From a virus, in IMG/VR virus record IMGVR_UViG_3300014501_000033, positions 1-41,351 of that record: a DNA stretch of 41,351 nt, one strand, 5' to 3'. A program made the translations under genes and the position numbers. This document shows positions 1 through 41,351 of this stretch, one piece after another (position 1 is the stretch's first letter; each line of letters opens with the position of its first letter). The notes below the pieces were generated by a model that had not been told where the DNA came from, made no database searches, and saw only the letters and a program-made list of their open reading frames with translations.

Positions 1-92
1 GGCGGATGCCGCCGCCGGGGCGGCGGAGGCGGCGGAGGCGGAGGCGGAGACGGCGGCGGCGGCGAGGGCGGCGGCGGAGGTGGCGGCGAGTA
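1..92. repeat. GC-rich GGC/GGA triplet tract
   Basis: The first 90 or so bases are almost only GGC, GGA and GCG triplets. Every frame is open, giving Gly-rich, Ala/Glu-rich or, on the other strand, Pro- or Ala-rich peptides, so the tract alone cannot show which frame is used. It lies at the window edge, where low-complexity DNA could also have stopped or misled an assembly. Confidence 0.7.
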
Positions 93-142
93 AGACCCTA
101 GACTTTATTGCAATTGCTCATAAAGCAGTTGACGAAGGATGA
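2..142 (+). CDS. Ala/Glu-rich protein, C-terminal part (5' end outside or across the junction)
   Basis: The frame beginning at base 2 is open to TGA at 140-142. It gives an Ala/Glu-rich, probably helical segment (many AAE and AEA steps) and then an ordinary ending (KTLDFIAIAHKAVDEG). That non-repetitive, amphipathic end is why I prefer this frame to the poly-glycine frame that stops at 91-93. If the two window ends are joined, the frame continues back to GTG codons at 41341 and 41326, with a stop at 41305-41307. That would make a protein of only about 52-57 residues. No clear ribosome binding site is seen for those GTGs. The last codons contain the -35 box of the first early promoter. Function unknown. 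Confidence 0.4.
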   Translation, partial: ADAAAGAAEAAEAEAETAAAARAAAEVAASKTLDFIAIAHKAVDEG

Positions 143-157
143 TTGTTGGTGTATACT
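129..157 (+). promoter_or_regulatory. Early promoter P1 (sigma70-type)
   Basis: TTGACG at 129-134, exactly 17 bases, then TATACT at 152-157; predicted start near 164. The spacer also resembles that of the promoter at 5500-5528 (about 10 of 17 positions the same, both followed by AA), so the two look like copies of one early promoter type for host RNA polymerase. It would drive the whole rightward replication block. Confidence 0.8.
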
Positions 158-167
158 AATGTCCTCT

Positions 168-232
168 GCTCCGGTTCGAGAGAGTCCCTTTACCAAAGGG
201 AGCATCTAGAAGAGCTCGAACCGGGGCTTTTT
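168..232 (+). terminator. Attenuator-like hairpin with T-run at the start of the early transcript
   Basis: Arms 168-180 and 215-227 (core CCGGTTCGAG / CTCGAACCGG, 13 pairs with one G-U) are followed by TTTTT. The loop holds a second perfect hairpin, TCCCTTT (185-191) / AAAGGGA (195-201). It starts only about 4 bases after the predicted start of P1, so a transcript stopping here would be about 70 nt. It may act as an attenuator, or the product may be a small RNA; the sequence cannot decide. Confidence 0.6.
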
Positions 233-234
233 AC

Positions 235-282
235 GCGGTGACGGTATTTAGACCGATGCTAGGTGCAAATCCTGGCCACCGC
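235..282 (+). ncRNA. tRNA-like element 1 (minimal: acceptor stem + hairpin + T-arm)
   Basis: GCGGTG (235-240) pairs with CACCGC (277-282). Directly before the 3' strand is a perfect T-arm shape: CTAGG (259-263), 7-nt loop TGCAAAT (264-270), CCTGG (271-275), close to the tRNA B-box. Between them is only one hairpin, CGGT/ACCG (242-245/252-255). No CCA follows. At 48 nt it is far too short for a bacterial tRNA, so it is called a tRNA-like structure by inference only. Confidence 0.45.
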
Positions 283-613
283 TTTGCAACTAGAACAAGC
301 TAAAGAATTCGACGGCCAATTCGCCGCCGATAGGTTCGACCCGCGATTCACGACCGATAAACCCGGACCATTGCGTGTAAACGCTCTCGGTCTTTGCGTG
401 GAGATTTACACATGGCTGAACCGTCAAACTACCCTGCCTCCCCACTTGAGACAGATGATGCCCGCCTTGGCGGAAGTCCTCCGCCGCGAGGCTTCCGATT
501 GCCTGACAGCGATAGCCACCCGTCTCCCTCCACCTACCGTACACGCATCATCGACGCCATCACGGGTATTGCCTTGCGTTCCGATATCGACACCCACACT
601 AAAGGTCTCTTGA
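263..613 (+). CDS. Unknown protein, 5' half of a probably frameshifted first early gene
   Basis: This frame opens right after a TAG at 260-262, so only GTG 263, TTG 284 or later codons can start it. None has a clear Shine-Dalgarno, and TTG 284 lies just behind the tRNA-like element. Up to about base 525 the translation looks like a genuine helical protein (for example VNALGLCVEIYTWL and MMPALAEVLRREASDCLTAI). After that it turns into Pro/Ser/Thr-rich sequence typical of a wrong frame. The overlapping frame at 412-1032 shows the opposite pattern. The simplest reading is one gene of about 250 residues interrupted by a one-base shift near 515-540, where the sequence is C-rich (CTCCCTCCACC). The shift may be an assembly error, a real mutation or programmed slippage. 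No family recognised. Confidence 0.5.
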   Translation: MQILATALQLEQAKEFDGQFAADRFDPRFTTDKPGPLRVNALGLCVEIYTWLNRQTTLPPHLRQMMPALAEVLRREASDCLTAIATRLPPPTVHASSTPSRVLPCVPISTPTLKVS

Positions 614-1032
614 CTTCTTATGTGCGGTATGTGTCGCCATCGCAGGTTAGGGCCGGCCCTGGCGATTTCCCTATTACGGTTCGGCAGCATCCGACGCATG
701 ACGATGCGGCGGCCTTGGCGGGCCGCTGGTCGGATGTCCTGTGCTATCACGTTGGTGCCGCTATCTTGGATTACTACAAACTCTATCTGGATGATGTTCC
801 CGCTGGCGTCCATGCCCGCTTGGAGAAGCGGGTTGAATTATTGGAATCTATTCGGCATAGCGGGCCGGCCCAGCATCCCCGCACGGGTAATGACCGGCGC
901 GGGTGGCGTCTCTGTACGTTATTGGAGTCGGAAGACTTCAATCAGGTAGGGGAAACCAAATTCGACCGCAATCATCGCGTTGGCGACGGTCTCATTGCCT
1001 TAGCCCCGGATGACGATCTCAAGGTGGATTGA
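412..1032 (+). CDS. Unknown protein, 3' half of the first early gene (or a separate gene)
   Basis: 206 codons from ATG 412, preceded by GGAG at 400-403; a TTG six codons earlier is also possible. The first 40 or so residues are Pro/Ser-rich and look like a non-coding frame. From TYRTRIIDAITGIAL onward the protein is well ordered, with a helical stretch WSDVLCYHVGAAILDYYKLY and an acidic end. It therefore probably continues the frame that starts upstream (see the entry beginning at 263), although the RBS makes an independent start possible. The stop TGA overlaps the polymerase ATG (TGATG), which indicates translational coupling. Function unknown. Confidence 0.55.
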   Translation: MAEPSNYPASPLETDDARLGGSPPPRGFRLPDSDSHPSPSTYRTRIIDAITGIALRSDIDTHTKGLLTSYVRYVSPSQVRAGPGDFPITVRQHPTHDDAAALAGRWSDVLCYHVGAAILDYYKLYLDDVPAGVHARLEKRVELLESIRHSGPAQHPRTGNDRRGWRLCTLLESEDFNQVGETKFDRNHRVGDGLIALAPDDDLKVD

Positions 1033-3188
1033 TGCTTCTCCCGCCTCCCCCTCCACCATTCCGCATGGCTCATTTCTGGGATGAGCCGGCCATTGAGCAT
1101 TATACCGGCTTCGGGTATCCAATGCCCCTGGCTGGTCCACAAGTGCCGGGCTGGCGGGCTGTCCTGGCGAAGTGCGGCTATCCCCTGCCGGTTGTTGTCA
1201 TAGACTTTGAAACCTACTTCGATCCTGATTATTGCATGGGTGACAAGGCGGGTGCATTGTCCACGATTGAATACGTCACAGACAAGCGATTCGAGATACT
1301 CGGTTGCGGATTCACCCTGATCCGACAGCCGTTTGACGATCATCGCACCAATACCCATTTTGCATTTGGCTTGCAAGCGGTGGCAGAACGGATTGATTGG
1401 TTGCGAGGGCAATATGGCCGGCATTTTGAAGGATGCACAGTCCTGATTCAGAATGCCTCATTCGACGCGACAATCCTGGCTCGCCATTTCAGTCTTTACC
1501 CGCCCCATGTTATTGATCTCCTGGGCTTGAGCCGACACCAGAATGCCCGCCGGAAGAATGACCTCGCCCACATTTGCAAATATCTGGGCTTGGAGGACAA
1601 AGGCGATACCTCGCAATTCTCCGGGATGACGTTCCGCGAGCGGTATACGCCGGCAAAACGGGTACGCAGCAAGCTCCAAATGCCCCGGCGTCGGCCCTTG
1701 GCGACAGGGGAGCAGACTGCCGCCCTATGTGAATACGGCCGGAATGACTGTCTGCGGGAATGGGAGGGCTTCACAATTCTCCTCCCCCAACTGACAAACC
1801 CCGCTGTTGAACTTCAATGGATGCAACATTCATTGGAGATATTCACTAAGCCGGAGCTTCGCGTTGATTATCCCCTTGGCGACAGCCTTAAAGAACAGAT
1901 GCGGGCCGCGATGAATGCCGCAATTCCAGAGGGAATGACGGCGGAGGAACTACGCGGCGACATTGTTTTTGGGGGTGAGCTTTGCAAGGCGTTGGAGGAG
2001 GCGGGAGATATTCCCGCTCGGTATTATAAGCCCGGTAAGAAGGGTTATTTGCTCGCCATCGCCGCTGATGATCCTGAGCGGGAATTATTGGAGAATCATA
2101 AGTCGGATCGGGTGCGGGGGCTGATGGCCGGCCGGATCGCCTGTGATTCCTGGCCCGGCCATATCAAGCGGATAGAGAAGATTGCCGCACAATGCAAGGC
2201 CGGCGGCGATAAACTCCCCGTGCCGTTGCGATACTACGCGGCCCATACCGGCCGGTCGGGTGGCACGGAGAAGATCAATCTTGCCAATCTTGGCAGTAAA
2301 GCCCACCCGCTCATTACGGCGGTCCGTGGCGTGCTGATCCCCGATGTGGATAAGACCCTGGTGATTACCGATGCTTCGGCCATTGAAGCTCGCGGGCTGG
2401 CCTGGATCGCCGGTCAAGACGATCTTATTACGAAGTTCAAAAACGGAGAGGAGATTTACTGTGGATTCGCTGAAAAGGTGCTTGGATACCGCGTGCGCAC
2501 ACCGAATAAGAATGGAAGCATCCCAGTTATTGAACAACGCATGGGGTGGGCTAGGGACAGCGTTGGAAAAGTGGGCATTCTTGGATGCGGTTACGGAATG
2601 GGTGCCGAAAAAGCGGTCGGATATGCTGATGGCGCAATCGACTTGCCGCTTGCCGAACAACTCGTTTCTACTTATCGCAATGAGAACAAAGCAATTGTTA
2701 AGTTATGGGGGGACGTTGAGAGAGCTTTTGTATATACTGCCCGATACCGTCGAGCTTGCGAGCTACCCCGCGGATTGGCTTTCATCCCTCGCGGCAATGA
2801 TGGCGTCTCGATCCACCTCCCGAATGGGCGCCGGCTTCATTATGATTCGGTCCGACTCGCCGCCAATAAATTCGGCCGGGGCGCTGACCGCATATCCATC
2901 TTCAACAACATGAAGCAAGTCTGGGAATTCTCGTGGGGTGGTTCGCTAGTGGAGAACATTGTACAAGGGTTCTGCCGAGATATTCTGGTGGAGGCAATTC
3001 TACGATTGGAACGGAGAGGCTATCATACCGTTCTCCACAATTACGACGAATGTGTGCTTCACGTCCCGATTGCCGACGCCGACAAAGCGCTCGCGGCGAG
3101 CATCGAGGAGTTAAGCCGCGAACCGGCATGGGCGCCGGGCATCCCTCTGGCAGCGAAAGGGCAGATCGCAGAGAGGTACTGTAAATGA
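1032..3188 (+). CDS. DNA polymerase, family A, with 3'-5' proofreading domain
   Basis: 718 residues. The N-terminal exonuclease has all three Exo motifs: VIDFET (D58, E60), QNASFD (N141, D145) and YGRND (Y235, D239). The polymerase domain has motif A TDASAIEAR (D447, E452), motif B around K513 ending GCGYG, and motif C HNYDE (D672, E673). The usual VHDE of motif C is changed to NYDE and the usual FG of motif B to LG, as in divergent phage enzymes. There is no 5'-3' exonuclease domain. Start: ATG 1032 with AGGTGG just upstream, overlapping the preceding stop; a TTG one codon earlier is less likely. The stop overlaps the next start (ATGA). It is the replicative polymerase of the phage, acting with the primase-helicase at 8005. 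Confidence 0.95.
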   Translation: MLLPPPPPPFRMAHFWDEPAIEHYTGFGYPMPLAGPQVPGWRAVLAKCGYPLPVVVIDFETYFDPDYCMGDKAGALSTIEYVTDKRFEILGCGFTLIRQPFDDHRTNTHFAFGLQAVAERIDWLRGQYGRHFEGCTVLIQNASFDATILARHFSLYPPHVIDLLGLSRHQNARRKNDLAHICKYLGLEDKGDTSQFSGMTFRERYTPAKRVRSKLQMPRRRPLATGEQTAALCEYGRNDCLREWEGFTILLPQLTNPAVELQWMQHSLEIFTKPELRVDYPLGDSLKEQMRAAMNAAIPEGMTAEELRGDIVFGGELCKALEEAGDIPARYYKPGKKGYLLAIAADDPERELLENHKSDRVRGLMAGRIACDSWPGHIKRIEKIAAQCKAGGDKLPVPLRYYAAHTGRSGGTEKINLANLGSKAHPLITAVRGVLIPDVDKTLVITDASAIEARGLAWIAGQDDLITKFKNGEEIYCGFAEKVLGYRVRTPNKNGSIPVIEQRMGWARDSVGKVGILGCGYGMGAEKAVGYADGAIDLPLAEQLVSTYRNENKAIVKLWGDVERAFVYTARYRRACELPRGLAFIPRGNDGVSIHLPNGRRLHYDSVRLAANKFGRGADRISIFNNMKQVWEFSWGGSLVENIVQGFCRDILVEAILRLERRGYHTVLHNYDECVLHVPIADADKALAASIEELSREPAWAPGIPLAAKGQIAERYCK

Positions 3189-3418
3189 GAGAGCTACAAC
3201 GATTGCACAATCTCACCCAACCGCGGTATGGCGGACCTATCGACTTTGACGCCATGATGCGCTTGCGCCATGCCTGGGGTTCTGTTATCGAGACCGTCTA
3301 CGATTTTGGGTTTGGGGTGAAGGCGAGCTTTTGTCTTCTACCCGCATCTCCTGGCGAGTGGGAATGGGATATGTGGGTTTCATTTTGGCCGCATCATAAA
3401 TTTGCGTGGCAACCATGA
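3185..3418 (+). CDS. Small hypothetical protein
   Basis: 77 residues, rich in Trp and Phe towards the end (EWEWDMWVSFWPHHKFAW), no membrane segment or motif I recognise. Its ATG overlaps the polymerase stop and its stop overlaps the resolvase ATG (both ATGA), so it is tightly coupled between two replication genes. That supports it being real. Function unknown. Confidence 0.7.
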   Translation: MRELQRLHNLTQPRYGGPIDFDAMMRLRHAWGSVIETVYDFGFGVKASFCLLPASPGEWEWDMWVSFWPHHKFAWQP

Positions 3419-4005
3419 AAACTTACATAGGCATTGATCCCGGATTTACCGGCGCCATTGCCGCGGTCAGCACCCATAATGCGTGGTGCTGGGATATGCC
3501 GCTAGTGAAAGGGAGTAAGCGGACAGAACTTGATTTTCCCATGCTGTATAACATTATACTTTGCAATGGGGTTAAAGGAGAATCGGTTGCCGGCCTGGAA
3601 TGGAACACGACTCGGCCGGATAATGAGCCGGAACGCGCCTATCGTTTCGGTCTGCAAACTGGCGCCCTGGCGATGGGATTAACCGTGACTGGCATTCCTT
3701 GGCAAAGGGTCTCTCCGCAATCCTGGAAGAACCATTACAATATTCAAGGCAAGGAAAAAGACCCATGTAGCGTCGGCGCTCAGGAAGCGTGGCGCGGGCT
3801 GGACTACCCGGAGCATGATCTTATCTATGGGCCGAAGGGCGGAATTCTTGACGGCCGGCTTGACGCTTTGCTGATTGCGGTGTACATTATGCGGCAGTAT
3901 GAGCCGATCCAACCCTTGGAGCATGGTAGTTTGGCGGCGATGAAAGCTGTCCTTACATCTGGCCCACGGGGGCGTCCGGGTGGTCGGAACTTACCGAGGA
4001 TTTGA
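3415..4005 (+). CDS. RuvC-like Holliday junction resolvase
   Basis: 196 residues with the RNase H-fold acid residues of phage RuvC-like resolvases in order: IGIDPG (D8), GLE (E62) and DGRLDALLIA (D146, D150). SPQSWKNHY before the last acids is also typical. It would cut branched DNA made during replication and recombination before packaging. ATG 3415 overlaps the previous stop; a GTG three codons earlier is possible. The end is basic and Gly/Arg-rich. Neighbours (polymerase, nuclease, Sak4-like ATPase) fit a recombination-replication module. Confidence 0.85.
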   Translation: MKTYIGIDPGFTGAIAAVSTHNAWCWDMPLVKGSKRTELDFPMLYNIILCNGVKGESVAGLEWNTTRPDNEPERAYRFGLQTGALAMGLTVTGIPWQRVSPQSWKNHYNIQGKEKDPCSVGAQEAWRGLDYPEHDLIYGPKGGILDGRLDALLIAVYIMRQYEPIQPLEHGSLAAMKAVLTSGPRGRPGGRNLPRI

Positions 4006-4007
4006 AT

Positions 4008-4178
4008 ATGACCGTCAGCGAATTGATTGTACAATTACAGAATTTGCCGCCGGAAACACGGGTCTATGTCGCAAGAGAGATTTGGTATTGTGACGCCACC
4101 GACACCTGCATAGAATGCAAAACCCCTGCGATAAAATACGATGCGAGCGATGAATCGGTAGTATTGGAGCCAAAATGA
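4008..4178 (+). CDS. Small hypothetical phage protein (56 aa)
   Basis: ATG 4008 with GAGGA at 3995-3999, 2 bases after the resolvase stop; its own TGA overlaps the ATG of the nuclease (ATGA). The protein starts MTVSELIVQLQNLPPETRVY, a layout common in small phage proteins (a short helix, then an LPPETRVYV turn and strand). It has two cysteines in a CIEC group and a Cys before it (YCDATDTC), so metal binding is conceivable. Exact coupling on both sides supports it. Function unknown. Confidence 0.75.
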   Translation: MTVSELIVQLQNLPPETRVYVAREIWYCDATDTCIECKTPAIKYDASDESVVLEPK

Positions 4179-5356
4179 GCCAACAATACCGATTATCCGC
4201 CACCAGCATCGCGGCGTTCAAGACGTGCCCGGTCAAATTCCGGCTCGGTTTCATTGAGGGACTGAAACCCGACAAGGATACCGAATCTCAACGGATGGGT
4301 ACGAATTGGCACAAGCTCCATGAACTTGCCGGCGCGGTAAAGGGTGATGAGGCGGCAAAGATTGACGCGGTTATCACACATCTGAACGATGCTTATCGCA
4401 CTCCCCCCATCAGCGTCACTCCCTTCGATTGGGAGGTCGAGCGCGAGGTTCTCTTTCAATCCTTCATCGGTTATTTGTGGCGATGGACTAACGATCCGGT
4501 TGAAATCCTGGCCAGCGAAATCCCGTTTGAACTTCCCCTCATGTCGCCAAAGGTCAACCTACCTTTGCCGACCTCCGACGTAGTTCGCGTCGGCAAGATC
4601 GACCACATTGTTCGATGGCAGGGCGCCGTCTGCAATCTTGAGCGTAAATCAACATCCCGCTCGATTACATCCGACTCGGATTACTGGGATAAGGCCAAGA
4701 AGGATACGCAAGTATCCATGTATGCGCTGGCGTTCAAGGACATCCATGCGGCCGGCGGATTCTCCCATCTGGCACCGCTACCCTTGAAAGAGGGAGAGGC
4801 AATGCCGCGGATTGGCAATACCCTCTTCGATGTCTGGCATAAGCCGACTATCAAGCCCTCCTCCATCACCCAGGCTGAGACCGCGGAATTCATCAAGACC
4901 GATATGTACTGCGGTCGTAAGTTCACAGTAACTTGCGTGGAGAAGGTCGGCAGCGGCGAGATCGCGGCGACTGTGGACGGCGAGCCGGTGACAATTGAAA
5001 TGGGCAAACGCGGTTACGCATTCCGGGAGACCCCGGCCATGTTTGGCGCCCGGCTTCTGCAAGACATCCAAGTTCGTCCCGACTTCTATTACCAGCGGCG
5101 CGAAATCGTTCGCACGGAGGCGGAACTTGAGGCGTTCAAGCATCAATTGTTCGCTGTCTATCAGGCACAGAAGACGTTTGAGCGGTCGGGCTGCTGGTTT
5201 GAGAATGAACAGCAATGTCGGGCGACTTTCCCTTGCCCATTTATTCCCATTTGCTATGGTGGTGGTTCTGAGGTAGTATGTGATGGCAAGACCGTGCCTA
5301 CTGGTTTTAGACGACATCACGTTGATGTCACCGTTAACGGTCGGGAGATTGAATAA
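4175..5356 (+). CDS. PD-(D/E)XK nuclease, Cas4/RecB-like, probable iron-sulfur type
   Basis: 393 residues. The N-terminus LSATSIAAFKTCPVKFRL is the usual opening of RecB/Cas4-like nucleases. The active site is seen as GKIDHI (D143), LERKS (E156, K158) and the following Q179-xxx-Y183. Cys18 together with C348, C354 and C360 (spacing C-x5-C-x5-C) matches the four-cysteine arrangement that holds a 4Fe-4S cluster in Cas4 and AddB; C340 is a further candidate. Expected role: exonuclease for recombination, working with the Sak4-like ATPase downstream. There is no cas gene or CRISPR array here, so a CRISPR role is not supported. Start ATG overlaps the preceding stop; the stop overlaps the next ATG (TAATG). 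Confidence 0.85.
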   Translation: MSQQYRLSATSIAAFKTCPVKFRLGFIEGLKPDKDTESQRMGTNWHKLHELAGAVKGDEAAKIDAVITHLNDAYRTPPISVTPFDWEVEREVLFQSFIGYLWRWTNDPVEILASEIPFELPLMSPKVNLPLPTSDVVRVGKIDHIVRWQGAVCNLERKSTSRSITSDSDYWDKAKKDTQVSMYALAFKDIHAAGGFSHLAPLPLKEGEAMPRIGNTLFDVWHKPTIKPSSITQAETAEFIKTDMYCGRKFTVTCVEKVGSGEIAATVDGEPVTIEMGKRGYAFRETPAMFGARLLQDIQVRPDFYYQRREIVRTEAELEAFKHQLFAVYQAQKTFERSGCWFENEQQCRATFPCPFIPICYGGGSEVVCDGKTVPTGFRRHHVDVTVNGREIE

Positions 5357-5520
5357 TGGATCGAGAGACACAAGCGGAACTTGATGATGACGAATCCCAG
5401 GCTGCGGAGCAACGCTCCCAGGAGCCGCAACCGGGGGATGATCCTGGCTTTGCCCGGCGCTTGGAGGCAGGCTCGGCCATGTTATCTGATGAGGATGATT
5501 TGACCGACGATGAATTGTAG
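5356..5520 (+). CDS. Small acidic hypothetical protein (54 aa)
   Basis: ATG 5356 overlaps the nuclease stop (TAATG) and the frame runs to TAG 5518-5520. The product is strongly acidic (DDDES near the start, DEDDLTDDEL at the end) with no hydrophobic core, so it is probably flexible or a DNA mimic-like partner. Its last codons contain the -35 box of the second early promoter. Function unknown. Confidence 0.65.
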   Translation: MDRETQAELDDDESQAAEQRSQEPQPGDDPGFARRLEAGSAMLSDEDDLTDDEL

Positions 5521-5528
5521 GGTATACT
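5500..5528 (+). promoter_or_regulatory. Early promoter P2 (sigma70-type)
   Basis: TTGACC at 5500-5505, 17 bases, TATACT at 5523-5528, predicted start near 5535. The spacer resembles that of P1. The start falls on the 5' strand of the closing stem of the RNA element that follows, so this promoter seems built to produce that structured leader in front of the Sak4-like gene. Confidence 0.8.
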
Positions 5529-5532
5529 AACC

Positions 5533-5687
5533 ATGCGATTATAATCAAGTGGGAAACCTTGAACCGGGTTAAGCCTGAGTGAAGTACCCCGGTGGGACAC
5601 GGTGAAAGAGTGAGCCGAAGGCATTATTTCACAAAGGCGCTCGCGTAACCATACAGCCTCGCTGGTTTGATTCCAGCATAATCGCAT
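5533..5687 (+). ncRNA. tRNA-like structured leader 2
   Basis: A 10-bp closing stem, ATGCGATTAT (5533-5542) with ATAATCGCAT (5678-5687). The 3' strand directly follows a perfect T-arm: GCTGG (5661-5665), loop TTTGATT, CCAGC (5673-5677). Two bases after the 5' strand is a D-arm-like hairpin, TCAAG / CTTGA (5545-5549/5558-5562), with a GG-containing 8-nt loop, then ACCGGG / CCCGGT (5563-5568/5588-5593) with a 19-nt loop where the anticodon arm would be. A long extra region holds GTGAAA / TTTCAC (5602-5607/5627-5632). No CCA end. RBS AGGAG lies just behind it. Probably a 5' leader that mimics tRNA shape; function unknown. Confidence 0.6.
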
Positions 5688-5704
5688 TTATTAGGAGTTG
5701 AACA

Positions 5705-6619
5705 ATGCCCCCACCCCCGGCTCGAAAGCCCCCGATGCCCGCAGGAATCAGTAAACCACCTCCCCCACCAGCGGCCGGCCACACCCCGGCTGCATTTACG
5801 ATGGATGCGGTGGATACTACTGGCATCGGCAAGACCATCGTTTTGTATGGTAAGTCGGGTGGGGGCAAGACCACGTTGGCCAGCATGGCACCCGGCGCCC
5901 GCTTCATCCCTCTGGACGACGGTAGTAAGGACATTCTCCATCCGAAGACCGGCGCCAAGCTAATAGGCTTGAAGCGGCAGGACAAGCTCGCGCTCACCTT
6001 TCAGGATGTCCGGGATGCCTTGCATAATCCGACTCTCTGGCCGGCCGGATCAACGTGTGTAATCGACACCGGCACGAAGCTAGAGGCAATTGCCGAACGA
6101 TACGTCTTTGAGAACGTACCCGGCCCGGCGTCATGCCCGAAGTGCAAGAACATTGAGGACTACGGGTACGGCAAAGGATACAAGCACCTGCTGGATGCTA
6201 TGCGGCTGCTTTTTGGCGACTTGGACCGTCTCAAATCTACCGGCGTCAATATCATCATTCTGGCACAGCTTGCACAGGCGACGGTGAGCAATCTTGCGGG
6301 CTTGGACTACTTGGAAGATGGGCCGAAGTTCTCTAACGCCAAAGCCTACCCCGTTCGTACAGAAGTTGTCGAGTGGGCTGACCACGTGTTCCGCCTGGGG
6401 CATGAAGATGTGTCGGTGGCGACGGCGAGCAGGGACGCGAAGCGTGGCAAGGCGTCCGGCTCGACAGATCGGATCATCTATACCCAGCCGGAGGTTTACT
6501 ACCTCGCCAAGAGCCGGCCCATCAATGGCAAGCATCTGCCACCCCTCATCAGTTTCGATGCCCCAGACAATGATTCGCTCTGGGACATGATCTTCAATGG
6601 CAATATACCGGAGGCATAA
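5705..6619 (+). CDS. RecA-like P-loop ATPase, Sak4-like recombinase
   Basis: 304 residues. A Pro-rich N-terminus (1-35) precedes Walker A GKSGGGKT (49-56) and a Walker B-like strand TCVIDTGTK (D121). A CPKC pair (144-147) may hold metal. The short RecA-like core with an early Walker A and the context (nuclease, SSB-like protein, resolvase) match phage AAA_24/Sak4-type proteins, which promote single-strand annealing recombination with SSB. RBS AGGAG at 5693-5697. The stop overlaps the GroES-like start (TAATG). The Sak4 name is an inference from architecture and context. Confidence 0.75.
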   Translation: MPPPPARKPPMPAGISKPPPPPAAGHTPAAFTMDAVDTTGIGKTIVLYGKSGGGKTTLASMAPGARFIPLDDGSKDILHPKTGAKLIGLKRQDKLALTFQDVRDALHNPTLWPAGSTCVIDTGTKLEAIAERYVFENVPGPASCPKCKNIEDYGYGKGYKHLLDAMRLLFGDLDRLKSTGVNIIILAQLAQATVSNLAGLDYLEDGPKFSNAKAYPVRTEVVEWADHVFRLGHEDVSVATASRDAKRGKASGSTDRIIYTQPEVYYLAKSRPINGKHLPPLISFDAPDNDSLWDMIFNGNIPEA

Positions 6620-6945
6620 TGCTTCAACCGCGTAACACCCTGGTCGTCGTCGAGTTGATTGAGAAGCAAGAGGATGTGGTCGGCAAGGTCATCATCCCCA
6701 ACAACCACGACATGTATACCCATGCAAAGGTCGTCGCCATCGGTCCCGGCAATGTGTCCGCGGCTGGCGCCCGTAGTGAGACCTTCGATCTTAGAGTCGG
6801 TCAAACCGTGCTGGTCAAGCACAAAGAGGGCCGGCCCGTTGGCGGCGGTCGGTTTGCCGTATCCGATCTTGGCGTCGAGTATCGGGAGGATTTTGCGCGT
6901 TACAAGATTTTCGAGCAAACCTCCATCCTGGGCATCATCGTCTAA
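6619..6945 (+). CDS. GroES-like co-chaperonin (Cpn10 family)
   Basis: 108 residues with the Cpn10 pattern: N-terminal strand LQPRNTLVVVELIEKQE, VGKVIIPN, the KVVAIGPG turn, then VGQTVLVKH and a final IV-rich strand (ILGIIV). The segment after VIIPNN sits where the GroES mobile loop would be expected. The size is near that of GroES. Phage homologues such as T4 gp31 adapt host GroEL for capsid folding. Here it is unusually placed in the replication block rather than beside the capsid genes. Its start overlaps the ATPase stop (TAATG). Confidence 0.75.
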   Translation: MLQPRNTLVVVELIEKQEDVVGKVIIPNNHDMYTHAKVVAIGPGNVSAAGARSETFDLRVGQTVLVKHKEGRPVGGGRFAVSDLGVEYREDFARYKIFEQTSILGIIV

Positions 6946-6989
6946 CTATTTCTACGGGCGTGAACTGAAACAATTACTAGGAGAACAAC

Positions 6990-7868
6990 ATGGCTGAGAT
7001 TGATCGCGTCGGTAGCTACATCTTTGAGATCGTCGGCTCCGGGTTCGGAACCACGGTCAAGGGATATCCTCAATGGATTCTGAGTGTTAAGGCACTCAAG
7101 TTCTGGGCAAACTCCCCTGACCTCTTGACGCATTACCAACTGGATGCCCCGGCCTGGGTTGATTGGGATCAGGAACAACAAGGCATCGGCTACCTCTGTC
7201 TGTTCAATTCCGCCGACAATTACGATGCCAATACCGCCCTCCTGAACGCCAAGCAGGCCCAGGTCGCGGTTGGCTGGGACGGCTCATCTTTTGATCCGTT
7301 CGCGGATGGCACATTCATCGGCAAGCGAATTCTTGGTCGTATCGAGGAGCATACATACAACGAAAAGACGACTCTCCGTCTGAATTGGATTGATGCCCCC
7401 GACGCCAATCCCGAACGCCAGATCAAGAGCCTGGACGCGCCAGCTATCAAGGCACTCAACAGCAAGCTGAAATTCGGCGCTCCTCCGAAGGCGGTCGGCG
7501 CTTCGGCGCCTGTCAAGGCGCCTCCTGTGCCTGCGGCCCCGGTGGCGGCATCCGCCGCCCCGGCGGCCGCCGCTCCGCCGCAAGCCAGGCCTGGGCGTCC
7601 GCCGAAGAATAAGGCTGCGGCGGCGGTTGCCGCCGCTGCAACCCCGCCGGCACCAGCCGCTCCCCCTACTGAGTTTGCCACCGAGGCTGCGGCCTGGGAA
7701 TACGCGGCCCCCAAGAAGCCGGATACCACGACTGACGCGGAATTCGCCGATGCGTGGCTGTCGTCCCGCGGCGAGGTTGCCGGCGACCGAGATGAGGCGG
7801 CGCTGACACCGGCTGATTGGGCTAAGGTCGTCGCCATCACGTTCAAGGATTTGGCGATTACGGCCTAA
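6990..7868 (+). CDS. SSB-like / DUF669-like DNA-binding protein
   Basis: 292 residues, RBS AGGAG at 6980-6984. Residues 1-160 form an ordered domain (YIFEIVGSGFGTTVKGYPQW near the start, IGKRILGRIEEHTYN later). An Ala/Pro-rich linker (about 165-225) carries an AT-hook-like GRPPKNK (202-208), and a short acidic helical domain ends the protein. This layout and its place after the Sak4-like ATPase are usual for phage single-strand binding proteins, but I cannot identify the fold from sequence alone. Confidence 0.55.
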   Translation: MAEIDRVGSYIFEIVGSGFGTTVKGYPQWILSVKALKFWANSPDLLTHYQLDAPAWVDWDQEQQGIGYLCLFNSADNYDANTALLNAKQAQVAVGWDGSSFDPFADGTFIGKRILGRIEEHTYNEKTTLRLNWIDAPDANPERQIKSLDAPAIKALNSKLKFGAPPKAVGASAPVKAPPVPAAPVAASAAPAAAAPPQARPGRPPKNKAAAAVAAAATPPAPAAPPTEFATEAAAWEYAAPKKPDTTTDAEFADAWLSSRGEVAGDRDEAALTPADWAKVVAITFKDLAITA

Positions 7869-7872
7869 CCTC

Positions 7873-7995
7873 GTGGCGGCATTTGCAGGCGCTATGCTTC
7901 CTCCTCATAAAATATAGGAAGCAAGTGGTGATGGGCTAAGGATAAGTCACCAGCCGATTAAAGCCGGAGATGCGGGTTCAAGGCCCGTTCGCCAC
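7873..7995 (+). ncRNA. tRNA-like element 3
   Basis: GTGGCGG (7873-7879) pairs with TCGCCAC (7989-7995), 7 pairs with one G-U, the 3' strand directly following a T-arm: GCGGG (7972-7976), loop TTCAAGG, CCCGT (7984-7988). Inside are GCA/TGC around a GG-containing loop (7885-7897), TTCCT / AGGAA (7898-7902/7916-7920) around a 13-nt loop containing CTCATAA, and GGTGA / TCACC (7927-7931/7947-7951). It lacks T8, has an oversized anticodon-like loop and about 50 extra bases, so it is not a standard tRNA. It ends 9 bases before the primase-helicase ATG, which has no Shine-Dalgarno. Confidence 0.55.
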
Positions 7996-8004
7996 ACTAC
8001 ACCA

Positions 8005-10326
8005 ATGGCAATTGACTTTGCAAAGTTATCCGACAAGTTCCGCGGCAATGCAGTTTGGGGAATCGCCGAGCATTTAGCTAATCGGCTCAATGTATCCGTC
8101 GCTTCCTTGGACCGACTTGGCCTTGGATATGTTCCAATTGTTGAACTTAGTAAGGGGCCAAATTACGATGGATTTTTTTGCCTTCCTCAACGCGATGCAG
8201 ATGGTTTCATCACTGGCATCAGTCTTAGGGGCCGTGATGATTTTAAGTGCATGTATCCTGGTTCAAAGCTGGGTCTATTTTACGAAGTCAATCCGGAGCA
8301 TCGTCAGGGAGTCAACACCAACTATGACCCCGGACCCCAAAACTGGGTTAGAGCCGACAGCGATCACATCTGCCCCATCTGCAATCAAGGAAAAGGATGT
8401 CTGATATCCACCCCTGACTGCGGCCTTCCGGCCGCGGCAATCTGTGTCAGAGTGAAAGAGGGCGCGAGCCGGCCCATGCTGAACGGCTACTTGCATCATC
8501 TTGACGGCCAAGACACTGCCGACCAGACCGCTTCCCCGCTTCCCCCATCCGAAGGCAGCGTCCTCATTGTGGAAGGCGCCAGCGATGTAGCCGCGGCGAT
8601 GGATATGGGCTTTGTCGCGGTCGGTAGGCCCAGCGCCCAAGGCGGTATCCAGCTGCTCCCCGACCTGATACGGGGCCGGCAGTGCATCATCGTGGGGGAG
8701 AACGACCAGAAGAAGGATGGAAAATGTCCCGGCCGGGAGGGGATGTATGCAACTTTTGACGGCATTAAGCGCGCCGCCAAGGGTGTTCGCATGGTCATGC
8801 CCCCACCTAACATCAAAGACCTTCGGGCATGGCGGGCCAAGCACAGACTTACTAAGGCACAATTCCTTGAATACGTCGCCGCGAAGGGCATGGATCAAAT
8901 CGACAATGCGGTTTTGCCTGACGATATGCCGACAACTATTGCGCGACGATTCCTCGCGGATTTGCACCGGCTGGGTGGCCGGCTTACGTTACGTCGTTGG
9001 GGCGGTGAGTGGTATATTTACAACGGCACCTGCTACGAACGCCTCGATAACGAACGATTCCTCGCGCCGATGTATCAATGGGCCTACGGCAAGCTCGTGG
9101 CGGTGCCGACAGGCAAGGGCGAGAACTTCATTCCTCTCAAGATGAAGCCCAGCCTCCGAGGGGACGTGGCCGAGGCTGCTATTTCCGAAACCCTGGTGCC
9201 AGAGAAGGTGCTGCCCGTGTGGATCAATAACACCAATGGTGACAGTATTAAGGATTTAATTGTCTTCAAAAATGGGGTGTTGAATGCCCGTAAGTTTCTC
9301 GCCGGCGTCATCGAATCAGTTAGTTTTGCGGAACCGACACCAGACTTCTTTACTGTGTCGTCGCTCCCTCATCTATTCGACTCCACCGCTAAAGCCCCCA
9401 AATGGGAATGGTTTCTTAATTCAACTCTTGGCGATGATCCAGACAAAGTGGCGCTCTTGCAGGAATGGTTTGGTTACTGTCTGGTGCCGGATACGAGCCT
9501 GCAAAAAATGATGTTCTTCCGCGGCCCTCCGAGCGCCGGCAAAGGCACGATCCTGGCGGTACTGCGATGGATGATCGGCGACGATCAGAGTGCCGTCGCC
9601 ACCTTTGACGGATTGGCCGGCCCATTCGGTCTCGCGCCCCTGGTTAATAAACTCATCTGCGTCCTGGGCGACGTGCAGACCCCCAAGGGTGCCGACGCAA
9701 ACCGCGGGCTTGAAGTTCTCCTGGGCCTTACCGGAGAGGATAGTGTCACAATCAACCGTAAAAACGTCGCGCAAATCCCCCTCCACGATTTATACTGCCG
9801 GATAACGATGGCGGCAAATAGGTTCATCGACGTGCCAGACTACGCCGGGGCTATGGCTCGGCGACTCAACATCATCGACTTCACCCGTTCGTTTAAAGAT
9901 AACCCAGACACGACGCTTCGTGACTCCCTGCGTGATGAGATTCCGGGGATCATCATCTGGTCCCTAACCGGCTTGAAGCGAATACGCCACACGAAAAAAT
10001 TTACAACCCCTCGTACCAGCCGACTTGCTTTAGATGAATGGAGAGTGTATACTTCTCCAATCGCCGGCTTCCTTGAAGAATGCTGCCGGCCAGACCCGGA
10101 GGAACGTGAGAGTCAGGTTGAGCTATTTGATTGTTGGGTTAAGTGGTCCGAGGAGCGACGCATATCACCCATGCCCAGCCCGCGATTTTTTGAGGGTGTG
10201 CGATTTGCAGCACCGTACACGACGGTCATTACCGAGGAATCAGCGGGTCGGATTACGAAGTATTTTGAGGGACTGCGGCTGCGATCCAAAGTGGCAAAAC
10301 AATTTCTTGGGAGACCAGAACGATGA
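8005..10326 (+). CDS. Primase-helicase (zinc finger, TOPRIM, SF3/D5-type helicase)
   Basis: 773 residues. Cysteines C123, C126, C132 and C139 suggest a zinc-binding primase segment. A TOPRIM domain follows (LIVEGASD, E190 and D194; GEND, D234). The C-terminal half is a superfamily 3 helicase: Walker A GPPSAGKGT (507-515), Walker B strand LICVLGD (D556), sensor residue N605 in MAANRF, and the arginine finger ARRLNIIDF. It is the D5/P4-type replicative primase-helicase that partners the polymerase at 1032. ATG 8005 has no recognisable ribosome binding site, while the tRNA-like element ends just upstream. The stop overlaps the next ATG. Confidence 0.9.
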   Translation: MAIDFAKLSDKFRGNAVWGIAEHLANRLNVSVASLDRLGLGYVPIVELSKGPNYDGFFCLPQRDADGFITGISLRGRDDFKCMYPGSKLGLFYEVNPEHRQGVNTNYDPGPQNWVRADSDHICPICNQGKGCLISTPDCGLPAAAICVRVKEGASRPMLNGYLHHLDGQDTADQTASPLPPSEGSVLIVEGASDVAAAMDMGFVAVGRPSAQGGIQLLPDLIRGRQCIIVGENDQKKDGKCPGREGMYATFDGIKRAAKGVRMVMPPPNIKDLRAWRAKHRLTKAQFLEYVAAKGMDQIDNAVLPDDMPTTIARRFLADLHRLGGRLTLRRWGGEWYIYNGTCYERLDNERFLAPMYQWAYGKLVAVPTGKGENFIPLKMKPSLRGDVAEAAISETLVPEKVLPVWINNTNGDSIKDLIVFKNGVLNARKFLAGVIESVSFAEPTPDFFTVSSLPHLFDSTAKAPKWEWFLNSTLGDDPDKVALLQEWFGYCLVPDTSLQKMMFFRGPPSAGKGTILAVLRWMIGDDQSAVATFDGLAGPFGLAPLVNKLICVLGDVQTPKGADANRGLEVLLGLTGEDSVTINRKNVAQIPLHDLYCRITMAANRFIDVPDYAGAMARRLNIIDFTRSFKDNPDTTLRDSLRDEIPGIIIWSLTGLKRIRHTKKFTTPRTSRLALDEWRVYTSPIAGFLEECCRPDPEERESQVELFDCWVKWSEERRISPMPSPRFFEGVRFAAPYTTVITEESAGRITKYFEGLRLRSKVAKQFLGRPER

Positions 10327-10685
10327 ATGAAATTAGTCGAAATCTTGTTCTTATTTCCTATCAGTGCGCGGCCGAGGTAAATCGCGCCGAAGAAAAGCAC
10401 CCTCCTATGAACTCTTTGCATGAGGGATATGCGGTAATCCTTGAAGAACTCGATGAGGTTTGGGATGAGATAAAGAAGAAAACCCCCGATCTTCATCGGA
10501 TCAGAAATGAGTTGATCCAGACCGCGGCTATGTGCATTCGCCTGATCGACAATGTAGTAACACGACCGATGGAACGTCATATAGACGATCAGGTTCAAAT
10601 ACTGGCCAGTGCGGCATCCGCCGCGGTTAGGGCGCATAAAGCGGCAGAATATGAGCGTCAACTTCTTATTAAACCGGAGAACTAA
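10323..10685 (+). CDS. MazG-like nucleotide pyrophosphohydrolase
   Basis: 120 residues, mostly helical. ILEELDEVWDEIKKK gives the E-E-x-D/E cluster of MazG-type enzymes, and a second helix RNELIQTAAMCIRLID matches the following metal-binding helix (E and D residues). Expected to hydrolyse nucleoside triphosphates to monophosphate and pyrophosphate, shaping the nucleotide pool. ATGA overlap with the primase-helicase. A second nucleotide enzyme follows 2 bases later. The family assignment is from this pattern only. Confidence 0.65.
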   Translation: MNEISRNLVLISYQCAAEVNRAEEKHPPMNSLHEGYAVILEELDEVWDEIKKKTPDLHRIRNELIQTAAMCIRLIDNVVTRPMERHIDDQVQILASAASAAVRAHKAAEYERQLLIKPEN

Positions 10686-10687
10686 TC

Positions 10688-11668
10688 ATGCCAAACGAGA
10701 CCTTCACTACCGGCGCCCAACGGGATCAACAGGGCGACAAGTTGCGATATGATCTGATGTCCCCCTTGGCGGCGAAGCGGATCGCCAAAGTGTTCACCGA
10801 CGGCGCCAAGCGCTATGGGGATCGTAATTGGGAGAAGGGTATGCCTTTTACCCGCGTCCTCGCGTCGGCACTACGGCACCTGCACGCCTACCAGCTTGGC
10901 GATAAGGGCGAGGACCATCTCGCCCAACTCGCGTGGAACGTGGAGGCACTCCTGCACTATGAAGAGGCAATCAAGGGTGGCACCTTGCCGGCGAACTTGA
11001 ATGATCTGCCGTTGTATGGCGATGCTCATGCCTACCTCAATGCACTGGTAAATGCGGCGTCGTGGGGGGTGAAGGCGGCGTCCACTACCTGTGGCAATAC
11101 TTGCGATGCGGAACCCATCAAGCCGCTCCCTCAAAACGCCTACATGTACCGCGGCCCATTTGCGGGAATGCGACTTAAAGTAATCCAGCGTCACGAGACT
11201 TGGTATGATGTGAATCTTAGCGATTACACATATGGGCAATGGATGTACAGGATTTCTGAATTCTTCGCCGATTCCACCCCGCAGAAGGAGGACACCGTAT
11301 ACCTCGCCGGCCCAATGCGCGGCCTCCCCGACTTCAATTTTCCGGCCTTTGACAAAGCTCGTGATTGCCTGACAGAGAGGGGCTGGAATGTGATATCACC
11401 GGCCGATATGGATCGGGCTGATCCTGATGATGCTAAGGATCAGACAAAGTTTGCCGCCCGCGATACGAAAGCAATCATTGAGAAGTGCGGTACTATCGCG
11501 TTGCTCCCAGGTTGGGAGTGCAGCGACGGCGCTACCGCGGAATTCTTCCTGGCGCGATGGTTGGGGTTGAAGATTATCAGTATATGGACTGATGACGATG
11601 GCGCGATGGAAATGCGCATTAGTGATCCTGATGAACGGGCGGCTGCGTATCGCATAATAGGACGTTAA
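10688..11668 (+). CDS. Fusion: dATP/dGTP diphosphohydrolase-like (DUF5664) + deoxyribosyltransferase-like (DUF4406)
   Basis: 326 residues in two recognisable domains. Residues about 15-93 (GDKLRYDLMSPLAAKRIA, then GAKRYGDRNWEKG, ALRHLHAY and HLAQLAWNVEALLHYEE) look like the N-terminal dATP/dGTP diphosphohydrolase domain of phages, related to MazZ. Residues about 202-300 (VYLAGPMRGLPDFNFPAF, ISPADMDRAD, LPGWECSDGATAEF) look like DUF4406, related to nucleoside deoxyribosyltransferases. The middle (110-195) is not recognised. RBS GGAG. Together with the MazG-like neighbour it forms a purine-pool module. Known Z-genome phages carry MazZ with PurZ, but no PurZ or DatZ is visible here, so base replacement is not claimed. 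Confidence 0.75.
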   Translation: MPNETFTTGAQRDQQGDKLRYDLMSPLAAKRIAKVFTDGAKRYGDRNWEKGMPFTRVLASALRHLHAYQLGDKGEDHLAQLAWNVEALLHYEEAIKGGTLPANLNDLPLYGDAHAYLNALVNAASWGVKAASTTCGNTCDAEPIKPLPQNAYMYRGPFAGMRLKVIQRHETWYDVNLSDYTYGQWMYRISEFFADSTPQKEDTVYLAGPMRGLPDFNFPAFDKARDCLTERGWNVISPADMDRADPDDAKDQTKFAARDTKAIIEKCGTIALLPGWECSDGATAEFFLARWLGLKIISIWTDDDGAMEMRISDPDERAAAYRIIGR

Positions 11669-11671
11669 CCC

Positions 11672-12382
11672 ATGCGTAATCTCATCATCGGCGATCTACA
11701 TAATCCCTGGACGCATCCCGGCTACTTGCCGTTTTGCCGTGATCTATATTCGCGCCACAAATGTGACAATGTGATCTTCATCGGTGATGTTGTTGACTGG
11801 CACGCAATCTCATTCCACCCCAGGAACCCCGATGCGCCCGGCCCAAAAGACGAGTATACGCGGACGAAGGAACGGGTTCAAGAGTGGTATAAGGCGTTCC
11901 CGAAGGCCAAAGTCTGTATCGGGAACCATGATGAGCGTGTGGTCCGACTTGCCGGTACGGTTAATATCCCGGAGGATTTTCTCAAGACGTACTCGGAAAT
12001 GTGGGAAACTCCTGGCTGGACCTGGGATCGTTCCTTCATTGCCGATGATGTATACTACTTTCACGGCACGGGAACGGGCGGAGTGCATCCCGCGTTTACG
12101 TCGATGTGCAAGCAACTGATGAGTGTAGTGCAGGGGCATATACACTCCGCGTCGGGCATCAAATGGAGGGCCAATCCTCGGCGCCGTATCTTTGGTATGG
12201 ACACAGGTTGCGGCATTGACGACAAGGCTATTGCGTTTGCTTACGGTTGGAATCAACAGATTAGGAGCATCGTTAGCGCGGCAGTCGTGCTGGATGGAAT
12301 CCCGATCTTAGAAGTGACGCCGATAGGTGACGGTGAGAAATATCATCGCTCCCGATTCGGCAAAAAGACGAAAGGCAGGTAG
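11672..12382 (+). CDS. Calcineurin-like metallophosphoesterase
   Basis: 236 residues with the full set of metal-binding motifs: GDLH (D8, H10), GDVVDWH (D39), GNHDE (N85, H86), YFHG (H131) and GHIH (H156, H158). Such phage enzymes act on phosphoester bonds in nucleotides, nucleic acids or proteins; the substrate cannot be told. It follows the nucleotide-pool genes by 3 bases, so a nucleotide-related role is plausible. Confidence 0.85.
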   Translation: MRNLIIGDLHNPWTHPGYLPFCRDLYSRHKCDNVIFIGDVVDWHAISFHPRNPDAPGPKDEYTRTKERVQEWYKAFPKAKVCIGNHDERVVRLAGTVNIPEDFLKTYSEMWETPGWTWDRSFIADDVYYFHGTGTGGVHPAFTSMCKQLMSVVQGHIHSASGIKWRANPRRRIFGMDTGCGIDDKAIAFAYGWNQQIRSIVSAAVVLDGIPILEVTPIGDGEKYHRSRFGKKTKGR

Positions 12383-12386
12383 TTTA

Positions 12387-12932
12387 ATGCGTTACGCTCT
12401 ACTCGTTTTTGTTTCGCTGCTGGCAGCCTGCTCATCACTCCCCAAGGCGACCCAGCAGACCATTCAGTCCGGACACAATCAGGCGGCGATTGCCGCCGGG
12501 AAAGCCCAGGATGCCGGCACAATGGCCGACGCAAAGGGTGCCGCCTCGCCGACCTCACATCCAATTGATGCTTCGGATGTCGTGGTGAAGGACACGCGCG
12601 CGTCATTGCGTGTGATCTTCATTGTGTCCTTCATTGCCTTGCTGGTCAGTATCGGGTTAATGTTTACACCGTTGTCTTTGGTGTCAAAGATCGCGGTTCC
12701 CGTGGCCGGCGCCCTGGCGGTCGGCTCCCTGGCCGGTGAGATTGCGGTGCCGTTCTTCCCCTACATCCTGGCGGGATTAGGGGTGCTGGCGCTCGCGCTG
12801 GCAGTGTATGAATTGATCGTCGCCAAGGGCAATGTGGCCCTGGCGATTACGGACACGGAGGCATTGATCGTGCCGGCGAAAACTACCGCGGCTCCGACCG
12901 TGGCCCCCAACAACCATCCCCCGGTGAAGTGA
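12387..12932 (+). CDS. Polytopic membrane lipoprotein
   Basis: 181 residues from ATG 12387 (AGGTAG upstream; a longer upstream frame is not needed). Signal peptide MRYALLVFVSLLAAC with a lipobox ending at Cys15, a Gln/Ala-rich stretch, then three predicted membrane segments at about 75-95, 102-122 and 124-146, and a polar tail. A lipid-anchored N-terminus plus later membrane segments recalls unimolecular spanins, which have one. Three segments are unusual, so lysis is only a suggestion. The stop overlaps the next ATG (TGATG). Confidence 0.75.
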   Translation: MRYALLVFVSLLAACSSLPKATQQTIQSGHNQAAIAAGKAQDAGTMADAKGAASPTSHPIDASDVVVKDTRASLRVIFIVSFIALLVSIGLMFTPLSLVSKIAVPVAGALAVGSLAGEIAVPFFPYILAGLGVLALALAVYELIVAKGNVALAITDTEALIVPAKTTAAPTVAPNNHPPVK

Positions 12933-13288
12933 TGCGGCCGATCCGAACCCGCGAAGAATTGATTGACTTCGCTGCCAGAAGGGCGCCCTCCGCGGCATGC
13001 GCTACCGCGTTGAAAGACATGGAGGGCGCCCTTGTGCTAGGGGCGCACGATCCCGCCGTCGCTGGATTGCCGGGCTGGATCATCAAGGTGACATCCCAGT
13101 ACGGGCGGGTTTGGATTCTCGCGGTCGGAATGGATGCCGACAATCAAGAGTATATATGCCGGCAAGTCGATGAAATTCCCGACACTTATACCGGCTGCGT
13201 GACCGGCCGGCCGGGTATTATGAACGGCGACGACACGGAATACAGGAGGGCGTTGCGATGTCAGGTCCACCCCGAAGGCTCCTACTAG
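12932..13288 (+). CDS. Hypothetical protein (118 aa)
   Basis: ATG 12932 overlaps the lipoprotein stop. The protein is soluble, with four Cys residues and a central strand-rich part (WIIKVTSQYGRVWILAVGMD). It does not show the catalytic pattern of any lysis enzyme I know. Its last 31 bases overlap the next gene, whose Shine-Dalgarno AGGAGGG lies inside this one. Function unknown. Confidence 0.7.
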   Translation: MRPIRTREELIDFAARRAPSAACATALKDMEGALVLGAHDPAVAGLPGWIIKVTSQYGRVWILAVGMDADNQEYICRQVDEIPDTYTGCVTGRPGIMNGDDTEYRRALRCQVHPEGSY

Positions 13289-13491
13289 CCGCCGTCCCGG
13301 ATTATGTCAAGGAACGATTCGGCAAGGATATCAGCCGGCAATCAGCGTACAATTGGGTGAGCGTTGGCCGGAATAATGTCAAACTGCGGATCGCCCAGGT
13401 AGTGGCGCTTGGCGGACCGCATACTATGGTGCGTGTGACTTATACTAATTGGGTGGATGAGTTTGTTTTGCGGATGGGAGGACTGGCATGA
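13258..13491 (+). CDS. Small HTH-like protein (excisionase/regulator type)
   Basis: 77 residues; a strong Shine-Dalgarno AGGAGGG at 13244-13250 decides ATG 13258. The segment VPDYVKERFGKDISRQSAYN followed by WVSVGRNN and KLRI resembles the helix-turn-helix of small MerR/Xis-like phage proteins, where the turn before the wing reads NGRN. It may be a DNA-binding regulator. With no integrase in view, excision is not implied. Confidence 0.55.
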   Translation: MSGPPRRLLLAAVPDYVKERFGKDISRQSAYNWVSVGRNNVKLRIAQVVALGGPHTMVRVTYTNWVDEFVLRMGGLA

Positions 13492-13760
13492 ACAAGAACC
13501 CCATTATATATGTGTATGCAAGATTGGATAAACCAATTCATGCCGCTGCAACCCCGGCGGCGCCAGCGGGATTCGACACCGTGTTTGTCGCATCGACTTA
13601 CGAACATACTTTGGATGCACGACAGAATGAAATAAATCGAGAGAAAGCAATAGCAGAAATTGAAGCGCTTGTCGCCGGTCGCGCATCTATAGAAGGATTC
13701 AGTTATAGCAATCCAATGGGGGGTGGACATGATAATCGACAGCGACAAGGATCAAGTTGA
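13488..13760 (+). CDS. Hypothetical protein (90 aa)
   Basis: ATG 13488 overlaps the preceding stop (ATGA). Contains a short Pro/Ala-rich stretch, then a charged helix (EINREKAIAEIEALV). The last 32 bases overlap the next gene. No family recognised. Confidence 0.6.
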   Translation: MNKNPIIYVYARLDKPIHAAATPAAPAGFDTVFVASTYEHTLDARQNEINREKAIAEIEALVAGRASIEGFSYSNPMGGGHDNRQRQGSS

Positions 13761-13989
13761 TTTACGCCAGCGGATGGGGAGAGATCGGCTGCGGTTGGCT
13801 CTACAAGCATACAACTTAGCCCAAACGAAGCATGAGCTAGTGTTGTGGCATCGAGAAGGCGAATGGCGCATCGCTCCTGATGCTGTGCTTTATAATCTGA
13901 TTGAGCGCTGGACCCCGGATGGCGATCCGATGATCCTCTATTGGGAGCAATGCCGGCCTATCCAATCACCGACCGGGCTTTCGATTTGA
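13729..13989 (+). CDS. Hypothetical protein, last gene of the rightward block (86 aa)
   Basis: ATG 13729 has a GGGGGGTGG Shine-Dalgarno; a GTG two codons earlier is less likely. Soluble, charged, Trp-containing protein (LVLWHREGEWRIAPDAVLY) of unknown function. Its 3' end overlaps the 3' end of the leftward holin-like gene by 32 bp. No terminator is visible between the two converging transcription units. Confidence 0.65.
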   Translation: MIIDSDKDQVDLRQRMGRDRLRLALQAYNLAQTKHELVLWHREGEWRIAPDAVLYNLIERWTPDGDPMILYWEQCRPIQSPTGLSI

Positions 13990-14227
13990 CCCAGGACCAG
14001 AGATAAGATAGCGCCAGTGCGGCGGCGGAAGCGTATACACTCCATCCGATCAGCGCTCGCTTCTCGTGGGATTCAAGAGCGCCGACGCGAGACTTGACAT
14101 CTTTGAGATCATCCATCACGGCTTTCACAATGGGGTCAAAATGTTCGCCAACTTTTTGAATCAATGGTTCCACGATGACGGTCTTTATTCGCTCCGCGTC
14201 CGCAAGTGTCAATTCCATATCGCTCAT
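13958..14227 (-). CDS. Holin-like / XhlA-like small membrane protein
   Basis: 89 residues: a coiled-coil-like helix in the first 55 (EHFDPIVKAVMDDLKDVKSR), then one membrane segment (ALIGWSVYASAAALALSYLW) and a basic tail. This order is seen in XhlA-type haemolysin/holin accessory proteins. It is the last leftward gene, a normal place for lysis genes. It is the best lysis candidate here, since no endolysin is visible. It starts 3 bases after the giant gene upstream. Confidence 0.6.
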   Translation of the reverse strand: MSDMELTLADAERIKTVIVEPLIQKVGEHFDPIVKAVMDDLKDVKSRVGALESHEKRALIGWSVYASAAALALSYLWSWVKSKARSVIG

Positions 14228-14229
14228 GA

Positions 14230-17200
14230 TTATCTCTTTTTCGGCACGTGCCGCTTGTTGAACCCGACCGCTTCTAGCGCCTGTTGCTCTGGTGGCTCCG
14301 GCGGAGTCAACCCGAGGGTCGGTTGAATCGCGGTCGGCAGCACTTCCTTCGCCGCCATCTTGGCGGTTCCCTCATTTGGTTCAAATAGACTCTTACCCCG
14401 CGTCTTTTGATCCTGGAAGTCACGGCCCTCGTAATATTGTCGGGCCATTGACGGAACCGGCGCAAACCGATCCTCCGTCCATTTTACCACATCCCCACCG
14501 GCATAAGCTAATGCGATGACCGGCGCCATCGGTCCAGCCGGAAGCGTCCAGCGTCCCAAGCCGAACACATGAGGGTGGAAGAAGTCCTCGGCGCTCTGGG
14601 GTAATTTACCAGTCGATACCGTGTTCACTACCCCACCCGCCAAGGCCGCGGCAAGTAAATGCCCGGCAACAGCCTGCTGTGCTGGCGAGAGGTTGGTTGT
14701 CTTAAACAATTCCGGTACGTCCCCCGCGGCTCGACCGATCAATTTGAATGGGTTGGTAGTCCAGTGCGGAAATGCCAAGGTTACCCGCATCGCTAGTTGC
14801 ACAGCTTTACTCTGGAATTCACGACTGTCTTTCAGGTTACTAAATGAATAGTTGACGGCTTCTACAACCTTTTTTGCCTTGGCTTGTACCTTCGGGTCGG
14901 TGAGGCTTAATCCTTTCCGACTCGCATCATTTAGTACGTCTTGCAGGCCCATGAATTGAGCGCCGCGTCGGGCATTCTCGCCGACCTTCTCAAACAACAT
15001 CCGTTTGGCGGCGCGCATGATCGACGCCGGATTCTTGAAATTGGTTTGCTCCGCCTGTCCTTTGAATATATCCGGGGTCTCAGGAATGCCGCCAGTCTTC
15101 TTGGCTAGTTGGACCCGCGGTTCCATCGGGGTATTGGAGTTACTAAATGCCTCTTTTGCCGCGGTGCCTTCATGCACCGCTTCCGCCAATCCGGTTCCTG
15201 GAATTGCCTGTCGAAGCGCTTTGGCAGTTTCCATCAATTGTCCGTGCGTCAGACTTTGGATGGCCCGTCCCAATCGCAGGCCGGATTCCGATTGGGAAAA
15301 GTTCATGTAATGGGCGCCCTGTAGGGATAACTTCGCTTCAATTATTCTACGATTAACCCAATCAATTGACTTAAAAAACGGATTTTGCGGATCGACCGGC
15401 GACGGTTCCATGCCCTTATTGAAGATGTTCGCTACCGCTTTATCGGCGACGTACCGCGGCCGGTCGGCTTGTGCCAAGGCATCATCGACTAATCCGTGCT
15501 TTTCCGGCATCCGGCCAGCTTCATAGGTCGGATGGTATTCACCCGTACCCGGCTCAGTAAATTCAGTCTTCGCGCGTGCCTCTGTCTGTCCCTTGTTTTT
15601 GCCGACTTGTGTTACATGCTCGTACGGGTAATCGACTTCGCTTTGATAATGCTCCTGCAATTCATCCGGCGAAGCGGGCGGCAATTCCTGCACCGACCCA
15701 TCCTTCATTCCTTGTCGGAACAACGCAAGTCGAGTCTTCAATGGCGTATCCTGATCGTTCAGTTTATCAAGTAATCCACCTTCATTGGTTGCCGACCATT
15801 TGCGTTGTGGAGGTTGAAACAACTTATCCCGTAACGCTAGTTCATTCGGCATCTGCTGGTCGCCAAAGTCGAGTTTGCGAATGAGGCCGGCACTCACCGC
15901 GTCTTTCGCCATGCGGGAGAAATGAACGTACTTCATCGCATCGACGCGCTTAGCAATGGCGGTCACGAGGGGATTCTCGTGCATTGGCGCCATTCCTTTC
16001 GCGGCGATAGTGTTCACAAAATCCTCGTGCCCACCTGTCAGACTTCGGCTCTTTATAACATGCCCAATTGGTGCTAAACCGCCTGGACCACTTCCTTCCG
16101 GCGCCTTATATCCGAACTCATAAGGCTTTTTCCCGTTCTTGTCGATCATACCGGCAGACCGACCCATTTGATCTTCACTCCAATATTGCGCACCAGGAAT
16201 GTTTTCACGAATTGCATTCCGTTTGATAGCGACTCCGTCTTCATGCCATAATGCACGAAGATTAGCTAATTTTGGATCGGATGGTGCTTGATGGGCCTCG
16301 ATCTCATCTATGAGTCGGTATACTTCCTTCGCCCGGCCCGACTGCATCATCTGGTTTGTCGCGTCAATGTATGGTTTGTATGCCGCGGCGCGACGGAAGC
16401 CACCCAAATTACTCGTATCATCCGCCTGTTTTACAATATCCATTGCACGGACAACATGGGTGCTGCGTCCAAGATTGCCGCCAAAGAATTCGCCGATGGA
16501 ATTACCGGCCTTTACTGCCAGACCCCCCATGATGTCCTTTGTTTTTAAGCCGGCGTTGAGGACTTGATCGTGGAATTTTTTAACATCGAATCCACCAGAT
16601 TCATTGGACCATAATTGTTTAAGTCGTTCTTTTGTGAATTCGCTGAATGTATCTTTTGGCACATCTTCTTTAGGGACGGCGCGGGTGACGGCCGCGATCA
16701 CTTGTTCCGGCGCGCGTTCTGCCGGCGGCTTGGCGGCTTCTTTCGCCTCTTCGGCTGGTGTCTGTACTTGTGTAGGAGTCTCGACCTTTTGTTCCGCTGG
16801 TGTCGCTTTATCGGGTACAGGTGTACCCGCCATCCCTTCGGGGGTTTCAAATGTTGCGTCCCTTGTTGATTCTGCAACCGCAGAGTCCTGTTCCGCCTTT
16901 GCTTTGATCGCGGCTTGCCGACGCTCTACTCCTCCGGCGGCAAGGTATTTATTCTGTACTTGTCCTATCGCGTCGGCATTGGCTTGCCGTTCCTCTGGGG
17001 TTTTGGCGTCCTCGATACGACGCGCCTGGGGTGTCTGTACTTGTGTAGGAGTCTCGACCTTTTGTTCCGCTGGCGCCGGCACAGGTCGCATCTCCCCCTG
17101 TGGCAGTCCAGCGGCATCGCGTGCTTGGATTAACGAGGCGTTCGCCTGATCGGTCGCGTCGGCAAGAAGTGGCTTTTTACCTAACCCCTCTTTTACCTGA

Positions 17201-18573
17201 TATCCATTTGCTTGCATCCACGCGCGTAATTGCCGATTGCCGCCGTTAACTACTTCGTCAGGAATTGGGGGCAATGGACGTTTCGTAGGGATAAGTTTGG
17301 GTGTGGGAACCGGACCCTTACTAACTGTTCCGATTCCGCCTGGGCCTTCTATTCCGGCTTCCTGATGGAATTGCACAGGAGTTGCCGCGGTAGGATTTAC
17401 CCGCTCTTGCAAGTATTGAGCCATCGCTTGTCGCGGTGTCATCTGTTGTGTGTCGATCTTGTTCTGTATAATCCGACGATCAATGGGGACACCCATTTTG
17501 TTTGCTAGAATACGAAGCTGCCCAGCATCTAAGCTATTCAGATTGTCCGGAAGCGCAGTAGGCTTCGCAAGCAATGGTTGCTGGGGCGGTGTCGCGGGAG
17601 CCGGCATCGGTGCAGGAGTCGGTGCAGGAGCGGGAGTCGGCGTCACGTTTTCTGGCGCTTTTGTTTCTACGGGGGCAGTCTGCACAGGGGATTGGTTTTC
17701 GACCCCAGGTGCAGATTGACCTTCCGGTGCCATGCCATGCAGCAATCCGCCCCCGGCGCCCAGGGCCAGCGCCTTACCTACGTTCTCCAATATTGGCCGC
17801 CCGGTATTCATGTTAGTGGTCATTTGGCCTGCCACCTGGGGAAACGCGGATGCCAGAACTTTGCTGCCGAATGTGGCTCCCGCATCGCTGATGACACCAG
17901 AGAGCGCACGTTTTAACACGCCACTTATGAGGGAATTGCCCTTCCCGCCTAGCGCGTACGAGATGGCTGAATCAATGGCACCTTGGGTTATCGCCTGTCC
18001 AGGTGTTCCGCCCTGCCCATACTCGCTTAATCCACCAGCAGCGGCCGCCAGAACGGGATTGGCAAAGCGTGCGCTGCCGGCCAGGAAGCCAACAGCCTCG
18101 GTGCCGATGTCCTCCTTCACTGGCGTTTGCATGATGTTCTGGTTGGCAAGGAAAGCGTTTTGGCCCACCTGTCCCGGCAGAAGGCGTCCAATACCCTCCG
18201 CGGTACTGGGGATGCCGGAACCTTGATAAGCTGCAAGTGCGCGATTCTCGTAAGGATGTTGGGCGCCGAACTCTGCGGTCTCGGCGCCCTGAGCCGCAGC
18301 CTCAGTCGGCCCATAAGCCGCCGCAGCGCCAGCCTCCGCCGGGTTCAATTGCTTGTTAGGAAGGGCTGTGGCCTGTTCGCCGGCAGGACCATAGAGTTTA
18401 CGGGCAGCCTCATAATTGGCGCCGATCTGCAATTGATGTTCCGGCTTGGCCGGATCGAGGCCCATCTTCGTGTTCAAATCTTGCGCCTTTAGGCGCCAGA
18501 TTGAATTCGGATCGACGGCTTGCAAATCGCTTGGGGGTGTGATCTGCAAATCAGATGGAAGTTCATCGGCCAT
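14230..18573 (-). CDS. Very large internal virion / DNA-ejection protein
   Basis: 1447 residues, the largest gene, RBS AGGAG. The N-terminal third is Ala/Gly/Gln-rich (about 60-290), the middle is Pro/Thr/Gln-rich low complexity with a duplicated AEQKVETPTQVQTP unit, and the C-terminal 800 residues are helical and ordered. No lysozyme or transglycosylase motif was found. Size, composition and place at the end of the virion block resemble T7 gp16-like ejection proteins and other podoviral internal proteins. I recognise no domain, so the role is inferred. Confidence 0.6.
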   Translation of the reverse strand: MADELPSDLQITPPSDLQAVDPNSIWRLKAQDLNTKMGLDPAKPEHQLQIGANYEAARKLYGPAGEQATALPNKQLNPAEAGAAAAYGPTEAAAQGAETAEFGAQHPYENRALAAYQGSGIPSTAEGIGRLLPGQVGQNAFLANQNIMQTPVKEDIGTEAVGFLAGSARFANPVLAAAAGGLSEYGQGGTPGQAITQGAIDSAISYALGGKGNSLISGVLKRALSGVISDAGATFGSKVLASAFPQVAGQMTTNMNTGRPILENVGKALALGAGGGLLHGMAPEGQSAPGVENQSPVQTAPVETKAPENVTPTPAPAPTPAPMPAPATPPQQPLLAKPTALPDNLNSLDAGQLRILANKMGVPIDRRIIQNKIDTQQMTPRQAMAQYLQERVNPTAATPVQFHQEAGIEGPGGIGTVSKGPVPTPKLIPTKRPLPPIPDEVVNGGNRQLRAWMQANGYQVKEGLGKKPLLADATDQANASLIQARDAAGLPQGEMRPVPAPAEQKVETPTQVQTPQARRIEDAKTPEERQANADAIGQVQNKYLAAGGVERRQAAIKAKAEQDSAVAESTRDATFETPEGMAGTPVPDKATPAEQKVETPTQVQTPAEEAKEAAKPPAERAPEQVIAAVTRAVPKEDVPKDTFSEFTKERLKQLWSNESGGFDVKKFHDQVLNAGLKTKDIMGGLAVKAGNSIGEFFGGNLGRSTHVVRAMDIVKQADDTSNLGGFRRAAAYKPYIDATNQMMQSGRAKEVYRLIDEIEAHQAPSDPKLANLRALWHEDGVAIKRNAIRENIPGAQYWSEDQMGRSAGMIDKNGKKPYEFGYKAPEGSGPGGLAPIGHVIKSRSLTGGHEDFVNTIAAKGMAPMHENPLVTAIAKRVDAMKYVHFSRMAKDAVSAGLIRKLDFGDQQMPNELALRDKLFQPPQRKWSATNEGGLLDKLNDQDTPLKTRLALFRQGMKDGSVQELPPASPDELQEHYQSEVDYPYEHVTQVGKNKGQTEARAKTEFTEPGTGEYHPTYEAGRMPEKHGLVDDALAQADRPRYVADKAVANIFNKGMEPSPVDPQNPFFKSIDWVNRRIIEAKLSLQGAHYMNFSQSESGLRLGRAIQSLTHGQLMETAKALRQAIPGTGLAEAVHEGTAAKEAFSNSNTPMEPRVQLAKKTGGIPETPDIFKGQAEQTNFKNPASIMRAAKRMLFEKVGENARRGAQFMGLQDVLNDASRKGLSLTDPKVQAKAKKVVEAVNYSFSNLKDSREFQSKAVQLAMRVTLAFPHWTTNPFKLIGRAAGDVPELFKTTNLSPAQQAVAGHLLAAALAGGVVNTVSTGKLPQSAEDFFHPHVFGLGRWTLPAGPMAPVIALAYAGGDVVKWTEDRFAPVPSMARQYYEGRDFQDQKTRGKSLFEPNEGTAKMAAKEVLPTAIQPTLGLTPPEPPEQQALEAVGFNKRHVPKKR
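16757..17073 (-). repeat. 44-bp exact direct repeat inside the giant virion gene
   Basis: Bases 16757-16800 and 17030-17073 are identical, 273 bp apart start to start, which keeps the reading frame. They encode the duplicated peptide around EQKVETPTQVQTP in the low-complexity middle of the 1447-residue protein. Identity at the DNA level suggests a recent duplication or gene conversion. Confidence 0.85.
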
Positions 18574-18575
18574 AT

Positions 18576-19874
18576 CTACGCTCCTGGGGGCGCCGGTAAG
18601 GGATTAGCCGGCGGCTGGTAGGGCAGGATTTGCCCATTCGTGACCTTGAACATCTTGCCGGTGGACGGACTATGAAGTACGGAACCTTCCGGGTATTTGG
18701 CGCCCGTGACAGGATGAACCGCGGCCGGTGATTGGGGAGTTGCAATTCCGGGTGCTGCTACGGGCGCGGGCGCGGGTTGTGCCGCAGATGCTTGCGCCTG
18801 ACCGGGAACGACAGGGGGGGGTGCCGCACCCCCAGGAGGCATCATAGTTCGTTGGGGGTACGGATTCTGCGGATTGGGTGTGGGCGCCGCGGCGGGAGTC
18901 GGTGCATTAGATTGTGCATTTGGGCCGCCCGGTAGACCTTTTTGCATGTTTAGGAACTCGTTTTGCCGCTGTCCCGCAACCTGTACTGCATGTTGATAAT
19001 CTTTCCACTGTTGGGTGTTCGTATCGTTCGGGTCGATCTTATTTCCCTCGGCATCGGTACCCGTCTCTAGTTTAGACTTGGCTTGTTTTTCATCTTCCTC
19101 CGCTTGTCGGTACGATTGATTAGCAGATTCATACTGCGCCTTCTGGTATTCGGATTCCTTTGCTTCCGGCGCCGGCTTTGGTTGTTCCGCCGCCTTACCC
19201 CCCGGCAACGGCTCCTGCACGGTGTCGGGCAACTTCACCTTGTATGCACCCGCGCCCTCGGCCTCCAAGGTCTCGCCCGGTTTGAGGTTCGCCTGCTGGC
19301 GTTCTTCACCCGCGGCGAATGCTTCTTGTGACATCCGATCTGGCCCGGTGCCTCGACTGATGCCAACCGACCCGCCGGGAACGGTATGGGCCGGCGTATT
19401 CTGCGCTTGCTTCACAACCTCCTGCATGACCCCCTTGAACGTGTTGAGGTCGATGTTGGGATCGTTCTGCAAATCCTCGACTTGATCCTTCAATTCCCCC
19501 AAGTCGTATTTGCCAAGCATTGCGGCCCGCATCACGCTCTTGGCCTTCATCAACGATTGGGTCATGGGCGATACGCCCCCCACACCGCCTCCGCCGATTG
19601 CTGCGCCGGATCGCCGAGGGGAAGTTCCAGTAGTCCCCATTCCCCGGCCGCGCCCAACGGCTTGCCGAGTGTTTGAGGCATTTTGCAATTTATGGGCTAA
19701 CGCGCGAGCCGCCTCCATGTCTGGCGCCGGCTTACGCGCAGCGATGAGTGGCACTTTGTTATGTGCCGCTGCCTCACGCAGGTGACTCAGATCGCCGACC
19801 GGCGTTTCCTTCGGCGGTTCCCCCTCATTACGACGGTTGAATCCTCGAAGATCAAAATTATCAGATTGAGCCAC
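18576..19874 (-). CDS. Internal virion protein candidate
   Basis: 432 residues starting at GTG 19874 with GGAG upstream. Hydrophilic, rich in Gln, Ala, Pro and Gly. One ordered helical part at about 100-160 (MTQSLMKAKSVMRAAMLGKY) and a coiled-coil-like stretch (EYQKAQYESANQSYRQAEED) are followed by a Pro-rich end. It sits between two similar proteins in the place of podoviral ejection proteins. No domain recognised. Confidence 0.6.
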   Translation of the reverse strand: MAQSDNFDLRGFNRRNEGEPPKETPVGDLSHLREAAAHNKVPLIAARKPAPDMEAARALAHKLQNASNTRQAVGRGRGMGTTGTSPRRSGAAIGGGGVGGVSPMTQSLMKAKSVMRAAMLGKYDLGELKDQVEDLQNDPNIDLNTFKGVMQEVVKQAQNTPAHTVPGGSVGISRGTGPDRMSQEAFAAGEERQQANLKPGETLEAEGAGAYKVKLPDTVQEPLPGGKAAEQPKPAPEAKESEYQKAQYESANQSYRQAEEDEKQAKSKLETGTDAEGNKIDPNDTNTQQWKDYQHAVQVAGQRQNEFLNMQKGLPGGPNAQSNAPTPAAAPTPNPQNPYPQRTMMPPGGAAPPPVVPGQAQASAAQPAPAPVAAPGIATPQSPAAVHPVTGAKYPEGSVLHSPSTGKMFKVTNGQILPYQPPANPLPAPPGA

Positions 19875-19876
19875 GC

Positions 19877-20578
19877 CTAATCTCCATTATTCGCCGCATC
19901 TTGATTATAATCGGCACCCTGAATCGGATTACCGTTAGCATCAAACGGATTGCCGTTACTGTCGTACCCGGCGATTAATGACGAATCGCCGAATTCGTTC
20001 CCGCCATTATTTAGCATACCCTGATTATTGGCGAAACCCATTAACGCTTGCTGGTAAGCCTGGGCTTGCGAACCACCCGCAGCCGGAGTGGTCGAGTTGG
20101 CGACCGCAGCACCTTGATTACTGCCCGGCAGCGCGCCGGCGACACCTTCATTGACCTGATTCTTTGGCAGGCCGACACCAGGGGCATTGATAGCATTACC
20201 TGCGTTTGCCGACATATTCGCCAGATTTTCCAATGCTCCCATTTGAGTAAGAGCGCCTTGATTCTGGACGTTGGCTGCCGCAAGATTATACGTTTGTAAC
20301 GGCGCTTGTAGTTCATTGGGAAGTGTGGTTGAATTTGCTAGGCCCGCGTTCGTCAGGCCTTGAGTGACGCTCGCCTGATTCTGGCCGAGTTGTTGTTGCA
20401 AGCCTTGCAATTGGCCGGAAGTCGTGTTACCGGCGAGATTATAAGCTTGGCCGAGGTTTGTCAGGGCCGCGTTATATCCTTGGATCGCGGGATTGGAACC
20501 AGAGAATTGAGTGACTCCCGGCGCGCCAAGGGCGCTTGTAGGAGTAGGAGAAGCCGCAATACCAACATTACCGGGCAT
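19877..20578 (-). CDS. Gln/Asn/Ala-rich internal virion protein candidate
   Basis: 233 residues, RBS AGGTGAT. Strongly Asn/Gln/Gly/Ala-rich with repeated NxGL and helical AANVQNQGAL patterns, ending in an acidic Asn-rich tail with a GYDSNGNPFDANGNP unit. It is the first of three collinear genes (this one, then 19874-18576 and 18573-14230) that probably make the internal ejection complex. Function inferred from position and composition. Confidence 0.55.
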   Translation of the reverse strand: MPGNVGIAASPTPTSALGAPGVTQFSGSNPAIQGYNAALTNLGQAYNLAGNTTSGQLQGLQQQLGQNQASVTQGLTNAGLANSTTLPNELQAPLQTYNLAAANVQNQGALTQMGALENLANMSANAGNAINAPGVGLPKNQVNEGVAGALPGSNQGAAVANSTTPAAGGSQAQAYQQALMGFANNQGMLNNGGNEFGDSSLIAGYDSNGNPFDANGNPIQGADYNQDAANNGD

Positions 20579-20588
20579 ATATCACCTG

Positions 20589-21863
20589 CTATCCTAATGA
20601 GTTATAATACTTTGTGAGAAGTTGCCAGTTGCGACGATGGCGATTATGCGACACCGCGTTCTGATCTAACAACGGAAATTGTAGCGCAATCGCCACGGCG
20701 GATACCATATCGGACATCGTTAAGGAGTCGGACAAACTTTCCGCGTATAATGCCCCTACAATTCCCGCACAGGTTGCAGTAAGCGTCAAGGAATCGGAGA
20801 GCGATGGGAAGGTGGCGCGTACCGCGGAAACAAGATCAGATATTGTCAACGAATCGGAGACCGACTCATGTAGACCCCGCAATCCCGACGAGAGATCGGA
20901 GAGTGTAAGTGAATCCGCAAGTGATGGAAATGTAGCGCGTTGTCCGCTGCCTGAAGCCGATAGAGTGAGCGAATCTGAGAGTGATGGAAAAGTGCGGCGA
21001 ATTGCGAAATCGGAATCGGAAAGCGTTAATGAATCGGTATTCGTTTCAGTGTAACTATTAGCGCCTCCCGACCGCAGCAACGGCAGCATCGACGAAACGC
21101 GGTTGAGTTCGAGGGGGCGATTCGCGAGACACGACAGATAATCCGCATAGACTTCTGAGGCGGTCCAGGTTCGGCCCAACACCTCCGCCTCAAATAGATA
21201 CCCAGTCGCCGCTCCATCTCCACCTAAATTGTTTCCCAGCCTTATTGATATTGACGAGCCGGTAGACATCGTGATGGCGTGCGCCGCCGAAGCCCCTAAT
21301 CGGCCGTTGACGTACACACTCACCACACTTCCATCGAAAGTGCCCACGATTCTATAGACATTTCCAACGGACATCCCAATGAGGCTGGGTCCGCTGCTGT
21401 AAGGACCGGCCCCCGTGCCGTCAGACACGAAAAACTGCGGTGAGCCGCTGGTGAGGCCGTAAATAAGATCAAACTGTTCGTGTAGGGCGTCGCTTACCCC
21501 GTCAGTCCATCTTGTGCAAATGTCACCCCTCGTTAATACGCCGGGCGAGAACGTGGCCGCAACGGTAATGTTGTTTCCCGAGACAACGGCGGCGCCGGTC
21601 GGCATTGCAACGTATGCGCTTCCGCCTCCGTTGAAGTACAGGCTGCCGATACCCCACGCCGATTTGTTGTTCCAGGAAACACCCGCCGCCAGCGTGCCGG
21701 GGCAAATCCCGCGAAGATCGTAAAACTGTGTTCCTCCCCCCGAAAGCCCCGGCGTAACCCTCCACCATGCCACCAGCCCGCGATTGAGGGGGGCGGACTG
21801 GTTGATCGGATTTCTCAGATCAATAGGTCGATAGCGTCGGATTGGCGCAAAGCGGGAGATCAT
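20589..21863 (-). CDS. Tail fibre-like protein with LamG-type lectin domain and DSLTLS repeats
   Basis: 424 residues. About 20-265 look like a concanavalin A/LamG-type sandwich: LVAWWRV near the start, YDLRG, VGNVYRIVGTFDGSVVSVYV (the typical strand pair of this fold) and GYLFEAEVLG. Residues 277 to about 390 are six near-tandem units of 20-22 residues beginning DSLT(L/I/M), then a basic end. A glycan-binding domain on a repetitive stalk suggests a receptor-binding or capsid/tail decoration protein. The start ATG 21863 has only a weak RBS. Confidence 0.65.
   Translation of the reverse strand: MISRFAPIRRYRPIDLRNPINQSAPLNRGLVAWWRVTPGLSGGGTQFYDLRGICPGTLAAGVSWNNKSAWGIGSLYFNGGGSAYVAMPTGAAVVSGNNITVAATFSPGVLTRGDICTRWTDGVSDALHEQFDLIYGLTSGSPQFFVSDGTGAGPYSSGPSLIGMSVGNVYRIVGTFDGSVVSVYVNGRLGASAAHAITMSTGSSISIRLGNNLGGDGAATGYLFEAEVLGRTWTASEVYADYLSCLANRPLELNRVSSMLPLLRSGGANSYTETNTDSLTLSDSDFAIRRTFPSLSDSLTLSASGSGQRATFPSLADSLTLSDLSSGLRGLHESVSDSLTISDLVSAVRATFPSLSDSLTLTATCAGIVGALYAESLSDSLTMSDMVSAVAIALQFPLLDQNAVSHNRHRRNWQLLTKYYNSLG
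20694..21035 (-). repeat. Six ~60-bp repeats encoding DSLTLS units
   Basis: Six in-frame units, five spacings of 20, 20, 20, 20 and 22 codons, each starting DSLTLS, DSLTIS, DSLTLT or DSLTMS. Four units carry the follow-on (A/R)xRATFPSLS-like segment and two have diverged. This is a protein repeat and not a CRISPR: there are no constant-length unique spacers. Confidence 0.85.
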
Positions 21864-21866
21864 TGA

Positions 21867-22355
21867 TTAACCGGCTTGATCGCTATACGGCGCGATATTT
21901 ATTTCGTTGCCACTCGCAGCAAACGCCACACCAGTTTCATTTTGTGCGATTGGTTTCCATTGACCAGGAGGTAATGCAATATCCTGCGAGACGGTATACG
22001 CATTTGATGTGGCGTCAGTTGCAAGTACCACGTTCACATTACGAATTGGCGCAATAGTATTGCTGCCAGTTTCGTAAGTGATTCCATCCAGGGACCGAAG
22101 CAGCCAAACATTAACACCCCCGTTTGCGGTTCGATTACTCGCAATTGCGGCAAGTCGTAACTCGATTGTCGTTAGCGGCCATCCGCCAATTTGCCCTGCG
22201 CCTGATGTCCCATATTGGTTGTTGAATACGCCTCCATTTCCGTTCACCGACGCAAGAGTGACGGAACCATTCGCCAGAGAATTCAACTCTGTGGTCAGTA
22301 TACTGGTGAATGTACCGGCGTTCTGCTGTACGAGATATTCTGTAACGAATGCCAT
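21867..22355 (-). CDS. Virion/tail-associated protein (162 aa)
   Basis: RBS AAGGT. Beta-rich, Asn/Gly/Ser/Thr-rich protein with a jelly-roll-like distribution (IELRLAAIASNRTANGGVNV, then WLLRSLDGITYETG), as in small phage structural proteins. It is followed 4 bases later by the lectin-like gene. No family recognised. Confidence 0.6.
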   Translation of the reverse strand: MAFVTEYLVQQNAGTFTSILTTELNSLANGSVTLASVNGNGGVFNNQYGTSGAGQIGGWPLTTIELRLAAIASNRTANGGVNVWLLRSLDGITYETGSNTIAPIRNVNVVLATDATSNAYTVSQDIALPPGQWKPIAQNETGVAFAASGNEINIAPYSDQAG

Positions 22356-22363
22356 ATTTTACC

Positions 22364-22894
22364 TTATACTTGAACGCCCTGAGCCTGCAACATTCCGAGC
22401 GCGGCCGTAATGTCGGTAATATCACAATCCGCAGTCTGCGATGCGAGTAGTAACTGGATGCTATTGCATGGTCCTGTGCCGAAAGCGGTCGCCTGTGCCA
22501 CGGTCATCATATTCATGGTCACGAAATTAACGCCCAAAGCGTTCCAGGTTGCAAATTGAAGATTGCTTCCAGGATCAAGATTATCAATATAATCAAGCGC
22601 CGCGTTTGCGAGCGCCACATTCGTCTGGGTTAGCACAGTCTTACCATCCACTCCCACAGTTGTCGGGGATAGGGCATACAGATCAAGCAGATCGCGGATG
22701 GAAATAGCCGCGGCCAAAACGGAATTCTTTGGCAGGTAGCTATACTGGATCGTTTGATTCGGTACGATCTGATGCACCAATACCAGGAGTCCGGCCTCAT
22801 CCCCAGAAGCAACATGGGGCGCGAAACCGATATTATTCGGATCGGTATGAAGCAGAGTGGCGAGTTGGGACTGTTGGGGGCCGGTGAGAAGCAT
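22364..22894 (-). CDS. Hypothetical virion-associated protein (176 aa)
   Basis: RBS AAAGGA. Mostly helical (SVLAAAISIRDLLDLYAL; NVALANAALDYIDNL). Sits among tail genes, 9 bases from its neighbours on both sides. Function unknown. Confidence 0.55.
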   Translation of the reverse strand: MLLTGPQQSQLATLLHTDPNNIGFAPHVASGDEAGLLVLVHQIVPNQTIQYSYLPKNSVLAAAISIRDLLDLYALSPTTVGVDGKTVLTQTNVALANAALDYIDNLDPGSNLQFATWNALGVNFVTMNMMTVAQATAFGTGPCNSIQLLLASQTADCDITDITAALGMLQAQGVQV

Positions 22895-22903
22895 GATAAT
22901 CCT

Positions 22904-23446
22904 TTAATCATTCAGAACATAGGTGACGGAAAGCGTGTCGCCGCTAATCACCGACCGGGTACTACCAAATGAGGCTTCACAGAGAAGCGTGCCCGATGTA
23001 CCGCTGATGGTGTTATTACTGGTGATGAATGCGCCATTGATCGTCGCGGTTCCGTTGATGTTGAACGTGGCGACACTTGCGGCGTTGGTGATACTCTGGC
23101 TGGACGCTGCCGCCGGAGAATACGTTGGCCGGCTTGCATTACTATATGAGGCATTCTCTGTCCATCCTGCGTGCGACGCCATTGTATCGCCGGCAGCCAA
23201 AGCGCTGAATCCGGCGTTATCAATCAGGCCGATGTACCACACCGCGATCTGCGTGACACCCCCAATCGCGGTATTTAATACCGTGTTTCGCCCAATATTG
23301 GTAACGAGGTTCGGCGATTCCCATTCGTCGATCACCTTACCATCACGTTCGAGTTTGAAGATGAATCGCCCCTTGAGACCGATATGTTCGGCCGGCCGGG
23401 TAACAACGCCCTCTGCGCTATCGCTCAAATGTAACTGTGAATTCAT
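22904..23446 (-). CDS. Tail-associated structural protein (180 aa)
   Basis: RBS GAGGT. Starts with a polar region, then GRFIFKLERDGKVIDEWESP and NLVTNIGRN, a pattern common in small phage structural proteins, followed by an Ala/Ser/Thr-rich beta part and a last strand SGDTLSVTYVLND. It lies directly downstream of the nozzle gene. No precise family named. Confidence 0.6.
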   Translation of the reverse strand: MNSQLHLSDSAEGVVTRPAEHIGLKGRFIFKLERDGKVIDEWESPNLVTNIGRNTVLNTAIGGVTQIAVWYIGLIDNAGFSALAAGDTMASHAGWTENASYSNASRPTYSPAAASSQSITNAASVATFNINGTATINGAFITSNNTISGTSGTLLCEASFGSTRSVISGDTLSVTYVLND

Positions 23447-23454
23447 AGAGACCT

Positions 23455-25542
23455 CTATCGTATTGTCCGTTGGCGACCAGCCTGGTCAAACTCTGCAATC
23501 GCAGATTCAAAAGAGAAGTAAGTATTGTCAACATTATTACCAATTGTTAACGTGAACCATCGACCGCGGAGGCGTTGCCGGAAACATTTCTGACGCCGAT
23601 CAGTCGGCATATTCACGGAATAGGTGCTGTGTGGCGTGCCTTCGGTTACGCTGAACGCATCCGGTCCCGAATCAATCGTAGCGACCGCGCTCCAAAAGTT
23701 CGTGGTAGTCAAATTATAGTAATAATCAACCAAAATTGGCTCGCCGGACCCTGGTGGATTATCGAAGGTAATGGTATTGGTAACGATGGTATATTCGGTC
23801 ACCGGTCCGTATTCTTCTTCCATCGTATCATAATTAACAACAATGGCTGCTCCATTTGCCGGCGCGGTTCCAAATAGAATGGCGTTATCAACTGGAAAGA
23901 AGTAACCAGGATTCGGGGTGATGCTGCCAAGACAATACTGCACCACTATCGCGGCGCCACTTACGGGCGCGGTTCCAAATTGAATAACATCGCCTTCTGC
24001 AAGAAAGAATCCCGCGGCCGGAGGGTTGACCGTAGTACGGGGCACTGCGATTGAGTTCACGGTTGCGACCATCGTGGGGTTAAAAGCATCATTACTGAGA
24101 TTGAAACTGGTGGTTGATCCATCACCCGTGAAATCATCAGTTTGCGTAGTCGCCGGTAGCGCCTGCTGCGGGATACTAATCGCGTTCACCGTTGCAGTCA
24201 TTGTATCGTTAATAGCGGTATACGATAGATTAAAATCGGTGGTTGACCCGTCGCCGGTGAAATAGTCAGTTGGATCAGGCGCCGGATATATCGTGCGGCC
24301 ACCCACCGTAACTACTATCGGCCCACCAATCGGTAGTTTAGATAATGTGAAAGTCTCAGTGGTGCCATCACCCGTAAATCCATCCTCATTATTGATGAGG
24401 TTCGGCTCTGGTTGATTCGGGCCGAGTTCGCCTAGATCAATCGTTAGGCCGGTAAGGAGTGAAGCGCCGGGGAATGGGCTGATCGGGCCGAGTGTGACGA
24501 AGGCGTTGATCGCGGTTCCGTCGTCGTCAAACACAGCGCCATTCGCGGCGCCAATGATGAATCGGCGAATATAACCATCGAACCCACCGAGAAAGATGGC
24601 GCGTTGATTCGGATCGTTATTGGCAAGATAGAAGCAAGACGCGGATGGCCCTATGTTCGCCGGAAATTGTTGCGGCCATAATCCACCCTTCCGACTATCA
24701 TAAATCAACGATAAACCCTGAGTAGCGCCCCCAATCGGCGACACAAGCATATGCAGATAATGCAGGTCGGCATCCCACACCAAACTAATGATCTGCGTAC
24801 CTGGATTTAGAAACTGGAAGAATTGATTGTATTTCGTCTTCGTCAGATTCTCCGGGGGTCGGTAGAATTCCCAAATCGGGCGCACGGAGAATAATCCGCC
24901 TGTGGCGATATAGTACAACGTCCCTTCGGGATCAATCGTCCAAGCATCTTTGCCGACCACGCCCATGTTCTGCGAAATGATTGTGTTTGTACCACCGGCA
25001 GCCGGATCGCCTTGATACATGAACATGGAATGTGTACATCCGATTAGGAAATAATCGTCGGTGTACGGAATCAGCGCAGTGATCGGTTCGCCGATGCGCC
25101 CACTCTCCGCTGGATCGTCCACGAAAGCCGCGTCCGAATCCAGGGCAGAGAAATTCCAATCATAGGGATTGCTGACCCGACTCGCATACAAGTTCTGCGG
25201 ATTGGTTGAAGCGTTCAGCATCAGGCGTCCGCGCCAGTTGGCGGCAAGCGTCGGCGTCACCGGCGCCGTGCCGGTCTGCACGACGTAAGGAATCACAATT
25301 TGGTTGACTAGATCAACGTCAATGATTCCGTTTACGCCATCCACGATGTAGGCGTGCATGTTTATAATGGCAATGCTAACCTGAGTATTACCCGTCGCCA
25401 ATGGCGGTCCGGCCTCTTGACCGCCGGCCTTTACAATCTGCGGAAACGGCGATGTGACTCCAAGCCAGACATATCCCTCGCATACGGCCACAAGGACTGT
25501 GCTATATAAAACTGGCGAAGCTGTAGATACCGTGGCGATCAT
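23455..25542 (-). CDS. Tail nozzle protein (T7 gp12-like), large C-terminal piece
   Basis: 695 residues. The first 350 have the look of podoviral tail nozzle / tail tubular B propellers: LYASRVSNPYDWNF, RIGEPITALIPYTDDYFLIG, HSMFMYQG, GVVGKDAW and GGLFSV. About 385-575 is a repeat-rich insert with three FTGDGSTTxFxLS units (389, 428, 471). The usual end RQRLRGRWFTLTIG follows near 655-667. The start ATG overlaps the stop of the upstream gene (TAATG), and the normal N-terminal part of the family is encoded there, so the nozzle is split in two. It should form the tail tip below the adaptor. Confidence 0.75.
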   Translation of the reverse strand: MIATVSTASPVLYSTVLVAVCEGYVWLGVTSPFPQIVKAGGQEAGPPLATGNTQVSIAIINMHAYIVDGVNGIIDVDLVNQIVIPYVVQTGTAPVTPTLAANWRGRLMLNASTNPQNLYASRVSNPYDWNFSALDSDAAFVDDPAESGRIGEPITALIPYTDDYFLIGCTHSMFMYQGDPAAGGTNTIISQNMGVVGKDAWTIDPEGTLYYIATGGLFSVRPIWEFYRPPENLTKTKYNQFFQFLNPGTQIISLVWDADLHYLHMLVSPIGGATQGLSLIYDSRKGGLWPQQFPANIGPSASCFYLANNDPNQRAIFLGGFDGYIRRFIIGAANGAVFDDDGTAINAFVTLGPISPFPGASLLTGLTIDLGELGPNQPEPNLINNEDGFTGDGTTETFTLSKLPIGGPIVVTVGGRTIYPAPDPTDYFTGDGSTTDFNLSYTAINDTMTATVNAISIPQQALPATTQTDDFTGDGSTTSFNLSNDAFNPTMVATVNSIAVPRTTVNPPAAGFFLAEGDVIQFGTAPVSGAAIVVQYCLGSITPNPGYFFPVDNAILFGTAPANGAAIVVNYDTMEEEYGPVTEYTIVTNTITFDNPPGSGEPILVDYYYNLTTTNFWSAVATIDSGPDAFSVTEGTPHSTYSVNMPTDRRQKCFRQRLRGRWFTLTIGNNVDNTYFSFESAIAEFDQAGRQRTIR
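23818..24378 (-). repeat. Protein-level repeat region in the nozzle (FTGDGSTT units)
   Basis: Residues about 389-575 hold three FTGDG(S/T)TT units, 39 and 43 residues apart, followed by two similar strands (IQFGTAPVSGAAIVV and ILFGTAPANGAAIVV). They are probably stacked beta-sandwich repeats inserted in the propeller scaffold. Related repeats are common in phage fibre proteins, so they may expose binding surfaces at the tail tip. Confidence 0.7.
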
Positions 25543-26360
25543 TACCCTAGACTCATTGCGGCGGTTTGCCCGCTAATCAACTGCCCTACAATTGCGACCG
25601 TTACTGGCGAAGGCGTTGCATATGATCCGATCATCAACGGATTAGTGCCGTGGATATCATTTTGGAAACTACCACCGCTTGATAAACTTCCACTCCATGT
25701 ACTTGCGGAGGGGGTAGACGCGATAACGAAACTAAGAGTCACTGAAAATTGTTTTCCCTGATAATCACTACTGCCCACGCCTCCGGGTGTAACAGTCGGC
25801 CAACTATCTGCCGGTATGGCGTTGTTTAATTCAATCTGATACGATGGCGCGCTATTCGAAACTGGATTCCAAGGCGTAAGTACGGTGAAGAATCCACTAC
25901 CGCCATTTCCGCTTGAATTTGCCGGGATGGTAATATTAAATGAAATCGTGTAATTATATGATCCCGCAGTTGGTCGGGCAGTAAGTAATGGCGCGAATGT
26001 AACTGTACGAGGGGTTGTACTGGCAAATGAAAAAGTCCCGTTGCCGTCTGGCGCCACATTCGGCACCATTGGTATGCCCGCCAGATTGACAAGATTTGCG
26101 GCAACCATTCCTTGTATTGGGGTTGTTCCGAGTTGCGTGTCATACTTCTTCGTGATGCCAAACCGCTCGGCAACGCGCTCGCGCCCATAGATGTCATAGG
26201 GCAGCACGTTAAGTGCATCCCAGCATGTGGGCGGCTGGGCGCCTTCCGGGCCTTGGCCCCCCATTGGCTGTTGCTCACGAGCCACCGATTGCACAACGCC
26301 CCCGGTGGGGGACACAAGCGGTACCTGTTTCGTCTGCGGGATTTTCGCTGGATGCGGCAT
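25542..26360 (-). CDS. Nozzle N-terminal piece with extra beta domain
   Basis: 272 residues. The first 75 (KIPQTKQVPLVSPTGGVVQS, then CWDALNVLPYDIYGRERVAE) match how podoviral nozzle proteins usually begin. The remainder (about 90-270) is a Ser/Thr/Gly-rich beta domain without a family I recognise. It ends in TAATG with the ATG of the 695-residue piece, so the two are probably co-translated and assemble together. ATG 26360 has no Shine-Dalgarno; a terminator-like hairpin abuts it. Confidence 0.65.
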   Translation of the reverse strand: MPHPAKIPQTKQVPLVSPTGGVVQSVAREQQPMGGQGPEGAQPPTCWDALNVLPYDIYGRERVAERFGITKKYDTQLGTTPIQGMVAANLVNLAGIPMVPNVAPDGNGTFSFASTTPRTVTFAPLLTARPTAGSYNYTISFNITIPANSSGNGGSGFFTVLTPWNPVSNSAPSYQIELNNAIPADSWPTVTPGGVGSSDYQGKQFSVTLSFVIASTPSASTWSGSLSSGGSFQNDIHGTNPLMIGSYATPSPVTVAIVGQLISGQTAAMSLG

Positions 26361-26361
26361 A

Positions 26362-26397
26362 TAAAGAAGGCCGGCGCCTCACGAAAAGACGCCGGCC
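26362..26397 (-). terminator. Terminator-like hairpin abutting the nozzle start
   Basis: Read on the minus strand: GGCCGGCG (26397-26390), 13-nt loop, CGCCGGCC (26376-26369), then TTCTTTAT and immediately ATG 26360. GC-rich 8-bp stem with a T-run, so an intrinsic terminator or attenuator between the preceding virion gene and the nozzle. The mRNA upstream of it is CTCCTCC-rich, i.e. contains no RBS. Confidence 0.7.
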
Positions 26398-26421
26398 CCA
26401 GGAGGAGAACACGACCGGACT

Positions 26422-27093
26422 TTACCGAAGCGGGTTGCCATCTTCGGCGAGGGTGCCATCATCGCCCGTGGTATCGGTATCGTTGTAACTGACGATGGTG
26501 GAATCGTAGTGATATTCAAGCGAAGCAATACGCCCGACACCCGTTGTCGTCCCGGCATAGGCGACTTCGACCGCAATCACATTGTCGCGCAGCAATCCAT
26601 TGCCGCTCAAATTGATCTCAACGACCTGATACGTTGTGCTGAGGGCGGCGTTTGCCGTATTAAACGGAAGGGTCGCCGTCACCGCGGAACCCGCGGAATT
26701 TGCCGCGGTCTTTCCTGGAAGCAAGATCGTCGGTGTCCCGGTAAGCGTGATGCCGGAATCGGCATTCGCCAGAGCAACCAGGACGCGAATAATGAAGTGA
26801 TCGCTTGCCTCGTCATAATCACGCGGGATAGGGATAGAGAGGATGGCGGCGTTTGTGTCGCTAGCAGTCGTCACAAGTTCGGGTACGCCATTGACTGTGA
26901 TAATAGTCGTGCCGCTTATTAGCGTGACATCACCAAAGCCAATATATTTATCAACCTGGATTCCGCCATCCGCGGCTGACGCGGTACCGGTAACGGTGTT
27001 AACGCCCGAACCAGAATACTCATTTGAGGCGCCATTGTCACCTGTAACAAGTTGCTTAATCATGTACAGGAAATTATTCGGGGAGAAGTGCAT
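26422..27093 (-). CDS. Virion protein (223 aa)
   Basis: RBS AAGGA. After a short helical start (FSPNNFLYMIKQLVTGDNG) it is beta-rich with many Thr, Ala and Gly (ITLTGTPTILLPG; STTYQVVEINLSGNG) and an acidic end. It lies between adaptor and nozzle and is followed by a terminator-like hairpin. The layout suggests a structural protein, perhaps a decoration or tail knob. No family recognised. Confidence 0.6.
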   Translation of the reverse strand: MHFSPNNFLYMIKQLVTGDNGASNEYSGSGVNTVTGTASAADGGIQVDKYIGFGDVTLISGTTIITVNGVPELVTTASDTNAAILSIPIPRDYDEASDHFIIRVLVALANADSGITLTGTPTILLPGKTAANSAGSAVTATLPFNTANAALSTTYQVVEINLSGNGLLRDNVIAVEVAYAGTTTGVGRIASLEYHYDSTIVSYNDTDTTGDDGTLAEDGNPLR

Positions 27094-27108
27094 AGCGGAA
27101 TCCTTAAA

Positions 27109-28458
27109 TTACGATGTTCCAAACACTGGTACGGTCGGGCGTTGGTACCAATAATCACGGAAGGCCCGGATCGCCGGGGTCTTGCTTGTAGCCGCGGTCG
27201 GGTTGCCAAAATACCCCAGGCACTTCGGCACGGCGCGACCGTCTACCAATTTACTTTGCGGGAGGGCGGTGGTCTTGTAATAAGTCCAATCCGGCCCATC
27301 CATTGAATCATCAACTTCTTTTTCGCACAGCGCGTAGCACGCGGCCTTGATTGCCTCATCGTGCCCGAAGGGCGCTGGCGGCGTGTCGTACAAATTCACC
27401 AGATCATTGAAGTGCAGCGTATACGGAAATATCACCGATAGGAATTCACTGCTAATCCGCCATGTCATCAATTCCCAGCGTTGCCGCGGTGGGATATATC
27501 CAATGAAGGAATATGTCGGTGTCGGGATCAACCGAACCGCCGCCTCATATGGCGTGCCGGATTCAATGTTATAGTTTTGCCGACGCTGCCGGATCGAGAA
27601 CTCATCAATCCACCGCAGAATCATCCCGCGGTTGGTATTGGCGATGAACGAAATCGGGCCGGTGTATTGCCCCCCGAAGTCGGCCGGTAAAGTATAATCG
27701 CCGGTCGCCACCATGCCGAAGCCAATGGCGTAATTACTCGACGTGTTCAACTGCCCAAATTGCTGGATCAGTGCGGGAATCTGCTCGGTCGTAACCACCG
27801 TGCCGGCTGGAAATGCGCCGCCCGGCACTTGAGGGGTTTGTGTCGGCACCACACTGGCTGGCGTGGCAATGACGTTCACCGTGTACGGGCCGAGGTATTG
27901 AACGATGGTGAATTGAGTCCCAAGTTGGGAAGATAGCGGAAACTCATCGACGGTCAAATTTAGGCCCGGTGTATTCGCGGGCGGGTTCCCGCCAATCCAG
28001 ATCGGCCGAAGTTCCATCGACGCAAGAAAGGTCGGCGCCACATAGGGTACTTGCCCCAATGGCGGTGGCGGTGGAGGGGGAGGCGGACTGGTAAGGGTAA
28101 GGGTAGTGAGACCGGCGAACGGACCCGTGGAATTGTAAACCGCTGATACATTCGTCGCGTTTGTGGGATCGAACGCAATCTGAGGCCAGAGGTCTACCTG
28201 TGCAATTCGGTTCAGCCATTTCCACCCATTCGGTTCAGGACCATCATTGATGAACATCCGAATCGCGTCGTTAACAATGTCCTGGCAAAGCGCGAGATCA
28301 GCCGGATCATTAGGGACGCTCGGCACGCCCGTACCGTCAGCGCCGTAATATGCGAGTCCCAACTTCTTCGATACCTTTATCAGCAAATCCTCATTCATCA
28401 GAGCCGAGGTCGGCTCCGTGATCGGGAAGTTCGGATAATTAGAGGTTATCTGGGACAT
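27109..28458 (-). CDS. Head-to-tail adaptor (tail tubular A-like)
   Basis: 449 residues. The helical start DLALCQDIVNDAIRMFIND and WKWLNRIAQ, and the C-terminal helices AIKAACYALCEKEVDDSMDG, are like podoviral adaptor / tail tubular protein A, which sits between portal and nozzle. The middle carries a nine-proline run near residue 130. ATG 28458 is preceded by a terminator-like hairpin and T-run with no Shine-Dalgarno; ATG at codon 21 is an alternative. Followed by a virion gene and then the nozzle, as expected. Confidence 0.7.
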   Translation of the reverse strand: MSQITSNYPNFPITEPTSALMNEDLLIKVSKKLGLAYYGADGTGVPSVPNDPADLALCQDIVNDAIRMFINDGPEPNGWKWLNRIAQVDLWPQIAFDPTNATNVSAVYNSTGPFAGLTTLTLTSPPPPPPPPPLGQVPYVAPTFLASMELRPIWIGGNPPANTPGLNLTVDEFPLSSQLGTQFTIVQYLGPYTVNVIATPASVVPTQTPQVPGGAFPAGTVVTTEQIPALIQQFGQLNTSSNYAIGFGMVATGDYTLPADFGGQYTGPISFIANTNRGMILRWIDEFSIRQRRQNYNIESGTPYEAAVRLIPTPTYSFIGYIPPRQRWELMTWRISSEFLSVIFPYTLHFNDLVNLYDTPPAPFGHDEAIKAACYALCEKEVDDSMDGPDWTYYKTTALPQSKLVDGRAVPKCLGYFGNPTAATSKTPAIRAFRDYWYQRPTVPVFGTS

Positions 28459-28460
28459 TT

Positions 28461-28532
28461 ATAAAAGAAGGGAGTTGGGTATGCACATCGCTATAAAACC
28501 CAGGGTTAGCGGTTGCTCTACCCAACTCCCTT
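28461..28532 (-). terminator. Terminator-like hairpin with nested stems abutting the adaptor start
   Basis: Minus strand: AAGGGAGTTGGGTA (28532-28519) and its perfect complement TACCCAACTCCCTT (28481-28468), 14 pairs, followed by CTTTTAT and, two bases later, ATG 28458. The 37-nt loop contains CGCTA/TAGCG and AACC/GGTT pairs. It would cap the highly expressed capsid transcript, and read-through would feed the tail genes. Confidence 0.75.
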
Positions 28533-28555
28533 GGAAGGGAAAGAGAAAAATGCAT

Positions 28556-29527
28556 TTAGTTGATCTTCGCCGCCGTGCGGAAGAAATCAATATCGAGAAC
28601 GGGCGCCGCCGTGGTTGCAGTCGTCATCGACACAATGCCGCCATAATCGCTGGTCTGATCCCAAGTGCTATCGACCACATACTTCGCCACCTGATAACCA
28701 TTGACAAACCAACGCGCCGTATAGGTGTCAAAGTTCACGCCAAGTTTGACGAATCCCGCCGAGCCGGTGTTAATCCCAGTCTGACCGGTTGTGCCCGTCA
28801 CGACCAGAAGTCCGGGAGGAGTCGGGGGTGTATAGAATGGGTTGCCCGGATCGGGATTGTTGGCGTTGGCCGTCAGAACATTAAGCAGCACGGTATTGAG
28901 TGTGCCCTTGCTGTTGCCGTAACTTGGTATGGTCGTCGAGACGTTCGGCGCAACTGCGGTGCCTTGATTGAGGTACACGGCATCAAAGTTGGCCGGCAGA
29001 TCACCATGCAGCCAGAATCCAAAGCAGCTTGTTGCCGCCTGGGCGCCAAGACTATTACTGGCGCGTGTGGCCGAGGCCGCGGCGACAATGCCGCCGTTTA
29101 TGGCGGTCGTGGTCGGCACAAGGCCTTGCGTGTTAGCCACGCCCACGAAAATACCCTTGGCAGTTGTCACATCGCTAACGGCCAGGGATGCCTCGAACCA
29201 AATTCGACCCGTGCCACCGGAGGCGATGGGGCCGAGAGGCCGGGTGTAAATCTGCGTGAACGCTTGGGCGGTGCCGGCGACAGTCGCCGACAGAACGTGG
29301 TCAAACGTACCAGCCTGAACGAAACTCTGCGTCAGACCGCCGAGACCAGGGGTACCGGAGTTAGGAAGACCCGGCAAACTTGCAACATCGTAAAAATGCT
29401 GCGTTTGAAAATAACCGTTACCTTCGTCCTGTAACTCGTAGGCGAGGCAGTCCGCCCACACGCCGTCCGAAGGGGACTGCGGCAGATTGGGGTTCGTCTG
29501 CGCATATCGTGCAATTCCATAAGCCAT
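28556..29527 (-). CDS. Capsid-associated structural protein (323 aa)
   Basis: RBS GAGGATT. Beta-rich, Gly/Ala/Thr-rich (RIWFEASLAVSDVTTAKGIF, then VGVANTQG), with a lectin-like sequence near the end: GFVKLGVNFDTYTARWFVNG. It follows the major capsid gene by 52 bases and precedes the strong terminator, so it is likely made in large amounts, e.g. as decoration or head fibre. Family not recognised. Confidence 0.6.
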   Translation of the reverse strand: MAYGIARYAQTNPNLPQSPSDGVWADCLAYELQDEGNGYFQTQHFYDVASLPGLPNSGTPGLGGLTQSFVQAGTFDHVLSATVAGTAQAFTQIYTRPLGPIASGGTGRIWFEASLAVSDVTTAKGIFVGVANTQGLVPTTTAINGGIVAAASATRASNSLGAQAATSCFGFWLHGDLPANFDAVYLNQGTAVAPNVSTTIPSYGNSKGTLNTVLLNVLTANANNPDPGNPFYTPPTPPGLLVVTGTTGQTGINTGSAGFVKLGVNFDTYTARWFVNGYQVAKYVVDSTWDQTSDYGGIVSMTTATTAAPVLDIDFFRTAAKIN

Positions 29528-29579
29528 ATCAAAATCCTCAAATCAGAGTAGAAGTCAAGAACGCCATAACTCCTATGGC

Positions 29580-30698
29580 TTAGGTGGTCGGGATTACGTT
29601 GTGAAGGACAAAACCCGCCGTGCGCCGGTTCGTCACAAGGTTATTGTGCGAGCCATCAAGGAACACGGTGAAGGTCGTGTGCTGGCCGCGGTCAACCATC
29701 GGTTTGCTTTCCTCCATCCAGTACCCTTCCTGAACGATGGGTTGGAACTTGGACCAGTCAATGCAGTAGATCGGGTTCGGTGTGAATGCCTCACCACCGC
29801 CGGCCGTGACCGTGAAACCGTCAAGTTGCGGAATATACACAACGGGCATCTTGTTGAAATAAACGCAACCCTCAAAATTGTGCAGCATCTTGCCAGCCAA
29901 ATCCTCCGGCTGGTTATCATCATCACGCTTATCGGCCAAATCTTCAAGTTCCGTCACCATATCGTCGGCGGCATAGAGCTTGATTTTCTTGCCAACGGCA
30001 TCATCACCGGGGGTCTTGACGAACGGAGCGGGCTTAAAGCGCGTGCGGCGCACGGCGCTGCGAAGTTTCCGAAGCAGCGCGTTGTCAACGCGATTGTATA
30101 CATCGGCGTAATTCGCCCACTTTGGTTCGGCGCTGGCATCAATGCCGGCGCAGACCGTACCGGTCGTACCATTCTGATAACGGATGGTCGTGGCGTTGAA
30201 TCCGCCGACCGTGGCGCCATTGGCCAGGAAGTTGATATAATACGGCACACCATACGGATACAGTGTGTCGGTGGAACTTGTCGGCGTCATCCAGCCGCGT
30301 TCCTCGATCAGTTCGGCCAAATCCCACATGCGCTCCACGCGCCGGGATTCAAGCAAGTTGATGAACCCCTTCGAGGAGTTCTTATTGCGAAGGATTTCGA
30401 CCACATCCCAGGAATAATCGGTCCCGATCTGGGTCCAGGGCACGTTGATAACAAATTGGCTCTGGTCAACGGTAGGCTGGTCAGTATCGTACAGCCGTCG
30501 ATAGCGCGCGCGACCATGACGGTCAAGAATTGCGTTGCGCTGGATTGAAGTGCCGCCATCGACTTCTCGGCGGGATTCCTCGTAAATCTGGCAGAATTCG
30601 TAGTGTTGGCTGTCCCACATCACTTCAAACTGCCCTTTGGGCAGGTCTCGGAGAGTGGTCGCCAGAAGATCAGCTAATTGACTTGCATCGACGCCCAT
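29580..30698 (-). CDS. Major capsid protein
   Basis: 372 residues, RBS AAGGA. The N-terminal arm LADLLATTLRDLPKGQFEVM is followed by WDSQHYEFCQIYEESRREV, the region YSWDVVEILRNK, and the C-terminal strands VVYIPQLDGFTVTAGGGEAF and TVFLDGSHNNLVTNRR. Size, position directly after the scaffold gene and before adaptor and nozzle, and these features fit a podoviral HK97-fold capsid protein. No protease gene is seen between portal and scaffold. The exact capsid family would need a profile search. Confidence 0.75.
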   Translation of the reverse strand: MGVDASQLADLLATTLRDLPKGQFEVMWDSQHYEFCQIYEESRREVDGGTSIQRNAILDRHGRARYRRLYDTDQPTVDQSQFVINVPWTQIGTDYSWDVVEILRNKNSSKGFINLLESRRVERMWDLAELIEERGWMTPTSSTDTLYPYGVPYYINFLANGATVGGFNATTIRYQNGTTGTVCAGIDASAEPKWANYADVYNRVDNALLRKLRSAVRRTRFKPAPFVKTPGDDAVGKKIKLYAADDMVTELEDLADKRDDDNQPEDLAGKMLHNFEGCVYFNKMPVVYIPQLDGFTVTAGGGEAFTPNPIYCIDWSKFQPIVQEGYWMEESKPMVDRGQHTTFTVFLDGSHNNLVTNRRTAGFVLHNVIPTT

Positions 30699-30716
30699 GA
30701 GAGGTTCCTTGAATCG

Positions 30717-31790
30717 TTAAGACGTAAACACTCGCTTCATCCTTGAGGCGACGTTCTTTTCGAGTTCGTCCCGGTTCTTCGCCGGTTTTTCTCCGCCAGG
30801 GTTCGCGCCCCGGCCGGATGGTTTTACGGAAAGTCCTTTATTCCGTTTTTGCAACTCACCGCGGATTTCCTCACGCGCGGCGCTTTTCTTGAACTTCGCG
30901 CTGATGGCGTCATGCGCCATCGTCAACGCTTCTTCAACCGGCAACGTGCGGCCCTGGAACGCGGCGCCGGCACAAAGCGCGTCGGCATATTCCAAAACCT
31001 GCCTGCGCGTCTCAATCTGCGCCTCAGGGAGTTTATGCACAGGGCCATCCCCGTAGAACTCCTTGAACGGCTTCAACTCGACGCCGGCGAAAAATCCCTC
31101 GACTTGCTTGCCGAGTGTATCATTCGCCGCCTGATCGGTGCGCTTCTGCGCGGCCGTCACTTGGGGAAGAACCGCGTTAATGCGGTCGATCACACCATTT
31201 ACCGGCCCGACGAGAACATTCAGGAGTTCGTCATCACCATACTTCTTTCGCAATTCCTCAATGTCGAGCTTTGCGAGCGCGCCTTGCGGGATTGCGGCGG
31301 GTGCCGTGGGCTGGGCGACTGGTCCGGTTTTGCCAGCCTTTGCCTGCCGGCCGAGTTCCGCCATCTTGGCGATCTCAGCATTACGAGTCTCATGCACCTT
31401 ACGGGCGAAGGTCAGAAAACCAGTGCCCTGAGACTTGAACGCCGATTTGATCTCATCATCAGACCACTCGGCGGCTTTCAAAGATCGAACATATGCAGCC
31501 GGAAGGGTTGGGGCGTCGTCAGCCGCAGCTTCGGTGCTAGGTTCCTCTTTGGTTTCAGATGGCGCCTCATCCTCTTTCGGGGGCGCCTCATTTCGTTCAT
31601 GCCGGACCGCTTTACCGGCCGGCTTGTCTGGCGTGCCTTCAATGACGCCAGTTGACTCATCTTCCTTGTCAACCGTTCCCATTATCGACGCAAATTGATC
31701 GTCGATCCTGGATGCCAGGGCTGATTTGTCCTCAGTGGACATCTTGGCTTTATTCGACAACACTCTCGTATCGTCAATATTCTCCGCCAT
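30717..31790 (-). CDS. Scaffolding protein
   Basis: 357 residues, RBS GGAG. The first 100 are acidic and Pro/Glu-rich (PPKEDEAPSETKEEPS), the middle and end are charged helices (EEALTMAHDAISAKFKKSAA, then REEIRGELQ) with a basic C-terminus (ASRMKRVF). This composition and the place directly before the capsid gene are typical of phage scaffolds, whose C-terminus binds the coat. It has its own promoter at 31843-31871, which starts a capsid transcription unit. Confidence 0.8.
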   Translation of the reverse strand: MAENIDDTRVLSNKAKMSTEDKSALASRIDDQFASIMGTVDKEDESTGVIEGTPDKPAGKAVRHERNEAPPKEDEAPSETKEEPSTEAAADDAPTLPAAYVRSLKAAEWSDDEIKSAFKSQGTGFLTFARKVHETRNAEIAKMAELGRQAKAGKTGPVAQPTAPAAIPQGALAKLDIEELRKKYGDDELLNVLVGPVNGVIDRINAVLPQVTAAQKRTDQAANDTLGKQVEGFFAGVELKPFKEFYGDGPVHKLPEAQIETRRQVLEYADALCAGAAFQGRTLPVEEALTMAHDAISAKFKKSAAREEIRGELQKRNKGLSVKPSGRGANPGGEKPAKNRDELEKNVASRMKRVFTS

Positions 31791-31842
31791 CGCGCTCTCC
31801 GTTGCCTGCTATGCAGGGGTAAGTTCGAGGTGCTACAGGTAT

Positions 31843-31871
31843 ATTATACCACATAAACCGGATAAAGCCAA
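31843..31871 (-). promoter_or_regulatory. Late promoter for scaffold/capsid (extended -10)
   Basis: Minus strand: TTGGCT (31871-31866), 17 bases, TATAAT (31848-31843) preceded by TGG (extended -10). The stretch TTTATGTGGTATAATATA is nearly the same as that of the promoter at 41234-41262 (TTTGTGTGGTACACTATA), so the late promoters share an element wider than the -10. Predicted start near 31836; a small hairpin CCTGC/GCAGG lies in the leader. Confidence 0.8.
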
Positions 31872-32210
31872 CTAATTTCGCTCAGAAAATCCCGCCGCGG
31901 CCAGGGCTTGCATCTTGCCTTTGCGGTTCTTTGCTATCGGCACCCCATACATGGGGTTGCTCTGGTCGTCCGAGATTTCGATATCAGGACATTGCTGTTG
32001 AAATTTCCTGACTTCCTCCGGCGTATCCGCGGCGATACTGAACATTTCAATCGGCTTGTGGAAGTTTTGCAAGTCGGTGTGAACGTGGGATATCTGCTTC
32101 TGGTAGTGGGCGCCCTTGCACTTCGGGCATGTCGTCAGTACGGTCGCCATCGTATGAAGCTCGATGTCTTCGTGATTGCAGTCACCGCATTTGTATTCAT
32201 ACAACGGCAT
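31872..32210 (-). CDS. FmdB-like zinc ribbon protein
   Basis: 112 residues. The start MPLYEYKCGDCNHEDIELHT with CxxC, then CPKC about 20 residues later, is the FmdB-type zinc ribbon. The rest is polar and ends in a basic segment. Such small ribbons occur in phages with unknown roles, perhaps transcription or virion assembly. Its ATG overlaps the preceding gene by 14 bases. The scaffold promoter lies directly behind it, starting 6 bases inside its 3' side. Confidence 0.75.
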   Translation of the reverse strand: MPLYEYKCGDCNHEDIELHTMATVLTTCPKCKGAHYQKQISHVHTDLQNFHKPIEMFSIAADTPEEVRKFQQQCPDIEISDDQSNPMYGVPIAKNRKGKMQALAAAGFSERN

Positions 32211-32418
32211 TGCGCCCCCAGGTGAAATTGGGTGTAAAGCGGATCAGATAGTTCGGCACTTCCCAGACCTGACCGCTCGCATCGAATACAACCGTCCACA
32301 GCCGGTCGAGGTCGGGTTGGGTTTCAACGAAGATCGCCATGCCACGGCCGGTCGAGCCTTTCCAGTCCGCCGCCGGCATCACTGTAACTTCCCGCGGCGT
32401 GTTCAACTCCAAAACCAT
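32197..32418 (-). CDS. Small hypothetical protein (73 aa)
   Basis: ATG 32418, 1 base after the preceding stop; the end overlaps the zinc ribbon start by 14 bases. A compact beta-type protein (REVTVMPAADWKGSTGRGMA, RLWTVVFDASGQVWEVPNYL). Context: cluster of small genes between portal and scaffold. Function unknown. Confidence 0.65.
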   Translation of the reverse strand: MVLELNTPREVTVMPAADWKGSTGRGMAIFVETQPDLDRLWTVVFDASGQVWEVPNYLIRFTPNFTWGRNAVV

Positions 32419-32419
32419 G

Positions 32420-32617
32420 TTAAATACCTCTATGTCCGGCCCGGCGCAGATGCCCGTGCGAGGCCTTAGAATGCGACGATGAATCGGGATGCGCGCCGCC
32501 GCCCTTCACATGTTCAGGCAGCGATTTGATTGACGGCGTTTTCGCGGCCCACTCCTTCGCCATCTGCGGATGTTGGGAGTACATGAATCGGGCTTGCGCT
32601 TTCGATTGAAACGGCAT
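32420..32617 (-). CDS. Small conserved phage protein (PFQSKAQARFMY type, 65 aa)
   Basis: The start ATG 32617 with AAGGA directly before it is preferred to an upstream one. The protein begins MPFQSKAQARFMYSQHPQMA and continues KEWAAKTPSIKSLPEHVK. This pattern is frequent among small phage proteins of unknown role. The gene lies 104 bases inside the 3' end of the glycosyltransferase gene, in another frame. His/Ser-rich end. Confidence 0.7.
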   Translation of the reverse strand: MPFQSKAQARFMYSQHPQMAKEWAAKTPSIKSLPEHVKGGGAHPDSSSHSKASHGHLRRAGHRGI

Positions 32618-33689
32618 TGGATGGTCCTTGCAAAAGTCGGTCAATATCGTCGGCCCAGCGGTCGATGGTAAATTTCTCTTTCACCAATTCTCGGTTATAC
32701 CATCCCATTGATTCGCGTCCGGCAATGGATGCATTCGCACAATGACGAATGGCGGAAGCCAATAATTGTGGATCATCAACAGGAAATACATAGCCGCGTA
32801 CCCCACAGTGCATCAATTCACAGAGTCCGCCAACATCGGCAAAAACTACGGGTTTGCCGGCTTCCAGCGCTTCCAGCGCCACAAGGTTAATCAGATCATC
32901 GCGCGAGGGAACAATGACCAGATCGCATTCATCAATGGCGCGTTGCTTTGTCACTTCGTTGACACGGCCAACCCAACTGACTCGTGAGGCGCCAGTCTTG
33001 ATCTCGCCGAGTTCCTTGTAGAATGTCGGTTCGGCATAACTGCCGATGAAATTCAATTGGTACTTGGGATCGTCCAGAATCTTCATTGCCTTCAACGCGA
33101 TGTCATGCCCTTTGCGGCGCTGGATAGACCCCAGTAGTAATATCCGGAAGTCGTCATGGCGTGATGCGGGGGGTAGCTGATCTCGTATGACGATTCCGGG
33201 TGCAGAAATATCAATGGGTTGGTTTCGGAAGGGTTGGTAGAGTCCACGGGAGTACTCACAGTCTGTGAAGACGGCACTGGCTCCGTTAAAGGCGCGCTCG
33301 ACAACGCGGGATGTATAACTGGTTCCCTGAGTCTCAGCGGCTTGGAGGTTACGAAGTTGTTCAACCCATTCTGATGTTTCATGGATACCCCAAACGCAAC
33401 GGACCCCCATATCGGCAGCAGCGGCGACGGATCGGATCGTCACTAAGGTATTCGCCAACAGGGCATCGGCGCCATATAGTGCCGACCGGGCGATTGTTTC
33501 CTCGCCTAGAATGCCAGTCACAACCTGGCATGGAATACCGATGTCGTTGTACCAATCAATTAAAGGACCAACTGATGGTGAGATGACATGAATTTTCCAC
33601 TTTGCACGCAGTTTTTCAACAAGGTGGAAAAGGCCGATTGGCGCCCCAGATTCACTTAGATCATGGGTGATTACCTCTAAAGTCTTCAT
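32514..33689 (-). CDS. Glycosyltransferase, GT-B fold, GT4/GT1-like
   Basis: 391 residues from ATG 33689 (AAGGAG upstream). N-terminal half TLEVITHDLSESGAPIGLFH (the nucleotide-free acceptor side), C-terminal half with LLLGSIQRRKGHDIALKA, VSWVGRV, and the donor-binding region PSRDDLINLVALEALEAGKP (E273) followed by VGGLCE. The first acid of the usual E-x7-E is here Asp. It probably uses a nucleotide sugar to modify host surface glycans or a phage component. It sits as a cargo-like gene between portal and scaffold. Its last 104 bases also encode the start of the next small gene. Confidence 0.85.
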   Translation of the reverse strand: MKTLEVITHDLSESGAPIGLFHLVEKLRAKWKIHVISPSVGPLIDWYNDIGIPCQVVTGILGEETIARSALYGADALLANTLVTIRSVAAAADMGVRCVWGIHETSEWVEQLRNLQAAETQGTSYTSRVVERAFNGASAVFTDCEYSRGLYQPFRNQPIDISAPGIVIRDQLPPASRHDDFRILLLGSIQRRKGHDIALKAMKILDDPKYQLNFIGSYAEPTFYKELGEIKTGASRVSWVGRVNEVTKQRAIDECDLVIVPSRDDLINLVALEALEAGKPVVFADVGGLCELMHCGVRGYVFPVDDPQLLASAIRHCANASIAGRESMGWYNRELVKEKFTIDRWADDIDRLLQGPSNAVSIESASPIHVLPTSADGEGVGRENAVNQIAA

Positions 33690-33731
33690 TTCTGTTCTCC
33701 TTCTTATGTCAGGAATACGACGCACTATTTC

Positions 33732-34061
33732 TTACGCCTTCATATATGGGCCTTCGTCCTGAGCACCCGATCCGCCGTTCCATTTCGACATTTTAGCGCC
33801 GTCCTTACCCGCAGCGTTGGAATCCGGTTCATCCTGATCCTTCGGGTAGAAGGTCTCCTGCATCTTCTTGCCGACCTTGGATTCGAGTGCCTTGCGGGAT
33901 TGTTTGTGGGCCGCATTCACCGCATCCTTCTTTTTTGATAGATGGGCGTGTGCTTTGGCATGGCGGTCAGGATCGCTCTTGATTTCCTCCGCCTTCTGCA
34001 AGGCGTCAGCATCAGAAGCAGCAGCAGTATCGTCAGGATCATAGGGATCATTTTTCGGCAT
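33732..34061 (-). CDS. Small highly charged protein (109 aa)
   Basis: ATG 34061, RBS GGCAGGAG at the end of the portal gene. Almost entirely hydrophilic with Asp/Lys/Ala helices (KSDPDRHAKAHAHLSKKKDA), no Cys or membrane segment. The place after the portal suggests a virion or assembly role; it is not recognised. Confidence 0.65.
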   Translation of the reverse strand: MPKNDPYDPDDTAAASDADALQKAEEIKSDPDRHAKAHAHLSKKKDAVNAAHKQSRKALESKVGKKMQETFYPKDQDEPDSNAAGKDGAKMSKWNGGSGAQDEGPYMKA

Positions 34062-34063
34062 AA

Positions 34064-36013
34064 TTAAACTCCTGCCGTAGCGTTAGCCAGCGGCGGTTTG
34101 GCGGTACTTGGGGTGAAAGCATGGCGAATCGCCAGCTTGATTGCAGTTTGCGCATCGTTGGCGCCGGCCTGGGCGCCCTGACGCTGTTGTAATCCTGGGG
34201 TGGGTGGGGCGCCCTGCACGTTGCCGGGCTGCCCATTCTGGGCGATGGCCGGTGCTAGGCCGGGATTCGGCTGGCCAGCAATCTGCCCTTTGCTGGGTCC
34301 AGGTTGCGGACCCATCGCCATACGTTGCATGGCGGTTTGCTGCACCTGCGGCGCGAGCAATACTTCATCCATCCACTCAATTCCGGCGTCATGCGCCATC
34401 CTCACGAGGAAAGCGATGGGGTCGAATGGGATGCCCATGCTACCGAATATCTGCGCAGCCGAGGCGACGGCCGGAAGAATTTGCTGAGCGAATGCCATAG
34501 CCTGTTGGAGTCGGGTCTTACTGTCCCTCCGTCCCATTGATTCCGGTTCAATGTTAAAAGTGAAGTCGAGGAAATCGCCCCGACGTGCCTCCGGGGTAAG
34601 TATGACTTGCACATCCTGCATTGTCGGCGGTTGCAGGAACGGTTCACCAGTCGGCCCAAGCACAGGGCCACCGGGCGCCATCTGGCGCCGGGTGAGCGGA
34701 ATCTTCATCAGCGGGTCGGTGTGAAAATACCATGCGCGCTTCCGAGCCTCGCCCGCGGCCATCTGGTACACGAGGTCTTTCATGTCTTCCAGGCCTATGC
34801 TCGCATTCTGTTGCAGGACGTTCACCGCGGTCGCGCTCTTGCCTTCAATTCGCTGACCCCCAATCTGGTCGGGGTTTGCGGCCATCTGGTTGAACCAATC
34901 CTGCAATTGTGCGAGGTTGCGTTCGTTGCTGTTCTGTTGGCCCCCGAAATGATAAACCTGGACACCATCGGGATCATCAACCTTGACTGCTTCGCCATCG
35001 CCGGCATCACGAAGTTCCGTCGCATCATCAGCCGATGACGCTTTATAACCCATTATGTCTTTTTGCCGTTCCGCCTGTTCCACAATCTTTTTGGCCATGC
35101 GATTAGCCAGGACATGAAGATCATACCAAATACCCACGGTAGGGATAGGAAGCGGGTTTCCAGGTACAGGTGGTGTAAGGGAGAGTAGCGTGTATGGGCC
35201 TTCTTTGACTCCATAATAATCATCCACACGCAAATAATCATCAAACAAAACATCATCAGACCCGGGCACCGTAACGATGGCATTGGCTGATGGAACCCAG
35301 ATTTCGGCAATTTCAACTTCATCTTCCAGATCGTAGTTATCTTCAACATTGATCTGTCGCATCGACAAGTCGAATGCTTGACGCTTCCGCTGTTCGTCGC
35401 TACAAATCGGGAGTCGGTTCACAAGGTCTTCATCATACAAACCCGTCTCAAGTAGAGTCCGGCGGGGTACTCGAATCTTATCACCGATAAATGCCGCGTC
35501 CCGGAACATGTGGTCTCGACAATTCGGGTCAATAACGAAGTTGTCAAAGTCTACCTTCTCAGTGTAAACGGTGCCAGGGTCAAGAGACTCTTGGCCTTTA
35601 TCGTCGTCAAATACCGCAACGCTTCCGGATGTGGTGAGGCCAGTTTTGAGAACTCCGAGTGTGAATAAGGCGTCAACGATGACACTCCGGTAAGTATTTC
35701 GGATGTCAATCTGCATGTCATGGTTATCAAGGGCGAGTCCGAGAAGGTTTGCATATTCCCTCGCTTGCAGATAAGGGGTCATTACCGTATGTTTGGGGAA
35801 CGACATCACCATTGTCGGGATCAACACACGGATGGCGTTGAAGATCAGATTGATCGGGGCCGTACCTACCTCGCCCTCAGTCTTATCATAATATGAACCG
35901 CAATACTCCTGGATGAAATGAACCCGCGCGGCCCGGAAGGCATCCAGGCGTTTGAAGCCGCGCTGCACGGTAAGCTGGAATTTCCGTGGACTTATTTCAT
36001 CCGTGTAGGACAT
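34064..36013 (-). CDS. Portal protein
   Basis: 649 residues. The N-terminal helices (RAARVHFIQEYCGSYYD), INLIFNAIRVLIPTMV, the central NVLQQNASIGLEDMKDLVYQ, and the acidic/beta wing are those of podoviral portals. The C-terminal 120 residues are Gln/Pro/Gly-rich (barrel or tail end). Length is in the normal range for portals with a barrel. Forms the twelve-fold DNA gate that binds TerL and adaptor. The start overlaps the previous stop (TAATG). Confidence 0.85.
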   Translation of the reverse strand: MSYTDEISPRKFQLTVQRGFKRLDAFRAARVHFIQEYCGSYYDKTEGEVGTAPINLIFNAIRVLIPTMVMSFPKHTVMTPYLQAREYANLLGLALDNHDMQIDIRNTYRSVIVDALFTLGVLKTGLTTSGSVAVFDDDKGQESLDPGTVYTEKVDFDNFVIDPNCRDHMFRDAAFIGDKIRVPRRTLLETGLYDEDLVNRLPICSDEQRKRQAFDLSMRQINVEDNYDLEDEVEIAEIWVPSANAIVTVPGSDDVLFDDYLRVDDYYGVKEGPYTLLSLTPPVPGNPLPIPTVGIWYDLHVLANRMAKKIVEQAERQKDIMGYKASSADDATELRDAGDGEAVKVDDPDGVQVYHFGGQQNSNERNLAQLQDWFNQMAANPDQIGGQRIEGKSATAVNVLQQNASIGLEDMKDLVYQMAAGEARKRAWYFHTDPLMKIPLTRRQMAPGGPVLGPTGEPFLQPPTMQDVQVILTPEARRGDFLDFTFNIEPESMGRRDSKTRLQQAMAFAQQILPAVASAAQIFGSMGIPFDPIAFLVRMAHDAGIEWMDEVLLAPQVQQTAMQRMAMGPQPGPSKGQIAGQPNPGLAPAIAQNGQPGNVQGAPPTPGLQQRQGAQAGANDAQTAIKLAIRHAFTPSTAKPPLANATAGV

Positions 36014-37479
36014 TACAGCGTCCCTCCATAGATGACGCTATATGTGCCGGTGGTAAGCGCCGTGAATTGGAAAGTGATCGAGTACATTGGCCCCGGCAGC
36101 GTGAAGAAGAATTGTGTCGCCACGTTCGCTGGAGCAATAAATGGGAACGGTAGGCCACAGGGTAACGCCTGAGCCGCGGATGTTCCGTCTGTGGCGCCGA
36201 GTATCTCGCAACTAATTGCAGACCCAGAAGGGGCGGTAATTGTCACGCTACCTTTCAAGTCGATGCTGGTAACAGTGATGACACTAGAAAGAGTCGGCGA
36301 AGTTGTTACGCCGGTGACGGTTTGATTGAAAGTTTGACCCACAGTGACTCCGGTAGTTATCTGAACGCCTTCGCCAGTCCACGAATTAAAATAAGTATCG
36401 GTGACGTAGACCCGATACCAATATTTTGTGTTCTCCGCCAATCCCGAATCGGCATGAGTGGTTGCTGTGCTTCCTGTTCCCACATTCGTATACGTTCCCG
36501 GCGAACCGCTCATATCGGGTGCGCGTTGGAATTGGTAAGTATATGGTCCCACACCTTGCGTTTGGGTCGTCGTACTGGCAAATGCTCCACTCCCAGTAAT
36601 ATCGGACATTGTGACGGGTTGCACATTGCCGATCTGGCTCGTAGAACTTAGTATGTATCCGGTATCATTGGTAAGGGATACCGTCGTCCCCGTAGCGCCA
36701 CTCGTTATCTCACAAACCCCAATCTGTAGATTTGGGGTGTTACTGATCGTTATTCCGGTTCCAGTCGTAACCGTGACGACATCTCTGATAACTTGCGCGC
36801 TAACCGAATTTGGTAAATCAATACTTATTCCGGTTTGAGTGCCCGCAGAAATAGTAAGATTATTGCATTGAAAATCAAGTGTCCCTGATCCACTGTAGGT
36901 TACTGCTGGACCGTTTAAACCCGATCCGATGGAAAAAGTATATGTTCCCGAATCACCCTTTGTAGTCCCAAACCCAAAGATACTGACATTAGTGGTGATC
37001 GCACAAACTCCTCCGGGGACATTGCTAGAACTGGTTGTGGTCGTTTCACTACCAGAACAATACAAACTGGAAGAATTCCAAAGGGTTGCCAATGCAACCG
37101 CCTGCCCAAGTGTCTGTAGTGGACCACCCATCCAACCATTACTGACAGTGCCGGTTCCCGCAGAACGATCCAATGTCCATGTATTAGCCACGGTGCTAAC
37201 GGACATTATTTCATAACGGCCGACAGTCAATCCAGTTCCCGCGATGATATTTATGATATTGCCCGCATCACCGGTAACAACTGTATATCCCGTAAGGGTG
37301 GCCGTCGTCCCGGAAATTACACAGGTATTACCATTGCCGGCGAGATTGGAAGCGTATGCCTCCGCCCCATAAGTTCTATCCACCCCGCCGCTGATCGTCG
37401 GATCAAAACCTCCACCGAGTATGTCGCCATACTCTCCATTTTGGTTGACCACTACAACAGTATTTGAACTAACAGCCAT
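36013..37479 (-). CDS. Beta-rich virion protein with fibronectin III-like domain
   Basis: 488 residues. The first 310 are Thr/Ser/Gly/Val-rich strands, with repeated TxTGT turns like a beta-helix. About 315-395 looks like a fibronectin type III domain (YTYQFQRAPD, then SGLAENTKYWYRVYVTDTY); the last 100 form another beta domain. TAATG overlaps on both sides join it to TerL and portal. Ig/FN3-like domains on phage capsids are known to bind surface polysaccharides. A virion-surface role is likely, although the place between TerL and portal is unusual. Confidence 0.65.
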   Translation of the reverse strand: MAVSSNTVVVVNQNGEYGDILGGGFDPTISGGVDRTYGAEAYASNLAGNGNTCVISGTTATLTGYTVVTGDAGNIINIIAGTGLTVGRYEIMSVSTVANTWTLDRSAGTGTVSNGWMGGPLQTLGQAVALATLWNSSSLYCSGSETTTTSSSNVPGGVCAITTNVSIFGFGTTKGDSGTYTFSIGSGLNGPAVTYSGSGTLDFQCNNLTISAGTQTGISIDLPNSVSAQVIRDVVTVTTGTGITISNTPNLQIGVCEITSGATGTTVSLTNDTGYILSSTSQIGNVQPVTMSDITGSGAFASTTTQTQGVGPYTYQFQRAPDMSGSPGTYTNVGTGSTATTHADSGLAENTKYWYRVYVTDTYFNSWTGEGVQITTGVTVGQTFNQTVTGVTTSPTLSSVITVTSIDLKGSVTITAPSGSAISCEILGATDGTSAAQALPCGLPFPFIAPANVATQFFFTLPGPMYSITFQFTALTTGTYSVIYGGTL

Positions 37480-39419
37480 TATGCGTGCTGCAATTCTGCA
37501 AAGTTAAACCGCTTCGGATACCGGGCGCCGCCCTCTTGCGTTTCTAACTTTCGACGCTTTTTCCATTCAGCCAGTCGATGCCCAAAGGATCGTTGTGGGA
37601 CAACCCGTTCCATGTCTCGCCACTTGGGCATTTCACTGAGGGCCAACACGGCAAGCATGTCGGCAATAACGCGATCTCCATGAGTCTTACGGGCGCTGGC
37701 GCTTTCGGCGACAAGTTCAGCCGGCCCGATTCCACCGTCATCATATCGGATGTAGGTGAGCGCTTCGTCCAGGGCTGCGGCACTTCGGTTAATGTATTTG
37801 CCGTGGGCATAAGCTCGGCGTAACAGTCCGAGGGCCGTGGCCTTGGCTTCGGTATCCGACCGCCATCCATAGCGCTTGCCAGACTTCTCAGACAATGTGC
37901 CACTTTGCCGACGAAAATAAACATAGGGATATTTATACGTTCGACAAAGTTGCCGCCCAAAGTCCATGCCCGGATCACCATTGTTTTCCCAGATGATAAG
38001 AGGGCGCCGGTTACGTCCTCCAACCCATATCGCGGCAGCGCATGTGATGCGCGCCAATTCATACGGCGGGGTGTTCGCGTCCGCAAATTCTGCAATTTTC
38101 TCTCGTGTCTCATTGCATGTCACATTGATAATGGAGTTACTCGCGCCCTGACCCTTGCTGATATCAATCGACAAGGTATACGAATAACACTGATCCGGCC
38201 GGCCCTTAATCAAATGCGTCCAGATCGACCACGGTCCTGTGGCGAAGTTCAGGGATAACTTTGCGATATTTCGTCGGGTAATGGATTCGACAACATCCTC
38301 ATCGGATAATCGAGATCGGAATCGAATAGTTGCCCGTCTTCGAGGCGGCTTGGCGAATAAGCGTTTGTGCTGCTCAAGGATGTGGGCTTCAAAGAATGTA
38401 TCTCCTGAACCGATGTGATCCATGTCGAGTTCAGTGGCGACTTCTTTCGGCGTGCTGGTCGCACAGTACTGATCGTACCAGGGGCTTCGGATGTGCCACG
38501 CATTATTTTCATCTTGCACGACATATCGGCCGGCTCCTTTCTCTGGATGTTCCCACCAGGGCATGACAAAGACCGGGATTGACCCGCTCATCCGCCATTT
38601 GCTGTACGCCGTGCCGGCACCCCAGGGAGTGGAGGATACAAGTCGGCACGCTGTCACATCCTTCGTGGATTGCTTGATCGCCTCCGCTTCCTTGACCTTG
38701 GCGAATTCATCAAGGTAGATCGAAGTGCGGCGATCCGATGAACCGGCAGTTGCATTCGCTGATTCCGCATCTATTCTGGTCTTCGTATCCAAGTTGACGA
38801 TATGCAACTTCTTCCGAAGAAGCTTGGTCAACATCCACGAAGGTAGACGAGATAGAATATAATCTATTTTGCCGAAGAGGGTACCCGGATCCGAAAGAGT
38901 TCCGAACGGATAATTCTTCGGCAGACCATCCAGTGAGTCGCACGCATCCTCTTTGCGGGAGATCATCAGATGGCTCTCGTACTGTCGGAACAAAAGTCGA
39001 TGAGTATAGACCGCTATGTGCATCCATGTTACACCCATGTCACGGGACTTGTCGGTCAATAACGAATCGCCTTCATCAATACAGCGCTCGATATCCAAGA
39101 TTCCCACGTCCTGCCGCGGCCATGTCACAAAGGGCAGATGCTTCGCGTCGGATTGCTTAACCTTGCCACCTTCACCGGCCTCGAAAACCCGGAGAGTGAA
39201 AACGAAGGTGTTGATCCAAAACAAAATGGATTGACTGCACGCGGTATAAAGATCGCGCTGCACATCCTGATCCTGTTCCGCAGCTTGCAAGAGTCGAAGG
39301 CGGTATGCGAGATTACGTTCCGGCACCTTGGGTACGCGCAGGCCGGTGATGGGGCATTCCCACATATCGGGTAACACGATGGGAATGAGGACGGGTTTCT
39401 CGGCAAAAACATTAGCCAT
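37479..39419 (-). CDS. terL: Terminase large subunit
   Basis: 646 residues from ATG 39419; a TTG ten codons earlier is possible. The ATPase has the divergent Walker A DKSRDMGVTW (123-132; the usual GKS/T is changed) and Walker B SIYLDEF (D237, E238). The RNase H-like nuclease has D419 (SIDISKGQG), E478 (IIWENNGDPG) and D582/D587 (HGDRVIAD). A complete two-domain packaging motor; it would pack DNA through the portal. The stop overlaps the next start (TAATG), and the start overlaps a 28-residue membrane protein by 8 bases. Confidence 0.95.
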   Translation of the reverse strand: MANVFAEKPVLIPIVLPDMWECPITGLRVPKVPERNLAYRLRLLQAAEQDQDVQRDLYTACSQSILFWINTFVFTLRVFEAGEGGKVKQSDAKHLPFVTWPRQDVGILDIERCIDEGDSLLTDKSRDMGVTWMHIAVYTHRLLFRQYESHLMISRKEDACDSLDGLPKNYPFGTLSDPGTLFGKIDYILSRLPSWMLTKLLRKKLHIVNLDTKTRIDAESANATAGSSDRRTSIYLDEFAKVKEAEAIKQSTKDVTACRLVSSTPWGAGTAYSKWRMSGSIPVFVMPWWEHPEKGAGRYVVQDENNAWHIRSPWYDQYCATSTPKEVATELDMDHIGSGDTFFEAHILEQHKRLFAKPPRRRATIRFRSRLSDEDVVESITRRNIAKLSLNFATGPWSIWTHLIKGRPDQCYSYTLSIDISKGQGASNSIINVTCNETREKIAEFADANTPPYELARITCAAAIWVGGRNRRPLIIWENNGDPGMDFGRQLCRTYKYPYVYFRRQSGTLSEKSGKRYGWRSDTEAKATALGLLRRAYAHGKYINRSAAALDEALTYIRYDDGGIGPAELVAESASARKTHGDRVIADMLAVLALSEMPKWRDMERVVPQRSFGHRLAEWKKRRKLETQEGGARYPKRFNFAELQHA

Positions 39420-39498
39420 TTGCTTCAGCCCATACCGCAATAAGTGCAATCACAAAGCCCGTCACTATTACGCCCGTAATGAAACCGAGTATAAACAT
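39412..39498 (-). CDS. Membrane microprotein (28 aa) upstream of terL
   Basis: ATG 39498 with a clear AGGAAG Shine-Dalgarno 6 bases upstream; TAA 39414-39412 overlaps the terL start. The product is almost only a membrane segment: FILGFITGVIVTGFVIALIA, then a short acidic end. It overlaps the preceding gene by 31 bases. Such peptides are easily missed; the RBS and hydrophobicity support it. It might be a small holin-like or regulatory peptide; unknown. Confidence 0.6.
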   Translation of the reverse strand: MFILGFITGVIVTGFVIALIAVWAEANG

Positions 39499-39653
39499 GA
39501 TGTCTTCCTATATTGTTTGGTTGACCGAGGTATCGCCCTAACCGCCGCGGCCAGTTTAACTTCCCCCGTAGCCCGGCGCCGGAGGAAGTCTTCGGTCTTT
39601 CCGGCTTGAATCACATCAAGCGGAAGTTGATTTTTCCAATCACTCAGACTCAT
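39468..39653 (-). CDS. Small basic hypothetical protein (61 aa)
   Basis: ATG 39653 with GGGAGTT before it; a longer upstream frame lacks an RBS. Product MSLSDWKNQLPLDVIQAGKT then EDFLRRRATGEVKL, soluble and basic. The start overlaps the previous gene by 14 bases and the end overlaps the 28-residue gene. Function unknown. Confidence 0.6.
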   Translation of the reverse strand: MSLSDWKNQLPLDVIQAGKTEDFLRRRATGEVKLAAAVRAIPRSTKQYRKTSCLYSVSLRA

Positions 39654-39882
39654 TGAATAACTCCCGTGTTCGAGTGATGGCGCGATCCTTGAGAACTTCA
39701 ATAAGCCCTATCTGGTGAGTCAAAGAGCCGGTACGAAAATACTTGGTAACGGGTTCACCCACTGTGGCCTTGGGTATAAAACCGACAACCAATGTATTGC
39801 ACCGATTTCTTAACTCGTACAATAACCCTTCAGTCGATGCCAGGGTCAAATCTTCGCTGGATTCCGTATCTTCATCACTCAT
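39640..39882 (-). CDS. Hypothetical protein (80 aa)
   Basis: ATG 39882 with GAGG 6 bases upstream. Acidic start (SDEDTESSEDLTL), then a compact helix-strand region (LLYELRNRCNTLVVGFIPKA) and a helical end. Its start overlaps the zinc ribbon frame, its end the next gene. Function unknown. Confidence 0.65.
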   Translation of the reverse strand: MSDEDTESSEDLTLASTEGLLYELRNRCNTLVVGFIPKATVGEPVTKYFRTGSLTHQIGLIEVLKDRAITRTRELFNESE

Positions 39883-40201
39883 GATTCGCCTCTTTAACTG
39901 CCGAGGCATGACGCTGGCCGCAGGACTGGCAGACTATAACCTCGCGGAAATCATGCACACACCAGCATTCGGCATGACAACGTTCACAATCCCAGGACTC
40001 AATTACCAGAGGACCGTTCACTCCCGTCGCGTCGATTATCGCATCCAGCACCGGCCCCAGGGCCAGGGTCTTCTTTGGTGACTCCAACGACGGCAGGCTC
40101 CGGTCGTGACTTGCGCGGCGGCGGGCCTTGCGCCACGCGCGCAGCAGCATTAGTAATAGCGACGAAAGACTCACGAACCCGATCAGTAGCCGTAATTGCA
40201 T
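39875..40201 (-). CDS. Overlapping membrane + zinc ribbon protein (108 aa)
   Basis: ATG 40201 with AGGAG 7 bases upstream. The N-terminus is one membrane segment (LRLLIGFVSLSSLLLMLL) followed by Arg/Lys-rich residues. The C-terminus is a zinc ribbon-like part CERC, CWC, CQSC. Its first 203 bases overlap the small terminase candidate in another frame. The cysteine part lies beyond that gene and is very probably real. The N-terminus could instead be a shadow, with a start at a GTG near 40030. Confidence 0.5.
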   Translation of the reverse strand: MQLRLLIGFVSLSSLLLMLLRAWRKARRRASHDRSLPSLESPKKTLALGPVLDAIIDATGVNGPLVIESWDCERCHAECWCVHDFREVIVCQSCGQRHASAVKEANHE

Positions 40202-40496
40202 CGGCCTTCTCCTCGCCGGACGCAGGAGCCGGCTTACCTTCAATCCGGTCGTAAAGAAAGGTCTGTGCCCAGGGGGCCGGCGCATGGGGAATCTTGATCG
40301 CATTCCCGTGGTCATCCAATGACTTCTCAATGTAGCCGAGCGCCTGATCCCAAATGAGTTGCGCCAGCACGTCGGCACGAGTCAAGGCGTTGCCCTCATC
40401 ATCACAACTTATGGCCTGCACGGCGAGTTCTCGCAGCGCCGCGGTGAGCCGGGCGCGACCTGGGGCACGGGGTTGGGATACGCTGGTGGCGGGCAT
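39999..40496 (-). CDS. Putative terminase small subunit
   Basis: 165 residues. An N-terminal helical region (RARLTAALRELAVQAISCDD, then LTRADVLAQLIWDQAL) and PAPWAQTFLYDRIEGKPAPA resemble small phage proteins encoded before TerL that act as DNA-recognising small terminases. The last 40 residues are Pro/Arg/Gly-rich and low in information. Start coupled to the upstream 36-residue gene (TAATG). The identification rests mainly on position and the RIEGKP region. Confidence 0.5.
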   Translation of the reverse strand: MPATSVSQPRAPGRARLTAALRELAVQAISCDDEGNALTRADVLAQLIWDQALGYIEKSLDDHGNAIKIPHAPAPWAQTFLYDRIEGKPAPASGEEKADAITATDRVRESFVAITNAAARVAQGPPPRKSRPEPAVVGVTKEDPGPGAGAGCDNRRDGSERSSGN

Positions 40497-40606
40497 TAGA
40501 ATTTGATTCCAAGTTTGCGCGCGGTGATATGCACGCTAAGCAAACCGATGGTGAAACCGGCGCCAATGGGAATGGCGAAAATAAACGCAGTAAAAAGATC
40601 AGGCAT
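40496..40606 (-). CDS. Membrane microprotein (36 aa)
   Basis: ATG 40606 with a strong AGGAGG four bases upstream; stop overlaps the next ATG (TAATG). The product MPDLFTAFIFAIPIGAGFTI then GLLSVHITARKLGIKF is one membrane helix with a basic tail. The much longer frame that contains it has no support upstream of this ATG. Possibly lysis or membrane related; unknown. Confidence 0.65.
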   Translation of the reverse strand: MPDLFTAFIFAIPIGAGFTIGLLSVHITARKLGIKF

Positions 40607-40619
40607 GATGCCTCCTGTA

Positions 40620-41066
40620 TTAGTAAAACGCACGACTGGGCGCACACTGCCACGACTTCTGACCCTGGTAATCCTGGGCAACAATCCGGCCGGTGCCCTG
40701 CAATCCGTAACTGAATGTGCTGGGACCGCTGGTGAGTAGAGATGGCGTAATACCGACTGGAAGGGACTTGCCCTCCTTGCCGGATACATCCAGTGACTCC
40801 ACGCCATTGATGCCGCCGAGCGTGCCAATAGTCGTGGCCTGGGTTGCAGATGTGGCGCCGGCGGCGACATTCAATACATAGAGCAAATTGCTCGTATCGT
40901 CATTGGTGGCGAGCGTCAACTCATCGATGATGAGGCGCTCGTAGGACTGCAACGTGCGAAGTAACCCATTGGCATCATAGATGCCCACGGCCACGCTGGT
41001 GACATTGGCCACGGCGCCTTGATAGGAAAGGTTAACTGTCTCGCCTTGTGTTGGAACGCTGTGCAT
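40620..41066 (-). CDS. First late protein, probable virion component (148 aa)
   Basis: Follows the structured late leader; AAGG at 41075-41078 precedes ATG 41066. Thr/Ser/Gly/Ala-rich, beta-type protein (VANVTSVAVGIYDANGLLRT; TSNLLYVLNVAAGATSATQA), like small decoration proteins. First gene of the leftward unit, so likely expressed strongly. No family recognised. Confidence 0.6.
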   Translation of the reverse strand: MHSVPTQGETVNLSYQGAVANVTSVAVGIYDANGLLRTLQSYERLIIDELTLATNDDTSNLLYVLNVAAGATSATQATTIGTLGGINGVESLDVSGKEGKSLPVGITPSLLTSGPSTFSYGLQGTGRIVAQDYQGQKSWQCAPSRAFY

Positions 41067-41229
41067 GAGTCTACCTTCATTCGCTAAATTAAAGAGGGGC
41101 CGATACAGCCATACATGGTATCGACCCCTAGGTTGGCATCATGGGTAGGTCTCCGTTGATGCCCCCAGGTGAGACTACCACACTGGGTTGAAGTGCCTGA
41201 CCGGGAGTTATCCGGCGTCTATGGCACCT
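41067..41229 (-). ncRNA. Highly structured 5' leader of the late transcript
   Basis: About 160 nt between the late promoter and the first ATG, no ORF. Minus-strand stems: AGGTGCC / GGCACTT (starting at the predicted 5' end), CCCAG / CTGGG, GGCATCA / TGATGCC (41163-41157 / 41141-41135), then an 11-bp hairpin at 41128-41096. The density of stems suggests a stable or regulatory leader rather than spacer. No match to a known riboswitch is recognised. Confidence 0.5.
41086..41128 (-). terminator. Hairpin with weak T-run at the end of the late leader
   Basis: Minus strand: GGGGTCGATAC (41128-41118), 11-nt loop, GTATCGGCCCC (41106-41096), 11 pairs with one G-U, followed by TCTTTAATTT. Weaker tail than a strong terminator, so perhaps an attenuator between promoter and first late gene, as at the early promoter. 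Confidence 0.45.
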
Positions 41230-41233
41230 ATAT

Positions 41234-41262
41234 AGTGTACCACACAAATGCCCCAATAGCAA
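41234..41262 (-). promoter_or_regulatory. Late promoter for the leftward unit
   Basis: Minus strand: TTGCTA (41262-41257), 17 bases, TACACT (41239-41234) preceded by TGG. Shares TTTxTGTGGTA with the scaffold promoter. Start predicted near 41227, at the foot of the first stem of the leader. It would drive packaging and portal genes. Confidence 0.75.
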
Positions 41263-41279
41263 CTTTACAGTTTGTAAAG
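41263..41279. promoter_or_regulatory. Palindromic operator candidate
   Basis: CTTTACA, 3-base spacer, TGTAAAG: a perfect 7+7 inverted repeat touching the -35 box of the late promoter. The position is typical of an operator for a dimeric regulator; no regulator can be assigned, though the small HTH-like protein at 13258 is a candidate. The rest of the stretch to 41351 is non-coding apart from the possible junction ORF, and shows GGTGGCGGGTG twice (41296-41306, 41325-41335). Confidence 0.5.
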
Positions 41280-41351
41280 GTCAATATTTTTATTTGGTGG
41301 CGGGTGACTATCGACCTCCTCCCAGGTGGCGGGTGGCAGGGTGAAAGGTCA

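Follow-up and report, generated by a model that had tools for sequence, protein, structure and literature searches.

A phage family of putative tRNA mimics, located between a conserved early gene and the primase gene, was found to be well supported by comparisons among related viral sequences. The stretch of DNA under study, a virus record of 41,351 bp referred to as the window, represents an uncultivated phage, in which three tRNA-like elements, designated E1, E2, and E3, occupy gaps of the rightward gene block. The sequence-only reading of this DNA had proposed a tRNA-mimic family for all three. This proposal held for the position of E3, where divergent relatives, compensatory base changes, and a conserved gene context speak for it, whereas the comparative support for E1 and E2 appears to be thinner.

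Gap elements of the early gene block

In the rightward block lie the genes for an A-family DNA polymerase, a resolvase-like protein, a PD-(D/E)XK nuclease, and a Sak4-like ATPase (PHROGs and Pfam), together with those for a GroES-like protein, a 292-aa protein, and the primase (searched against PHROGs, Pfam, and PDB sequences). The gene for the 292-aa protein (6990–7868, plus strand) lies upstream of E3 and of its counterparts in other phages; its product matched no entry in PHROGs, Pfam, or PDB sequences, and a profile search recovered the gene from 25 viral loci. The primase gene (8005–10326, plus strand) was assigned to PHROG 6088. The GroES-like (Cpn10) gene sits within the replication block at 6619–6945. 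No integrase was detected among the window proteins searched, and neither ARAGORN nor Rfam reported a tmRNA in the window. Megablast revealed no near-identical known phage, and comparison of the primase with GenBank phages yielded distant, partial matches only. In the genome collection, mostly contigs of Planctomycetota metagenome-assembled genomes (MAGs) were matched by the primase; since many of these matches were short, a Planctomycetota host is to be taken as a hint only. The MAG contigs L193–L195 carry no element.

As had been read from the sequence, each of the three gaps contains, on the plus strand, an acceptor-like stem directly adjoined by a T-arm whose loop is a T-loop-like heptamer. 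The loops (TGCAAAT, TTTGATT, and TTCAAGG for E1, E2, and E3, respectively) and the acceptor stems of 6, 10, and 7 pairs stood as described, but the T stem, given as 5 bp throughout, comprises 6 bp in E1, which is why a strict 5-bp search misses this element. The descriptor applied here called for a T stem of 5–6 bp, an acceptor of at least six pairs abutting the T stem, and a T-loop agreeing with at least four of the five positions of T-T-C-R-A, and it finds E1, E2, and E3. In dinucleotide shuffles of the three gaps, matches were obtained in 38, 16, and 1 of 20,000 trials, and none of the 20,000 shuffle sets had matches in two or three gaps; because the descriptor was written after the elements had been seen, these values serve as a guide and not as a blind test. 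The independent test of the gap elements is provided by the relatives. Chance was rejected, on the basis of shuffles, for the three gaps jointly and likewise for the family at the E3 position. Shuffling of the whole window gave approximately 0.7 matches per 41 kb on both strands, and the descriptor also matches a few sites inside coding regions of the window, so that E1 taken alone is only moderately convincing.

E1 (235–282, plus strand) is a mini element composed of the 6-bp acceptor, a single 4-bp hairpin, and the T-arm. Its tRNA-like fold is the minimum-energy fold (z −3.45), mini matches appeared in 5 of 20,000 shuffles of its gap, and all 48 positions are identical in the ~95% relatives L007–L009. 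Upstream of E1, a promoter-like site (TTGACG-17-TATACT) was located at 129–157 on the plus strand. Together with a second site (TTGACC-17-TATACT) at 5500–5528, it represents the best sigma-70-like site in positions 1–14300, both with 10/12 matches. As the number of promoter-like sites does not exceed that in shuffled sequences (12 compared with 10.4), it is their identity and place, not their number, that argue for them. The E1 leader additionally contains a long plus-strand hairpin (GCTCCGGTTCGAG...CTCGAACCGGGGC, 168–227; fold z −3.53 for 160–300), which is not a conserved terminator, because the T run behind its 3' arm is gone in L007 and L009, where this arm reads CCGGAGC (G.T to A-T).

The small gene following E1, ORF A (284–613, plus strand), probably starts at the TTG at 284, one base past the element. 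A homologue in L105 (41% over 63 aa, E 1e-8) suggests that the gene is genuine. The position of E1 has its closest parallel in the distant relative L131, in which a 59-nt element lacking an anticodon arm lies upstream of the polymerase block. Between the window and L009, not one base differs over 231–466, a run of 236 bases that takes in E1 together with the beginning of ORF A; differences do occur in the leader before this run and in the genes after it, suggesting a constraint that reaches past E1. L009 also features, at 2714–2908, a second copy of the promoter and first part of the leader (84% similar to window 1–195), which does not include E1.

E2 (5533–5687, plus strand) is a large element in which the 10-bp acceptor and the T-arm enclose a D-like hairpin and a long arm, a plan shared with the 135-nt element of L093. 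The tRNA-like fold was computed as its minimum-energy fold (z −2.80), and a 10-bp acceptor with a T-arm occurred in none of 20,000 shuffles of its gap. Neither E1 nor E2 matched an RNA family in Rfam, including the tRNA family RF00005. The promoter-like site at 5500–5528 (plus strand) places the expected transcription start at the 5' end of E2, and the next gene encodes the Sak4-like ATPase (5705–6619, plus strand; PHROG 124, Pfam AAA_24) and has a Shine-Dalgarno sequence (SD). The ~95% relatives L005–L009 are without E2; in these, the promoter and the ribosome-binding site stay and the ~155 bp between them are gone. An exact search for the junction of promoter and E2 recovered near-identical contigs only. 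E2 would accordingly represent either a gain in the window or a loss in L005–L009, and it lacks covariation support. An intron-containing tRNA was considered for E2 and rejected, as the element probably falls short of the length that a group I intron would need, and archaeal-type introns are not expected in bacteria.

E3 (7925–7995, plus strand) is a 71-nt cloverleaf with a 7-bp acceptor, a D-arm, an anticodon arm, and a 5-bp T-arm, followed by a discriminator-like A at 7996. The suggested check with ARAGORN and a search with Rfam both resulted in a tRNA call at 7925–7996, the RF00005 score of 37.5 bits being above the gathering cut-off of 29 bits. The previously assigned extent of 7873–7995 was not sustained, since the acceptor copy at 7873 (GTGGCGG) loses its pairing in the ~95% relatives. 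In the same relatives the acceptor starting at 7925 is kept, its 3' strand changing from TCGCCAC to TCACCAC (G.T to A-T), and a repair in the anticodon stem was observed as well. The 13-nt loop and about 50 extra bases formerly ascribed to E3 turned out to be sequence upstream of the real element. A hairpin (GCTTCCT...AGGAAGC, 7896–7922, plus strand), seen in the fold of 7869–8000 and identical in the ~95% relatives, is located there, just upstream of E3.

The anticodon loop of E3 (CGATTAAA), which is identical in L005, L006, L007, and L009, is 8 nt long and has no U33, in contrast to decoding tRNAs, whose loop has 7 nt, U33, and a purine at position 37. The claim that none of the elements is a normal tRNA was right in substance, even though E3 is a near-regular cloverleaf called by the tools, and it was correctly noted that none of the three ends in an encoded CCA. 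For E3, minimum-energy folding favours a long hairpin, by approximately 7 kcal/mol over the cloverleaf; among 22 parsed elements, the tRNA-like fold is the minimum for 13, E1 and E2 included. All three elements precede genes, as described before, but E1 and E2 lie directly after promoter-like sites rather than before them, and no promoter-like site was found in the E3 gap. A terminator-like site (a stem-loop followed by a T run) was found at none of E1, E2, and E3; a T run is present at the elements of some relatives (L086, L158, and L167).

Counterparts of E3 in related phages

Viral relatives were gathered by scans with the early proteins. Between the 292-aa gene and the primase gene, 15 out of 83 distinct regions contained a tRNA-like element in sense orientation, compared with none in antisense, the number of independent cases being below 15 because the window, L110, and L111 are near relatives. 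Shuffles of the same regions gave a mean of 0.20 and never more than 2; when the strict T-loop was required, 14 elements were left, compared with 0.017 in shuffles. Counted by upstream regions of primase genes, 14 out of 92 had an element. Apart from E1 and E2, no sense element was found upstream of the polymerase, nuclease, RusA-like, and GroES-like genes, and none upstream of the 292-aa, dGTPase-like, and phosphatase-like genes. Most relatives are without such an element, some of them featuring another hairpin at the same place.

The elements at the E3 position range between 47 and 135 nt in size (47–155 nt when E2 is included), with a constant acceptor/T core. Minis of 47–53 nt were found in L152, L156, and L158, the 135-nt element of L093 represents the upper end, and forms of 65–88 nt lie in between; L086 has two elements in tandem. 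A further element in L011 (12426–12494), read by eye, contains a T-stem mismatch and was therefore missed by the descriptor. The gene downstream of it is not a primase, and a link to primase genes only was consequently discarded. A minus-strand match in L012 (4841–4896) was left aside, because it is antisense to the operon.

As an independent model of tRNA character, RF00005 matched 18 of 20 chosen records, 14 of them over the cut-off, a tally that includes matches away from the E3 position and is no estimate of prevalence, because the records had mostly been picked for having an element. Blind application of RNAalifold to 15 full-length elements returned the acceptor and the T stem, with two-sided compensation in 9 of the 12 acceptor/T pairs. 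Regarding the question of covariation or stem loss in relatives, both stems are thus compensated at the E3 position, but E2 is missing altogether in L005–L009. Set beside the ~12 bp that the stacked acceptor and T stems form in tRNA, the joint helix amounts to 12 bp in E1 (6 + 6) and E3 (7 + 5), and is longer in E2 (10 + 5) and in several relatives (13–15 bp).

The anticodon arms, read by eye, proved to be variable. Loops of 8 nt were found in E3, L105, L149, and L188, loops of 9 nt in L011 and L113, and one of 6 nt in L103. U33 is absent in L099, L115, L187, and L012, and in others the arm is cut down or missing. Among the elements read, the one of L153 has the only canonical anticodon loop; a separate tRNA in the genome of L152 (L189) has a canonical loop, too.

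In a primase tree that was built by a quick method, rooted at the midpoint, and contained several weak forks, the element is present in seven of the eight rows of the window's clade and in all four of another clade, and at least seven element changes were counted overall. The primases diverge to ~35–47% identity while the acceptor and T stems stay compensated. An identical stretch of 22 nt (GAGGCACCGCGATACAAAGCGG), which covers the anticodon arm, is shared by L105 (8955–8976) and L149 (7903–7924); since these belong to different primase clades, exchange of elements is suggested.

Further tRNA-like elements were noticed just upstream of genes judged ParB-like by eye, namely, in L032 (6550–6652, 103 nt) and L042 (8258–8308, 51 nt). 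As the Sak4-like protein is all that relates these phages to the window, such elements may be more widespread.

Candidate functions in the early messenger RNA

The explanation we lean towards, tentatively, is that the elements act in cis as tRNA mimics in the early mRNA and punctuate it by means of host tRNA-processing enzymes. The features that these enzymes recognize, a T-loop on a T-arm that stacks with the acceptor stem, would be kept, and the parts needed for decoding would be lost or remodelled. The place is one in cis, which for E3 lies within an operon. The polycistronic mRNA would be cut at the element by the RNase P of the host, perhaps together with RNase Z or a different 3' nuclease, a cut on the 5' side leaving a primase message with a tRNA-like 5' cap and a cut on the 3' side leaving a near-leaderless primase start codon. 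For E1 and E2, located just downstream of promoters, initiation of transcription would by itself put the same device at the 5' end of the transcript; a 5' cut at E2 would do almost nothing, because the element begins at the expected transcription start. The roles proposed in the sequence-only reading (RNA stability, RNase P processing, and translation control) would fit the anatomy.

The ATG of the window primase has no SD in front of it, the duplex with the anti-SD being calculated at +0.7 kcal/mol, compared to values between −1.5 and −8.4 for the other early genes, and an SD of −4 kcal/mol was reached by one of eight primases close behind an element (a small number, including two pairs of close relatives) versus 45% of 58 others. 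Several elements lie 2–11 nt ahead of a start codon without SD, the distance being 9 nt for E3, 7 nt for L086, L011, and L105, and 2 nt for L152 and L156. A 3' cut would explain such starts, because the folded element should otherwise block the ribosome. The argument describes a tendency, since in about half of the cases the spacing is wide enough for an SD, which is then present.

Cleavage of comparable RNAs by RNase P has been described for the phage M3 RNA, the C4 antisense RNA of P1/P7, the T4 gene 32 mRNA, and polycistronic mRNAs (PMC11143913), indicating that phage and messenger RNAs can be tRNA-like enough. These non-tRNA substrates are single cases, whereas the elements of this study form a position-conserved family with a tRNA core found by the Rfam tRNA model. 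Counting against punctuation are the helices of 13–15 bp in several elements, the lack of an encoded CCA, the better hairpin of E3, and the relatives managing with a plain hairpin. A broader version of the proposal, which we consider doubtful, has modular cis punctuation, in which host enzymes would cut the mimics to give SD-less or near-leaderless starts of replication genes, and the elements would turn over (47–155 nt), pass between phages, and arise at promoters (E2).

Of two rivals that carry weight, translation control without cleavage, with the folded element serving as a roadblock, a switch, or a tRNA mimic docking to the ribosome or EF-Tu and setting the downstream output, appears rather unlikely. 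The short gaps to SD-less starts (E3, L086, L011, L105, L152, and L156) and the two competing folds of E3 would agree with it. However, the distance to the start codon is anywhere between 2 and 11 nt, and greater still in the roughly one half of the elements that are followed by an SD, which is ill-suited to precise docking; only E3 and L099 showed a competing fold that differs greatly in energy.

The second rival, somewhat weaker and unlikely in our view, is a generic structured spacer, where any stable structure would protect or separate messages (attenuation or stability of 3' and 5' ends) and the tRNA shape would have been captured from tRNA genes. Consistent with this, the 120 nt past the upstream gene are, throughout the group, rich in structure (median z −1.64 vs. 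−0.09 in coding controls), hairpins are often there in element-less relatives, and the 22-nt piece common to L105 and L149 is as expected from capture or exchange. Such a spacer, however, need not keep a compensated T stem, a T-loop, and an abutting acceptor within elements of 47–53 nt, and the lack of terminator-like sites at E1, E2, and E3 also speaks against it.

A decoy or sponge acting in trans on host factors that bind tRNA, or on defence enzymes that cut it, would account for a tRNA shape without decoding ability and for the variable anticodon arms, but is very improbable, as the fixed operon interval and the closeness to start codons point to a role in cis. Decoding phage tRNA genes, working or decaying, are the least probable of all: although many elements were called by ARAGORN and RF00005 and canonical loops exist in L153 and L189, nearly all loops are of 6, 8, or 9 nt or are without U33, a normal anticodon arm is lacking in E1, E2, and the minis, and the acceptor and T stems stay compensated across the diverged primases.

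Relation to known systems and further observations

Viral tRNA mimicry, RNase P cuts in mRNA, and mitochondrial tRNA punctuation are already known. The punctuation of mitochondrial transcripts by RNase P and RNase Z resembles the arrangement described here in having tRNA shapes between genes, sometimes nearly touching the next start; its tRNAs decode, however, whereas the phage elements, judged from their sequences, mostly cannot. The tRNA-like structures of plant RNA viruses are likewise viral mimics with remodelled inner parts, but are located at the 3' ends of RNA genomes, in contrast to elements lying 5' of genes in the mRNA of a DNA phage. Armless mitochondrial tRNAs are reduced, lack arms, and are similar in size to E1 and the elements of L152, L156, and L158. 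They keep the anticodon arm, whereas the phage minis lose it and keep the T-arm.

In the open-access literature, which was partially covered, no published precedent for tRNA-like leaders in dsDNA phages was found, nor any report of non-decoding leaders of this shape that recur at a conserved position in DNA phages. If the proposed function is true, DNA phages would have evolved a mitochondrial-like tRNA punctuation from shapes stripped of decoding, and the elements would constitute a natural series of minimal tRNA mimics (47–155 nt) with which the needs of RNase P, RNase Z, and other tRNA-binding proteins could be probed. It would also imply a possible new route to translation start without an SD, and that tRNA scanners wrongly label some such phage elements as tRNAs and overlook others.

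Beyond the gap elements, several features of the window were recorded. At 10688–11668, an N-terminal dATP/dGTP diphosphohydrolase domain is fused to a DUF4406/nucleoside deoxyribosyltransferase-like domain. The structural block features a glycosyltransferase-like gene (32514–33725, minus strand), near which a portal protein matching the SU10 portal family is encoded. The start of the contig (1–90) consists of a GGC/GCC-rich, repeat-like stretch, and similar stretches occur in L009.
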